DNA of 64,000 nucleotides from the NCBI GenBank assembly GCA_964035015.1, contig OZ036011.1:11164894-11228893 (forward strand), given 5' to 3'. A model generated the notes under the pieces. The model worked only from the letters and a program-made list of their open reading frames with translations. It searched no databases and was not told the origin of the DNA. The position numbers were made by a program, and so were the translations under genes. Positions 1 through 64,000 of this stretch are shown here, one piece after another. Numbering within the stretch: the stretch's first letter is position 1; every line of letters starts with the position of its first letter. Source of the stretch: Corallium rubrum (taxonomy: Eukaryota; Cnidaria; Anthozoa; Scleralcyonacea; Coralliidae).

Positions 1-200
1 GAGTCTAAAGCCGGTTTTCCACTAGGCGACTTTTTTCGCGTGAAGCGACTTTTTTAAGCCGGTTTTCCACCAGGCGATATTTTTCGCGCGAAGGAACCTC
101 TTCTTTTGTCTCATGAGCTCTGAGCTGGAACTAATCAGAAATCTATTGAATTCGAACAAAAGAAAGTCGCTTCGCGCGAAAAAAATTGCCTAGTGGTTCG
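1..200. repeat. Fold-back (MITE-like) element, possibly cut by the window edge
   Basis: The segment near 55-95 (GCCGGTTTTCCACCAGGCGA, then TTTTTCGCGCGAAG) is inverted near 163-195 (CTTCGCGCGAAAAAAATTGC, then CTAGTGG). A second partial copy of the left arm lies at 8-50. This is the layout of a small non-autonomous DNA transposon. No coding sequence is seen and no target-site duplication was resolved. Confidence 0.55.
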
Positions 201-319
201 AGCGAAGGCCCTTCTTTCAGAGAAAAACGTTTCTTTCTGCCGAAGGGTCTTCGCTCTCCTACGTTCTCTGATGCATTCTAACACTCGAAAATTTCCTTCA
301 CCAAATGTACAGTGTGTAT

Positions 320-733
320 AAAAAAACCCTGAACCCTTAGAAAACAACCTATTGTATGTAGTATAGTTTGAAAGCCCTAAGCATGCACTTCGCTGAACCC
401 ACAGATGCGTAAAACACACGGTCTCATACACATGGGAAATTAAGATAACTTGAAGTGTATGCATGGTGAAAGTATTTAAAAGCTTTTTCTCTTCCTGTTT
501 TTAAAAAGCCTGGTTCTCATATGTTGCCGATCATCGGCGATTTGTGATTTAGATGCATGTTAAAACGGGAAGTGCAGCAGCATGTTAAGTAATAAAGAAC
601 AATGCAGATAAGCAGTGCTTTTATTCTTTTACTTAAAAATCACGGGTCGGCGACGATCAGCGACATGAGAACGGCGCTTTTAGGGCTTTCAAACTACTAC
701 AATAGGTTGTTTTCAAAGGGTTCAGTTTTTTTA
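320..733. repeat. Nested pair of inverted repeats
   Basis: Outer arms at about 320-379 and 680-733 are inverted copies, sharing AACCTATTGTA and GAAAGCCCTA. A second, independent inverted repeat sits inside, with arms at about 511-550 and 634-674 (GGTTCTCAT, then GCCGATCATCGGCGA). This looks like one fold-back element inserted into another. The segment from 801 to 2319 is AT-rich and I see no gene or clear repeat in it. Confidence 0.55.
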
Positions 734-2319
734 ATACACACTAGTTTATAAATCTAGGGAAATGGAAAATTTCACTTAGGATTCACTCGTGTGCCACAAA
801 TGGGGATTAAGGGACCTATTCATAACCTAATAATAAAGCGTCAATATTCAAAGACAATTTCAGTTAATTGCAAAATATCGAGACAACAGAATTTCGCTAG
901 AAATATCGTTCAGACGGCATCTCTTCTCGTACGCTATATTCATAGTGTTATAGAAACTCCTTTGTGACATATAAAATCAACGTTTCCTGATTACCGCCAT
1001 TTTGAAAAGCATTTGGAAAATCTAATACTGTTATAGCCGTTTTCCACAGTGAACACACTAATATATTAATGTGTACAAATATGTATCTTCGTTAATCCAT
1101 GACAAAACAACAGTCGATAATTACTACAGAAATAAAGTGATGTCATTGATGTCTTCACTAGTGAGGATATTTTACTGGGTATTTTCTAGTAAAACATTCA
1201 CGTCTATAATAATACTTGATATGCATGCTTCGTTTCTACTTTAGTTCTACTTTAAAACGTCTGTGAAAAGGAGAAGGCAATGAACAAGAAGTATTTTGGC
1301 TAAAAAATTTATTTTTTATTTTTGAAATAAAAACCGGAAAAAAAAAGTAAAGGGGTTAGCCTTTACTTTTTGACCGATTTTGGCCACTTTTGAAACTTTT
1401 CAGTTAGGGTCAAAAACGGTTAAATAAAGTCGTTTTAATTAACGTGCTGTTACTCGATGCGATTTTTCTTGCAACAAATTTACCCATTGAAAAAAAAGTC
1501 GCAAGTTGCAGTAACAGTACCTACACGTTCAGCAACTTGGGAACTTTGTTGCAAGTTGCAGTGAAAGGTTGTGAAAGGTAGAACCCATCCAATTTTTCTT
1601 GCAATTTGCAACACGGCAAAAATAACAAAATTGCAGTTTTTCTCTGAGTTTAACTTACGACAGCTTGTACAGCAGAAACAAACGAAAAACTTGTTTTTTT
1701 ATTTAAACATATTTTAGAATACTAACATTTTCTCCAAGAGCAAAGCTCATCTAGGGAGATTATGTCAAAATATAATATTACAAATGAAGTCCCTAAAGGG
1801 AAAGAGCAAAGTTCGTTTTAAGTTTCATAATATTAAATTATATTGTAAAGAAAAGAAAAGGATACAGAAAGTAAAAAAATTGAAAAATAGTCAGAAATTG
1901 CTGATAAAGTCCTAACTTACTGATCATTTGATCGTTTAATTCTTAAAATCGCTTAGTGTCTAGCGAAAAACTTTACCAACTCAAGCAGAAAAAAATAACG
2001 TACAAAAAACGTTTGTTACATGTAAATTTGTAATCCACAATCTCACATTTTAACAAAAGGTACGCATAGCGTACATGTATCTGCGCTGAAGACATTGGAA
2101 GAGAATTTATCGCCTATAAAAAGTGCCTATGAAACAATGGCACGAACTCGAGGTTGACATGAAATCGTAATGCATTCACTATCATGACATCCCTGATATT
2201 CAACCTCGATTTCAAATGATCGTTCATGCCCATTGAAGCAAATTTGGGAAGTGTCTAAAGCACTCGTATTACCCTAGCTATCATACATTTCTTGCATTTT
2301 TTGTTTGTCGTGTACAAGG

Positions 2320-2912
2320 ATGCTATATGGTAACCCTGCTGCCAGGGTTACCCTAGTAGCCAGGTTATGTCTTGTCCTTGTAAATGCATTTGGTAAGGAT
2401 AACGCACCTACACGCCTAAAAATATCACAAGTTGTTACAGCATTGTTGCCTGAACAATGCTGTAACAACGTTGTTATCATGTGTGAACAACACTGATGAA
2501 TTAACAACATTGTTCATCATTGTTTCAACAAGTTGTTACTGCTTGATGAAACAACAACCCTTGTTCACGCATGTTGAAACAACCGAAGGAGGTGATGATA
2601 CACCAGTCATGTTCACAATTGTTGTAACATTGTTGTTCATCATTGTTACAACATGTTGTATCATGTGCGAACAACGTTGCTGGCTATAAAAATGTGCTGT
2701 TGGAACAACTTGTTCATGACTGTTGATTTATCTGTGAACAAGTTGTTCGAACTATAAGTGGACAACTTGTTGATAACCTGTTCACAGGGTGCAGCACAAC
2801 ATTGTTCATGCCTGTTAACAACTGTGAACAACTTGTGCATTTTTACGCATGTACCTGGTAACCAGGTCTAAACTTTGACCCGGGTGCTAGGGTAACCCTA
2901 CCTCCTTGTAAA
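2320..2912. repeat. Palindrome-rich element (AACAA/TTGTT motifs) with terminal inverted repeats
   Basis: The ends carry inverted copies of a GGTAACCCT/AGGGTTACC sequence (about 2328-2365 and 2850-2912). The 430 bp between them consist almost wholly of short palindromes such as ACAACTTGTT, AACAACGTTGTT and ACAACATGTTGT. The same internal sequence recurs at 14930-15710 and near 16406-16485, so this is a dispersed family. No protein is encoded. Confidence 0.6.
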
Positions 2913-2984
2913 CAGGCCAGTTCAGTGAACATAATAACTAATAAGTGAGTGACATGACAAGCCAATCCCTTGATATTAAAGAAA

Positions 2985-3375
2985 ATAAATCGTGGGACAG
3001 GTTTATTAGATTCAACTTTGTCAACTTACAACAACCTAATATTTAAATAGGCACTGCTAATAAACTTGATTGTTTTAAGAAATATGTACTTGTTATTCTC
3101 AATAACCCTTTAACAGGGAAACGTACATTTTTGTCGCCACATATTTTACTGTCTAAACGCCTGACCCTTTGTTTTACTGTCTATAAACGCCACACGATTA
3201 GAAATTTCCCGATCAAAGGGTTAATAAGGCAGTGAGATTGTTTACCTGACATGTATGGCACGTGTCTATAAGCTAAATAGAAAAATCTAGTTCAAAATCT
3301 TGGATTGTTTATTAGATACAACTTTATACAGCAAACTGCTAATAAACTTGATTGCATTAAAAATGTAAAATGATG
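2985..3375. repeat. Two diverged direct repeats
   Basis: A sequence with TTTATTAGAT, CAACTTT and GCTAATAAACTTGATTG occurs at about 2998-3075 and again at about 3305-3355. It may be the remains of a retroelement terminal repeat. No ORF is associated with it. Confidence 0.4.
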
Positions 3376-3634
3376 CTACCGGTTGTTAAATATATAATAG
3401 TTTCCTCCAAAGAGAATTATTTGTCTTCCGAAGAGTAATGTTTATCACTTGAAGACTACAGCCCTAATTCATAAACAGTTTACACGTGTTGGCCTGAGTC
3501 GCCTGACTCGATATAAAGTCGCCCAACGAGTTGAAAACCTTTTGTCAACTCTTCAATCATTAATTCTTTGAACGTTTTCATGGCGATAAAGTAATATAAA
3601 TAAGTTTTGTGGAAACACCACGTAAACTATTTCT

Positions 3635-3678
3635 TTGCTAAGCTTTCGGCCTGTTGACTCAGGCCTTCATCAGAGCAA
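3635..3678 (-). ncRNA. Hammerhead ribozyme motif, left PLE arm
   Basis: Read on the minus strand the order is TTGCT, CTGATGA, an A, a five-pair helix II (GGCCT/AGGCC), GAAA, GCTT and AGCAA. TTGCT and AGCAA pair as helix I, and AGCT forms a palindromic two-pair helix III, as in dimer-cleaving PLE hammerheads. The extra A before helix II is a departure from the consensus. Confidence 0.65.
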
Positions 3679-3935
3679 TGACAACAAGTTGTTGGCTCAC
3701 GTCATTTATAAACTAAGCAACTGATCAATTAAATCACGTAAGAATACAATGGCGTATCACGTTAATTTTATTAATTAGAAAACAAAATCAAGAATGTTCT
3801 CCAAATAGGGCACGCCACGTGCTATTTAATGGCTGTCCCTCCTGAGAAATAGTGTGATACGCCATTGTATTCTTACGTGATTTAATTGATCAGTTGCTTA
3901 GTTTATAAATGACGTGAGCCAACAACTTGTTGTCA

Positions 3936-3979
3936 TTGCTCTGATGAAGGCCTGAGTCAACAGGCCGAAAGCTTAGCAA
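3936..3979 (+). ncRNA. Hammerhead ribozyme motif, right PLE arm
   Basis: This is the plus-strand partner of the motif at 3635-3678, with the same core boxes (CTGATGA at 3941-3947, GAAA at 3967-3970) and the same helix I pairing (TTGCT/AGCAA). The predicted cleavage site is just before AGCAA. Confidence 0.65.
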
Positions 3980-4659
3980 AGAAATAGTTTACGTGGTGTT
4001 TCCACAAAACTTATTTATATAACTCTTCAATCGTTCTGTATAACGCACAATAGCTGTGGTAGATCACACTTGCAAGTTTACTATAAGTCATGTAAAAAAT
4101 ACTTGCCGTTTGTGTCAGCAATATTGTCTTTCTTCGAAAATAGTGTTGCTCTTTTGATATGGCGAGGAAATAATATTATAAAGACGATCGGGATAAGGGT
4201 TGAAGAATACTTGTTTCCATCGTTCAACCTGATAGCTCGTAACGTTGACGCAAAAATTCTAGGCTTCGATTGTCCCCGATGTAATTGTCGCGCATTGGTT
4301 AGAGTTACACCACAGCGCACACTACAGGTCAGTGGTTACACAAAAAAGTTAACACACAAACACACACACACACACACCCACACACCCACACACACACAAC
4401 ACGATAGCAATATATCTGCTGCGCAGATACAAAAACGCACGCGGTGGTTGGTCCATACCAAAAATGGAAAGATTACGCCATACGCCATTCAACGCACCAT
4501 CTTGACAGTAAGGAGAATTTACGGGTTAATATATTAGTCAGAAAAAGTGCTTCCTTCATATAGAAATAACGTCATAAATATATATGTCTTAAAATAGAAT
4601 CTGTTTTTATTCTTGGGATAATTGGATAATTCTGAGCATTTTTGGTTAAATACATTAAT

Positions 4660-5395
4660 AAAAGCACCATTCTACTCCACTCCACTCCCTCCCTCCCTCC
4701 CTCCCTCCCTCCCTCCCTCCACTCCACTCCCTCCCTCCCTCCCTCCCTCCCTCCCTCCCTCCACTCCCTCCACTCCACCCCACCCCACCCCACCCCACCC
4801 CACCCCACCCCACCCCACCCCACCCCACCCCACCCCACCCCACCCCACCCCACCCCACCCCACCCCACCCCACCCCACCCCACCCCACCCCACCCCACCC
4901 CACCCCACCCCACCCCACCCCACCCCACCCCACCCCACCCCACCCCACCCCACCCCACCCCACCCCACCCCACCCCACCCCACCCCACCCCACCCCACCC
5001 CACCCCACCCCACCCCACCCCACCCCACCCCACCCCACCCCACCCCACCCCACCCCACCCCACCCCACCCCACCCCACCCCACCCCACCCCACCCCACCC
5101 CACCCCACCCCACCCCACCCCACCCCACCCCACCCCACCCCACCCCACCCCACCCCACCCCACCCCACCCCACCCCACCCCACCCCACGCCACGCCACGC
5201 CACGCCACGCCACGCCACGCCACGCCACGCCACGCCACGCCACGCCACGCCACGCCACGCCACGCCACTCCACTCCACTCCACTCCACTCCACTCCACTC
5301 CACTCCACTCCACTTCACTTCACTTCACTTCACTTCACTCCACTCCACTCCACTCCACTCCACTCCACTCCACTCCCTTCAACTCTTTTCCACTC
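4660..5395. repeat. Pentanucleotide satellite (CCCCA)n with CGCCA, CTCCA and TTCAC blocks
   Basis: The tract starts as CTCC/CTCCA and then runs about 410 bp as pure CCCCA (about 4777-5188). It then switches in blocks to CGCCA, CTCCA, TTCAC and CTCCA again. The minus strand reads TGGGG repeatedly, an ideal G-quadruplex sequence. Open frames through it are low-complexity artefacts. The flank 4026-4659 holds a short (CA)n run near 4362-4400 and no supported gene. Confidence 0.95.
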
Positions 5396-5464
5396 CTCTC
5401 TATTTTTAAATGTCCTGATATTAATCTCGCGTGTGTTGCGTGGATGTCCCGCGTTCGTGATGGA

Positions 5465-5478
5465 GTAACCATGGTAAC
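5465..5478. promoter_or_regulatory. RFX X-box upstream of DNAI2
   Basis: GTAACCATGGTAAC fits the RFX X-box consensus (GTNRCC, 0-3 bases, RGYAAC) exactly and is a perfect palindrome. It lies 536 bp upstream of the DNAI2 ATG. RFX factors drive ciliary genes across animals, so this is the likely main regulatory site. The rest of 5396-6013 shows no coding sequence. Confidence 0.7.
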
Positions 5479-6013
5479 GCGTTTTATATTCTCCGCCATC
5501 TTTTCCAAAAATAATGGCTTGCACAGTTCCCTAAGCTTTATTTCAACTGGAGGTTTTTCTCTTTAAAAAAGAACATCGATAACACTTAAGGTAGGACGTC
5601 CAGGTATATATTACAACAGAATACACATGTTTTACTTTATTTACGTGGAGGAATTTTCTGAATTTCTTTAGCAGTGTAATGGACTCGAAACACCATTTGC
5701 TAAGTTTTGCTTTATGATTCGTAGTCTGCGAGTCACGTTTGTGTTCGAATAAACATTGTGTAGTATACATTTAAAATGTAGATTTGGTTTTATTTTTTTT
5801 ATGTTGAATCCTAGCTAATTTTAAGATTTATATGCGGATATTTAAGTACGAAAATAACAACACTTTTGGATCACCAGTAACTTATATTCTCCAATATATA
5901 TGCTAGGATACCCATATACCATGGCCTTTTTTTTTAGGATTTTTTTTCATTTTTCTTTCTAATTTATAAGTTTATTTTAGTTGTAGATAAACCTGGCGTT
6001 TGTTTTTGGCAAA

Positions 6014-9000
6014 ATGGAGATTGTTTACGTATATACAAAAAAGAGAAGTGATTTTGGTCGGCAGTGTAACTTTTCAGATCGCCAAGCTGAGTTGCATGTG
6101 GATATCCCACCAGATGAAAAACTATCAAATGATTATATTGAGAGAAATCCCTGTGATACAGGCATTCAATGTTCACAGGAAATGTCAGAACACGAGGTAA
6201 TGATATAAAACCACAAAAAAAATAAATGTTAATGTAATGCATGTAGTATTTGATGATAAACATTTATTTACATATTCTAATCTTTCACTCAAATAGTTGA
6301 ACACTGAAAGATTTGAAAGTGAGAGTCGTGGAATAAATCACGTCGAGGGTGGTTGGCCCAAAGACGTCAATCCTGCTGAAGTCGAACAAACAATACGATT
6401 TCGAAAGAAAGTTGAAAAAGATGAAAATTATATCAATATTATTCAACAACTGGGAACGGTAAGAATTTGATGACTTTTTGAAGAAATTAATGTATTATAA
6501 TCAAACTGGATGTTCTCTTGCCTACAACTTTGCAATATTAATACGCAACATTGCAATCTTGATTGGCTGATTCAATCAGGTTGCTTCAATATAATATTGG
6601 TTTTAAACATCAAATTGAACAACTTATAAATGTGATGCTATACTTGAAGGTAATGGCTCTAACTTTATGTAGAATTTCACATTATCTAAATTTTGGCATT
6701 TAAAACAATTTTTAGGGCAACCCATTGAGGAATCGTGATAAAGCTAGTGTTTCCATGTTGATGATTGAATCCATCAATCAAAATTGCAATGTTGTGTATC
6801 AATGTTGCAAAGTTGCATGCTTTGACTATAAATACATTAAATGTAAGCAAGGTATATAAAATCACCCTAAATATAATATGTGAAACATATTCACTTCAGG
6901 TAATGGAACATTGTATCCAGCAAAATAATGCTATTGATATTTATGAAACATACTTTGGTGATATTGAAAGTGACTCATCTGGAGAACCACCATCAGCAAA
7001 AACAATAAATGTTTTCAGGTTGGTCAGAGCGTAGCTAGTTAGAAATTGTAACTGAATTTTATTTAAGAAATGGTTCATGGTTTGGAGTGCTCCATCAAGT
7101 TATGGATGCACTCAGGAAGTTCGGAGGGCACAAAAAAAGTTTAAGAGTTGGTCGAGGCGATAGCCAAGAACTATAAATCCAAAGTACAATCTACTGTATA
7201 ACTCACTGGAGCATGCCAAGCCAAGAACCATTATAATTTCTTTTATAACAGGGAATCAGGCACAAAATAATGGAAAACAATATTTCTCACACACCGCTGG
7301 GAGCTGCTGCAGCATCAGCCGCAAAGCCTGACATTTATTCATCACAACATAATTTACACAATTGCTCGCTAGCAGCATATGTCCTGTACATACATACTGC
7401 TGTCTATGTTAACTAAGTTCTCCTGCCAAAGGGTGGGTGGGTGGTGATTTTTGTCAAGCTATGCGTAAGCAACAACAAAAATGTGCCCACTATAACCTGC
7501 ACTGCGTGATACACCCTATTATCGGGCCCCCAGCAGTGTGTGAGAAAACATTTTCCACCTCTTTCGTTCCTCAGCCAGCGGAAAATAATACTTATTTCAT
7601 TGATTAAAAATGAGTTTCTCATTACATTTGAAATTACTGTGCTCCATGAGCATGCATGCAGCATGATTACTTAGCAGAGACACAATTATATTACATCTAA
7701 TGTTATAATTCCTATTGTATGTTTTTAGATAGCTGTTAGATAAGGTTTAAATTGAATAAATAATGATTTTATTTATTTATTTACCTATTAGAGATCCTAA
7801 TGAAATAAAAAGGACAGCAACTAGCCTATCATGGTATCCAGATGGTGCAAAAAAACTTGCTGTGTCTTATTCTGTTCTTGAGTTTCAAAAATCGCATTCT
7901 GAAACTGCAATGGACTCCTACATTTGGGATATAGGTACATTATACAGTACATAAATTTTTAAGGTTATTTGTTATTTGTATTACCAGAACCGATGATGCT
8001 CAGCATGGGCCCAAAAAAACATGGCATGATTTCTGCCCAAAACATTGATGACTCTGTCTGAATAATTTCCTAAACCTTTTTGGCTGGAGAATTTATTAGT
8101 AGTAAATGGACCAATCATATTGTAGTGATATCTCACAGTATCAATTTCAAAGTCTAAGGAATGCAGACAGATTTATTAACGTTTTGGTGGAAATTATAAT
8201 GGTTTTTTTTGGTGGCCGGGCCATGCTGTGGATCATCGGTTGTAGTAATATATTAAGTTGTTTTCCTTAGCTACATTCTTATTCATGTGGTACTTAGCTT
8301 CAATCTTTACATTTAGTGTACTGTAGTTTTGTTTTATTTATCTAGAAAATCCAAACAAACCAGAGTTAGCACTCAAGCCTGTATCTCCTCTTGTTTGCTT
8401 GGAATATAATCCTAAAGATCCACACATCTTGGTAGCTGGTTGCTATAATGGTCAAATAGGTATGTTTGGTAGCCAGTGGTACTCACTGATTATAGCTTAC
8501 CATCTATAAATCTATTTTGTTATAAGTGTTTGTACCAATTTCTAAACTGGGTAATGATTGCTTAATTTATGATCTTTATTTCTCCTCTATTTAATAGGTT
8601 TTTGGGATACAAGAAAAGGTTCTCATCCTGTGGAGATGACACCAATAGAGAGAAGTCACAGAGATCCTGTGTACAAAGCAATCTTTTTGCAGTCAAAAAC
8701 AGGTTCTTTCTTCCTTCCTCCTTCCTTCCTTCCTTCCTTCCTTCCTTCCTTCCTTCCTTCCTTCCTTCCTTCCTTCCTTCCTTCCTTCCTTCCTTCCTTC
8801 CTTCCTTCCTTCCTTCCTTCCTCCTTTCCTCCTTTCCTCCCTTCCTCCTTTCCTCCCTTCCTCCTTTCCTCCCTTCCTCCTTTCCTCCCTTCCTCCTTTC
8901 CTCCCTTCCTCCCTTCCTCCCTTCCTCCCTTCCTCCCTTCCTCCCTTCCTCCCTTCCTCCCTTCCTCCCTTCCTCCCTTCCTCCCTTCCCTTCCTCCCTT

Positions 9001-12000
9001 CCTCCCTTCCTCCCTTCCTCCCTTCCTCCCTTCCTCCCTTCCTCCCTTCCTCCCTCCCTCCCTCCCTCCCTCCCTTCCTCCCTTCCTCCCTTCCTCCCTT
9101 CCTTCCTTCCTTCCTTCCTTCCTTCCTTCCTTCCTTCCTTCCTTCCTTCCTTCCTTCCTTCCTTCCCTCCTTCCCTCCTTCCCTCCTTCCCTCCTTCCTT
9201 CCTTCCCTCCTTCCCTCCTTCCTTCCTTCCCTCCTTCCCTCCTTCCTTCCTTCCTTCTTTTCTCCATTCTGTCCATCCGTCCATCCATCCATCCATCCAT
9301 CCAGCCAGCCAGCTTTACTTGTATCTTTGTCTTTCTTAATGTGGTTCAATCTGCTATTTATGCTGCCAGGTACGGAGTGTTTCTCCACCAGTACAGATGG
9401 CCAGGTCTTGTGGTGGGATATTCGTAAACTGGGGGAACCCACTGAGAACTTATTACTGGTACCTAATCCAAAAGAAAACCCACGTCCAATGGGAGGAATG
9501 TCTCTTGAATATGAACCCACCATGCCTACAAAGTTCATGGTCGGAACAGAACAAGGCTCAGTGTTGTTATGTAATCGTAAAGCAAAGTTGCCTAGTGATA
9601 AAATTGTCTGCTCATTCACTCAGCATTATGGACCAATCTATGCAGTGCAAGTAAGTTGAAGTTCAGCGTGCGTGTAAAGGCGCGGTTACACGGTGCAGTC
9701 TTTCATGCAACTTATCTCACAATGATGACTCATGCAGCATTGCAGTTGCAAGACAGGGGGTGTTACATGCTGCAATGCGTTTATGCAATTTTCCAATGAT
9801 TTGGATTTCGATAAAAGTGGGTAGACTGGGGAGAGACTTGATTGAGTGCCAAATCATAACAAAATATTGTGAGACAAGTTGCTGAAGGGGTGCTACACGG
9901 TGCAACACTGAAACAAATTGCTGCGATCGTTGCAGAAATTAGAACCTGATTCTACTTTGTGCAACGATTATTGCAACTTGTCTCGCAACGATTTTGACCA
10001 TTGCACAGCATGTTACACACTGCAATGGTTCATGCAACTTGTTTTGCAATGGAAAAATTACACCGTGTAACAGGGCGTTAACCTGCTGTGCAATGGCAAA
10101 AATACTGGTATTGTCACTTCTAGTTTGAAAACAGTACAACTATATGATCAATTTAATGTGTCGTATCTTTTGTTCAGAGGAATCCATTCTTCCCCAAACA
10201 GTTTTTAAGTGTGGGTGACTGGGCAGCGAGGGTAAGCATTGTTTTAACTTCCTCCGTACATAATTTTTTTGTTTGCTCTTTCTAGTGTATTATTTTCTGA
10301 AATATGCACGAAGATGTTTTAGTATTTGCTTCTAATTCTTGTTTTTCAACTCAGATTTGGTCTGAAGATTTACGTGAATCCTCTATTATGTGGACAAGGT
10401 AACTTGATCGCTACTTCAAACCCAGGAATTTTCCTTGAACGATTTCTCATTCTACCAAATTTCTACTCAGAAGTTGACGGCACCTCTACATTTTAATAAT
10501 AGTTTTGCTCGACAAACAAATCTGTGCTTTTTGTTGTTTGTTTGTTTGTTTGTTTGTTTGTTTGTTTGTTTGTTTGTTTGTTTGTTTGTTTGTTTGTTTG
10601 TTTGTTTGTTTGTTTGTTTGTTTGTTTGTTTGTTTGTTTGTTTGTTTGTTTGTTTGTTTGTTTGTTTGTTTGTTTGTTTGTTTGTTTGTTTGTTTGTTTG
10701 TTTGTTTGTTTGTTTGTTTGTTTGTTTGTTTGTTTGTTTGTTTGTTTGTTTGTTTGTTTGTTTGTTTGTTTGTTTGTTTGTTTGTTTGTTTGTTTGTTTG
10801 TTTGTTTGTTTGTTTGTTTGTTTGTTTGCTAACTAGTGATTTGTGTGTACTTAGGGAGAACATGTCCTATATGACAGACGGATGTTGGAGTCCAGTACGA
10901 CCTGCCGTGTTCTTTACGACTAAAATGGACGGAACAGTTGATGTTTGGGATTATCTCTTTAAGCAAAATGACCCGACACTTAGTATACAGGTATGAAGTG
11001 AGTAGAAACGTATTGCCAAAACGGATAATCTTCTGGATGGGGTGAGAAAAAATGTCATGATTTACGCCTAAAATATTAATGAATCCGTGTACATTCTTAA
11101 ACTTTTGAAATTGTCGTTGTTAGACCAGGGAAATATGAGAACTGAAAAGTAGGAAATAGACAAATCATATTTCGCTTATCTCACACGGCCAACTTTAGAA
11201 ATTGTTCAGTCAGGGTTGATCTGTTTGTTCGTTGCTGTATGTTGTTTTCAAACGATTTTTTTTAGTTAATTCTTTGAACGTTTTCATGGCGATAAAGAAA
11301 TATAAATACGTTTTGTGGAAACACCACGTAAAATATTTCTTTGCTAAGCTTTCGGCCTGTTGACTCAGGCCTTCATCAGAGCAATGACAACAAATTGTTC
11401 ACCTTATTGATCACCTTAAGTTGGTTTTAACTAAGAACGGTTTTCCTGAGAAGATGATTCAAGCTTCTATGACTCCTTCGGTACATCCAGAGCCGAATAC
11501 ACAACCCCAGCAAGAACCACCTTCAGTTTCTCTTCCGTATATCAGACCAGCATCTCACAAGATTGAGAGGATTCTAAATCGTGCTGGTATGAAGGTATTT
11601 CACAGTAGTCAACACAAATTGTTCAAGGTACTTTTCACACATAAAGATGAAGTGGATAGCTTATCTAAGCCTGGAGTGTATCGCATTCCTTGTGAGTGTG
11701 GCTTGGTATACATTGGAGAAACGGGAAGGAATCTCTCACTCGCCTGAAGGAACACAAGACATGTTGCATAAAAGCGCAACAAGAAAAATCTGCTGTTGCC
11801 AAACACGCTTGGAAGTATGACCACCGTGTTAAGTGGGAAGAGTCATCACTCTTAGCCAGCGACAAGCAATACTTCACGCGAAGAACAAGAGAATCCATTG
11901 AGATTGCAAAACATCACACTATTTCTCAGGAGGGACAGCCATTGAATAGCACGTGGCGTGCCTTATTCGGAGAACATTCTTGATTTTGTTTTCTAATTAA

Positions 12001-13371
12001 TAAAGTTAACGTGATACGCCATTGTATTCTTACGAGCCAACAAGTTGTTGTCATTGCTCTGATGAAGGCCTGAGTCAACACTCAACAGGCCGAAAGCTTA
12101 GCAAAGAAATATTTTACGTGGTGTTTCCACAAAACTTATTTATATGATTTTTTTTAGGTTTGTGATGAAGCTTTAAACTCTCTTCGTGTCCAAGACCAGG
12201 GTAGCTTAGTTGCATGTGGTTCTCATGCTGGCACTGTCACACTACTCGAACTTTCCGATGGACTCTGCAATATTCAGAGAAATGAAAAATCGTCAGTAAA
12301 TGCGGTGAGTTGGACATTATAGAACTAAAATTTGATTGTAAAAATATAGAAAAACTATATTTGTGATTTTGGTATGACAATATGGTTATTTTCAGATGTT
12401 CGAAAGAGAGACAAAACGCGAAAAAATTCTGGAAACGAGGCATCGAGAAATGAAGCTTAAGGAAAGATCCAAAAGTCAACAAGAAAAGTAAGTCACTAAA
12501 GAAGTTTTACTCTTAGTATGAATGCGAACGGTGAACATTGTGAATTCTTTTTAGAACACATTAAATTATTTTGTAGAGAGGAGGCAGAAAAACAAGAGGA
12601 CGAAGATGATGAAGATCTTATTCAAAAAGCTGAAGCAGACTTCTTCGCAGTGATCGAAGCTGAAACGAAAATACGCGAAACGAAAGAGAAACAACAAATG
12701 GAGTCACTGAAGCAAATGAAGAAAACCTTGACCGGAGAGGACAACCACGAAGGATATAAACACACGAAGGAAGGGGAACTACGAGAAGAAGATGAGGTAT
12801 ACTACTATAGTTAACTGTGAGAGGAGGAAGAGGTATACTATTATAGATAACTGCGAGAGGAGGAAGAGGTATAGTACTGTAGCTAACTGTGAGAGGAGGA
12901 AGAGATATACTACTATAGCTAACTGTGAGAGGAGAGGTATAGTACTACAGCTAACTGTGAGAGGAGGAAGAGGTATAGTACTATAGCTAACTGCGAGAGG
13001 AGGAAGAGGTATACTACTACAGCTAACTGTGAGAGGAGAGGTATACGGCTATAGCTAACTGTGAGAGGAGGAAGAGGTATACTACTATAGCTAACTGTGA
13101 GAGGAGAGGTATACTACTATAGCTAACTGTGAGAGGAGAGGTATACTACTATAGCTAACTGCGAGAGGAGGAAGAGGTATACTACTACAACTAACTGAGA
13201 GGAGGAAGCGATATAGTACTATAGCTAACTGCGAGAGGAGGAAGAGGTATACAGTATACTGCTAACACAGTTGTAGAAAGAATTATAACAATTGACACTA
13301 ATTAATTTTGAGCATTAATTTGGTTTTATCAATAGGAAGAAGAGGAAGCCATAGAAACACCACGCGATTAA
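6014..13371 (+). CDS. DNAI2: Axonemal dynein intermediate chain 2 (14 exons)
   Basis: This WD-repeat subunit belongs to the outer dynein arm of motile cilia and flagella, where it forms the arm base with DNAI1. Exons by splice sites and phase: 6014-6196, 6297-6458, 6900-7018, 7792-7934, 8346-8459, 8598-8702, 9370-9650, 10178-10231, 10355-10398, 10855-10990, 12158-12304, 12396-12487, 12577-12796, 13336-13371. They total 1836 nt (611 residues plus stop), close to the human length. The start [11 protein letters not shown] and the N-terminal block NPCDTGIQC are hallmark DNAI2 sequence. WD-type segments follow ([39 protein letters not shown]), then an acidic coiled C-terminus. All introns are GT-AG. 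Several introns are inflated by repeats. The start is fixed by family agreement. Confidence 0.95.
6510..6835. repeat. MITE in DNAI2 intron 2
   Basis: Arms of about 60 bp near 6520-6585 and 6765-6830 are inverted copies (CAACTTTGCAA, then CAACATTGCAAT, then TTGATTG). Because the right arm has an open frame it can look coding, but it matches nothing in DNAI2. Confidence 0.55.
7065..7240. repeat. Small fold-back element in DNAI2 intron 3
   Basis: The ends AATGGTTCATGGTTTGGAGT and TGGAGCATGCCAAGCCAAGA (followed by ACCATT) are imperfect inverted repeats. It is non-coding. Confidence 0.45.
7265..7575. repeat. Fold-back element in DNAI2 intron 3
   Basis: Sequences near 7290-7312 (CTCACACACCGCTGGG) and 7528-7545 (CCCAGCAGTGTGTGAG) are inverted copies, and the flanking GAAAACA/TGTTTTC also pairs. 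No protein is supported here. Confidence 0.45.
7983..8250. repeat. MITE in DNAI2 intron 4
   Basis: The left end (AACCGATGATGCTCAGCATG) is inverted at the right end (CATGCTGTGGATCATCGGTT), and GGGCCCAAAAAAACAT pairs with the T-rich right arm. A diverged relative of the interior recurs near 11040-11110 in a later intron. Confidence 0.6.
8705..9305. repeat. (CCTT)n/(CCCTT)n microsatellite in DNAI2 intron 6
   Basis: This is a 600-bp polypyrimidine run (CTTC, CTCC, CTTCCT and CCAT variants). It begins directly after the splice donor at 8703 and nearly fills the 667-bp intron. It is low-complexity and does not code for protein. Confidence 0.95.
9678..10080. repeat. MITE in DNAI2 intron 7
   Basis: The termini GCGCGGTTACACGGTGCA and TTACACCGTGTAACAGGGC are inverted repeats. 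The interior repeats GCAACTTGT, GCTACACGGTGCAAC and related words. It is a non-autonomous DNA transposon by structure. Confidence 0.6.
10532..10829. repeat. (TTTG)n microsatellite in DNAI2 intron 9
   Basis: About 74 near-perfect TTTG units lie between the donor at 10399 and the acceptor before 10855. Confidence 0.97.
11341..11384 (-). ncRNA. Hammerhead ribozyme motif, left PLE arm
   Basis: On the minus strand it has the same boxes as the motif at 3635-3678: TTGCT, CTGATGA, GGCCT...AGGCC, GAAA, GCTT, AGCAA. Confidence 0.65.
11421..11983 (+). pseudogene. GIY-YIG endonuclease domain of a Penelope-like polyprotein, frameshifted
   Basis: The first frame (11421-11747) ends in the GIY-YIG signature [20 protein letters not shown]. 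The following TRLKEHK segment and the rest of the nuclease continue in another frame to 11983. A frameshift near 11735-11750 thus breaks the domain. In intact Penelope-like elements this nuclease follows the reverse transcriptase and nicks the target DNA. No RT motifs remain upstream. The copy is dead and is spliced out with the DNAI2 intron. Confidence 0.8.
12054..12104 (+). ncRNA. Hammerhead ribozyme motif, right PLE arm
   Basis: CTGATGA lies at 12059-12065 and GAAA at 12092-12095. Helix I is TTGCT/AGCAA, as in the other copies. The helix II loop is longer here through a duplicated TCAACA-like word. Confidence 0.6.
12797..13256. repeat. Minisatellite of about 36 bp units in the last DNAI2 intron
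   Basis: About a dozen imperfect copies of GAGGTATACTACTATAGC followed by TAACTGTGAGAGGAGGAA start right at the splice donor. Every unit repeats the exon-end/donor sequence GAG-GTATAC, so each copy carries a donor-like site. Confidence 0.85.
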
Positions 13372-13572
13372 GGAAATCCAAATTTGCGCGCTAGTTCATA
13401 AGCTCGCAGGATATTTTTTATCTGTGTTCATTTGGGCGTGTGTAAATAAGGAGTTGAAGACAGCGTGTGTTTTCCGCTAACGATACGTATTTAGCATCGC
13501 AGCTTATTTTCTTTATTATTGTAAATAAATTGTTTCACCTACAGATCCGAAACGTTAGTGTACATTATTTTA

Positions 13573-13578
13573 AATAAA
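13573..13578 (+). terminator. Poly(A) signal AATAAA for DNAI2
   Basis: AATAAA occurs about 200 bp after the DNAI2 stop codon. Another occurs at 13524-13529. Either could be used. Confidence 0.5.
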
Positions 13579-13629
13579 GTCTTTCTTCACGACATATATG
13601 TAGCTACTTCAGATCACGTGTACATGACG

Positions 13630-13983
13630 CAGGGACGTAACAAGGATTCTGAAAGGGGGGGGGATCTGAAATCAAAATAAATTTTTAGGGGGGTCCGGGG
13701 GCATGCTCCCCCGGGAAATTTTGAAATCGAGAGTCGCTGAAATGCCATTTCCTGGCTTTTGGAGGAAGATTTTACAGACTCTAAAGGTTAAAAAAAGTCA
13801 TATAAAATACTCAAAACACGCAAACGTCACATAGATACTCAAAATGCATACACTCAGTAGATTGAATACACTGTTTACAGTTTATTTCCTGACACAATTG
13901 ATATTGCATCAGTTTTGTAGTTACATGTCTGTCGTTTTATATCAAAAGGGAGGAGTCGCGGCTCCCCCCTGGCTACGTGCCTG
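13630..13983. mobile_element. hAT-type MITE with exact 8-bp TSD
   Basis: The element runs from CAGGGACGTA to CTACGTGCCTG (imperfect TIRs) and is flanked on both sides by ACATGACG (13622-13629 and 13984-13991). The 8-bp TSD and CAG...CTG ends are typical of hAT elements. It is 354 bp long with no transposase. Beyond it, 14500-14760 carries about five copies of a TAGTTGATTCAGAAATTACA-like word, and 14150-14250 has palindromic GGCGCT/AGCGCC sequence. No gene is seen in 13992-14924. Confidence 0.85.
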
Positions 13984-14924
13984 ACATGACGCTTCATGAG
14001 TGTTCAACATTTTGGAAGTATGTGTGCTGTTCTACTTTATTAAAAAGTAGTCATAAAATGCCTCCTACTTTATTACTTACTGTCAAGACACAAACACCTT
14101 CCCATTTTTGCAGCGCGGGCCGTTGTGTATTTGGCCTTGTTTACAAGGAGGTACCGTATTTACTCGTTTAAGCGCCGCGGCGCTCTTTAAATTTTTAGTG
14201 TTTCGGATGCGGCGCTTATTTGAGGGCGGCGCTCTTTAAAAATAGTTTTATTTGTAAACGATAACAAGAAATCTTATCAACAAAATAAACATGTTTCAAA
14301 TGTTATGTTGTCATTCACATTGAAATATACTCACTTTGAACATATAAACACTGTAATACAGGACAATAAATTTCCGGGGCTGTAGTTGCTTTTTAGTTTG
14401 GCTTCTCGAACAATTCTGTCTGACGGTGCTTCGATTAAGCAACTACCCTAAACAGATATATTTTATTCACTATTTTTAAGATATTATGGTTAAAATGTCT
14501 TCGCGAAATTATAATTTACTGTAAACTATCTTATAACAAATCTAGTTGATTCAGAAATTACAATTTGAACATTTTTAGAACAAATGTAGTTGATTCAGAA
14601 ATTGACATTCATAGATGTAGTTGATTCAGAAATTACAATTCGAACATCTTCTAACAAAATAGACTATTGTCTAATAATATAACACAAATCTAGTTGATTC
14701 AGAAATTACAATTTTAAGTTTCAACGTTTTTGTAACAAATCTAGTTAATTAAAAGGGACACAAAGTAATAGTTTTTTTCTCGCTAAAACCTAGATATGAC
14801 AACTATGTTTTGTAATTCTATTCACCTGTTTAATTTCATGTTACTTTGTCAACTGTGTTTGTTCAGAAATTGACAAATACGTTGTCACCATGGTTGTCAA
14901 ATATGGACAACGTACACGCGGAAA

Positions 14925-15711
14925 AATCTCGCAAGTTGTTACAGCATTGTTGCCTGAACAATGCATTAACAACTTGTTGACATATGTGAACAACATTGAT
15001 AAATGAACAACATTGTTCATCATTGTTTCAACAAGTTGTTACTGCTTGATGAAGCAACCGTTGTTCACGCATGTTGTAACAACCGAAGAACGTGTTGATA
15101 CATCAACCATGTTCACTATTGTTGTAACATTGTTGTTCATCGTTGTTATTTCGTCATGCTGTTACAACATGTTGGATCATGTGTGAACAACGTTGGCTAG
15201 AAAAATGTGCTGTTAGAACAACTTGTTCATGACTGTTGATTTATCCGTGAATAAGTGAACAACTTGTTGACACCTTGTTCACGCCTGTTGACAACCATGA
15301 ACAAGTTGTGCGTTTTTACGCGTGTACACGCGTAAAAACGCACAACTTGTTCACGGTTGTCAACAGGCGTGAACAAATTGTCAACAACTTGTTCACGGAT
15401 AAATTAACAGTCATGAACAAGTTGTTCCAACAGCACATTTTTTATAGCCAACAACGTTGTTCGCACATGATACGTGTTGTAACAGCATGACGAAATAACA
15501 ACGATGAACAACAATGTTAAAACAATGGTGAACATGGTTGATGTATCAACACGTTCTTCGGTTAATTTGTTACAACATGCGCGAACAACGGTTGTTGTTT
15601 CATCAAGCTGTAACAACTTGTTGAAACAATGATGAACAATGTTGTTCATTTATCAATGTTGTTCACATATGTCAACAAGTTGTTACAGCATTGTTGCAAG
15701 TTGTTACAGCA
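14925..15711. repeat. 780-bp long palindrome made of AACAA/TTGTT palindromes
   Basis: Two copies of the element family seen at 2320-2912 are joined head to head. Arms of about 390 bp meet near 15325 at a perfect centre (GCGTGTACACGC flanked by TTTTTACGC/GCGTAAAAA). Transcripts would fold into a long hairpin. Confidence 0.8.
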
Positions 15712-16405
15712 ATCAATCAATCAATTTTATTTACTCACGCTAACATCGACAACAACAGCTGATTTCCACGATGGGCGTGCATGCATATTTTACAGAGTAG
15801 TATAAAAGTTTGATAAAGTTAAGGTACATTAAAAATAAATATATAGTAATTAAAGGATCTAAGTAACTAAAGTCTTAATATATGACTACATACATACATA
15901 CATACATATGCATGTATACAGTAAATACACAAACTAGAAAACATGAGTAGCAATTTTATGATTGAAATCAGTTAGTGAATTACTCTCTCTTATATCTTTG
16001 GGTAGAGAGTTCCATATAAATGCTCCATTATATATGAAACTCTTTTTCATGTTATTTGTGCGAGGTTGTGGCAAACAAATTTTAGATAAATTGTCTCGAA
16101 GGTCATAACTTGACTTTTCGTTTGTGTAAGTAAATTGTTCAGAAAGACATTTTGGACCCATATCATTTAAAACTTTAAACATGATTTTGGCTTTTGCTTT
16201 TTTTCTTTCTGTACTGAGTGGTTGCCATCCCAGGGCATTTAATGCAATCTCATGAGGAACTTCATTGTTCATATTTGTAATTACTCGAGCAGCCCTGTTT
16301 TGGAGCTTTTGCAATCGTGAGGATTGTGTTTCACTAAATACATTCCACACTTCACAGCAATATGAAAAATATGGATGAACAATCGCATTGTATACTGACA
16401 GTAGC
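15712..16405 (-). mobile_element. 5'-truncated LINE insertion
   Basis: The insertion is flanked by a 16-bp direct repeat (GCAAGTTGTTACAGCA at 15696-15711 and 16406-16421), the target-site duplication of target-primed reverse transcription. The 3' end (on the minus strand) is a short (TTGA)n tail. It entered the AACAA-palindrome element, whose remainder continues to about 16485. Confidence 0.85.
15934..16400 (-). pseudogene. C-terminal fragment of a LINE reverse transcriptase ORF
   Basis: The frame is open upstream of the first methionine (about 16350) to about 16400. It contains YNAIVHPYFSYCCEVWN, LQKLQNRAARVIT, LNALGWQPLSTERK and FIYNGAFIWNSLP, the conserved tail of CR1/L2/jockey-like LINE ORF2 proteins. 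The endonuclease and catalytic RT motifs are missing because the copy is 5'-truncated. It has no host function that I can see. Confidence 0.85.
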
Positions 16406-16584
16406 GCAAGTTGTTACAGCATTGTTCTGTTACAGCATTGTTCAGGCAACAATGCTGTAACAACTTGCGAGATTTTTACGCATGTAGTTGCCAAGTTCCG
16501 AATGAACTTGAAAAACAAACCACGGTAACGTAGCGTTGTTTACCGCTATCGTTGGTTTCGAGTTGAACCACCAAAACGCTGTGC

Positions 16585-16752
16585 GCAACAACTAATTGTT
16601 GAAACTATATTGTCTGGTAAATGTTTTTCTCTGCTTTTGAGAATGAAATCCTTTATATTTACTAACAGTTACACAACTAATTGTTCAGACTCTTGTCTGG
16701 TAAATGTTTTACTCTGCGTTGGTGAATGAAATCCTTTATATTTACTAACAGT
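16585..16752. repeat. Two-copy 84-bp tandem duplication 3' of the left Argonaute
   Basis: ACAACTAATTGTT, TGTCTGGTAAATGTTTT and GAATGAAATCCTTTATATTT occur twice in tandem just beyond the stop codon of the minus-strand Argonaute gene, most likely in its 3' UTR. Confidence 0.7.
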
Positions 16753-16775
16753 TTATAGTGTCTCCCAATATTTTT

Positions 16776-19700
16776 CTATGCAAAATACATGGAGGAATCA
16801 ATTTTCCCGTGTACTTTCACAGCTTTTTTCATCTCCTCTTCATCAAGAGTGGCCCCGTTGTCACCCGAAGCCATACTGCCGTCACTGCTGCCTCGGTCCA
16901 CTTCACTTAAATGATAGCGGGCTCGGAAGGCCACGTGATGTGCGTAGTACGCAGGTGCAGGAATGGACACTGCTCTTGCACATCGTACGTAGGTGTGGCA
17001 TAACTGGTTGGTCAGGATTTGTAGATCATCAGACTTGAAATTGTTGTCGTCGTACAGAACATGATACAGAGCTGGTTTACTGGTGCCTTGGATACCAGCA
17101 TGACTACACAGGTACCAATTAAATTCGTATGGATGACAGACTTGTGTATCGACCACCGTCCCAGCTGGAATATTCTTACTCTTTCCACGCTGGTCTCTGG
17201 GATCTTCTGCAAAAAATCTGGTGTGATGGCGCTTCTGGACAACAATGAAAGTGATTCCAGGTTTGAAACTTTGATGCAGCTCCAGACATGCATGTTGAAT
17301 GGCTTGCAGTTCATGGATCAAGACATCTTTAAACTGGCCTTCACTTACACCATCTCGGTAGAACAGAATCTTTTCAGGTTGGGCTCCGGTTGCATTCCTG
17401 AATTTCCTCAGAAGTATTTTTACCATGTCTTTCAATTCTGCTATCATCTCTTGACGATGTCTCTGTACACGAACCTCGGCATTGTAGAGGTTTGGGTGCG
17501 AATCTTTGCTGGCCACCACAGCAGCAATGGATGGTGTAGTTGTGTCACGTGGTGAAGGATGAGTGACGTCAGCACCGAAAATAATGACAGGGCGTCGAAG
17601 AATGGGCGATCTCACTCCCTTGTCCAGGATGAATGTTGTGCCACCAAGTTTGGCGTTGACCTTCAGGCAGATGTTAATAAGCAACTCCATCTCTCTGTGA
17701 TCGTTGAAATCATCAAAAGCTACAGCATTATCTGCCTTGACACATTGTGTAGGAATACCATAGACAACATCTCCATAATGCTTCATCTCTTCGTAGTAGA
17801 TCTCGTTGTCTTTTGCAGGAAGAATGGCCATGATAAGTTGTAAATTAGGATACTTCCCATGAAGATGATCAAAGAGATTTCCAATGCCTTCATGTCCACC
17901 TTGAGGAATTGCACGGTAGCACGGAGATGGATGGATGCGGAGTGCTTTATTCTTTCCAGCCTGAACAAACTTGTTGATAAAGTTGTCCAATCCATGGTCA
18001 TCAATAAACTTCCTGCTCCTCTCTCTGAATTTCTTCACCTCTATGAATGCCTGTGGGTTTTGATATGAAATAATTGCCCATTCTTTCAACTCCTTTGGTT
18101 GATACATGGGCTTCTTTGGCATGTTCCATGCACCATCGCGCGGCGTTGTTTTGTCATTTTGGCCATAGTTGATCACAGGGGGGTCTAACACTCTGCCAGT
18201 AATCTGTGCCATATCTCGACCTATTTTAATGCCAAAATCTTGACAGTAAGGATCTTGATCATATTTAGCATTGCGGATTAACTTGTTGATTTCTTGCTGG
18301 CGTTGTGGTGCTGGTAAGGCAGTATGTCGAATCATTTCCCTCGTTTGATTTGCATTCAGCCTTCCTTGCTTGCGTTGGCCTTGGACAATATTACACAGTT
18401 CAATTGGAATACAGCTGCCTTTCTGACCAAGCTTTAAACAAGGAAGATCAGGATACTTCAAAGTAATGCCATACCCCTTCTTGAAATACTCAAGGACAGA
18501 CGTCTTCTTGCCTTCACAATCAAATAATTCATTTCTTGCTGAGTTGCGTGATAAACCAGAAACTTTTTGTCTTCGTTTGAGGTGAGTTGTTTCAATCTTG
18601 ATGGTTTTCATTTCTCTGTCAAACCTCTTCTGTTGTCTATCATCAAGTCTTGCTGGTATATTGCGAAGATTAAGGAACTCGCACATGAAGTGCAAGACAG
18701 ACTGTGCTTTGTAAAATGCAGTTGAACATGTGTCTACATTCAACATCATCTTCCACTGGGTTGGACGAATGCTGACAAATGTTCCATTCCATATTTGTAG
18801 ACCCTGCCCCAGGTCTTTCTCATGTCCATCTGGGTAACTGAAGAACGATGACCCAACAGGAATGCTGCTCATGGATGGAAGATGACGTAATACAACTTCT
18901 ATTGCTTGCATTGTGTCCAGTGGTATCTCAGTAAGTTTTCCTTCAAGTGCTTGGTTGAGGTTATAGAGGCTTACTTGACTAACCCACTTGACTTCTACAG
19001 TATACTCTCTTTCTTTACCATTATCAGTTTTAAACAACACTGTGAATTCACGCCTATCTTTCCCAATTCCAGGAATAGGGCATCGACAATATATATTCTT
19101 ACCATTCTTGTCATAAACAAGCTTTGGTCCACTTGGATTGGCTTTCTCGTATTGTTTAACAATCTCTTGTATTATTCTTGGCGCTTCTCTACTTGTGTAA
19201 CCTTCTCCTGTTTTTTGCCCTTTAGCTTTGATCTCAGCATCATAATGATGGATATCTTCTTGGGGTAGTTTCACAGGCAGGAAGTTTACTCGCAACTTAA
19301 TTGGTCTTCCAGATTTTCCTCCACTGTCTGGTCGTCGTGGAGGTCTTAGTTCTCCTTTGATTGACCGAGGAGGTTGGGATGTTCTGGTGGGTTGTGGAGC
19401 AGTGGCTTTTGGCTTTGCTGCAGTGGCAGTAGGTTGTCGTTGGGGAGAGGTTTGTGGTTTACTAGTGGTGGTGGTGGTAGTTGGTGGAGGTTGTTCAACT
19501 GGGGTTTGTGGTTTAGTAGTAGTAGTGGGATGTGGTTGTTGAGTACTGGGTTTTGCTGTGGTTGTACTGGAAGTTGGTTGAGATGGTTCAGGAGGGGTGG
19601 TGTCACTCTTAGTTGGTGGTGGGACTGTTTTCACATCTTGCACTCCTGATGGTGCAGTTGAAGTCTCGTCAATGGGCTTTGGAGAGGCAATGTGAGACTT

Positions 19701-20165
19701 CTGTTGCTTCTTTCTCTGCTGTTTGCTTTTGCCTTTCTTTTGAGCAGATGGAATTCTTTCTTGTTCATGGTGACTAACTGCTTGTGCTTGCTGAGGATGG
19801 GGTGGTGTTTGAGGGTCTCGGGGGGGTTGTGGTGGTATTCGAAGCTGTGGTGGTGGTAGCTGTGGTGGTGGTATTCGAAGCTGTGGTGGTGGTATTTGAG
19901 ACTGTGGTGGTATTCGAAGCTGTGGTGGTGGTATTTGAAGCTGCTGTGGTGGTGTTTGAGTCTGTTGTGGTGGTGTTTGAGCTTGTTGAGGAGGCTGTTG
20001 TAATGGTTGAGTGGCAGGTAAAGCGGTTGCTCCTTCCTTTTCTTGTCCACTCGGCTGTTGTAATCCACCAGGAACACTTTCACTTTGTCGTGGCTGATTT
20101 CCTCTTCCTTTACTTCGACGGTTTCTGCCTCGTCCTTTCCCTTTCCTTGGTCCCTGATCACTCAT
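16776..20165 (-). CDS. AGO: Argonaute protein (AGO clade), intronless copy 1
   Basis: This is the guide-RNA-binding slicer of RNA interference and miRNA silencing; 1129 residues. Layout: a basic start (GPRKGKGRGRNRR), a Q/P-rich tail to about 275, the N domain from about 285 (RPIKLRVNFLPVKLP), linker 1 (SFFSYPDGHEKDLGQGLQIW), PAZ about 490-620, MID about 690-850 and PIWI about 850-1129. The slicer tetrad is present: Asp in GADVTH, Glu in HRQEMIAEL, Asp in FYRDG and His in YYAHHV. The MID pocket Tyr, Lys and Gln (YEEMKHYGD, TQCVK) and the terminal MYFA are kept. It belongs to AGO, not PIWI. Relative to copy 2 the MID domain carries an insertion (AFIEVKKFRERSRKF) and many substitutions. No introns interrupt the 3.39-kb frame. 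Confidence 0.96.
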   Translation of the reverse strand: MSDQGPRKGKGRGRNRRSKGRGNQPRQSESVPGGLQQPSGQEKEGATALPATQPLQQPPQQAQTPPQQTQTPPQQLQIPPPQLRIPPQSQIPPPQLRIPPPQLPPPQLRIPPQPPRDPQTPPHPQQAQAVSHHEQERIPSAQKKGKSKQQRKKQQKSHIASPKPIDETSTAPSGVQDVKTVPPPTKSDTTPPEPSQPTSSTTTAKPSTQQPHPTTTTKPQTPVEQPPPTTTTTTSKPQTSPQRQPTATAAKPKATAPQPTRTSQPPRSIKGELRPPRRPDSGGKSGRPIKLRVNFLPVKLPQEDIHHYDAEIKAKGQKTGEGYTSREAPRIIQEIVKQYEKANPSGPKLVYDKNGKNIYCRCPIPGIGKDRREFTVLFKTDNGKEREYTVEVKWVSQVSLYNLNQALEGKLTEIPLDTMQAIEVVLRHLPSMSSIPVGSSFFSYPDGHEKDLGQGLQIWNGTFVSIRPTQWKMMLNVDTCSTAFYKAQSVLHFMCEFLNLRNIPARLDDRQQKRFDREMKTIKIETTHLKRRQKVSGLSRNSARNELFDCEGKKTSVLEYFKKGYGITLKYPDLPCLKLGQKGSCIPIELCNIVQGQRKQGRLNANQTREMIRHTALPAPQRQQEINKLIRNAKYDQDPYCQDFGIKIGRDMAQITGRVLDPPVINYGQNDKTTPRDGAWNMPKKPMYQPKELKEWAIISYQNPQAFIEVKKFRERSRKFIDDHGLDNFINKFVQAGKNKALRIHPSPCYRAIPQGGHEGIGNLFDHLHGKYPNLQLIMAILPAKDNEIYYEEMKHYGDVVYGIPTQCVKADNAVAFDDFNDHREMELLINICLKVNAKLGGTTFILDKGVRSPILRRPVIIFGADVTHPSPRDTTTPSIAAVVASKDSHPNLYNAEVRVQRHRQEMIAELKDMVKILLRKFRNATGAQPEKILFYRDGVSEGQFKDVLIHELQAIQHACLELHQSFKPGITFIVVQKRHHTRFFAEDPRDQRGKSKNIPAGTVVDTQVCHPYEFNWYLCSHAGIQGTSKPALYHVLYDDNNFKSDDLQILTNQLCHTYVRCARAVSIPAPAYYAHHVAFRARYHLSEVDRGSSDGSMASGDNGATLDEEEMKKAVKVHGKIDSSMYFA

Positions 20166-20719
20166 CTTTTCTTCGTAAATTGGAGTAAAAACTCACAGAT
20201 TCTGTGCTTAAGAGAAGCGGGAAACACGTTCACAAACTTCACATCATCTTACAAGTCAGATAAAACGCGTCATTGCTCCTACCTGTTGTTTCACTTTCAC
20301 AGAGAAACCAACAAAACACCGGTAACCGAGCGGAAACCTGAGAACCATTCGCGGGTTTGGGGGGTTTTCCTAATCAATTTATTACAAAATTCAGACAGAA
20401 TTTCTTAAGATTTTGGGTCTTGTACTATGTGATACAATTTCTACATTAGTTTACTTAAAAACAAAGGAAATAGAAAAATAAAATAGATTAAAACAATGCT
20501 TTTATTAAAAGTTAAAATAGCTTGAAACTTCGTCAGGCATTTTTCAGGCAGGTCATGCCTGCAGTAAACCGCGTAAAAGACTAGGCCGAGCTGGAAAGTG
20601 AAAGCTATTCTAGTATTTCTTGTATTTTAGAGTGGGTTCTCAGAAAGAGTATTTTCACCTTTTTAATGACAGTATGTGTGAATTTCTACTCCAAGTTACG
20701 AAGAAAAGATAACTAGATA
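20166..20719. promoter_or_regulatory. Shared upstream region of the divergent Argonaute pair
   Basis: Only 554 bp separate the two start codons. The 5' leaders are homologous: TTTACTCCAATTTACGAAG before copy 1 and TTCTACTCCAAGTTACGAAG before copy 2. The duplication therefore included the leader. The middle holds one arm of the inverted repeat described at 20321-20552. A common bidirectional promoter is an inference. Confidence 0.5.
20321..20552 (+). repeat. Left arm of a 230-bp inverted repeat bracketing Argonaute copy 2
   Basis: The sequence from GGTAACCGAG through AATTCAGACAGAATTTCTTA to CTTCGTCAGGCATTTTTCAG is repeated in inverse orientation at 24882-25112 with about 80-85% identity by eye. 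Whether these are transposon ends, duplication scars or shared promoter sequence is open. Confidence 0.75.
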
Positions 20720-23700
20720 ATGTCGAGTGACCAAGGACCAAGGAAAGGGAAAGGAAGAGGCAGAAACCGTCGAAGTAGAGGAAGAGGAAATCAACCACGA
20801 CAAAGTGAAAGTGTTCCTGGTGGATTACAACAGCCGAGTGGACAAGAAAGGGAAGGAGCAACCGCTTTACCTGCCGCTCAACCATTACAACAGCCTCCTC
20901 AACAAGCTCAAACACCACCACAACGCTCTCAAGGCCCTCAAATACCACCACAACAGCCGCAAATACCACCACAACAGCCTCAAGTACCACCACAACAGCC
21001 TCCAGTACCACCACAACAGCCTGAAACACCACCACAACAGCCTCAAGTACCACCACAACAGCCTCCAGTACCACCACAACAGCCTCAAGTACCACCACAA
21101 CAGCCTGAAACACCACCCCATCCTCAGCAAGCACAAGCAGTTAGTCACCATGAACAAGAAAGAATTCCATCTGCTCAAAAGAAAGGCAAAAGCAAACAGC
21201 AGAGGAAGAAGCAACAGAAGTCTCACATTGCCTCTCCAAAGCCCATTGACGAGACTTCAGCTGCACCATCAGGAGTGCAAGATGTGAAAACAGTTCCATC
21301 ACCAACTAAAAGTGACACCACCCCTCCTACAACACAACCAATTACTGAACCATCTCAACCAACTACCAGTACAACCACAGCAAAACCCAGTACTCAACAA
21401 CCACATCCCAGTACCACTACTAAACCGCAAACCCCAGTTGAACAACCTCCACCAACTACCACCACCACTAGTAAACCACAAACCTCTCCCCAACAACAAC
21501 CTACTGCAGCAAAGCCAAAAGCCACTGCTCCTCAACCCACCAGAACATCCCAACCTCCTCCTCGGTCAATCAAAGGAGAACTAAGACCTCCACGACGACC
21601 AGACAGTGGAGGAAAATCTGGAAGACCAATTAAGTTGCGAGTAAACTTCCTGCCTGTGAAACTACCCCAAGAAGATATCCATCATTATGACGCTGAGATC
21701 AAAGCTAAAGGGCAAAAAATGGGAGAAGGTTACACATGTAGAGAAGCGCCAAGAATAATACAAGAGATTGTTAAACAATATGAGAAAGCCAATCCAAGTG
21801 GGCCAAAGCTTGTTTATGACAAGAATGGTAAGAATATATATTGTAAATCTCCCATTCCTGGAATTGGGAAAGATAAGCGTGAATTCAAGGTGTTATTTAC
21901 AACTGATAATGGTAAAGAAAGAGAGTATACTGTAGAAGTCAAGTGGGTTAGTCAAGTAAGCCTCTATAACCTCAACCAAGCACTTGAAGGAAGACTTACT
22001 GAGATACCACTGGACACAATGCAAGCAATAGAAGTTGTATTACGTCATCTTCCATCCATGAACAGCATTCCTGTTGGGTCATCGTTCTTCAGTTACCCAG
22101 ATGGACATGAGAAAGACCTGGGGCAGGGTCTGCAAATATGGAATGGAACATTTGTCAGCATTCGTCCAACCCAGTGGAAGATGATGTTGAATGTAGACAC
22201 ATGTTCAACTGCATTTTACAAAGCACAGCCTGTCTTGCATTTCATGTGTGAGTTCCTTAATCTTCGCAATATACCACCAAGACTTGATGATAAACAACGG
22301 AGGAGGTTTGACAAAGAAATGAAAACCATCAAGATCGAAACAACTCACCTCAAACGAAGACAGAAAGTTTCTGGTTTATCACGCAACTCTGCGAAAAATG
22401 AATTCTTTGATTGTGAAGGCAAGAAGACGTCTGTCCTTGAGTATTTTAAGAAAACGTATGGCATTACTTTGAAGTATCCTGATCTTCCTTGCCTAAAGCT
22501 TGGTCAGAAAGGCAGCTGTATTCCAATTGAACTGTGTAATATTGTCCAAGGCCAACGCAAGCAAGGAAGGCTGTCTGCAAATCAAACGAGGGAAATGATT
22601 CGATATACTGCCTTACCAGCACCACAACGCCAACAAGAAATCAACAAGTTAATCCACAATGCTAAATATGATCAAGATCCTTACTGTCAAGATTTTGGCA
22701 TTAAAATAGGTCGAGATATGGCACAGATTACTGGCAGAGTGTTAGACCCCCCTGTGATCAACTATGGTCCACCTAATCGACCAGTGAAAGAGAAGCCGCG
22801 CGATGGTGTATGGAACATGCAACAGAAGCCAATGTACCAACCAATGGAGTTGAAAGAATGGGCAATAATTTCATATGAAAACCCTCAGTTTCTTAACGAT
22901 CGTGGAATAGAGTTTTTCATTAACAAGCTTGTTGAAGCTGGAAAAGAGAAGAAGCTTCGCATCCATCCATCACCTTGCTACCAAGACACAAAACGTGGAT
23001 ATGAAGGAATTGGGCATCTCTTTGGTCAGTTGCATAAGAACTACCCCAACTTACAACTTATCATTGTCATCTTTCCTGGCAAGGGAAGCACAGATGAATA
23101 TTATGAAGAAGTGAAGCATTATGGTGACATCATCTATGGCATCAGAACCCAGTGTGTCAAGGCAAATACTGCTACAAGAAAAGCCGGTGACATGCAGACT
23201 ATGGCCAACATCTGCCTGAAGATTAATGCAAAACTTGGTGGCACAACATCTGTCCTTGACAAGGGAGTGAGATCACCCATTCTTCAACGCCCTGTCATTA
23301 TATTTGGTGCAGACGTCACTCATCCTTCACCACGTGACACAACTACACCATCCATTGCTGCTGTGGTGGCCAGTATGGACTCACACCCAAACCTCTACAA
23401 TGCCGAGGTTCGTGTACAGAAACATCGTCAAGAGATGATAGCAGAATTGAAAGACATGGTGAAAATACTTCTGAGGAAATTCAGGAATGCAACCGGAGCC
23501 CAACCTGAAAAGATTCTGTTCTACCGAGATGGTGTAAGTGAAGGCCAGTTCAAAGATGTCTTGATCCATGAACTGCAAGCCATTCAACATGCATGTCTGG
23601 AGCTGCATCAAAGTTTCAAACCTGGAATCACTTTCATTGTTGTCCAGAAGCGCCATCACACCAGATTCTTTGCAGAAGATCCCAGAGACCAGCGTGGAAA

Positions 23701-24106
23701 GAGTAAGAATATTCCAGCTGGGACGGTGGTCGATACACAAGTCTGTCATCCATACGAATTTAATTGGTACCTGTGTAGTCATGCTGGTATCCAAGGCACC
23801 AGTAAACCAGCTCTGTATCATGTTCTGTACGACGACAACAATTTCAAGTCTGATGACCTACAAATCCTGACCAACCAGTTATGTCACACCTACGTACGGT
23901 GTGCAAGAGCAGTGTCCATTCCTGCACCTGCGTACTACGCACATCATGTGGCCTTCCGAGCCCGCTATCATTTAAGTGAAGTTGACAGAGGCAGCAGCGA
24001 TGGCAGTGTGGCGTCTGGTCCTGATGGAGTAAGCCTCGAACCGGAACAGATGATTCGAGCTGTGAAGATACATGAGAACATGAATTCTTCAATGTATTTT
24101 GCATAA
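20720..24106 (+). CDS. AGO: Argonaute protein (AGO clade), intronless copy 2
   Basis: Length 1128 residues, with the same domain order as copy 1: Q/P-rich tail, N, linker 1, PAZ, MID, PIWI. The tail differs in its in-frame 15-bp repeat (PPQQP units, about 20895-21125). The slicer tetrad (GADVTH, HRQEMIAEL, FYRDG, YYAHHV) is intact. Across about 230 PIWI residues I count two differences from copy 1, whereas MID (about 690-850) differs at roughly a third of its positions and lacks the 12-15 residue insertion. The C-terminal tail after GSSDGS also diverges. Both copies look functional. Cnidarians are known to use more than one AGO paralogue, so specialised guide sets are plausible but not shown. 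Confidence 0.96.
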   Translation: MSSDQGPRKGKGRGRNRRSRGRGNQPRQSESVPGGLQQPSGQEREGATALPAAQPLQQPPQQAQTPPQRSQGPQIPPQQPQIPPQQPQVPPQQPPVPPQQPETPPQQPQVPPQQPPVPPQQPQVPPQQPETPPHPQQAQAVSHHEQERIPSAQKKGKSKQQRKKQQKSHIASPKPIDETSAAPSGVQDVKTVPSPTKSDTTPPTTQPITEPSQPTTSTTTAKPSTQQPHPSTTTKPQTPVEQPPPTTTTTSKPQTSPQQQPTAAKPKATAPQPTRTSQPPPRSIKGELRPPRRPDSGGKSGRPIKLRVNFLPVKLPQEDIHHYDAEIKAKGQKMGEGYTCREAPRIIQEIVKQYEKANPSGPKLVYDKNGKNIYCKSPIPGIGKDKREFKVLFTTDNGKEREYTVEVKWVSQVSLYNLNQALEGRLTEIPLDTMQAIEVVLRHLPSMNSIPVGSSFFSYPDGHEKDLGQGLQIWNGTFVSIRPTQWKMMLNVDTCSTAFYKAQPVLHFMCEFLNLRNIPPRLDDKQRRRFDKEMKTIKIETTHLKRRQKVSGLSRNSAKNEFFDCEGKKTSVLEYFKKTYGITLKYPDLPCLKLGQKGSCIPIELCNIVQGQRKQGRLSANQTREMIRYTALPAPQRQQEINKLIHNAKYDQDPYCQDFGIKIGRDMAQITGRVLDPPVINYGPPNRPVKEKPRDGVWNMQQKPMYQPMELKEWAIISYENPQFLNDRGIEFFINKLVEAGKEKKLRIHPSPCYQDTKRGYEGIGHLFGQLHKNYPNLQLIIVIFPGKGSTDEYYEEVKHYGDIIYGIRTQCVKANTATRKAGDMQTMANICLKINAKLGGTTSVLDKGVRSPILQRPVIIFGADVTHPSPRDTTTPSIAAVVASMDSHPNLYNAEVRVQKHRQEMIAELKDMVKILLRKFRNATGAQPEKILFYRDGVSEGQFKDVLIHELQAIQHACLELHQSFKPGITFIVVQKRHHTRFFAEDPRDQRGKSKNIPAGTVVDTQVCHPYEFNWYLCSHAGIQGTSKPALYHVLYDDNNFKSDDLQILTNQLCHTYVRCARAVSIPAPAYYAHHVAFRARYHLSEVDRGSSDGSVASGPDGVSLEPEQMIRAVKIHENMNSSMYFA

Positions 24107-24444
24107 ACATGAAATCATTTCTGAACGTGCAAAAACTTTCCTATATTAGAGATTGGCACCATATAATATTGTGGAAAATGGTTTACAGTTGTCAGATTCT
24201 TAGTAGTCAGATATCCTAGTTATGTTTTTTGTAAAGTGAAAGATTTATTGTCATACTGGTAATAGTCCAATAGTCTTTAATTGATTTGTTGATATATTCA
24301 GTATGTTGATATAATTTGTTGAGGTCAGCTTATTAATCTCTTGCAATATATCCTAATTATTCCAGAATTTTATCATTGCAACATGTATATATAACATAAT
24401 TTACAATGGTATTATGTAGTTGATACAACAGGCTGTTATATGGT

Positions 24445-24450
24445 AATAAA
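24445..24450 (+). terminator. Poly(A) signal AATAAA for Argonaute copy 2
   Basis: AATAAA lies about 340 bp after the stop codon in an AT-rich 3' region. Nothing else is recognised between 24107 and 24880. Confidence 0.5.
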
Positions 24451-24881
24451 ATACAAAAAAGGTGTAGTCAATCTTTCTTTGTCTACTCCCCCCTGATCAG
24501 TTACAGGAGGTGGTCTTGAAAAATTGTGAACAGTTGTGGAACTAGGATTTTGGATTATAGGGGTGGTTACCAAATGGATGGCACAGGGGGGGTGGGGAAA
24601 TTTTTTGAATTCTTGAGTACTATTTTTGGTGTGTGATAACCGTGCGTATACTGCTACTAGTTTTCATCATTCAAATTGATGTGACTTCATTTTGGTCATT
24701 TTTTCTTTCTTTAGAGTCAAAATTGGTGTTTTCCTAAGGTCAGAATTAATTTTAAAGTTAGCTTCGTGTTTAGAATTAAGTTTTTGGTTTAGGTAAGCGT
24801 TAGTAATTGGGATTTTATATTGCTGATATTACGTAATGTCAGTTTGGCGTATGTTATGTTAAATGCCGACCTACATGATAT

Positions 24882-25112
24882 CTGCCTGAAAAATGCCTGA
24901 CGAAGTTTCAAAATGTTTAACTTTTAATAAAAACATTGTTTTGAATCTATTTTATTTATTTATTTATTGTTTTTGTTTATAAGTAAATTAATATAAAAAT
25001 TGTATTACTCAGTAGAAAATCCCAAAACTTAAGAAATTCTGTCTGATTTTTGCAATAAATTAATCAGAATCCCCCTAAACCCGCGAGCGGTTCTTAGGCC
25101 TTTCCCGGTTAG
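24882..25112 (-). repeat. Right arm of the inverted repeat bracketing Argonaute copy 2
   Basis: This is the inverted counterpart of 20321-20552 (CTGCCTGAAAAATGCCTGAC, AAATTCTGTCTGA, CCCGCGAGCGGTTCTTA). It also lies just upstream of the KATNIP start codon. Confidence 0.75.
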
Positions 25113-25258
25113 CTTCCTTCGCAACTCCAATATTCAGATTTGTTTTCGTTTTATGTATAAATATTCTTCTATATCATGTAGTTTTTGGCTAAAACTTGAT
25201 GATTTTCATCCATGGTTTAACGAGAGACGTAAAATGGTTTTAGCATTGGAGGAAAACG

Positions 25259-25355
25259 ATGGAAAGTAGGTGAAATACTTTTGAATTTCTGAATGTAGAA
25301 CCGTGTGTTTACTAAAAACAACAACTACAGTTTACAACCAGTTGAGAAGTGAAGC

Positions 25356-25451
<96 letters not shown>

Positions 25452-26079
25452 GGTTTGTTTTTTGTGCTGCATGTACTGTATATAGTCCTTAATTCTGATA
25501 GTTGTTTGTCTTTAATCTTTATATTTTTATTGTTATTGGTTTGGAATTATGTTTCATGGTAAACAAACTAACAGAATTCAGTTATAAAATTAAAATTATT
25601 GTGATGCAGTTAAATGCAATTTAACTAAGTTGACAACAAAAAGCGGTTAGCGTGGTGGTAGCCATACAAGCATGGCGGTTGGCAAGGTCAGTGGTTTCTA
25701 GCGCATGCGCAAACGTGTGTTCTCAGGTTGTGGGATTACCTCTAGCGTGGCGTGTTGAATTGGGGTTGTACTGGATCATTTTTCTTCTTTCTTTTTTTTT
25801 ATTATTTTTCATTTATTTATTATTATTATTATTATTTTTTTTTTTTTCCACTGACCTAGTCAGTGTGACGGGTGCCTCGGTCTGGTGTGGGGGCTCATGG
25901 CTGGGTTGTGGGGATTGGCCAGCCATGAGAGCGGTATTGTATTTAGGGGCTGGCTTTGGAAGTGGAAGCCCCTGGATGACCCAGGCACCCATTACCCACA
26001 AAGCGATGCAGTTGTTAATTATATTATATAAATACAATGATATATCCAAGCACTATTATATGGCATTGTATTCATATTA

Positions 26080-26145
<66 letters not shown>

Positions 26146-29100
26146 TGTATCAAGTTATATATATATATATATATACCAAGTGGACTATTACAAATGCTGC
26201 TTTCTGATTTGCTGAGCTTACCCTGTGAGCAGAGCATTCTTTTCCTTATTTCTTCACTGCTAGAGAGGAAGAAGAGAAGGCTCTACTGTATTTGTGTTTG
26301 GTTCCCATTGCGCATGCATGTCAGTTGCTTGGTTACAATTTCGAAAGTGGGAACACTGGCTGGCCATAAAAACTTGTTCTATGTCAATGTCAAACAATAG
26401 TTTCCAAAATTTGGAAACATATGCTTCCCTTCAATAGGTACATGTTTGTGCTCTTAGCCAATCACATTTGAACATGTTTTGATAGGTGGTGTTCCCGCTT
26501 AGGTGCAAATGACAGTATCTCAAATCAAACACAATTATTGTCTGGTCTTGGTTGGCTCAGGCAAGAATGGGTTATCAGAGCTTGAAATAACGGCCGGCGG
26601 CCGGCGGTTTTCCGACCAAATTCCAGTTTTTCTGACCAAATGCTGAAATGATCGGAAATTTTGTCCGGACAAATTTTGAAAAAAAAAAAAATCTGTTTTT
26701 TTAAATGATCGGGTCGGCGCTCAACACTCCATTTTTCTTGTTAAATTTCCATTGGGTTTTCCATCAGTTTTGAGTTAAAGTTGGTTTTACACTTTACAGT
26801 GCACTATCAAAATTTCTTCGATCAGAGTATGCTTTAAACAAAGTTTAGTTAAAGGCCCTTCATGATCAGGACAGTTAAATAGGCTGATCAAATAGGCTTA
26901 TTTGACTCTCCTGACGAAGGTCCTGAGCTCAAAATGTCGAGGAAACGTATTCTTTATCTTCCAGGTTGTCGAGTCGAGATAACAACAGTGCGTGATTTTT
27001 AATTGAAAACCATTGCGTTAAACTGCGATTGACGCCATTGTAATCACAGAAACTTATCGTGTAATCCAGCTTTTCAGTTTAAAGTTGTTTCATAGTTACC
27101 ATTTTAATTAAATTATTATTCACTATAACTAATACGCAATTCAGAATTAAACATTTGTGTTTTATTATTACAAATAATAAGTAGAGTGATTTACTGCATG
27201 CTTGACAGAATTTACTCAACGGAGGGGGTCAAACTAAACTAAAAAATTTCCGACCAAATTTGAAAATTTCCGGTCAAATTTCATTTTGCTCGGAAGTTTT
27301 GCCGGACAAATTTTAAAATTATTTCAGGCTCTGGGTTATTAAAACCTTGTTTGCTTGGCTGTATGGTGGAAAATATTTAGTGTTGTAGAATATCCAGACC
27401 TGGAGCCACATTCATACTCCATTTATGGTTTCATGGCTGTTCTATTTTTTTAAGAATCACTTGAGAAAACTACAAGATCAAAGCAACGAAGATCTGATGC
27501 AGCCAAATCTTCACAACAGGTGAATAGAGATGAGTAGAATATGGTAATGACATTTTGATATTTTTTTATATTATCGTATTGTGGAAATAATTGAAATGTG
27601 TTTTTTATAATTTTTAAAGATCTGTTTAATATCATCATATTTGTGTTAATTTTATGTAGGCTGCTGCAGGTAAAGATTATGCTTCATCAGCTTATGATGA
27701 GTACCTCTGGCTTCTACAGCAAAGAAATAGGTATCAAGTCTATGAATGGTGATGATTATGACCAATGATGATTATCAATAATGATCAATAATGATTATGA
27801 CCAATAATGATTATGATCAATGATGATGATTGTGACCAATAATGATGATTATCAATAATGATCAATGATGATTATGATCAATAATGATTATGATCAATGA
27901 TGATTATGATCAGTGATGATAATTATGATCAATTATGATGATTATGGTCAATGATGATGATTATGATCAATGATGATTGTGATGGTGATTATGATCAATA
28001 ATGATGATTATGATTAATGATGATCAATGATGATGATTATGATCAATGATGATGATCAATGATCAATGATCAATGATGATGATGATAATCAATGATGATG
28101 ATGATGATAATCAATGATGATGATGATGATAATAATAATCAATGATGATGATAATCAATGATGATGATGATAATCAATGATCAATGATGATGATTATGAT
28201 CAATGATGATGATTATCAATAATGATCAATAATGATTATGACCAATAATGATTATGATCAATGATGATGATTGTGATCAATAATGATGATTATCAATAAT
28301 GATCAATGATGCTGATTATGATCAATAATGATTATGATCAATGATGATTATGATCAATGATGATAATTATGATCAATTATGATGATTATGATCAATGATG
28401 ATTGTGATGGTGATTATGATCAATAATGATGATTATGATTAATGATGATCAATGATGATGATTATGATCAATGATGATGATCAATGATCAATGATGATGA
28501 TCAATGATCAATGATGATGATGATAATCAATGATCAATGATGATGATGATAATCAATGATCAATGATGATGATGATGATTATGATCAATGATGATGATGA
28601 TAATCAATGATCAATGATGATGATTATGATCAATGATGATGATGATCAATGATGATGATGATCAATGATGACGATCAATGATGTTGATCAATGATGATGA
28701 TCAATGATGATGATCAATGATGATGATGATCAATGATGATGATCAATGATGATTATGATCAATGATGATGATGATCAATGATGATGATTAATGATGATGA
28801 TAATCAATGATCAATGATGATGGTTATGATCAATGATGATTATGATCAATTATGATTATGATCATGATAAGAATGATTGCATTAATGATGCTAACTACAT
28901 ATTTATTTTATTTTAAATTAGACTTCTAAAGAAGTTAAAAACCAAAGATGAACAACAAGTTGAGTTGGAAAAGAGAGAGCAAGGGTTTTCACTTTATATC
29001 AATGGTGCAAACAAAGACATTACTAACCTACCAACATCTGGGAGAACTAAAACTGCTGATGGTAAAGACCTTGAAGAATATATACTCCTTTTATAGCAGA

Positions 29101-29617
29101 TGTCTTTGCCATTGTAACTTTTATACCAATTCCTTCTCTTTTTGAATTATATTTAGAACATTCTTCCACCAGACATTTATTGCATAGTGAGCTCGATGAT
29201 GAAACAGAGTAAGAAGAGTATATTGTGTTTAAGTTTTAACCAACTTTCTTTTTTTTTTAAATTCTATTTTACTTCTATTTTTTATTTTCTTTCTAATTTT
29301 CGGTTTTTGACTTTTCCACTTTTTTAACATTTCCTCATTTTTCTCCTTATTTTCCTCTTGCATTCTTCTTTTGTTTATTATTGTTCCTTGTTTTTTACAG
29401 AGAGACAAGAGCGAAGACAGCGCCCACTAAACTGACACGGAAAGAATGGAAGCCTGTAAGTACAATATTATAACAAAGTTGCTAACTCTTTTGTAAGCCT
29501 GCCAATGTAAGTTCTAAGCCACAAAATTATGTTATATTTATTTAGTGCAATTGATATTTTAGGCTTGTGTTAAAATCAAAACAGAGGAAGGGAAAAAAAT
29601 TGATGTGAAAGTACCTG
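25259..29617 (+). CDS. KATNIP: KATNIP exons 1-7 (N-terminal coiled region)
   Basis: Exons: 25259-25265, 27455-27519, 27660-27730, 28922-29061, 29157-29208, 29401-29455, 29563-29617. They encode [20 protein letters not shown], then the conserved [20 protein letters not shown] segment and the [12 protein letters not shown] motif, then [13 protein letters not shown]. This is the best conserved N-terminal stretch of the family. Exon 1 is the least certain part. Confidence 0.8.
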
Positions 29618-32600
29618 GTAGGTTCTTATAGTCCGTTTTCAGCTTGCTTTTGAAATCCGATACGTATAATTTGAATGAACATTCCGAACCACGTTGTAGT
29701 GTTTCAAACTACGTTGCATGGTAGATACAAATTTAAGTCGGCAATTTGTTTCTGCTTAACCAAGTATCTATTATTATATTCTATACAACAAGTAATCTTA
29801 GCTGTGATCCGTGGTCTGAACTGTGTCGTATGCCGGCTGCCTGGAGAGCGCCTTTGATATGCCTCGACACGGCCACGTTCATCTGCATCCTTCGCAATTC
29901 CAGCATATCCTCCTACCTGGAATTACCAATAATCAGTAAGTGCGAAATGCCTAGAATTACCAATAATCGTTAATTTTAAAAACTAATTCCCAACCCCCAC
30001 ACCCCAACCCTAACCCAAACCTCTAAACCTTACCCTAAACCTAACCACAACCCCCCGGCAACCCTAACCCTAACCCACAACCCCCCGGTGGACCTAAACC
30101 TAACCACAACCCTCCGGGAAAAAAGTCCCGCCTCTCAAACCCCGACCACAGCACCCTGGTTTTTTAGTTATATGCAATTTAGTTTAACATCCCGCATGTG
30201 GGACAGAGAATTACCTTACAATTACCAATTATTGGTAATTCAAGGCCGTTTCACACTTACTGATTATTGGTAATTCTAGGTAGGAGGACATGTTGGCAAT
30301 TCAGCCGCTGGCTGCAAGTAAGGATGATTAGCCACCCAATCCTTTATCCTTTATCCTTATCTGTGATTTTACCAAAGGAATTCAATTCAAAGCTTATTAA
30401 ATTGACCTTTTCGGCACTAGAAACACGTGTAGTGACACGTGACCAAAAATGTAAACAAACACCCAAAGTTCGTACAAGCTTAAAGTTCGAACAAACAGTT
30501 CTAATAAGAGTACAACATGGTTGTCACTAAAAGGTACGCTTGGGGTACGTGTAAAAACGATTCGCGTTATCCAGGGCGTATGGTGAACAATTGTAACGCC
30601 GATTTGATTTCGTTTATCCACTTTCCTGGTTCAAAGCGGCGCGGAGAGAAGCGCAAGCGATGGATTGATGCGTGTCGGCGCGGCGATTCTTTCGTTTGTT
30701 CGAAAGATAGTTTCATCTGCAGTCTGCATTTTGTTGACGAAAACGGGCCCACAGTTCGCGACCCCATACCAGCGACAGCAAGTAAATAATTGGTAAGTTT
30801 ATTCATATTGTGATATTTCAGAGGACAAAATTTGCGCGTTTACAAAATGTATCCTTTCGTGATCAGTGTTCGTGATTTGTACCGACACAAAGGTCACTAA
30901 TACTAAGAGGCCTCGTCAGTAAATGACAGACAGAGAAATCTGCAGCAAACGCTTTACTTTTACTTTCGTATCCACTGAGCGGAGCTGGCAAGAGCGAAAA
31001 AGAAATGTCCGTGACACATATCCTTTCTTCGTTTATCGAAAATGCTGGTACAAAGCAACCGTGCGAGACGATTATTTTTAGCGAAAACCAAGATAGTCAA
31101 GATGAAACGCAATCTGGAGAACAACAAGAAAGCAACTCAGGTAGGAATTTTACTCACCAAAAATTATTCCGATTCTGATACAGTCTTATTTACATATGTA
31201 ATGTTGAACTTTTCAGACCTCCCTCGAGCTTTATGATGACTGTATGCTACAGTACAGAGACAATCTTTAGGGAGATAGTTTATAACTCATTCCTGTCCGA
31301 GGGCTTTCCCAGAGGTGAATAAAATCGTCTGGCGTTAGCCAGAATAAAATACCAAAAACCAATTCGGACAGGAAAGAGTTAGGGAGATAGTTTATAACTC
31401 ATTCCTGTCCGAGGGCTTTCCCAGAGGTGAATAAAATCGTCTGGCGTTAGCCAGAATAAAATACCAAAAACCAATTCGGACAGGAAAGAGTTAGGGAGAT
31501 AGTTTATAACTCATTCCTGTCCGAGGGCTTTCCCAGAGGTGAATGAAATCGTCTGGTGTTAGCCAGAATAAAATACCAAAAACCAATTCGGACAGGAAAG
31601 AGTAGCTACATGCAGTAATTATTTCTGGCAAGAGTTGAAGATACAAATAGAACCTCGAATAGAACAATGCATTATACTGGACTACTGGTGCGTATATTTT
31701 GGTCCACCTATTCTAGACTTGTTTATTTTAATGTGCAAAGAAATGAAAGAATGTCTTAAGACAGTTTTTGACTTAATTAAAGATAAAGCAAGTCGAGTCC
31801 ATGCTTGGAAGGGTACAAGAAAAACAAGAGTAGTACCAATTCATAGCAAGTATTTGAAGGTAAAAATATTAAACCTTTCTTATATTAAATTGAGAAAAAT
31901 TACTGATTCTTTTCATGTTACATAATTATTGTGTATTATTTATTTTGCCTTATTAATATAATTTATTAAATCACAAATATTTGTTGATAAAAAACAATTG
32001 GTTTGTTCTCTTAATAGCAAAAATACAGCCTAACCAAACTGAATCCTAGAGAACAATTTATTTTTACATTAATTCGACTCCGAAGAAATACAAGTATTGT
32101 GATGTTATCAGATATTTTTGGAATATCACCTTAGTACTGGTAGTACAATCTTCATCACATGGGTGCTATTTCTGATTAAAGGGATAATGTTTCTTCTGCC
32201 ATTCTCAACAATCAATGATCTGGATGGAATTAAAAAGCCAAAGGAACTTGGAAGTATCGAAAACCTCCAAGCCATTATTGATACAGTTAAAAAAATTAAA
32301 TGTAAATTGTATTTAAAATAAATTAGTAGCAGAAATACATAACATTTGCTGGCCAGGCATACCGATAATTGGATATTACTGTATTAGTTTAATTGATAAT
32401 ATAAATATTACTCAGGTACAAATATATACCTATAGATGAAACTGATTTCAGTTCTGGTAAATTCCATGTCAAAGAGTCCATCACTATTCACTAATATATG
32501 CCTTAAATCGTATTATATGTCAAAGACTGCGTTTCATCTTGGTTTTCACTAAAAATAATCGTCTCGCACGGTTACTTTGTACCACCACTGACATTTCTTC

Positions 32601-35600
32601 TTCGCTCTTGCCAGCTCCGCTCAGTGGAAACGAAAGTAAAAGTAAAGCGTTTGCTGCAGATTTCTCATCAACAAGACGAGGCCTCTTGACTTAAGTAAGT
32701 GACCTTCGTGTCGCCGGTTTACGTTTCCGATTCTTTGTACGTATATCTACAAATCACGAACACTGATCATGAAAGGGTACATTTTGTAAACGCGCAAATT
32801 TTGTCCTCTGAAATATCACAATGATGAATAAACTTACCAATTATTTACTTGCTGTCGCTGGTATGGGGTCGCGAACTGTGGGCCCGTTTTCGCCAACAAA
32901 ATGCAGACTGCAGATGAAACTATCTTTCGAACAAACGAAAGAATCGCCGCGCCGACACGCATCAATCCATCGCTTGCGCTTCTCTCCGCGCCTCTTTGAA
33001 CCAGGAAAGTGGATAAACGAAATTAAATCGGCGTTACAATTGTTCACCATACGCCCTGGATAACGCGAATCGTTTTTACACGTACCCCAAGCGCACCTTT
33101 AGTGGCAACCATGTTGTACTCTTATTAGAACTGTTTGTTCGAACTTTATATAAGCTTGTACGAACTTTGGGTGTTTGTTTACATTTTTGGTCACGTGTCA
33201 CTACACGTGTTTCTAGTGCCGAAAAGGTCAATTCAAACTTCACGACAAACTTCCCGACGAACTTCGCGAACTTCCATACCAAGTTCCCAACCTTCCAACG
33301 AATGTTGACAAACGAATTTCAAAAGCAAGCTGAAACTGGCTAGAACTATGTATATTTCTCAAACTCATAAACAATTCATGAGCTAATTAGCCAATCAAAG
33401 AACAATATTTGGTCATGAGTTTTGAAACCCGGTAAAGGTCGCGCTAACTGAATTCAGATAATAAACGACACAAACAAAGAACCATTTATTACCACATTTC
33501 TTAATTATAAATCCATTGTCTAATCTAATATGCACCAATATCACCAAGTCCTCGCGAATTCTACTATAATAGACGATTGAGAAGCTATTTCATGAACTCG
33601 TCTATCGTGTTTTACCAGGGGTTGCAAACACTCGAGAACAACAAAAATCACTCGGCCTATTACCTCGTAATTTTCAATGTTCCCCCTCGGCTTGCAGCCT
33701 CGTGATTTTCATTATTCTCTCATGTTTTACAAACACTCGAGAACAATGAAAATTACTCGGTTATAACGGCCTCGTGATTTTCATTGTCCTCTCGTGTTTG
33801 TAACCCCTGGTAAAACACTCCTACTCGTTTATGAAATATTACATATATTAATGTATAATATAATGTATATAATTTTCGTAATTCTGTTGTATAATTAGGT
33901 AAACTTACAGGCATCTACAGTGAAGATTTTGATGGGACGGATGACAAAAACAGTGAGGTAAAAATGCTCAATAATTTTTTCAATAAATTGTGCCTTACTG
34001 ATTTAGCAACAGTGCTTGGAATTAGCGGCCCTTACAAAAAATGTGTAGGAAAAGTCGTTAATTCTTTTAGATTTTATGCAAAACAGCAGTTAAAAATATG
34101 TGCAGAGTGAAAAGTGGTAATTTATCGAGAATAGTTTTGATAACGAAATTTTGAGGTTTCGTGCGGCGCTTTTCATCTTAGTAAAATGTCAAGGTACTGT
34201 ATTCTCGCCAGTTTACCACATTTTCATTTTTGCTCTATATCTAAAACACTGACTACGCAACACTCTAGTTTTTTACACTCTCACTGATCTATGTTAGAAG
34301 TCTGGTGTTCTTTCACAATTGCATTCGCAAGCAACCTGGAATAATCTATATTACTGAGTATCTTGGGCTGTTATTTTAGAGTGAAGAAGAGACAAGCAGT
34401 GATGAAGATGAGAGTGATGATGATCATTATGGTGTTGAACAATTATCTTTGAGTTTTAACGATGTACATGTAAGTACAAGAATATCTTTATCTATGGGCA
34501 TCAGGAGGAAAATCGGACCTGGTTATTTATATCGCGTAAATAGTTTTTTAAACGTAGACGCATGTACGCCATGCGTACCTATTTTTAAAGGGATTACCGC
34601 ATGCTTAAACAAATAGGCCTCTTTGGCGCCGCCATATTGGATTTGATGACGTAATCTCATCGGTGCCGCCATCTTGAATTTGATGACGTAACCTCATGGG
34701 TGCCGCCATCTTGAATTTGATGACGTAACCTCATGGGCGCCGCCATCTTGGATTTGATGACGTCACCTCATGGGCGCCGCCATCTTGGATTTGATTACGT
34801 CACCTCGTGGGCGCCGCCATCTTGAATCTGATGACGTAACCTCATGAGTGCCGCCATCTTGAATTTGATGACGTCACCTCATGGGCGCCGCCATCTTGGA
34901 TTTGATGACGTCACCTCATGGGCGCCGCCATCTTGGATTTGATGACGTCACCTCATGGGCGCCGCCATCTTGGATTTGATGACGTAAAAATGGTTACACT
35001 TATTGTCTCGAAACAATGAAACCATTGACTTGGAATAATGAGTGCAAAAAGTAAAGTCAAGCCCTACGTGTTTACTGTACCTTCAAAATTAGAGAGAATT
35101 ATTATTTTTACCACGCATTATATTTTATGCATTGTTTTGTGTTTTTATTATTATTGAAATGTAGAAATTAAGGAGAAGTTTGGAAAGGGACAGCAGCATA
35201 ATGGAAAGTATTCAAACCGTTATTGAGGTGAGTGTCTTCATAGTCAATCGAGATATGGTCTGGAAACTCAGCTAAAGTCTTTGGTCTATCTTTTTGTTCG
35301 CCTTTATGCATTTTTGTGCACGGTGTACGGTTACTGAACACATTGTATTTTAGTATAATGAACGAATTGTCCAATAGCAACGTTTCAGTTCAATCACTCA
35401 ACCGTGCTATTTAAATATTAATAAACCCAAAACAAAGGATGTGCACGGTGTAAGGTACGGTTCAACATAAAATCCCAGCTCATTATAGGCGCTTTGAAGT
35501 TTGCCAAGTTTCCAGACCATATCTCGATTGACTATGGTGTCCTGGTTCAAACTACACCATCGTTGGTAAAGTGCTTTCAGCTTGAGGTTGGTACAAAGTT

Positions 35601-38600
35601 TCAGCTTGTCTTTGCTGTACAAGCTGCTGTAAGTTGTTAAACTTAGAAAAATCTGACCTCCAGACGAGACTCGAGTATCGTGAACAACCTCGGTCTGCCA
35701 TTTGAGTTCCAGTATCTCAATGGTTAGAGCGTTTGCCGCTTCACTATTCACTACTGTATAAACAATAGTTCTTATGATAATGTCGGCAATGAGATGGTAG
35801 AATGTATTTATTATAGTGTTATTTCTCATATTCACCGTCCATTTAAAGTCAGTTTCAGCTTGCTTTTGAAATTCATTTGTCAACATTCGTTGGAAGGTTG
35901 GGAACTTGGTACGGAAGTTCGCGAAGTTCGTTGTGAAGTTTGTCGTGAAGTTCAAATTTAATAAGCTTTGAATTGAATTCCTTTGGTAAAATCACGGAGA
36001 AGAAGATTATTTGTTGTATAGAATATAATAATAGATACTTGGTTAAGCAGAAACAAATTGCCGACGTAAATCTGTATCTACCTCGCAACGTAGTTCGGAA
36101 CATTGCAACGTAGTTCGGAATGTTAATTTCAATTATACATATCGGATTTCAAAAGCAAGCTGAAATGGACTATAAAGGTCGTTCGTGTTCATTGAACAAG
36201 ATTCAGGGACTGTCTATAAGCTTCAAACAGGATATACTATCTATAAAAGGTGGTTGAAGGAGTGTTTGGTACACTTAGTTGCTTCCGAGAGATGAAAAAC
36301 TGAATCAAAAAGTCACGAACACGAGATTTATATAAAGACTAATAACCGAATTATACGTAATTGGTAAAGTGTGTTCAGCTTGAAGTTGGTACAAAGTTAA
36401 TTCCAGTTGTTTTTGCTGTTCAAGCTGTCGTGAGTATAGCTAAACTTAGAAAACTCTGACCTCCAGACGAGACTCGGGTATCGTGAACAACCTTGGTCTG
36501 CCATCTGAGTTCCAGTGGCTCAATGATTAGAACGTTTGCCGCTTCACTGTTCACTACTGTATAAATAATAGCTCATATGATAATGTCGGTAATGAGATGA
36601 TAGAATGTATTTATAGTGTTATTTCTCATATTCACCGTCCATTTAAAGGTCGTTCGTGTTCATTGAACAATTTTCACGGAGTGTCTATAAGCTTCAAACA
36701 GGATATACTTTGTGTAAAAGGTAGTTGAAGGAGTGTTTGGTATACTTTAGTTCCTTCCGAGAGATGAAAAACTGAAAGTCACGAACACGAGATTTATATA
36801 AAGACTAACAACCGAATTATACGTAATTGGTATAGTGTTCAACTTGACGTTGTTACAAAGTTTCAGTTTAAACTTAGAAAACTCTGATCTCCAGACTCCC
36901 ATCTGAGTTCCAGTATCTCAATGGTGAGAGCGTCCGGCTGGTACTCGGAAGATAGCCTGGTACCCTGGCTCAATTTCAAAAGAAATATGCGCCAGGTAAC
37001 CACTAATCTCATTCTCGCGCCATCAGGGCTAAATCCACTTATGACGATTGCAGTTTTACTCATAGCCAATAAAACCGCGCGAAATTTGAACCAATAGGAA
37101 AGCAGAAGTCTTTAGTGGTTACCTGGCCCATATTCATTGATTGGGCCAGGGTACCAGGCTACTCAGAAGGTTGTGGGTTCGAGTCCCGTCTGGAGCTCAA
37201 AGCTTGCTGTGTTTAGCTACTTGCGACAAGCTTGTGGAAGGAAAAGTCTGGAAAAACAGCCAAAACAAGCTGAAACTTTATAATTCTTGTTTTTTCTTAA
37301 ACCAAGGGTGATAGTTTTAATGAAGCTGATGAAGATTGTGATAGCAATGATGAGATGTATGAAGTAAAAGATCTTACGAAGTTTGAAGAACATATGGACG
37401 TTAAAGATATTGAGGACGATGATGATGAAATTGAAGAAGAGATTGAGATGGAAAATGTTAGCTTGGACATGAGTGATAGCCAAGTTTTGGGGAATATTCC
37501 TCAACTTAGGAGTAGCTATGTTGTTTCTGAGAAACCAGCTGCGGGAAGGAAGGAGAATGTGAAGACACTGCTTGATCAAAGTGGAGCAGATGAGGATACG
37601 ATTGTTCTTAGTTTTTCAAAAAGTGAGGAAAATAATATGAGACGAATGAAAGAGCACGTAAAGAAAAGAATGAGAATGATTTGTTTGAGATGATGAGGGA
37701 AAGGAGAAAAGAATAAGTAAAAAGAGTGGAGGGAGGGAAAGAAGGAGAGAGGGAGGGAAGGAAGGAAAGAAATAAGGAAGGAAGGAAGGAAGGAAGGAAG
37801 GAAGGAAGGAAGGAAGGAAGGAAGGAAGGAAGGAAGGAAGGAAGGAAGGAAGGAGGGAGGGAGGGAGGGAGGGAGGGAGGGAGGGAGGGAGGGAGGGAGG
37901 GAGGGAGGGAGGGAGGGAGGGAGGGTAGGCAGGTAGGTAGGTAGGTAGGTAGGTAGGTAGGTAGGTAGGTAGGTAGGTAGGTAGGTAGGTAGGTAGGTAG
38001 GTAGGTAGGTAGGTAGGTAGGTAGGTAGGTAGGTAGGTAGGTAGGTAGGTAGGTAGGTAGGTAGGTAGGTAGGTAGGTAGGTAGGAAGGAAGGAAGGAAG
38101 GAAGGAAGGAAGGAAGGAAGGAAGGAAGGAAGGAGGGAGGGAGGGAGGGAGGGAGGGAGGGAGGGAGGGAGGGAGGGAGGGAGGGAGGGGGGAAGGGAGG
38201 GGGGGTTGGTTGGTTGGAGGTTTGGATGGATGGAAGAAAACAAAGGAAAGAAATAGAAAGAATGAAAAGATGAGAAAGAGTGGAATTCAATGATAAAAAA
38301 AATGAAAATGATGTTAATTTTTTAGATAAATCTTCAAAAAGACTGCTATCAGCTACTAGGTACTCTGGCCTTGTTATAATTCTAATTATTTTGTATTCAA
38401 TTGTATCTGATTATTGATTTAAATGGCGGTAATTCTCAGTTGGTTTCATACTCACATTGTGTTGATTATTACAGAAGAAATCCTGGTCTTATACCAGAAC
38501 CTTTAACAAAACAGCCACAAGATAAACAAATCAGAGACGTTAATACTGGCACCAAAAAGTATGTTATACACACATGTTAAATATAATTTATTAAATAGAC

Positions 38601-41600
38601 TTAATCTTAGTTAGTTTCAGAAATTGCAGCTTGATGTTAGTAATAATTGTTAGTTGTTTGCTGTACAAGCTGTGTTAGTTAGTAATACTCAGGAAAACTC
38701 TGAGCTCTAAGCGGGACTCGAACCCACAACCTTCTGAATGCTAGCTACAATCTTGGACAAAAGTAGTTGTAACACTCAGCCCCCTTCCCCCCAATTCAAT
38801 GTTGTCATTTGAAAGCTTGCGCAAAGACTCACGGTGGGACGCAAGAATGTGACAACATTGATTTGGGGGGCTGAGTGTTACAACAGTTTTGTCCAAGATT
38901 GTCTCCGACTGTTTTTTTTTCTATTTACATAAATTAGCGTTAAAACCTGTTTTATATACATAAAATAATGTGAATAAATACACTACAAAGTTTAAGCTAT
39001 TTTCCTTGAGTAGAAAGATCAATAATTTGCATTTAAACACGAATAGAGTCAATGCCGCACGGGTTTTCTTGGCGCAGGCTCCTCTATATTATACTTTCTG
39101 GTCAGCGTTCATCGAGTTTACTCTAATAAACTGACGTCACAATGGAATAGCCGTCTCATTTTTTCAAAAATATATTTGCGCTAGCTGTTTTATCAGAATT
39201 TAAGTTCTGTTTTTGCTTTGTCATGGTTTTTTTGAGACGTCTGTGTCCCAACAAGAGAGCGTATATTTACATGCTTCTCAAAGAAATGAAGATGAGCACA
39301 AGGAGTATCGCTCGGAAATGCGGAGTTTCCAATGCAACTGTTTCAAGAATTGGAAACAATTTCAAGAATCCTGATCGTAAACCTACTCGCCGTTCAGGAA
39401 GACCACAAAAAATTACAAACCGCATGAACAGAAACCTTATTAGAACATTAAAAAACATTCGACATAGTGAAGGGGGCCATTTTTCTTCAAAGAAGATTGC
39501 ACTTGAAGCAGATATACCATCTACAATCAGCAACCGAACGGTGTGACGTGCACTCAACAAAAGTGAATTCCAATGGCTACAAGCAAGGAAGAAGGGTTTG
39601 ATGACTGTAAAAGACCACAGTAAACGCTTGCGATTTGTGCAAATGATAAGAAGAGAGCACCCAGGTGACTTTTTCTGGATGGATGGAATTGCTTTCTATT
39701 TTGATGGTGTTTCATTTATTCACAAAACTCGGCCTGCTGACCAAGCCCTAGCCCCTCGAGGTCGCATTTGGAGAAAGCGTTGCGAAGGACTTGATTATGC
39801 CTGTACCGCAAAGGGTTCGACGTGTCTAAGTGGTGGCCGTTGGGTAAAAGTCTTTGTCGCTATATCATTTGCAAGAGGAGTGATACTCGCAAAACCATAC
39901 CAACATCTTGACGGACCAATGTTTGCCGACTTCGTTACGGACAACTTTGCAGCAACATTTATTCGCTCGGGCAAAGAAACGAATGTGTTCTTGCAAGATG
40001 GAGACCCAAGTCAGAACAGTGGACATGCAAAAGCTGTATTTACTGAACTAGGATATACATGTTTTAAAATACCGCCGCGGTCACCAGACATTAATCCTAT
40101 TGAAAATCTTTTTCATTTAGTCAAAAATAAACTTAATACTGACGTATACACAATAATTAATATAATCTGCACTATCTACCAACGGTCTACCACGGTCTAC
40201 CACGGTCTACCACTAGTTTATAACAAATTAATATGTATTCAGTTTTCTATTAAATATTTGGTAGACCGTGGTAGATCGTTGTATATAGGGAATAATTCCG
40301 ATGATTTGAATGTAATTTAAACGCTTTATTTCGTCAGTACTTTTATCACTTTTTGAGATTGCTTCAACCTAACATTGGTAGTATTACCAGCTTTTTTATT
40401 TTCGTTATTTAACGTGAGGCATCCCTACTATGACTTTTGACTACATTTACCTTTAATAGCATTGTGAATATTTTAAGCCCCGATACAATCTCACCCTTCC
40501 CCAAGAGTGCAATAACAAGTCATCCGTAGTATTAACAAGGAGGTAGTCTTTTGTGTAAAATCTATATCTTATCAAATTAATTACACCGAATTGATTCTAC
40601 CAATTACCAGTTTACATATTGAAATATACAGACAAAAGTGATTACCATTTTTCTATATAAATTCAAATCATTGTGGTTAAACTGGACAGTTAATTGAGAG
40701 AACGTCAAAGATGGAGTTTCTTTCGCAATACCAATCGTCGTGTGAAGAAGAAGAAGAAGAAGAAGAAGAAGAAGAAGAAGAAGAAGAAGAAGAAGAAGAA
40801 GAAGAAGAAGAAGAAGAAGAAGAAGAAGAAGAAGAAGAAGAAGAAGAAGAAGAAGAAGAAGAAGAAGAAGAAGAAGAAGAAGAAGAAGAAGAAGAAGAAG
40901 AAGAAGAAGAAGAAGAAGAAGAAGAAGAAGAAGAAGAAGAAGAAGAAGAAGAAGAAGAAGAAGAAGAAGAAGAAGAAGAAGAAGAAGAAGAAGAAGAAGA
41001 AGAAGAAGAAGAAGAAGAAGAAGAAGAAGAAGAAGAAGAAGAAGAAGAAGAAGAAGAAGAAGAAGAAGAAGAAGAAGAAGAAGAAGAAGAAGAAGAAGAA
41101 GAAGAAGAAGAAGAAGAAGAAGAAGAAGAAGAAGAAGAAGAAGAAGAAGAAGAAGAAGAAGAAGAAGAAGAAGAAGAAGAAGAAGAAGAAGAAGAAGAAG
41201 AAGAAGAAGAAGAAGAAGAAGAAGAAGAAGAAGAAGAAGAAGAAGAAGAAGAAGAAGAAGAAGAAGAAGAAGAAGAAGAAGAAGAAGAAGAAGAAGAAGA
41301 AGAAGAAGAAGAAGAAGAAGAAGAAGAAGAAGAAGAAGAAGAAGAAGAAGAAGAAGAAGAAGAAGAAGAAGAAGAAGAAGAAGAAGAAGAAGAAGAAGAA
41401 GAAGAAGAAGAAGAAGAAGAAGAAGAAGAAGAAGAAGAAGAAGAAGAAGAAGAAGAAGAAGAAGAAGAAGAAGAAGAAGAAGAAGAAGAAGAAGAAGAAG
41501 AAGAAGAAGAAGAAGAAGAAGAAGAAGAAGAAGAAGAAGAAGAAGAAGAAGAAGAAGAAGAAGAAGAAGAAGAAGAAGAAGAAGAAGAAGAATTGTCATT

Positions 41601-44600
41601 GTCGCGGCGAGCAGTCATTCCTGCTGAAGCCTCTTAATGATATTTACAAATGCTTCACCAATCCCGCAACAGGAACATATGCCTGGCTTGGCGTTGAACA
41701 AGCTGAAGTTGTTTTTCTAAACGATTTTCGCTGGAGCAAAGAACTTATTCGGTGGAATGAACTGCTCCTAATGCTCGAAGGGGAAACAATAAGTATCTCA
41801 GCGCCTAAAACGCACTTTAGGCAAGATTTGCGTTTGTCTGGGGACTGCCCTATATTTGCAACCTCTAAGTACCCGCTGATTTATGTACGTGGTGGATCTA
41901 TCGATCAAAGAGAAACCGACATGATGAACACACGTTGGGTATATTTCGAATTTTCAACGCAAATCCCAAAAGAAAACCAAGTTGAAATTTTGCCGTGTGC
42001 ACACTGTTTTGCCGAATTAGTACTGGATAACATGTCAAATAAAAACCAACAATCCTTTTAAAATGTATATAATATTATTTTTCGACAAATAAAAAAGGAG
42101 AATAAAGGCTTACCTAAGCTATTACATATTTATTGATAATATTTAGCCTTCACCCACCCCATATACACCCACCCCATATCCACCCACCCCATATCCACCC
42201 ACAATTTGAAAACAAATGTTTACTCCTTTTTAAAATTTATTCAAATCATCTTGAAAAAAATATCCAACAAGGGAGACTGGGCCGAGTAATACGCCGACAA
42301 ATACAATACCCCGTAATTTGGCCATTTTATAAACAAAAATAAAAAATTTGCATAAATGTTATATTTCGTCTCTATAACTTCCCAAATTAAAAGATATATA
42401 GTTATATCATAAAAAATAACAAAATTAGCCATTAGACAATCTTGGACAAAAGTAGTTGTAACACTCAGCCCCCTTCCCCCCAATTCAATGTTGTCATTTG
42501 AAAGCTTGCGCAAAGACTCACGGTGGGACGCAAGAATGTGACAACATTGATTTGGGGGGCGGGGGTGTTACAACAGTTTTGTCCAAGATTGTAGACGCTC
42601 TAACCATTGAGCCACTAGAACTCAGATAGCAGAGCAAGGTTAATTAAGGTATTTATACCTTAGACTGTGCCCAGTCCTCCAGGAACGAGTCTTAACCGCT
42701 CGGTTACAAGCGGTTGGAACTCGTTCCTAGAGGACTGGGCACAGTGGGTTCGAGTCCCGCTCAGAGCTCAGAGTTTTTCTGAGTATTACTAACTAACACA
42801 GCTTGTACAGCAAACAACTGACAATTATTAGACTTAATCTTTTCTATAATTCAGTGGTTTTTATTACTTTTTAAATATTTTGTAAGGCAAACAACACCGA
42901 AAGTGAAAGATGGCGTAACTGAGGATCTAACTAACACAAGAAATACAAACAAACAGTTGTCTGATATAAAATGTATGTGAAACAACATCTTTTCTAACTA
43001 TATCTGCATAGCTAGAATAGTAACGTAAGCGAAAGCTTTGCTTTTGACGGAAATGTTCGAAGTTCATTCCGAAGTTCGTTTTGAACCGGCTTTGCGTTTG
43101 ATTGGTTAGTTACTCGTAGCCAATCAAATGCCTAGTTCAAAATGAACTCGCGAACTTCGGAACGAATTTCAAACATTCCCGTCAAAAGCAACCTGAAACC
43201 GAATGTAAGAACTCTTCTTAATCTGGAATACTTGGAGTATCATCCATTAAGCTCTCCAGCTTAACCAGAATAACCTATCGTTTGAAAAACGAGAAATTAG
43301 GCTATATTTTAGAGATTATTTTTATTCAGGAATAACCCAACGCACCCTTTATCTGATAGCCATTATACCAACTCAATTCAATTCAATTCAATTCAATTCA
43401 ATTCAATTCAATTCAATTCAATTCAATTCAATTCAATTCAATTCAATTCAATTCAATTCAATTCAATTCAATTCAATTCAATTCAATTCAATTCAATTCA
43501 ATTCAGTTCAATTCAATTCAATTCAATTCAATTCAATTCAATTCAATTCAATTCAATTCAATTCAATTCAGTTCAGTTCAGTTCAGTTCAGTTCAGTTCA
43601 GTTCAATTCAATTCAATTCAATTCAATTCAATTCAATTCAATTCAATTCAGTTCAGTTCAATTCAATTCAATTCAATTCAATTCAATTCAATTCAATTCA
43701 ATTCAATTCAATTCAATGAGCGAGTTCCAGGGTGTTGTGCGCGTATCGTTTTGCAAAGGAATTGGCGGGCTCTTGGCGGGCTCTCTACAAAGTAAGCAAT
43801 GACAAACAGACTTGCTAGCGACCCAACAACAGCAGAAGAACAATGGTAAATATCCAAAAACTGTATCTATACTTTGTTGATTTTAAACAATATGTGTACT
43901 TTGAGGGGAGCTTGCCAGGTTTTTTGAAAAATGATGCGCGCGCAACACCCTGAAACTCGCCTATTCAATTCAATTCAATTCAATTCATTTCAATTCAATT
44001 CAATTCAATTCAATTCAATTCAATTCAATTCAATTCAATTCAATTCAATTCAATTCAATTCAATTCAATTCAATTCAGTTCAATTCAATTCAATTCAATT
44101 CAATTCAAATTTTCAATTTCACTTCAATTTTCAACAGAAACTTTTACCTGTCCAATTTGGCTTAATAAAAGTAGTGTGTTGCGTAGGCAGTGTTGAAATA
44201 CAAATCGAAATAGAGTAAGGTTTGATTACTGCCGAAATTATTGAACGTTAGTTTTCTAACGTTTCGAGTGAAAGCCCTTTGTCAGAGAGAAACGTGAACG
44301 AAGATCCTTCTCTCGAAACGTTAGAAAACTACGTTCGTTCAATAATTTCGCCAGTACTCAAATCTTGCTAATTTGGCTTAACTTTGGTTTAAATTGCCTT
44401 AATTTGGCTTAACTTTGGTGGCGACTGTTATCCATGACGATGAAAGATGGATATTCATACAATACTGTACTACACCTTACTGTACCATATGTGTTTCTAG
44501 CTTCTGAGTGTCGAGGAACACGTCCTCTGTCTGCCACTCGTATGAAGAAAATGGATTCTAGCTTTGTACTAAGCTCTCAAGATGTTTTAGAAGCTGTAGC

Positions 44601-47600
44601 TTTAGAAAATAAAGAAGTTGGTATGAAGATTGTACTATACTATACTGTACCATACCATACCACACCGTACCGTACCGTACCGTACCGTACCGTACCGTAC
44701 CGTACCGTACCGTACCATACCATACCATACCATACCATACCATATACTAATCCATATTATTCCATACTTATCCATACTATATCATACTGTACAATACTGT
44801 ACCATAACATATTGTACCACAAGGTACCATACCACACCTTACCAATGAATACCATACTATACCATACTATACCATGCTACACTGTACCGTACCATAACAT
44901 ATTGTACCACAAGGTACTCTACCACACCTTACCAATGAATACCATACTATACCATACTATGCCATACTATACCATACTATACCATACTATACCATGCTAC
45001 ACTGTACCGTACCATAACATATTGTACCACAAGGTACTATACCACACCTTACCAATGAATGCCATACTATACCATACCATACCATACTATACCATGCTAC
45101 ACTGTACCGTACCATAACATATTGTACCACAAGGTACTATACCACACCTTACCAATGAATGCCATACTATACCATACTATACCATACTATACCGTACTAT
45201 ACCATGCTACACTGTACCGTACCATAACATATTGTACCACAAGGTACTATACCACACCTTACCAATGAATGCCATACTGTACCATACTATACCGTACTAT
45301 ACCGTACTATACCATGCTACACTGTACCGTACCATAACATATTGTACCACAAAGTACCATACCACACCTTACCAATGAATACCATACTATACCGTACTAT
45401 ACCATACTATACCGTACTATACCGTACTATACCGTACTATACCTACTATACCGTACTATACCATGCTACACTGTACCGTACCATAACATATTGTACCACA
45501 AGGTACTCTACCACACCTTACCAATGAATACCATACTCAGGGGCCGCGGAAGCACCTTGAAAGTGGGGGGGCACTGACCAAAAAGGGCACTTGAGTTTTG
45601 CACCTTACTACTGTATCTTAGTGTAATATAGATATATATTCTTTTATGAATCATGATCAAGTCACAAAGTCAGCAAAGTATTGGTGGACATTCTTCGGAT
45701 GCTATGCGTATTCTCTATTGCTCTGCATGCGTACTAAGTCTTAACAAACTGAAGATGATTAGATGAACAATTTTATTAAGTAATGCGATTTTATTAAAAT
45801 TTGCCAAAAAATCTAACCCTACGTTCGTTTTTCAGAACAAAGTCTTTAGCAATCAAACTTAAGTCCAGTTCATCAGTTCTGGCCTTGTTTACATGCATAA
45901 CAATAAGGTTGTTGTAGCGTGCTGCCGTCATCGTGCTCCTTAGATACGTTTTGACAAGACGCTGGCTTGAAAAGATCGTTCTCCAGAGGCTGCGCTCGCT
46001 CATTGGAGCAAGAAGGTAAATCTGCAAAAGTCGGACAACGTTAGACATTGCCATGACGATCTGCGATGAGTCAGTTTCTTCTGTTGAGAATATTGATGTA
46101 ATGGTGTCAATTGATGTCACCGTCTTAACTTCTGGAAGTCGCTGCGAGATAATTCCTTCAAGAAGCTTTAACTCTGCCTTTAGCTGATCAAAATCGAGGT
46201 CATCTTCGTAAAGGCGTTTCACTGCATCATTTAACTCAAACGTACGCCCATTTGCCGCATTAATGAGCACGGTTTCGATGTTCATCAATACAGAATATAT
46301 TTCTTGATCGAAACGTTCCTGTAGTGCAGCCATGCACGCGTCAATTGCCTCAACACATTGGGCACGGTGGAATTCTTTCGCGGATTGGAAATGATGTTGC
46401 TCACCATCTCCGTGCTGAAATCGCCGCGGAACTTGCTTCGGTCTTAACAGTTTAGGATCGTCTACAAAGTTGATGGCCTTGCTCGAAGTGACTACTTGGT
46501 CGTAAAACAAATGGAAGTCGTCTCGTTGACGTTGCAAGTTTGTCTTCAAGGAATTGACGCAAGTAACAGTTGTTTGTGCCGTTATTGAAGGCTTCTGTAA
46601 CGTAGATGCAACTTGTTCACACACGCTTAAGATATTCTGTGCAAAACTTAAACCAAAGTACGTGGAAAACTTCTTCAATTGGCTAGCCATACCTGATGCG
46701 GTGTCACGTACGGTAGACTTGGAAGATTCTTTGGCTATGCTAAGTAATGTGGAGTACAGGGCCTCGTAATTGTGCAAGACAGCCGAGATGGCTTTGGTTC
46801 TTACCGTCCGCCGAGTTGGACACAGCAAATGCGGATTCTCAACTTGCGTGCCGTTGTCGTTAATCTCTTTGGCGATATGCTGGTATTGCGCCATTCGTGT
46901 TGGTGAAGATCGAATAAACACGGCCAAGTCTTGCACGACCTTTAACGTATCGCTGATAATTTCGCTTTCCTTCACACAATCATGCAAAGCCAAATCAAGA
47001 CTGTGGTTACCGCAGTGAATGTACAGGGCGCGGGGATTCTCTGAAGATATTCGGGCTGCAACTCCACTTCTGCTTCCAGCCATATTTGCTGCGCCATCAT
47101 ATGTTTGCCACCGACAGTCGTCTATCGTCAAATTGCATCGCAACAAAATGTCCTTCAGCGAAGTGGTGATTGTTTCAGCATCGGTTTTCTCTAGCTCGTA
47201 CATACCGAGGAAATCTTCGTGGACGGATAAGTCGGTTGTAGATACCCAGCGTAAAACACATGTTAATTGTTCCTTGTTGCTTATGTCTCTAGACTCATCT
47301 GCAATAAGACTAAATAATTGTGATTCCTTGCGTAGGTCTGCAACTATAGACCTCAGGACTGCGTTGCCCATCATGTTAATCAACTCGTTTATAATGTCAT
47401 GACTGAGATATCTTCCGTTGTCAATCCACTCCAATAATCCAGGGACATCCTCTGCTCTTAATTTTAGCAGCTGGTGTAAGTTACTCTCAATGTCAGTTTT
47501 TCCTTGCAAGCTCTGGGCCTGGCGTGCCAAATACCTAATGCTACTAAGTTGTTTTAACAACATTCGTCTTCGAGTTTCCTGGGTTTTTTAAATTCACCGA

Positions 47601-50600
47601 CCAATTTCGCTCCGATATCGCTTCTCGAATCATCAAATAATAAAACTTTCTCAGTGGCCTCCGCGTGAAATTTAGACTGAGAGTGTTTTTTAAGTTTTTC
47701 TTGGCACTTCTTCCAGTCGCTGAATTCCCCTAAGAGAAAGGCCTTTTCACCGTTATGACTGAATGTAATAAGGTCTTGACGCATCGCTCTTTTACAGAAG
47801 TAACAGGCAATGGTACCTTTCGTCACGCAATATGTGACCCAAGCGTACTTCAAAAATATAGAGGATGGACAAGTTCGTACATTCGACGATCCTCCTTTAG
47901 TGGTTTGCTTTGTAGATGTGCGCTTTATTTCTTCTTGGGTAGGACGGTAAGGCTTTCTGTCTGTACAGCACAAACGCTGACACTCCAGTCCTAGCGAACA
48001 ATCTGTTGATTCAATTGGCATAGGTCCTACAAATGGGACGGTAGTCGTAGAACTTGGCAAAGACGCTAGGTTGTCAGAAGCTCTGGGAGTAGATGGCTCG
48101 GTCGGCGGCGCGACTGGTATGTCTGAAGAGGCCCCAGGGCCAGGATCACTGAAATTTGATTCGGAATCAGAATGATGAGATAAACAGGTTGGTGGAGTTT
48201 CCGTTGTTGACGGCAGTGTCGAGTTAGACCCAGAGTCGATGTCGGGTTCAACAACATCTTTAGTTGGAGCGCTACTAAAGAAACTTGTCAGTTTTCGCAT
48301 CCTTTTAGCTGTTTCTACAAGCTCTTTTTCTTTTTCTCGTTTTCGCCTAGCAGCTCTAGGCATGATGATTTTTAGTAGACCTCCTGATTGAATATTGTAA
48401 ATTTGTAATTATTATTATTATTGTGATTTGTCAACAGTCCTGTAAGAACAATGGTCTGAGAAACAATACGACGGGAGCAATGCGTAGCGGTAGAATTTAT
48501 AGTCTCATGTGGATCATAAATTGCGATTTCTGATTGGTTAACTAGGGGGTGGACCTCTGCGAAGACAATCCCACTCGACAAATCACAATTTTTGATCCTT
48601 CTGGGCAATCAAGATCAAAAACCAAGCTGTAGCCGATTTTGCATGGTGTCATGGATTGACTTTGTTTTACATATTTTTACACGCATAATACGCAACTATT
48701 TGCACTAATTTTTTTTTCCTATTAGCGTATTATGCGTATACCACTCCAAGACTCCAAGTGGTCCCAAACGATATATTTACTTCTGCCAGCAGTGCACTTA
48801 TTAGCTTAAGGGGGCATTTACAGCCATTTGCGTCCAAGACCGAACCGCAAACTTTTTCACACGTTTGTTTACGTATGTATAACGTGACGTTTGCCGTTTG
48901 AAAGTTTGAAACGCGACGTTTGCTGTTTAAAACGGAAACCATGCATTCTTATTGTTTTAAATCATCACAACTGAGTCAGTTTAACTGACGTTGTAAGAAA
49001 CGATTACTAACAAGTTTCGCCGCTCTTGTATCATTTGAAAACCTATACAAGCTTCTACTTCACGAATTTCGACTAAGTCTAAACTGGTATGTTTAAATGT
49101 TTAATGTTTTAAATTAAAATTGATAAAACGTGCATCAAAACATGACATACAGTAACATGACAGTTACAGCACCAGAACCGTCGGGTTTTCCATTCTAATT
49201 AGTATATTTTCAATTTCGCATCTGAATGACTTCCGTTTCAAACGGCAAATGTCACGTTACAAACGTAAACAAACGCGTGAAAATGTTTGCGGTTTGTGCT
49301 TGAACGCAAACGGTTGTATCTAAGAAAAACGTCGTTAGTTCAATAGTTCCCGAAACAAGGGCACATCTATTCCATGAAAAAAGGGCACTTTCATTCCAGA
49401 AAAAGGGCACATTTTCCCCAGGTACAAAAAGTGGGGGGGCACTTGCCCCCAATGCCCCCCCGGTTCCGCGGCCCCTGACCATACTATACCATACTATGCC
49501 ATACTATACCATACTATACCATACTATACCATGCTACACTGTACCCATAACATATTGTACCACAAGGTACTATACCACACCTTACCAATGAATGCCATAC
49601 TGTACCATACTATACCGTACTATGCCGTACTATACCATGCTACACTGTACCGTACCATAACATATTGTACCACAAAGTACCATACCACACCTTACCAATG
49701 AATACCATACTATACCGTACTATACCATACTATACCGTACTATACCGTACTATACCGTACTATACCGTACTATACCTACTATACCGTACTATACCATGCT
49801 ACACTGTACCGTACCATAACATATTGTACCACAAGGTACTCTACCACACCTTACCAATGAATACCATACTATACCATACTATGCCATACTATACCATACT
49901 ATACCATACTATACCATGCTACACTGTACCCATAACATATTGTACCACAAGGTACTATACCACACCTTACCAATGAATGCCATACTATACCATACCATAC
50001 CATACTATACCATGCTACACTGTACCGTACCATAACATATTGTACCACAAGGTACTATACCACACCTTACCAATGAATGCCATACTGTACCATACTATAC
50101 CGTACTATACCGTACTATACCGTACTATACCATGCTACACTGTACCGTACCATAACATATTGTACCACAAGGTACTATACCACACCTTACCAATGAATGC
50201 CATACTGTACCATACTATACCGTACTATGCCGTACTATACCATGCTACACTGTACCGTACCATAACATATTGTACCACAAAGTACCATACCACACCTTAC
50301 CAATGAATACCATACTATACCGTACTATACCATACTATACCGTACTATACCGTACTATACCGTACTATACCTACTATACCGTACTATACCATGCTACACT
50401 GTACCGTACCATAACATATTGTACCACAAGGTACTCTACCACACCTTACCAATGAATACCATACTATACCATACTATGCCATACTATACCATACTATACC
50501 ATACTATACCATGCTACACTGTACCCATAACATATTGTACCACAAGGTACTATACCACACCTTACCAATGAATGCCATACTGTACCATACTATACCGTAC

Positions 50601-53600
50601 TATGCCGTACTATACCATGCTACACTGTACCGTACCATAACATATTGTACCACAAAGTACCATACCACACCTTACCAATGAATACCATACTATACCGTAC
50701 TATACCATACTATACCGTACTATACCGTACTATACCGTACTATACCTACTATACCGTACTATACCATGCTACACTGTACCGTACCATAACATATTGTACC
50801 ACAAGGTACTCTACCACACCTTACCAATGAATACCATACTATACCATACTATGCCATACTATACCATACTATACCATACTATACCATGCTACACTGTACC
50901 CATAACATATTGTACCACAAGGTACTATACCACACCTTACCAATGAATGCCATACTATACCATACTATACCATACTATACCGTACTATACCATGCTACAC
51001 TGTACCGTACCATAACATATTGTACCACAAGGTACTATACCACACCTTACCAATGAATGCCATACTGTACCATACTATACCGTACTATACCGTACTATAC
51101 CGTACTATACCATGCTACACTGTACCGTACCATAACATATTGTACCACAAGGTACTATACCACACCTTACCAATGAATGCCATACTGTACCATACTATAC
51201 CGTACTATGCCGTACTATACCATGCTACACTGTACCGTACCATAACATATTGTACCACAAAGTACCATACCACACCTTACCAATGAATACCATACTATAC
51301 CGTACTATACCATACTATACCGTACTATGCCGTACTATACCGTACTATACCTACTATACCATACTATACCATGCTACACTGTACCGTACCATAACATATT
51401 CTACCACAAGGTACTATACCACACCTTACCAATGAATACCATACTGTACTGAAACATACCGCACCTATTTAATTTGATGTCAATGAATTTCATTTTTTTG
51501 TAGAAAAATTCCAGGAATCGTCTCGTCAGTGCAACACAGCTCCTGAAAATAGACCAACAGCTAACGTAAGGAATCAGTTCTTTAAATGAACAAGTGACTT
51601 ATAGTGCTTAGCACAGCACAATTTCAAAATGTGTTTTTGTGTTTTATGATGTACTGTCATGACCATTGCAACAAGGAGTAGATTTTAAACTACGTATGTG
51701 TTGTTTTTTTCCTAACTCTATCAGTTGTTTTAAAGGTTTTGTCTGGACCAGATAATCGTCCGTCCTCCGTTCCCACAGACAACCCGATAACTGACCAGAC
51801 AGTTGCCATGGTAACAAAAAAGGTTCGCAACATGAACGCTAGGTAAGGACTGGATATTTCTTTCTGTTCAAGCCATTAGCTGTTGAATTATTGTTTCATT
51901 ATGTTCTTTCTTGTTTAGCCAACAGAAACAATTACTAGAGCTTCTTGGTAAATTGGATCCTTTAAAATCTCAGAGTGTTTCAACTTCTCCTCCTAAGATC
52001 ATCCGATCCATAGCGTTTGGTTCCCCTGAACAATCACCACTACAACCTTCGTCACATCAAGCAACGACAGTGGTAAGCACATACCATACTATACCATAAC
52101 ATACCATGTCATGCCATGCCATACCACGCCACACCATACTTTACCACACCATATCATATCACTTCATTCTATGCCTTACCATACTGTACTTCTGTTTTTA
52201 GCCAGAAAACACGGATTCTCCAAACGAAAATAATTTGTTGGAAGTTTGTTTTGAAATCAAATCAAATTGGGGTCATCCAAAAGAAGTCGGGCTTACAGAA
52301 GTTAGTGATGCAATCCACCAGCTTTTTGCTTTGTTAATTTAACATTGTGATCCAAATAAAGCACCAATGATTTAACATTTCTACGTATTTTTTCTTTCTT
52401 GTTTTCAGATTCAGTTTTTCGACGATCATGGTTCAATTATTCACGTTCTGAAACAGCACATTCAACTTTCTCAAAACTGTCCAAGTGAAGCACCTCTAGA
52501 AAACTTGATAAACGGGAAAACTAAAGTAGGTTGATGTGCTGAGGGAAGTAGAAATAATGAAACGTTGTTGAGAAAAGTAAATCCGTAATTTTGGAAGTAC
52601 ACTTGGATCTAAAATATGCTTTCTTGGTTTTCATCTTTCTTGGAATAAACATTTTCTTCGAATCATAAAGAAAAAATTCTTGATTATTATTTTAAGATAA
52701 ATATGAAAACTTTTTAATGTACTTGTCAACAAAAAACATCAGTATCGAGACGGAGTTTGGATATGCGGTCAAACGCTTGCATAAATTAAGCCAACTTTCC
52801 TCAAATTTCTCTTAAGGTGGATCCATACAGTTTCTTGAAAAATGGAAAATACAAGTTTGAGAGTTCAAAACACGTGATTAAACAATTCGGAAAAAGAATA
52901 AAACTAAATGTTATGCATAGTTAAACAGTCGGACAATCAAAAACTGTTACCTATTTATAGCAACTGTTGTCGCTATGGCAACAAAGACATTTCAAAATGG
53001 CTGCCAAATACCTTTCAAACTAATTTAATTCAAGAAAAACTTTGGTGACCCCCAATTTTTTTTTCATTAAAACTTTCCTGGAAGTATGAGTAATCAATAG
53101 ACCGGTTTTAAAAAAATTCTGTAGAACGAAATTTTTTAAAAATTAACAAACATGATTTTTCCGAAAAAAAAATTAATCCTTCTACAGAATTTTTTTAAAA
53201 TCGGCCTATTGATTACTCATACTTCAAGAAAAGTTTTAATGAAAAAAAAATTGGGGGTCACCAAAATTCTTTCCGAATTAAATTAGTTTGAAGGGTAATT
53301 GTCAGCCATTTTTAAACGTCATTGTTGCCATAGCAACAACTGTTGCTATTTATTTGGTAACAGTTTTTGATTGTCAGACTGTTTAATTATGCATAACATT
53401 TAGTTTTATTCTTTTTTGGAATTGTTTATGCACGTGTTTTGGACTCTCAAACTTTTATTTTCCATTTTTCAAGAAACTGTGTGGAGCCACCTTAAAATAC
53501 TGGTTCATTTGAGAAGTTATATCAAACACTCGAAAGTTGTGTTTGATCTGTTATCAAAACAGCTCAAAGTTGGTTAAAAAAGCCCTCGGTTTCGCCTCGG

Positions 53601-56600
53601 GTTTTCCACGCGATTCTTGGTCTTTGATATCCAATCAAACACTCCATTCATTTGGGTTTGATAATCTAAATGATGAGAATGACATTATTTTAATTGTTTA
53701 TAGACCACAAATGAACGTTACATGTGGAAACATCCTTATGGTCAAGGTGATTGTATTGAATTATTGTTCCAAGTTCCTTGTCAGTGGACTGAAGACCATC
53801 ACAATGTTTCTAGGATTAAAATCTGGAATTACAATAAAAAAATGAAGGTATTAAGCCAGCCTTGCGTCATGTTTTATCTTGCTTTTACCATAGTCAATCG
53901 TGTAGATATAGTCTTCAAAACTCGCTCAACTTTAATAAAGCACCTCTATTGAGCTTTGATTTTATGTACAGACGATTCTTGCGGTGCACAAACTTTTTGT
54001 TTTTTACCTATTAATATTTAAACAATGTGATTTAATTTTTTGTTATCTTCTTTGCTTCTTTTTTCTTGCATTTTTGCTCAGGATTTGAGTGTGGGCGCAA
54101 AAGATATGAGAATATTTATCGAAGGAGAGTTGGTGTGGGACGGCATCGTTGATAAGGTAGGAACATTATGTATGTTGTATTTTCACTACGCAAAACTTTT
54201 AATAAATTTATAAACTGTTTTCTGGGCTAAATCACAATATAAAACATACGGCAAAAATGTGATTTTTCAGGGATGTGGAAACCAGATCTACGACTATGCT
54301 GAAGTTATTGATGTAAAGTCAAGACAAGAAAACAAGACTATCGAAGATGTTCGAGTTTGTAAAACTTGTCATACCATACCGTAGCATAGCATAGCATAGC
54401 ATAGCGTAGCGTAGCGTAGCGTAGCATAGTACAGCACACCACACCATACCACACTACACTACACCATAGCATACCGTACTATAGCATACCGTACCATACT
54501 ATACCATACCATACCATGCCATACCATACCATACCATACCATACCATACCATACCATACTATACCATACCATACCATACCATACCATGCCATACCATACC
54601 ATACTATACTATACCATACTATACCATACCATACCACACCACACCACACCACACAATACCACACTTTACCATACCACACCTTACTCTACCTCACCATACC
54701 ATACCACATCACACCATACCAGACCACACCACACCACATTAGACCATACCTCACCACACCACATTAGACCATACCTCACCACATACCATACCACGCCATA
54801 CCACGCCATACCATACCATATCATACTATACCATACCACATCTTACAATACCACACCACACTACACCATACCATTCTATTCCTAAAGAGATGAACATTTT
54901 TTTTGTGTCTAGTTCTCAAACAATGATCCAGTCGTTGGAAGTGAAACAGTAACTCTTCATCCAAGTCAAGATGAACTCCAAAATGACAATTGTACTGATG
55001 CAACGCCTATAATCGCACTAAATATTGGCCAGAAATCGACTATCCTTATAAAGTAAGAACATGTATTTGTTAATACGTTTAACGTTTCCTATTTGATTGA
55101 ACTGGCATTTTTAATAATTGGTAAGACAATATTGAACGTTGTTTTGTATTTGACAGTTCTTTGACGCCTTCTCCTGAAGAAGAAGTCTTTCAGCATTATC
55201 AAACATCAGAAGAAAAAGACGATATCAAGTAAGCTTAGACCCCGTTTACACGATGCCGCTACGAAATGAAACCGTAACGAAATCGTTACGGTTAGGCCTT
55301 GCGTTCACACGATACCGGCATGAAATGACACGAAACCGTAATGCTAACCGTAACAATTTGAAACCGTAATGCTAACCGTAACGATATGAAACCGTAATGC
55401 TAACCGTAACGATTTGAAATCGTAATGCTAACCGTAACGATATGAAACCGTAATGCTAACCGTAACGATATGAAACCGTAATGCTAACCGTAACGATTTG
55501 AAATCGTAATGCTAACCGTAACGATATGAAACCGTAATGCTAACTGTAACGATTTGAAACCGTAATGCTAACCCTAACGATATGAAACCGTAATGCTAAT
55601 CGTAACGATTTGAGACCGTAATGCTAACCGTAACGATTTGAAACCGTAATGCTAACCGTAACGATATGAAACCGTAATGCTAACCGTAACGATTTGAAAC
55701 CGTAATGCTAACCGTAACGATATGAAACCGTAATGCTAACCGTAACGATATGAAACCGTAATGCTAACCGTAACGATATGAAACCGTAATGCTAACCGTA
55801 ACGATATGAAACCGTAATGCTAACCGTAACGATTTGAAACCGTAATGCTAACCGTAACGATATGAAACCGTAATGCTAACCGTAACGATTTGAAACCGTA
55901 ATGCTAACCGTAACGATTTGAAACCGTAATGCTAACCGTAACGATATGAAATCGTAATGCTAACTGTAACGATTTGAAACCGTAATGCTAACCGTAACGA
56001 TATGATACCGTAACGAAATTATTCCTTTATCGACATCGTGTGAACACCTTACCGTAATGATTTCATCACGGTTTGACGAAACGTTTTTCTCTGCTTAAAA
56101 AGTACGGGGTAAAAGAAGCGTGATGGCGTGAATTTAATAAAAATGGAGTTAACTAAACTGTAAAAATAGTAACAGAATGAAATGATACCGGTACCGTGTA
56201 AACAGTTTCCTACCGTGATGATTTGATACCGGCACGATTTCGTACCGGCATTGTGTGAACGGGATCTACATCTGAAGACCAATCTGAAGATTGGTGGGGG
56301 AAGAGAGGGTGGGGACAAGTGTTTGGGAATGATTGTATATACATATGTTGATAATATGTGTTGGGTTTGTTTTTACTTTAGGAAAGATAGCGTCGACGTA
56401 AGAAGCCAGCCATCATCATGGCTGGAAGAAATGAAAGAAAAAAGGTGGCGAAACTGGAACGTACATGTATATGTCTATAATGGCGGCAGAATATGTGTGA
56501 CAGAGAGAAAATGTAGTAATAGTTTGAGAAACTTGCGTCTTTTTCCCCCCCAAAACTAATCAGCTTTCTCTTTTTCAGGTCATCTTCCACGTCACCTCCC

Positions 56601-59600
56601 AGTCAGTCGTCGCATTCCCAAAGTGTGCCGAAATGGTTGGGAGATGAAATAAATGGTGAGCTGTACACTAGTCTACGTAGCTTCCGTAACGGGCGTTCAT
56701 TTGGGGTAAAGTTAGTGTAAATTACGGAGCGAGAAGAAAAAACTGTGACGTGAGAGAGGCTAAAGGAACACCACTTAAAATGCTTTTCAAAGTTATGACT
56801 TTCCCCATCAAAATTATTGGCTAAATGTTTCATTGGTTTATTCGAATCTTTATGAAAATAATCTATCAACTTCGTCAAGCATAACAATAGAGTCTGATCC
56901 AGCTTGCATTACCGGCGTTACAGGGGGGTGAAGGTCTCGGCTACTTCTTTCCCCAAGCGAGTTTACTGCTGTGATAATTCCTGATACATGTACTTACTTG
57001 CTTGCTAGAGTACCATTGTCTTTTTTGGTTTATTTTTAAGTTGATAAGAAAGACTCAGAAACTGACGAACTCAGCTTGTTGGATCAACCTAAAACTAGAT
57101 CCAGGCCATCAAGTGGCCGACGGAGCAGCCGACGTCAGACGCCAGAATGTTCAAGCAGAAGAACTACCCCTAGACCAGAAAGTGGGAGGCGATCTGGAAA
57201 CACCGCTGATCAGCACTTAGAAGATCTGGAGCTACATGAACAACTTACGAAACTCTGGTATGGCCTAACCTAGCCTCAATTTGCCTTCCCATATTCATGA
57301 ATTTCTATTTAACTTTACGACATTTAATAACACAATATGTATCAGTGTACGTTGGCGCTAATGGTCTTCGCACTTAAACCTTAATCCTAACACTAATTCT
57401 AACTCTAATCCTAACTCTAATTTTAACTTTACTTCTAATTCTAATCCTAACTCTAAGCCTTATTCTAACTCTAATTCTAACACTAATTCTAACTCCAATT
57501 CTAATTCTAACACTAATTCTAATTCTAATTCTAATCTTAACTCTAGTTCTAATGTTAACTCTAATCCTTATTCTAACTTTAACTCTAACTTTAATTCTAA
57601 TCTTAACTCTAATCTTTATTTTAACTTTAACTCTAACTCTAATTCTAATCTTAATTCTAGTCCTTATCCTAACTCTAATTCTAATCTTAACATTATCCTA
57701 ACCAACAATGCTGCACAAAAGTCCTTAGACGCTATGCGAAAATCGTCAAAAATGGAAAAGTGTCTCAACAATTTTGTCCACGATTAAATCCTGGACAAAA
57801 GTCCTTGAGACACTATGCGAAAATCGCAAAAAACGGCAAAGTGTCTCAACAATTTTGTCCGTGATTGTATGTTTAAAGTTCGAAAGTGCATTAGCACTGT
57901 GCACGTTTAACTTGGTAACAGTTTCGTAGGTTGTGTGTGTAATTATTCTCATGTGTTGGTTACAGTGTTGGTAATCTACCCACGGAAGACAATATGGTGG
58001 ACCAAGAAAGATTGTTAGAAGAATCACTCAATTCGCTGTCCCAGTTCGGAAGATGTCATCTTGGAAGAATTACTCCGTCAAATGACATGGACCGTCAAGG
58101 TAAGTGACACTGGTACTATGATCAGTATCACTACCATGAGTACCACCACCACCACCACTACCACTATCAGACCTGAGTACCACCATTACTACCACCACCA
58201 CTATCATTACCACCACCACTACTACCACCACCTCCACCACTACTACTACCACTACTAGTCTACCACCACTACTAGTCTATCACCACCACCACTACCACCA
58301 CCACCACCACCACCACCACCACCACTATCACCACCACTACCACCACCACCACCACCACTACACCACCACCACTACCACCACCACCACTACCACCACCACT
58401 ACCACCACCACCACCACTACCACCACCACTACCACCACTACCACCACCACTTCCACCACCACTACCACCACCACTACCACCACCACTACCACCACCACCA
58501 CCACCACCACTACACCACCACCACTACCACCACCACTACCACCACCAATGGCCTACCACCACCAATGGCATACCACCACCAATGGCCTACCACCACCACC
58601 GCTACTACCACCACTACTACCACCACCACAAGTAGACTACCACCCCCACCACTACTGCCATTACTACCACTACGGGACTACCACCACTGCCACCACTATT
58701 ACTATTACCGTCACCATTGTCAGAACCATCACTATTACAGGATGGTGGGATAACTTTCTTGTGTGAGTAAATGTTTCAATATTCTACTGTTTCTCTTCTC
58801 AGGAGATGCGCTGGATGATTTACTTACACCAAGATCAAGTGAACAAGAAACTGAAAACGCAAAGTAATACATTATTTTAGTCAAGAACTACAGTTCTGTG
58901 GTGGTAGTTTAACACTGGCGTGTTTATTTGTGAATTGTGTTTCCACTTTCAGTTCAACAAATGAGTTTGTTATTCCTGAGCTTCCGTGTGGTCAACGTCT
59001 TGTCGTCAACATTCTTTCTACGTGGGGAGATCAATATTATGTTGGATTAAATGGAATTGAGATTTTTAACAGCTCTGGAAAACCTGTACAGATCTCCAAA
59101 GTACTATACTGTATATTTATTTATTTTTTTCTTCACTTCACTTCACTCCACTTCACTTCACTTCACTTCACTTCACTTCACTTCACTTCACTTTACTTCA
59201 CTTCACTTCACTTCACTTCACTTCACTTCACTTCACTTCACTCCACTCCACTTCACTTCACTTCACTTCACTTCACTTTTCTCCACTTCACTTCACTTTT
59301 CTCCACTTCACTTCACTTCATTTCACTTCACTTCACTTCACTTCACTTCACTTCACTTCACTTCACTTCACTTCACTTCACTTCACTTCACTTCACTTCA
59401 CTTCACTTCACTTCACTTCACTTCACTTCACTTCACTTCACTTCACTCCACTCCACTTCACTTCACTTCACTTCACTTCACTTCACTTCACTTCACTTCA
59501 CTTCACTTCACTTCACTTCACTTCACTTCACTTCACGTCACGTCACGTCACGTCACGTCACTTCACTTCACGTCACTTCACTTCACTTCAGTTCACTTCA

Positions 59601-62600
59601 CTTCACTTCACTTCACTTCACTTCACTTCACTTCACTTCACTTCACTTCACTTCACTTCACTTCGCTTCGCTTCGCTTCGCTTCACTTCGCTTCACTTCG
59701 CTTCACTTCGCTTCGCTTCGCTTCACTTCGCTTCACTTCACTTCACTTCCCTCCACGCCACGCCACGCCACGCCACGCCACGCCACGCCACGCCACGCCA
59801 CACCACGCCACCCCACCCCACTTCACTTCACTTCACTTCACTTCACTTCACTTCACTTCACTTCACTTCACTTCACTTCACTTCACTTCACTTCACTTCA
59901 CGTCACTTCACTTCACTTCACTTCACTTCACTTCACTTCACTTCACTTCACGTCACGTCACTTCACTTCACTTCACTTCACTTCACTTCACTTCACTTCA
60001 CTTCACTTCACTTCACTTCACTTCACTTCACTTCACTTTACTTTACTTCACTTCACTTCACGTCACTTCACTTAATTCACTTCTCTAATCTTGTTGTTGC
60101 TTTGTTATATATATATAGATTACAGCGGATCCTCCTGATATCAATATTCTTCCTGAGTACAGCAAAGATCCTAGAGTGGCGTCTAACCTTATTGACGGAG
60201 TCTATTGTACAAGGTGTGTGGTATAGATCACATCTGGCTATATAGGACTATACATTGCAGGAGTATTTTCGGGTTTAGGCTTTTTAGGGAGACACGGGTG
60301 TCTTAAGTTAACTCCCTTCCTCTCACCTTAGCTTCGTGTGACTAGAGTTTAAAAAAGTAGAGTGCTGTGTAGGCAGTGTTTTGGATAGAGCAAAGTGAAA
60401 AGATGGTAAACTGCTAAGAATAGTTTTGATAATGAAATACTGACGTTTCAAGCAGAGTCCTTCATCAGAGTAAAAAGTAGAGTGTTGTGTAGGCAGTGTT
60501 TTGGATAGAGCAAAGTGAAAAGATGGTAAACTGCTAAGACTAGTTTTGATAATGAAATACTGACGTTTCAAGCAGAGTCCTTCATCAGAGTAAAAAGTAG
60601 AGTGTTGTGTAGGCAGTGTTTTGGATAGAGCAAAGTGAAAAGATGGTAAACTGCTAAGATTAGTTTTGATAATGAAATACTGACGTTTCAAGCAGAGTCC
60701 TTCATCAGAGTAAAAACTAGAGTGTTGTGTAGGCAGTGTTTTAGATAGAGCAAAGTGAAAAAATCGTAAACTGCCAAGAATAGTTTTGATAATGAAATAC
60801 TGACGTTTCAAGCAGAGTCCTTCATCAGAGTAAAAAGTAGAGTGTTGTGTAGGCAGTGTTTTAGATAGAGCAAAGTGAAAAAATCGTAAACTGCCAAGAA
60901 TAGTTTTGATAATGAAATACTGACGTTTCAAGCAGAGTCCTTCATCAGAGTAAAAAGTAGAGTGTTGTGTAGGCAGTGTTTTAGATAGAGCAAAGTGAAA
61001 AGATGGTAAACTGCTGAGATTAGTTTTGATAACGAAATACTGACGTTTCAAGCAGAGTCCTTCATCAGAGTAAAAAGTAGAGTGTTGTGTAGGCAGTGTT
61101 TTGGATAGAGCAAAGTGAAAAGATGGTAAACTGCTGAGATTAGTTTTGATAACGAAATACTGACGTTTCAAGCAGAGTCCTTCATCAGAGTAAAAACTAG
61201 AGTGCTGTGTAGGCAGTGTTTTAGATAGAGCAAAGTGAAAAAATCGTGAACTGCCAAGAATAGTTTTGGTAATGAAATACTGACGTTTCAAGCAGAGTCC
61301 TTCATCAGAGTAAAAAGTAGAGTGTTGTGTAGGCAGTGTTTTGGATAGAGCAAAGTGAAAAGATGGTAAACTGCTGAGATTAGTTTTGATAACGAAATAC
61401 TGACGTTTCAAGCAGAGTCCTTCATCAGAGTAAAAACTAGAGTGCTGTGTAGGCAGTGTTTTAGATAGAGCAAAGTGAAAAAATCGTAAACTGCCAAGAA
61501 TAGTTTTGATAATGAAATACTGACGTTTCAAGCAGAGTCCTTCATCAGAGTAAAAAAGTAGAGTTTGTGTAGGCAGTATTTTGGATAGAGCAAAGTGAAA
61601 AGATGGTAAACTGCTGAGAATAGTTTTGACAACGAAATACTGACGTTTCAAGCAGAGTCCTTCATCAGAGTAAAAAGTAGAGTGTTGTGTAGGCAGTGTT
61701 TTGGATAGAGCAAAGTGAAAAGATGGTAAACTGCTGAGATTAGTTTTGATAACGAAATACTGACGTTTCAAGCAGAGTCCTTCATCAGAGTAAAAACTAG
61801 AGTGCTGTGTAGGCAGTGTTTTAGATAGAGCAAAGTGAAAAAATCGTAAACTGCCAAGAATAGTTTTGATAATGAAATACTGACGTTTCAAGCAGAGTCC
61901 TTCATCAGAGTAAAAACTAGAGTGCTGTGTAGGCAGTGTTTTAGATAGAGCAAAGTGAAAAAATCGTAAACTGCCAAGAATAGTTTTGATAATGAAATAC
62001 TGACGTTTCAAGCAGAGTCCTTCATCAGAGTAAAAAGTAGAGTGTTGTGTAGGCAGTGTTTTGGATAGAGCAAAGTGAAAAGATGGTAAACTGCTGAGAT
62101 TAGTTTTGATAACGAAATACTGACGTTTCAAGCAGAGTCCTTCATCAGAGTAAAAACTAGAGTGCTGTGTAGGCAGTGTTTTAGATAGAGCAAAGTGAAA
62201 AAATCGTAAACTGCCAAGAATAGTTTGATAATGAAATACTGACGTTTCAAGCAGAGTCCTTCATCAGAGTAAAAAGTAGAGTGTTGTGTAGGCAGTGTTT
62301 TGGATAGAGCAAAGTGAAAAGATGGTAAACTGCTGAGATTAGTTTTGATAACGAAATACTGACGTTTCAAGCAGAGCCCTTCATCAGAGTAAAAAGTAGA
62401 GTGCTGTGTAGGCAGTGTTTTAGATAGAGCAAAGTGAAAAGATGGTAAACTGCTGAGATTAGTTTTGATAACGAAATACTGACGTTTCAAGCAGAGTCCT
62501 TCATCAGAGTAAAAAGTAGAGTGCTGTGTAGGCAGTGTTTTAGATAGAGCAAAGTGAAAAGATGGTAAACTGCTGAGATTAGTTTTGATAACGAAATACT

Positions 62601-63956
62601 GACGTTTCAAGCAGAGTCCTTCATCAGAGTAAAAAGTAGAGTGCTGTGTAGGCAGTGTTTTAGATAGAGCAAAGTGAAAAGATGGTAAACTGCTGAGATT
62701 AGTTTTGATAACGAAATACTGACGTTTTGAGAAGAGCCCTTCATCAGAGTAAAATTTGGGCCCAGCTCAAAACGTCAGTATTTCATTATCAAAATTAACC
62801 TCGGCAGTTCTGTACCGTTTCACTTCGCTTTATGAGTGGAGTTGTTGGCTTGGAAATTTTACAGTTTACCGTACCCGAGTGATCCAGCGATTCATGTGCC
62901 ACCAAACGAGATTATTTTGATGACCTAACCCAAAAAAAAACTAACCCTAATCAATAACTGTGTTTACCGCTTATTTTATACGCTTACCGACCCACTAACT
63001 TGACACAGTGATGTGACTTGGGTACGGTAAAGTGTAAACTACCCGTTGGCTCCCCTGTGCTCTAAAGGTTTTTTCACTGAGTTCTCTGGTTCTCCTCCCA
63101 GTCTGCTAGCGCTGATTTAGCTTGAGTTTTCCGTTGCTGGATTGTACTGCATGATTTTTTTTTGACTTTTTATTTTGCATTTCTATCAGAGATGACATGC
63201 ACTTGTGGATGGCGCCATTTACACCAGGACAAACTAATTTTATTTATGTCGACTTCAAAGATACTTCAACGCTTGCGATGGTTCGGATATGGGTATGATT
63301 TGGGATGTTTTAAATAAACATAATTTATCAATATGATTATCGTTATAAGTTATATAACAATTTATCAGACGTAGTTTAACCCTACACTGGCTTGAACAGT
63401 TGAACATTTTTGAATAGTATTTTTTTTAAAGTAAGCAGCAGTGTTTTATCAGATTTAAAACACGAGGCGATACCTGAGTGTTTTAGATTTGATAAAACAC
63501 GTACTGCGAATGTTTTAAATGGCTTCAAAAACGACCCATTTGGTAAGTTCATTGGCGTTGTAAGTTTGAAAAATAACGTCTTAGCCGAGAAAATCAAAGC
63601 TAAAGTTTATGTAAATCAGGAGGTTTCTTTATCAGATATAAAACCACGGATATGGTACTGATTTCCGTTGTGTTTTCCTCGTGAATTAGTAATGAGTTTT
63701 TGAAGCTACGTTTAAAATTTTTCATCTAGTTGTGTCTTTTATTTTACGAGAACAATTTATTTTACGACATGTTTCAGGCAATCAGTTTTTGCTGGGTTGG
63801 ACAAAATCTTAGTGTTGCTAACTGTTCACTAATAAGATTAAGTACAAAATATTTTTTTTAGAACTACAATAAATCAAGGATTCATTCATTTCGCGGAGCT
63901 AAAGACATCGAAATTTTTCTTGACGATAATTTGATATTTCGTGGGGAAATGGCGAG
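25259..63956 (+). CDS. KATNIP: Katanin-interacting protein (KIAA0556), 34 exons, 3' end outside window
   Basis: This microtubule- and katanin-associated protein sits at the ciliary base; its human counterpart is a Joubert syndrome gene. It is recognised from [18 protein letters not shown] and [14 protein letters not shown] near the N-terminus and from DUF4457-type segments farther on. All 34 exons join in phase, 3344 nt (about 1115 codons); human KATNIP has about 1618 residues, so about 500 lie beyond the edge. The first coding exon is tiny (25259-25265, ATG GAA A) and was chosen because only it fits the phase of exon 2 (27455-27519). Introns reach 6.9 kb (44621-51503) and are full of transposons and satellites. 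The exon blocks are listed separately. The last exon ends at 63956 with a GTCAGT donor. Confidence 0.92.
25359..25445. repeat. (TA)n microsatellite
   Basis: About 43 TA units lie in KATNIP intron 1. A second (TA)n run sits at 26083-26146 and a short one at 26156-26175. Between them, 25640-26030 looks like a SINE-type repeat (possible pol III box TTAGCGTGGTGGTAGCC), with low certainty. Confidence 0.95.
26576..27333. mobile_element. hAT-like non-autonomous element in KATNIP intron 1
   Basis: The ends CAGAGCTTGAAATAA and TTATTTCAGGCTCTG are inverted repeats. The word TGGGTTAT occurs at both borders (26568-26575, 27332-27339), consistent with an 8-bp duplication overlapping the right end by two bases. 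The interior repeats CCGACCAAATTT-like words. A degenerate hammerhead-like block sits near 26905-26945. Confidence 0.6.
27747..28876. repeat. Imperfect ATGATCA/ATGATG repeat array in KATNIP intron 3
   Basis: About 1.1 kb consists only of GATGAT, GATCAATGAT, GATTATGATCAATAATGAT and close variants, with higher-order blocks (27780-28050 resembles 28210-28460). Confidence 0.95.
29910..30295. repeat. MITE with telomere-like core
   Basis: TCCTACCTGGAATTACCAAT and ATTGGTAATTCTAGGTAGGA are inverted ends. The interior (about 29985-30115) is degenerate CCCTAA-type sequence (AACCCTAACCCAAACC, AACCCTAACCCTAACCC). Confidence 0.6.
30517..30789 (+). CDS. THAP zinc-finger domain ORF of the transposon
   Basis: The 90-residue frame starts [15 protein letters not shown] and contains the C2CH pattern (the Cys of GTCKND, a later CSLH pair) with [19 protein letters not shown] between. 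It ends with the DPIPA motif typical of THAP domains. THAP domains bind transposon ends. It stops right after the domain, so it is either a first exon or an isolated remnant. Confidence 0.75.
   Translation: MVVTKRYAWGTCKNDSRYPGRMVNNCNADLISFIHFPGSKRRGEKRKRWIDACRRGDSFVCSKDSFICSLHFVDENGPTVRDPIPATASK
31268..31606. repeat. Three tandem copies of a 112-bp hairpin unit
   Basis: Each unit starts GGGAGATAGTTTATAACTC, carries CATTCCTGTCCGA at one end and TCGGACAGGAAAGAG at the other, and has an inner hairpin (TCTGGCGTTAGCCAGA). Units start at about 31270, 31382 and 31494 and are nearly identical. Confidence 0.85.
31635..32321 (+). pseudogene. Decayed transposase (helix-turn-helix part)
   Basis: Pieces in different frames read [20 protein letters not shown], then [21 protein letters not shown] and ENLQAIID. 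They resemble the Tnp helix-turn-helix that precedes DDE_Tnp_4 domains in THAP transposons. The DDE domain itself is absent. The resemblance was judged by eye. Confidence 0.5.
32841..33112 (-). pseudogene. Inverted second copy of the THAP ORF, frameshifted
   Basis: It is nearly identical to the THAP ORF at 30517-30789, but one A is missing shortly after the ATG (33110-33112), so the original start is out of frame. The frame resumes at [12 protein letters not shown]. Confidence 0.75.
33560..33850. repeat. Fold-back element in KATNIP intron 7
   Basis: GTGTTTTACCAGGGGTTGCA at about 33608 is inverted at about 33793-33812 (GTAACCCCTGGTAAAACAC). The interior repeats ACTCGAGAACAA and CCTCGTGATTTTCAT words. 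Confidence 0.6.
33899..44620 (+). CDS. KATNIP: KATNIP exons 8-15 (acidic central region)
   Basis: Exons: 33899-33957, 34380-34469, 35165-35227, 37307-37622, 38326-38359, 38475-38558, 42887-42972, 44501-44620. The protein is acidic and low in conservation ([30 protein letters not shown]), then [10 protein letters not shown] and RPLSATR...[15 protein letters not shown]. The donor after 37622 (phase 1) and the 34-nt exon 38326-38359 are inferred from phase continuity. Simple read-through from 37622 would end at a TGA near 37691. Confidence 0.7.
34115..34275. repeat. Solo diverged copy of the 120-bp hammerhead repeat family
   Basis: AGAATAGTTTTGATAACGAA and, inverted, AGAGTGTTGCGTAGTCAGTG are the same words as in the 60356-62755 array. 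The hammerhead core is degenerate here (the CTGATGA box is lost, GAAAC is kept). Confidence 0.6.
34622..34987. repeat. Minisatellite of ten 36-bp units with YY1-like and CRE-like sites
   Basis: Each unit contains GCCGCCATCTTG (reverse complement CAAGATGGCGGC, a YY1 core; ATATTG in the first unit), followed by TTGATGACGTCACCTCATGG or a close variant. Four units have the full CRE palindrome TGACGTCA; the others have TGACGTAA or TTACGTCA. It lies in KATNIP intron 9. Confidence 0.9.
35570..36840. repeat. Tandem segmental duplication of about 470 bp, first copy interrupted by a transposon
   Basis: Copy 1 (35570-36365) and copy 2 (36366-36840) share long stretches (CTCCAGACGAGACTCG, TTTGCCGCTTCACT, GTGTCTATAAGCTTCAAACA). 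Both contain a tRNA-like SINE head (GAGTTCCAGT, TCAATGGTTAGAGCG). Copy 1 is split by the element at 35849-36173. The short conserved exon at 35165-35227 precedes it. Confidence 0.75.
35849..36173. mobile_element. Deletion derivative of the THAP transposon
   Basis: The ends TTTCAGCTTGCTTTTGAAAT and ATTTCAAAAGCAAGCTGAAA match the element at 29638-33345. Copy 2 of the surrounding duplication shows the empty site (CCATTTAAAGGTCG), so the insertion duplicated AAAG (35845-35848 and 36174-36177). Confidence 0.75.
36890..37205 (+). repeat. tRNA-derived SINE split by a MITE
   Basis: The pol III A box (TCTCAATGGTGAGAGCG) and B box (GGGTTCGAGTCCCG) are separated by a 207-bp element at 36954-37160 with ends AGCCTGGTACCCTGGC/GCCAGGGTACCAGGCT. 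The flanks ACTCGGAAGAT and ACTCAGAAGGT look like its target duplication. Without the insert the tRNA-like head would be normal length. I do not think it is a functional tRNA. Confidence 0.7.
37700..38215. repeat. (GGAA)n-(GGGA)n-(GGTA)n-(GGAA)n-(GGGA)n composite microsatellite
   Basis: Symmetric blocks flank a (GGTA)n core at about 37929-38083. The tract fills most of the intron between 37622 and 38326. On the minus strand the same tract reads as (CCTT)/(CCCT). Confidence 0.95.
38605..38746 (-). repeat. tRNA-derived SINE tail, interrupted by a MITE
   Basis: On the minus strand it carries the B box (GGGTTCGAGTCCCGCTTAGA) followed by a tail with GTTAGTAATACTCAGG-type words. The same tail occurs in the SINE at 42593-42840. 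Confidence 0.6.
38747..38902. mobile_element. 156-bp MITE, copy 1
   Basis: The ends ACAATCTTGGACAAAAGTAG and TTTTGTCCAAGATTGT are inverted repeats that extend about 37 bp (TGTAACACTCAGCCCCC and its inverse). It is nearly identical to the copy at 42436-42592, so transposition was recent. Confidence 0.85.
39223..40150 (+). pseudogene. Tc1/mariner-like transposase with one internal stop and a lost C-terminus
   Basis: The N-terminus has paired helix-turn-helix sequence ([20 protein letters not shown], then [20 protein letters not shown]). The catalytic half has [23 protein letters not shown] and [15 protein letters not shown], giving DDE spacing with 34 residues between the second Asp and the Glu. 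One in-frame TGA at 39544-39546 interrupts it (the frame continues unchanged after it). The reading frame runs into unrelated fold-back sequence (CTACCAACGGTCTACC and inverse, 40165-40285) after KNKLNTD. It lies in KATNIP intron 13. Confidence 0.85.
40744..41592 (+). repeat. (GAA)n triplet tract, about 283 uninterrupted units
   Basis: The tract is 849 bp of GAA without a visible interruption, in KATNIP intron 13. In reading frames it would encode poly-Glu, poly-Lys or poly-Arg (poly-Ser or poly-Leu on the other strand), none credible as a protein by itself. Long GAA/TTC tracts form triplex and R-loop structures. Confidence 0.98.
41593..42061 (+). pseudogene. SF3-helicase-like C-terminal fragment fused to the GAA tract
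   Basis: About 155 residues read [20 protein letters not shown] (Walker B-like), then [26 protein letters not shown] (motif C-like) and [12 protein letters not shown]. This is the order of a superfamily 3 helicase of replication initiators. The segment just before, [14 protein letters not shown], looks like a Walker A loop that has lost its Lys. The upstream half is replaced by the GAA tract. Related fragments are scattered in invertebrate genomes, perhaps from ssDNA elements or viruses; the source here is unresolved. AATAAA follows at about 42089. Confidence 0.55.
42436..42592. mobile_element. 157-bp MITE, copy 2
   Basis: This is the second copy of the element at 38747-38902, in the same orientation. 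Both copies abut tRNA-derived SINE sequence at nearly the same point of the SINE, which suggests insertion before SINE spread or a target preference. Confidence 0.85.
42593..42840 (-). repeat. tRNA-derived SINE with nested fold-back
   Basis: The A-box end (minus strand TGGCTCAATGGTTAGAGCGT) lies at about 42593-42620, and B-box-like GGGTTCGAGTCCCGC lies on the plus strand at about 42748. Between them is a hairpin element with arms ACTGTGCCCAGTCCTCCAGG / CTAGAGGACTGGGCACAGT. The tail has ACACAGCTTGTACAGCAAAC. Confidence 0.55.
43030..43200. repeat. MITE in KATNIP intron 14
   Basis: GCTTTGCTTTTGACGGAAAT at the left and ATTCCCGTCAAAAGCAAC at the right are inverted ends, continuing inward with GTTCGAAGTTCATTCCGAA and its inverse. 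Confidence 0.65.
43371..44108. repeat. (ATTCA)n pentanucleotide satellite, two blocks
   Basis: Blocks at 43371-43716 and 43963-44108 consist of ATTCA units with GTTCA variants. The 250 bp between them are unique and contain no recognised gene. Confidence 0.95.
44225..44362. repeat. Fold-back with degenerate hammerhead-like sequence
   Basis: AAATTATTGAACGTTAG and its inverse bracket the segment. Inside, CGAAACGTTAG blocks resemble the 3' half of the hammerhead core, but the CTGATGA box is CTGACAA on the minus strand, so it should be inactive. Confidence 0.5.
44632..45537. repeat. CCATA/CTATA pentanucleotide satellite, left part
   Basis: After (CCGTA)n and (CCATA)n runs, higher-order units of about 105-150 bp appear. 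Each carries the landmark ACATATTGTACCACAAGGTA and CACACCTTACCAATGAAT. The hAT element at 45538 interrupts the array, which continues at 49478. Confidence 0.95.
45794..47563 (-). CDS. hAT transposase, DUF4371/C-terminal part
   Basis: The frame encodes 589 residues starting [20 protein letters not shown]. It has the DUF4371-type core ([56 protein letters not shown]) and a hAT C-terminal dimerisation region ([20 protein letters not shown]). It resembles transposase-derived ZMYM1-like proteins. It overlaps the upstream zinc-finger frame by 10 nt in the -1 frame, so it is separated from the finger by a frameshift or translated by an unusual route. Confidence 0.88.
   Translation of the reverse strand: MLLKQLSSIRYLARQAQSLQGKTDIESNLHQLLKLRAEDVPGLLEWIDNGRYLSHDIINELINMMGNAVLRSIVADLRKESQLFSLIADESRDISNKEQLTCVLRWVSTTDLSVHEDFLGMYELEKTDAETITTSLKDILLRCNLTIDDCRWQTYDGAANMAGSRSGVAARISSENPRALYIHCGNHSLDLALHDCVKESEIISDTLKVVQDLAVFIRSSPTRMAQYQHIAKEINDNGTQVENPHLLCPTRRTVRTKAISAVLHNYEALYSTLLSIAKESSKSTVRDTASGMASQLKKFSTYFGLSFAQNILSVCEQVASTLQKPSITAQTTVTCVNSLKTNLQRQRDDFHLFYDQVVTSSKAINFVDDPKLLRPKQVPRRFQHGDGEQHHFQSAKEFHRAQCVEAIDACMAALQERFDQEIYSVLMNIETVLINAANGRTFELNDAVKRLYEDDLDFDQLKAELKLLEGIISQRLPEVKTVTSIDTITSIFSTEETDSSQIVMAMSNVVRLLQIYLLAPMSERSLWRTIFSSQRLVKTYLRSTMTAARYNNLIVMHVNKARTDELDLSLIAKDFVLKNERRVRFFGKF
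47554..48363 (-). CDS. hAT transposase, N-terminal TTF-type zinc-finger part
   Basis: The 269-residue frame starts [20 protein letters not shown], passes a Ser/Pro/Thr-rich linker, and ends in a TTF-type finger region ([45 protein letters not shown]). It stops at TAA (47554-47556) directly where the DUF4371 frame begins. In related elements both parts belong to one protein. Confidence 0.82.
   Translation of the reverse strand: MPRAARRKREKEKELVETAKRMRKLTSFFSSAPTKDVVEPDIDSGSNSTLPSTTETPPTCLSHHSDSESNFSDPGPGASSDIPVAPPTEPSTPRASDNLASLPSSTTTVPFVGPMPIESTDCSLGLECQRLCCTDRKPYRPTQEEIKRTSTKQTTKGGSSNVRTCPSSIFLKYAWVTYCVTKGTIACYFCKRAMRQDLITFSHNGEKAFLLGEFSDWKKCQEKLKKHSQSKFHAEATEKVLLFDDSRSDIGAKLVGEFKKPRKLEDECC
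49478..51447. repeat. CCATA/CTATA pentanucleotide satellite, right part
   Basis: This continues the array at 44632-45537. Long blocks recur almost verbatim (for example 49660-49860, 50265-50465 and 50640-50840), a higher-order repeat of about 375-600 bp made of pentamers plus the TTACCAATGAAT landmark. It fills KATNIP intron 15. Confidence 0.95.
51504..54354 (+). CDS. KATNIP: KATNIP exons 16-23 (first DUF4457 region)
   Basis: Exons: 51504-51565, 51736-51842, 51919-52072, 52202-52300, 52409-52525, 53704-53847, 54082-54156, 54271-54354. A Ser/Pro linker leads into the first DUF4457-type repeat: [47 protein letters not shown] and [12 protein letters not shown]. The IWNYNK...GAKD pattern recurs in the second copy. 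Confidence 0.9.
52812..53495. mobile_element. TTAA-flanked fold-back element (piggyBac-like MITE)
   Basis: Arms of about 310 bp are inverted copies, beginning TTAAGGTGGATCCATACAGT and ending with the inverse GTGTGGAGCCACCTTAA. TTAA at both borders fits piggyBac-type target use. No transposase. It lies in KATNIP intron 20. Confidence 0.8.
53324..53337. promoter_or_regulatory. RFX X-box inside the TTAA fold-back
   Basis: GTTGCCATAGCAAC matches the X-box consensus exactly. The other arm carries a 13/14 match (GTCGCTATGGCAAC, 52969-52982). Confidence 0.5.
54367..54885. repeat. CCATA/CCACA pentanucleotide satellite
   Basis: AGCATAGCGT units lead into CCATA and CCACA runs. It starts 13 bp after exon 23 and ends about 28 bp before exon 24. 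Confidence 0.95.
54913..58863 (+). CDS. KATNIP: KATNIP exons 24-30 (linker between DUF4457 copies)
   Basis: Exons: 54913-55052, 55157-55228, 56382-56444, 56579-56655, 57041-57257, 57966-58099, 58803-58863. The linker is rich in Ser, Arg and acidic residues ([13 protein letters not shown]), with [10 protein letters not shown] as a recognisable conserved patch and a predicted helix around [14 protein letters not shown]. Confidence 0.85.
55240..56265. mobile_element. MITE swollen by a 28-bp minisatellite
   Basis: The termini CCCGTTTACACGATGCCG and CGGCATTGTGTGAACGGG are inverted repeats. About 23 copies of a GAAACCGTAATGCTAACC, GTAACGATAT/GATTT unit fill 55330-56010. The unit core matches the subterminal TIR words (GTAACGAAAT, ACCGTAATG), so the array grew from transposon end sequence. 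Confidence 0.8.
57375..57866. repeat. Hexanucleotide (CTAACT/CTAATT)n array plus 72-bp duplication
   Basis: 57375-57705 is built of TCTAAT, TCTAAC and CCTAAC hexamers, a telomere-like but non-canonical pattern. It is followed by two tandem copies of a unit with ACAAAAGTCCTTAGAC, ATGCGAAAATCG and GTGTCTCAACAATTTTGTCC (57715-57866). Confidence 0.85.
58125..58740. repeat. (ACC)n-type repeat
   Basis: CCACCACTA, CCACCACCA and TACCACCAC units run through KATNIP intron 29. Confidence 0.95.
58953..63956 (+). CDS. KATNIP: KATNIP exons 31-34 (second DUF4457 region, incomplete)
   Basis: Exons: 58953-59100, 60119-60213, 63190-63292, 63862-63956. They encode [50 protein letters not shown], then [20 protein letters not shown] and [15 protein letters not shown]. 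The introns hold the CTTCA satellite and the hammerhead array. The domain continues past the window. Confidence 0.92.
59129..60078. repeat. (CTTCA)n pentanucleotide satellite with block variants
   Basis: CTTCA units with blocks of CTCCA, CGTCA, CTTCG, CGCCA and CCCCA. The variant set matches the satellite at 4660-5395. It fills KATNIP intron 31, with the next acceptor only about 40 bp after its end. Confidence 0.95.
60356..62755 (-). repeat. 20-copy tandem array of a 120-bp hammerhead ribozyme repeat (retrozyme-like)
   Basis: Units repeat with 120-bp period (occasional 1-bp indels). Constant words include AGAGTGTTGTGTAGGCAGTG, GATAGAGCAAAGTGAAAA and TAGTTTTGATAATGAAATAC. Two sequence variants alternate (GATGGTAAACTGCTGAGAT and ATCGTAAACTGCCAAGAA). 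On the minus strand nearly every unit has a type I hammerhead layout. The array ends with a diverged inverted half-unit (62757-62840). It sits in KATNIP intron 32, antisense to the gene. Because 120 is a multiple of 3 the minus strand stays open for 602 codons, which I take as a by-product. Confidence 0.92.
60661..60720 (-). ncRNA. Representative hammerhead ribozyme of the 120-bp array
   Basis: On the minus strand: outer helix I TAGTTTT, inner helix I TACT, CTGATGA, short helix II region (AGGACTCTGCTT), GAAA, CGTC, inner helix I AGTA, an internal loop, and outer helix I AAAACTA. A-CG-T forms a palindromic two-pair helix III and cleavage would follow GTC. The other units have the same core about every 120 bp. 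The last unit (near 62725) has lost the G of GAAA. Confidence 0.8.
63408..63530. repeat. Small fold-back in the last KATNIP intron
   Basis: GTGTTTTATCAGATTTAAAA and its near-inverse TTTTAGATTTGATAAAACAC form a hairpin. The remaining intron sequence (62841-63189 and 63531-63861) shows nothing I can name. Confidence 0.5.
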
Positions 63957-64000
63957 GTCAGTGGGCGATGAAATCTCACAACATTCATCTACGTTTTGTA

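Follow-up and report, generated by a model that had tools for sequence, protein, structure and literature searches.

Among the systems described so far, those closest to the locus analyzed here are the minimal type I hammerheads of Penelope-like elements (PLEs) and Terminons (Cervera and de la Pena 2014; Lunse et al. 2017, as cited in PMC7761336, PMC6466107 and PMC6155905). The minimal motifs of PLEs are said to act possibly as dimers, by means of palindromes and tandem copies (PMC6466107, PMC7761336), and the minimal motifs published are mostly dispersed, with some lying inside the pLTRs of PLEs, and are given as numerous and with no known role (PMC7761336). The coral Acropora millepora has been reported to carry more than 6,000 type I motifs, of which 1,508 are canonical and the others minimal-like (PMC7229834), so that minimal motifs in the thousands are already known. 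Canonical hammerheads in the tandem repeats of animals make circular RNAs (PMC7229834), and a start of reverse transcription inside the RNA has been described for a PLE (PMC11167929). One hammerhead of a PLE showed activity only together with its protein (PMC11167929). We found no description of a 120-bp satellite built of minimal motifs in the literature searched, as far as the accessible portions of those papers go.

The array that we report shares with the minimal hammerheads of PLEs and Terminons the core, the absence of a looped helix III, a palindrome that permits dimers, the tandem copies and, provided that the window motif takes the register of the T-type sister motifs and of the PLE in this genome, a single base separating A9 from helix II; it differs from them in being a 120-bp satellite-like unit with an eroded helix II and no adjoining PLE gene. 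With the metazoan non-LTR retrozymes, as PMC7229834 presents them, it has in common a type I hammerhead within short, dispersed tandem repeats of low GC content (36.7% in the repeat of the array) in an animal genome, but its monomer of 120 bp falls below the 150-450 bp reported for animal type I repeats, which speaks against the retrozyme-like nature claimed in the original prediction, and its hammerhead is of the minimal rather than the canonical kind and is Rfam-negative. The satellite hammerheads of newt and axolotl likewise belong to satellite DNA, and their short helix III functions better in dimers (PMC6155905, PMC7229834), but they have units of about 330-350 bp, a canonical hammerhead and proven cleavage.

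The window, by which we mean the whole stretch of 64,000 nucleotides of Corallium rubrum DNA that was analyzed, contains 20.0 head-to-tail copies of the unit with 95% matches (Table 1), and these make up most of an intron of a KATNIP gene. The translated exons of this gene match the Pfam family DUF4457 (E 1.8e-31), which we take to be the KATNIP/KIAA0556 domain, and, the gene being on the plus strand and the motifs of the array on the minus strand, the latter are antisense to KATNIP. Both the tandem array of about 20 units of 120 bp and its location in the intron of a ciliary gene, antisense to KATNIP, had been proposed in the original prediction and were borne out, the second by the GT/AG borders, the reading frame and the DUF4457 match, while the inverted partial unit beside the array and the dispersal of the unit family throughout the genome are additions to it. 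A mir-5880-like hairpin at 62696-62801, with 40 bits against a gathering score of 97, is explained by this inverted partial unit. Because the length of the unit, 120 bp, is divisible by three, a single stop-free frame (one of the six frames of the consensus unit) opens the entire array, and a minus-strand frame of 645 aa with a 40-residue repeat (60323-62260) runs through it; an ORF of 212 aa in the array matched five Pfam families, none of them with a stretch that passed alone, and we treat the apparent coding capacity as a by-product of the stop-free frame. An array of about 190 copies of the pentamer CTTCA (59131-60083) ends just 5' of the KATNIP exon that begins at 60126.

Table 1. Positions in the window of the tandem array, its cores and the surrounding KATNIP gene
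Feature	Position	Strand	Basis or remark
Tandem array, 20 units x 120 bp	60352..62754	- (hammerhead strand)	Tandem Repeats Finder and unit alignment
Intron holding the array, 2,976 bp	60214..63189	+	GT/AG borders, reading frame
KATNIP (DUF4457) exon upstream of the array	60126..60213	+	
KATNIP (DUF4457) exon downstream of the array	63190..63298	+	3' border approximate
Earlier KATNIP exon	58942..59097	+	Borders approximate
Partial unit in inverse orientation, facing the array head to head	~62758..62833	+	76 nt aligned with the unit at 77.6% identity
Core of the 3'-most unit on the ribozyme strand	60442..60468	-	First of the 19 intact cores
Core with helix II GGGC/GCUU instead of GGAC/GCUU	62361..62387	-	Sole intact core of this kind
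Core of the 5'-most intact unit on the ribozyme strand	62601..62627	-	Last of the 19 intact cores
Twentieth core, 5'-terminal	62721..62747	-	Degenerate, GAAA changed to AAAA (G12 lost)

The motif CTGATGA-12 nt-GAAACGTC recurs on the minus strand in 19 of the 20 units at a spacing of 119-120 nt, and an intact CUGANGA...GAAA...UH core is thereby present in 19 units (hammerhead positions such as C3, A9 and G12 follow the usual numbering). All 19 cores are flanked by TACT and AGTA, enough for a helix I of at least 3-4 bp, and all 19 units have the palindrome ACGU where a looped helix III would otherwise be, the copies standing in tandem; cut down to a palindrome, helix III can form only from two copies together. 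The cores CTGATGA, GAAA and CGTC that had been predicted on the minus strand of the units are hence confirmed in 19 of 20 units, and a type I core with a palindromic helix III of the PLE kind, in tandem, is supported; as for the complementary flanks, the prediction holds for TACT/AGTA, but it was generous in assigning TAGTTTT/AAAACTA to many units, as TAGTTTT upstream goes together with AAAACTA downstream in six of the 19. The core accompanied by a helix I of 3 bp or more was found 19 times in the array, not once in the remaining window and not once in 10 Mb of first-order Markov sequence, and this clustering is not due to chance. By its core, helix I, palindrome and tandem layout, the motif is built like a PLE-type minimal hammerhead.

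Helix II reads GGAC/GCUU in 18 of the 19 intact window cores, a stem in which A.C is mismatched and two of the pairs are G.U, and a shifted register gives a stem of 3 bp (A-U, G.U and G-C); the form with the A.C mismatch accounts for 51 of 124 distinct units of the family. When the T-type sister motifs were considered (34 distinct strings, the full set from the 100 places listed), 146 of 170 helix II cells (85.9%) were paired with one extra base after A9 and 45 of 170 without it, and all five pairs were present in 22 of the 34 distinct strings among the matches listed. In 19 of these strings, which were picked by hand so that the figures from them flatter helix II, 96.8% of the cells were paired, changes had occurred on both sides at four of the five pairs, and the covariation was 0.716, with slid registers giving no more than 0.208 and none of 500 shuffles equalling it. 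Among 73 distinct relaxed-core strings, mostly A-type and unpicked, 31 reached 3 pairs and 23 reached 4 in the best register. The T-type motifs have the extra base between A9 and helix II, as do the intact PLE at locus L089 that is described below and some A-type motifs, among them L009 and L088; L042, L043 and L053 do not fit this register, and L053 is without helix II. The A-type motif of the window itself appears to form a poorer helix II than its T-type sisters. The plus-strand hammerhead of CChMVd has a looped helix III. It is like the motifs considered here in carrying an unpaired extra base after A9 (PMC3705267), and unlike the window in belonging to a viroid.

The covariance search with the Rfam hammerhead model that the original prediction had named as a check found no match in the array: at the gathering cut-off no family matched, Hammerhead_1 (RF00163) included, anywhere in the window, and at E <= 10 the four matches between 60200 and 63000 included no hammerhead. 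The motif of PLE L089 was, though, missed at E <= 10 too, and 13 loci with minimal motifs gave tRNA matches alone at the gathering cut-off. Since it misses the L089 motif, the Rfam test is blind to the minimal class, and we dropped it as the deciding test; Rfam scans can thus overlook this class, even a copy in an intact PLE. A model built solely from T-type motifs ranked the 19 window units 1 to 19 in the window (14.7-14.9 bits, E ~0.05; next window match E 0.47) and displayed no more than two helix II pairs in any of them. This model gave the L089 motif just 11.1 bits, no better than chance matches in that search, so that its score serves as a ranking and is no proof, and it lends modest support to the putative hammerhead kinship of the window units. 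In the 474-Mb genome, the relaxed core pattern occurred 2,922 times versus 6 for the reversed control pattern, and the T-type sister pattern 730 times versus 3 for its control. Helix I gave 92 pairs in 35 distinct flank sets, from loci taken from the best matches; 2,000 shuffles averaged 75.3 and never reached that number. Covariation demonstrates the predicted helices of the hammerhead in relatives of the window motif, and the kinship of the array motif with hammerheads, as read from these comparisons, is well supported. A scan of viral contigs for relatives gave 0 matches.

An intact PLE with RVT_1 (reverse transcriptase) and GIY-YIG domains lies at L089 (C49:7326500-7330300), where it is arranged in tandem with a period of 2,710 bp. 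The motif CTGAAGA-T-GGCA/TGCC-GAA-ACATGT-T stands at the 5' edge of its open frame of 830 aa (932-963, overlapping the first in-frame ATG at 959) and is repeated one period later (3642); its palindrome is ACAUGU, as against ACGU in the window. Judged by sequence, the window motif resembles that of this intact PLE. The relative at L089 sits in a PLE with reverse transcriptase and GIY-YIG, and the array does not: a tblastn search of the window with the L089 PLE protein, as one query, gave a best E of 0.61, and no GIY-YIG match to the window was among the 143 obtained (150 of 1,845 candidates scored). A parent PLE with exactly this unit was not found either, two of 30 GIY-YIG loci (about 3.2 kb each) holding the CTGATGA minimal motif.

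Examination of the whole genome revealed a unit family made of many short arrays, with the many head-to-tail copies at many loci that are proper to a satellite (1,042 tandem 120-bp junctions versus 0 for the control pattern) and with 497 exact copies of the commonest window core; the loci examined are picks from the best matches and lean towards window-like copies. In 20 loci, counting the window and leaving out L025 because it duplicates L024, the 3' ends on the ribozyme strand fell at phase 83-94 in 13 loci (P ~5e-7 after allowing for placement), this common phase being absent in the remaining seven, and the common end is a T-run just before ACTCTGATGA, about 30 nt ahead of the cleavage site. 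The predicted cut site being phase 0, the ends of the arrays are not ribozyme ends; an end at the T-run some 30 nt before the cleavage site is what one would expect from reverse transcription that begins within the RNA, and in this respect the ends of the arrays resemble the internal start reported for a PLE (PMC11167929). A head-to-head partial unit stands at the start of 10 of 21 loci, and T-type neighbours no more than 6 kb apart are head to head in 23 of 26 pairs versus 6.4 expected (100 listed places, contig C1), which is the layout seen at the window array. The head-to-head partial unit, the preferred 3' end and the spread of the family through the genome are direct observations; no target-site duplication was demonstrated for the 120-bp family. 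Five loci (L010, L017, L018, L021 and L022) share the head-to-head junction CTTCATCA-spacer-TGATGAAG with 0-2 mismatches, and the 10-nt spacer of this junction is found either way round (CATTTTACTC-like or GAGTAAAATG-like), as though a palindrome at the end had been turned over. The family is crowded into megabase regions of certain contigs (C20, C22, C25, C46 and C52) and is near-absent from C1, the subtypes differing in their preference (C25 as opposed to C46 and C52); pericentromeres, low recombination or assembly effects are possible reasons for such crowding.

Taking these results together, the array is probably, though by no means certainly, one locus of a dispersed, PLE-derived 120-bp satellite with weak or relic ribozymes. 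The family may have been seeded by PLE-type retrotransposition, and its longest arrays, that of the window included, would have been enlarged later through local DNA-level exchange. In an antisense transcript, a double hammerhead could arise from two adjacent units, with ACGU/ACGU pairing as helix III and TACT/AGTA as helix I, and would cut after GUC; with a helix II of just 3 pairs or a mismatched stem, slow or no cleavage is to be expected, and the putative ribozyme of the window would be weak at best. The sense pre-mRNA of KATNIP contains only the complement of the cores and should stay untouched. Consistent with local growth, 16 of the 19 window units and 10 of the 12 units of L019 have their nearest relative in their own array, and these two arrays do appear to have grown in place. 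We class the array neither as a PLE nor as a retrozyme, the latter because neither the unit size nor the canonical fold agrees: there is no looped helix III and no Rfam match.

Whether the hammerhead core has any role at the RNA level is the point on which the first rival differs, as it could be a mere passenger in plain satellite DNA, inherited from a PLE-derived founding unit. The conservation of the core agrees with this. The core is intact in 81 and altered in 29 of 110 distinct full-length units, which come from 20 other loci chosen among the best matches, and its 14 positions are roughly as variable as the remaining ones (mean 0.0215 versus 0.0348, MWU P = 0.50; P = 0.34 with the window units added), as in neutral sequence. 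In the window alone, the 43-nt core stretch contains one of 15 variable columns (P = 0.012; the test omits seven columns altered by a single slipped unit). Selection on the core, suggested in the window, is therefore not borne out genome-wide, and core mutations spread evenly as in neutral DNA, which the original prediction had named as evidence against a ribozyme, present a mixed picture: the core is spared within the window and shows no excess conservation in the 110 units. The distribution of the family also favours plain satellite DNA, for the amplified form is regionally clustered, with one of its 497 exact cores on contig C1 (>95 Mb) and all its matches on C25 within 3.87-9.15 Mb of 15.3 Mb, and the form with intact helix II, which is also present in some arrays, is more widely spread (57 matches, C1 share 6/57 versus 1/497, Fisher P = 6e-6); a further subtype of helix II is concentrated on C46 and C52, which have 22 and 48, respectively, of the 100 places listed out of 133. 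Likewise, the 5'-terminal units are somewhat more divergent between loci than the internal ones (9.3% versus 6.5%; 17 loci, L010 and L028 left out). On the other side, an element-like insertion is implied by the phase that the 3' ends share and by the partial unit lying head to head, and we regard an origin as plain satellite DNA as doubtful.

A working retrozyme-like element, in which antisense self-cleavage would yield 120-nt monomers and these in turn circles, PLE reverse transcription and new arrays, is an unlikely alternative in view of the state of the ribozyme. In its favour, every one of the 19 intact tandem cores has the ACGU palindrome and the TACT/AGTA helix I, the dispersed arrays have preferred ends, a PLE reverse transcriptase is encoded in the genome, and canonical hammerheads coexist there (at least 40 places over the Rfam cut-off among the 47 matches listed, 74 of 61,716 candidates scored); moreover, metazoan tandem type I hammerheads are known to yield circles (PMC7229834). 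Against this, the working retrozyme giving 120-nt circles put forward in the original prediction is not supported, as helix II is damaged in 18 of the 19 cores and the core shows no preferential conservation in the 110 units. The double-hammerhead fold, when forced, lies 15.6-18.2 kcal/mol above the minimum free energy in six dimers, these energies ignoring tertiary contacts and the junction core. Copying from one circle should also give near-identical units, but distances are 5.3% within loci and 6.5% between loci, nearly the same, so that most of these arrays do not seem to derive from a single monomer circle, and rolling-circle copying of a single monomer is disfavoured.

A further scheme is a 120-nt self-processing satellite derived from a helix-III-less hammerhead of a PLE, the antisense transcripts of which would be cut between neighbouring units into circles smaller than those reported in animals, perhaps needing a PLE protein, with the family having taken over regions of chromosomes; we hold this to be distinctly unlikely. 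It is very improbable that there is no ribozyme at all and that CTGATG/CGTCAG is a DNA or RNA hairpin of accidental hammerhead likeness, because although RNAfold prefers the CUGAUG/CGUCAG stem in the isolated window motif, L089, L009, L036, L037 and L088 keep the core while their flanks change with compensation, the hairpin being broken and helix I kept, and helix II covaries in the T-type sisters, which disfavours the hairpin for the wider family.

A satellite made up of minimal-type motifs, with better-paired relatives in the same genome, would offer a test of whether the tandem layout alone activates such motifs, and would also allow one to ask if the growth of the satellite accompanied the loss of helix II.

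Other features of the window were observed outside the array. Two long and similar Argonaute-like frames, both stop-free, stand head to head at 16776-20192 (minus strand, 1138 aa) and 20717-24106 (plus strand, 1129 aa), and a Pfam scan of the first frame only identified Piwi, PAZ and ArgoN. Transposon-like ORFs matching Pfam families are located at 39547-40320 (plus strand, DDE_3 endonuclease) and 45794-47587 (minus strand, DUF4371). A perfect (GAA)n tract of 283 copies with 100% matches extends over 40744-41592, and three 112-bp units with 99% matches occupy 31267-31603, each with the near-complementary arms TTCCTGTCCGA and TCGGACAGGAA.
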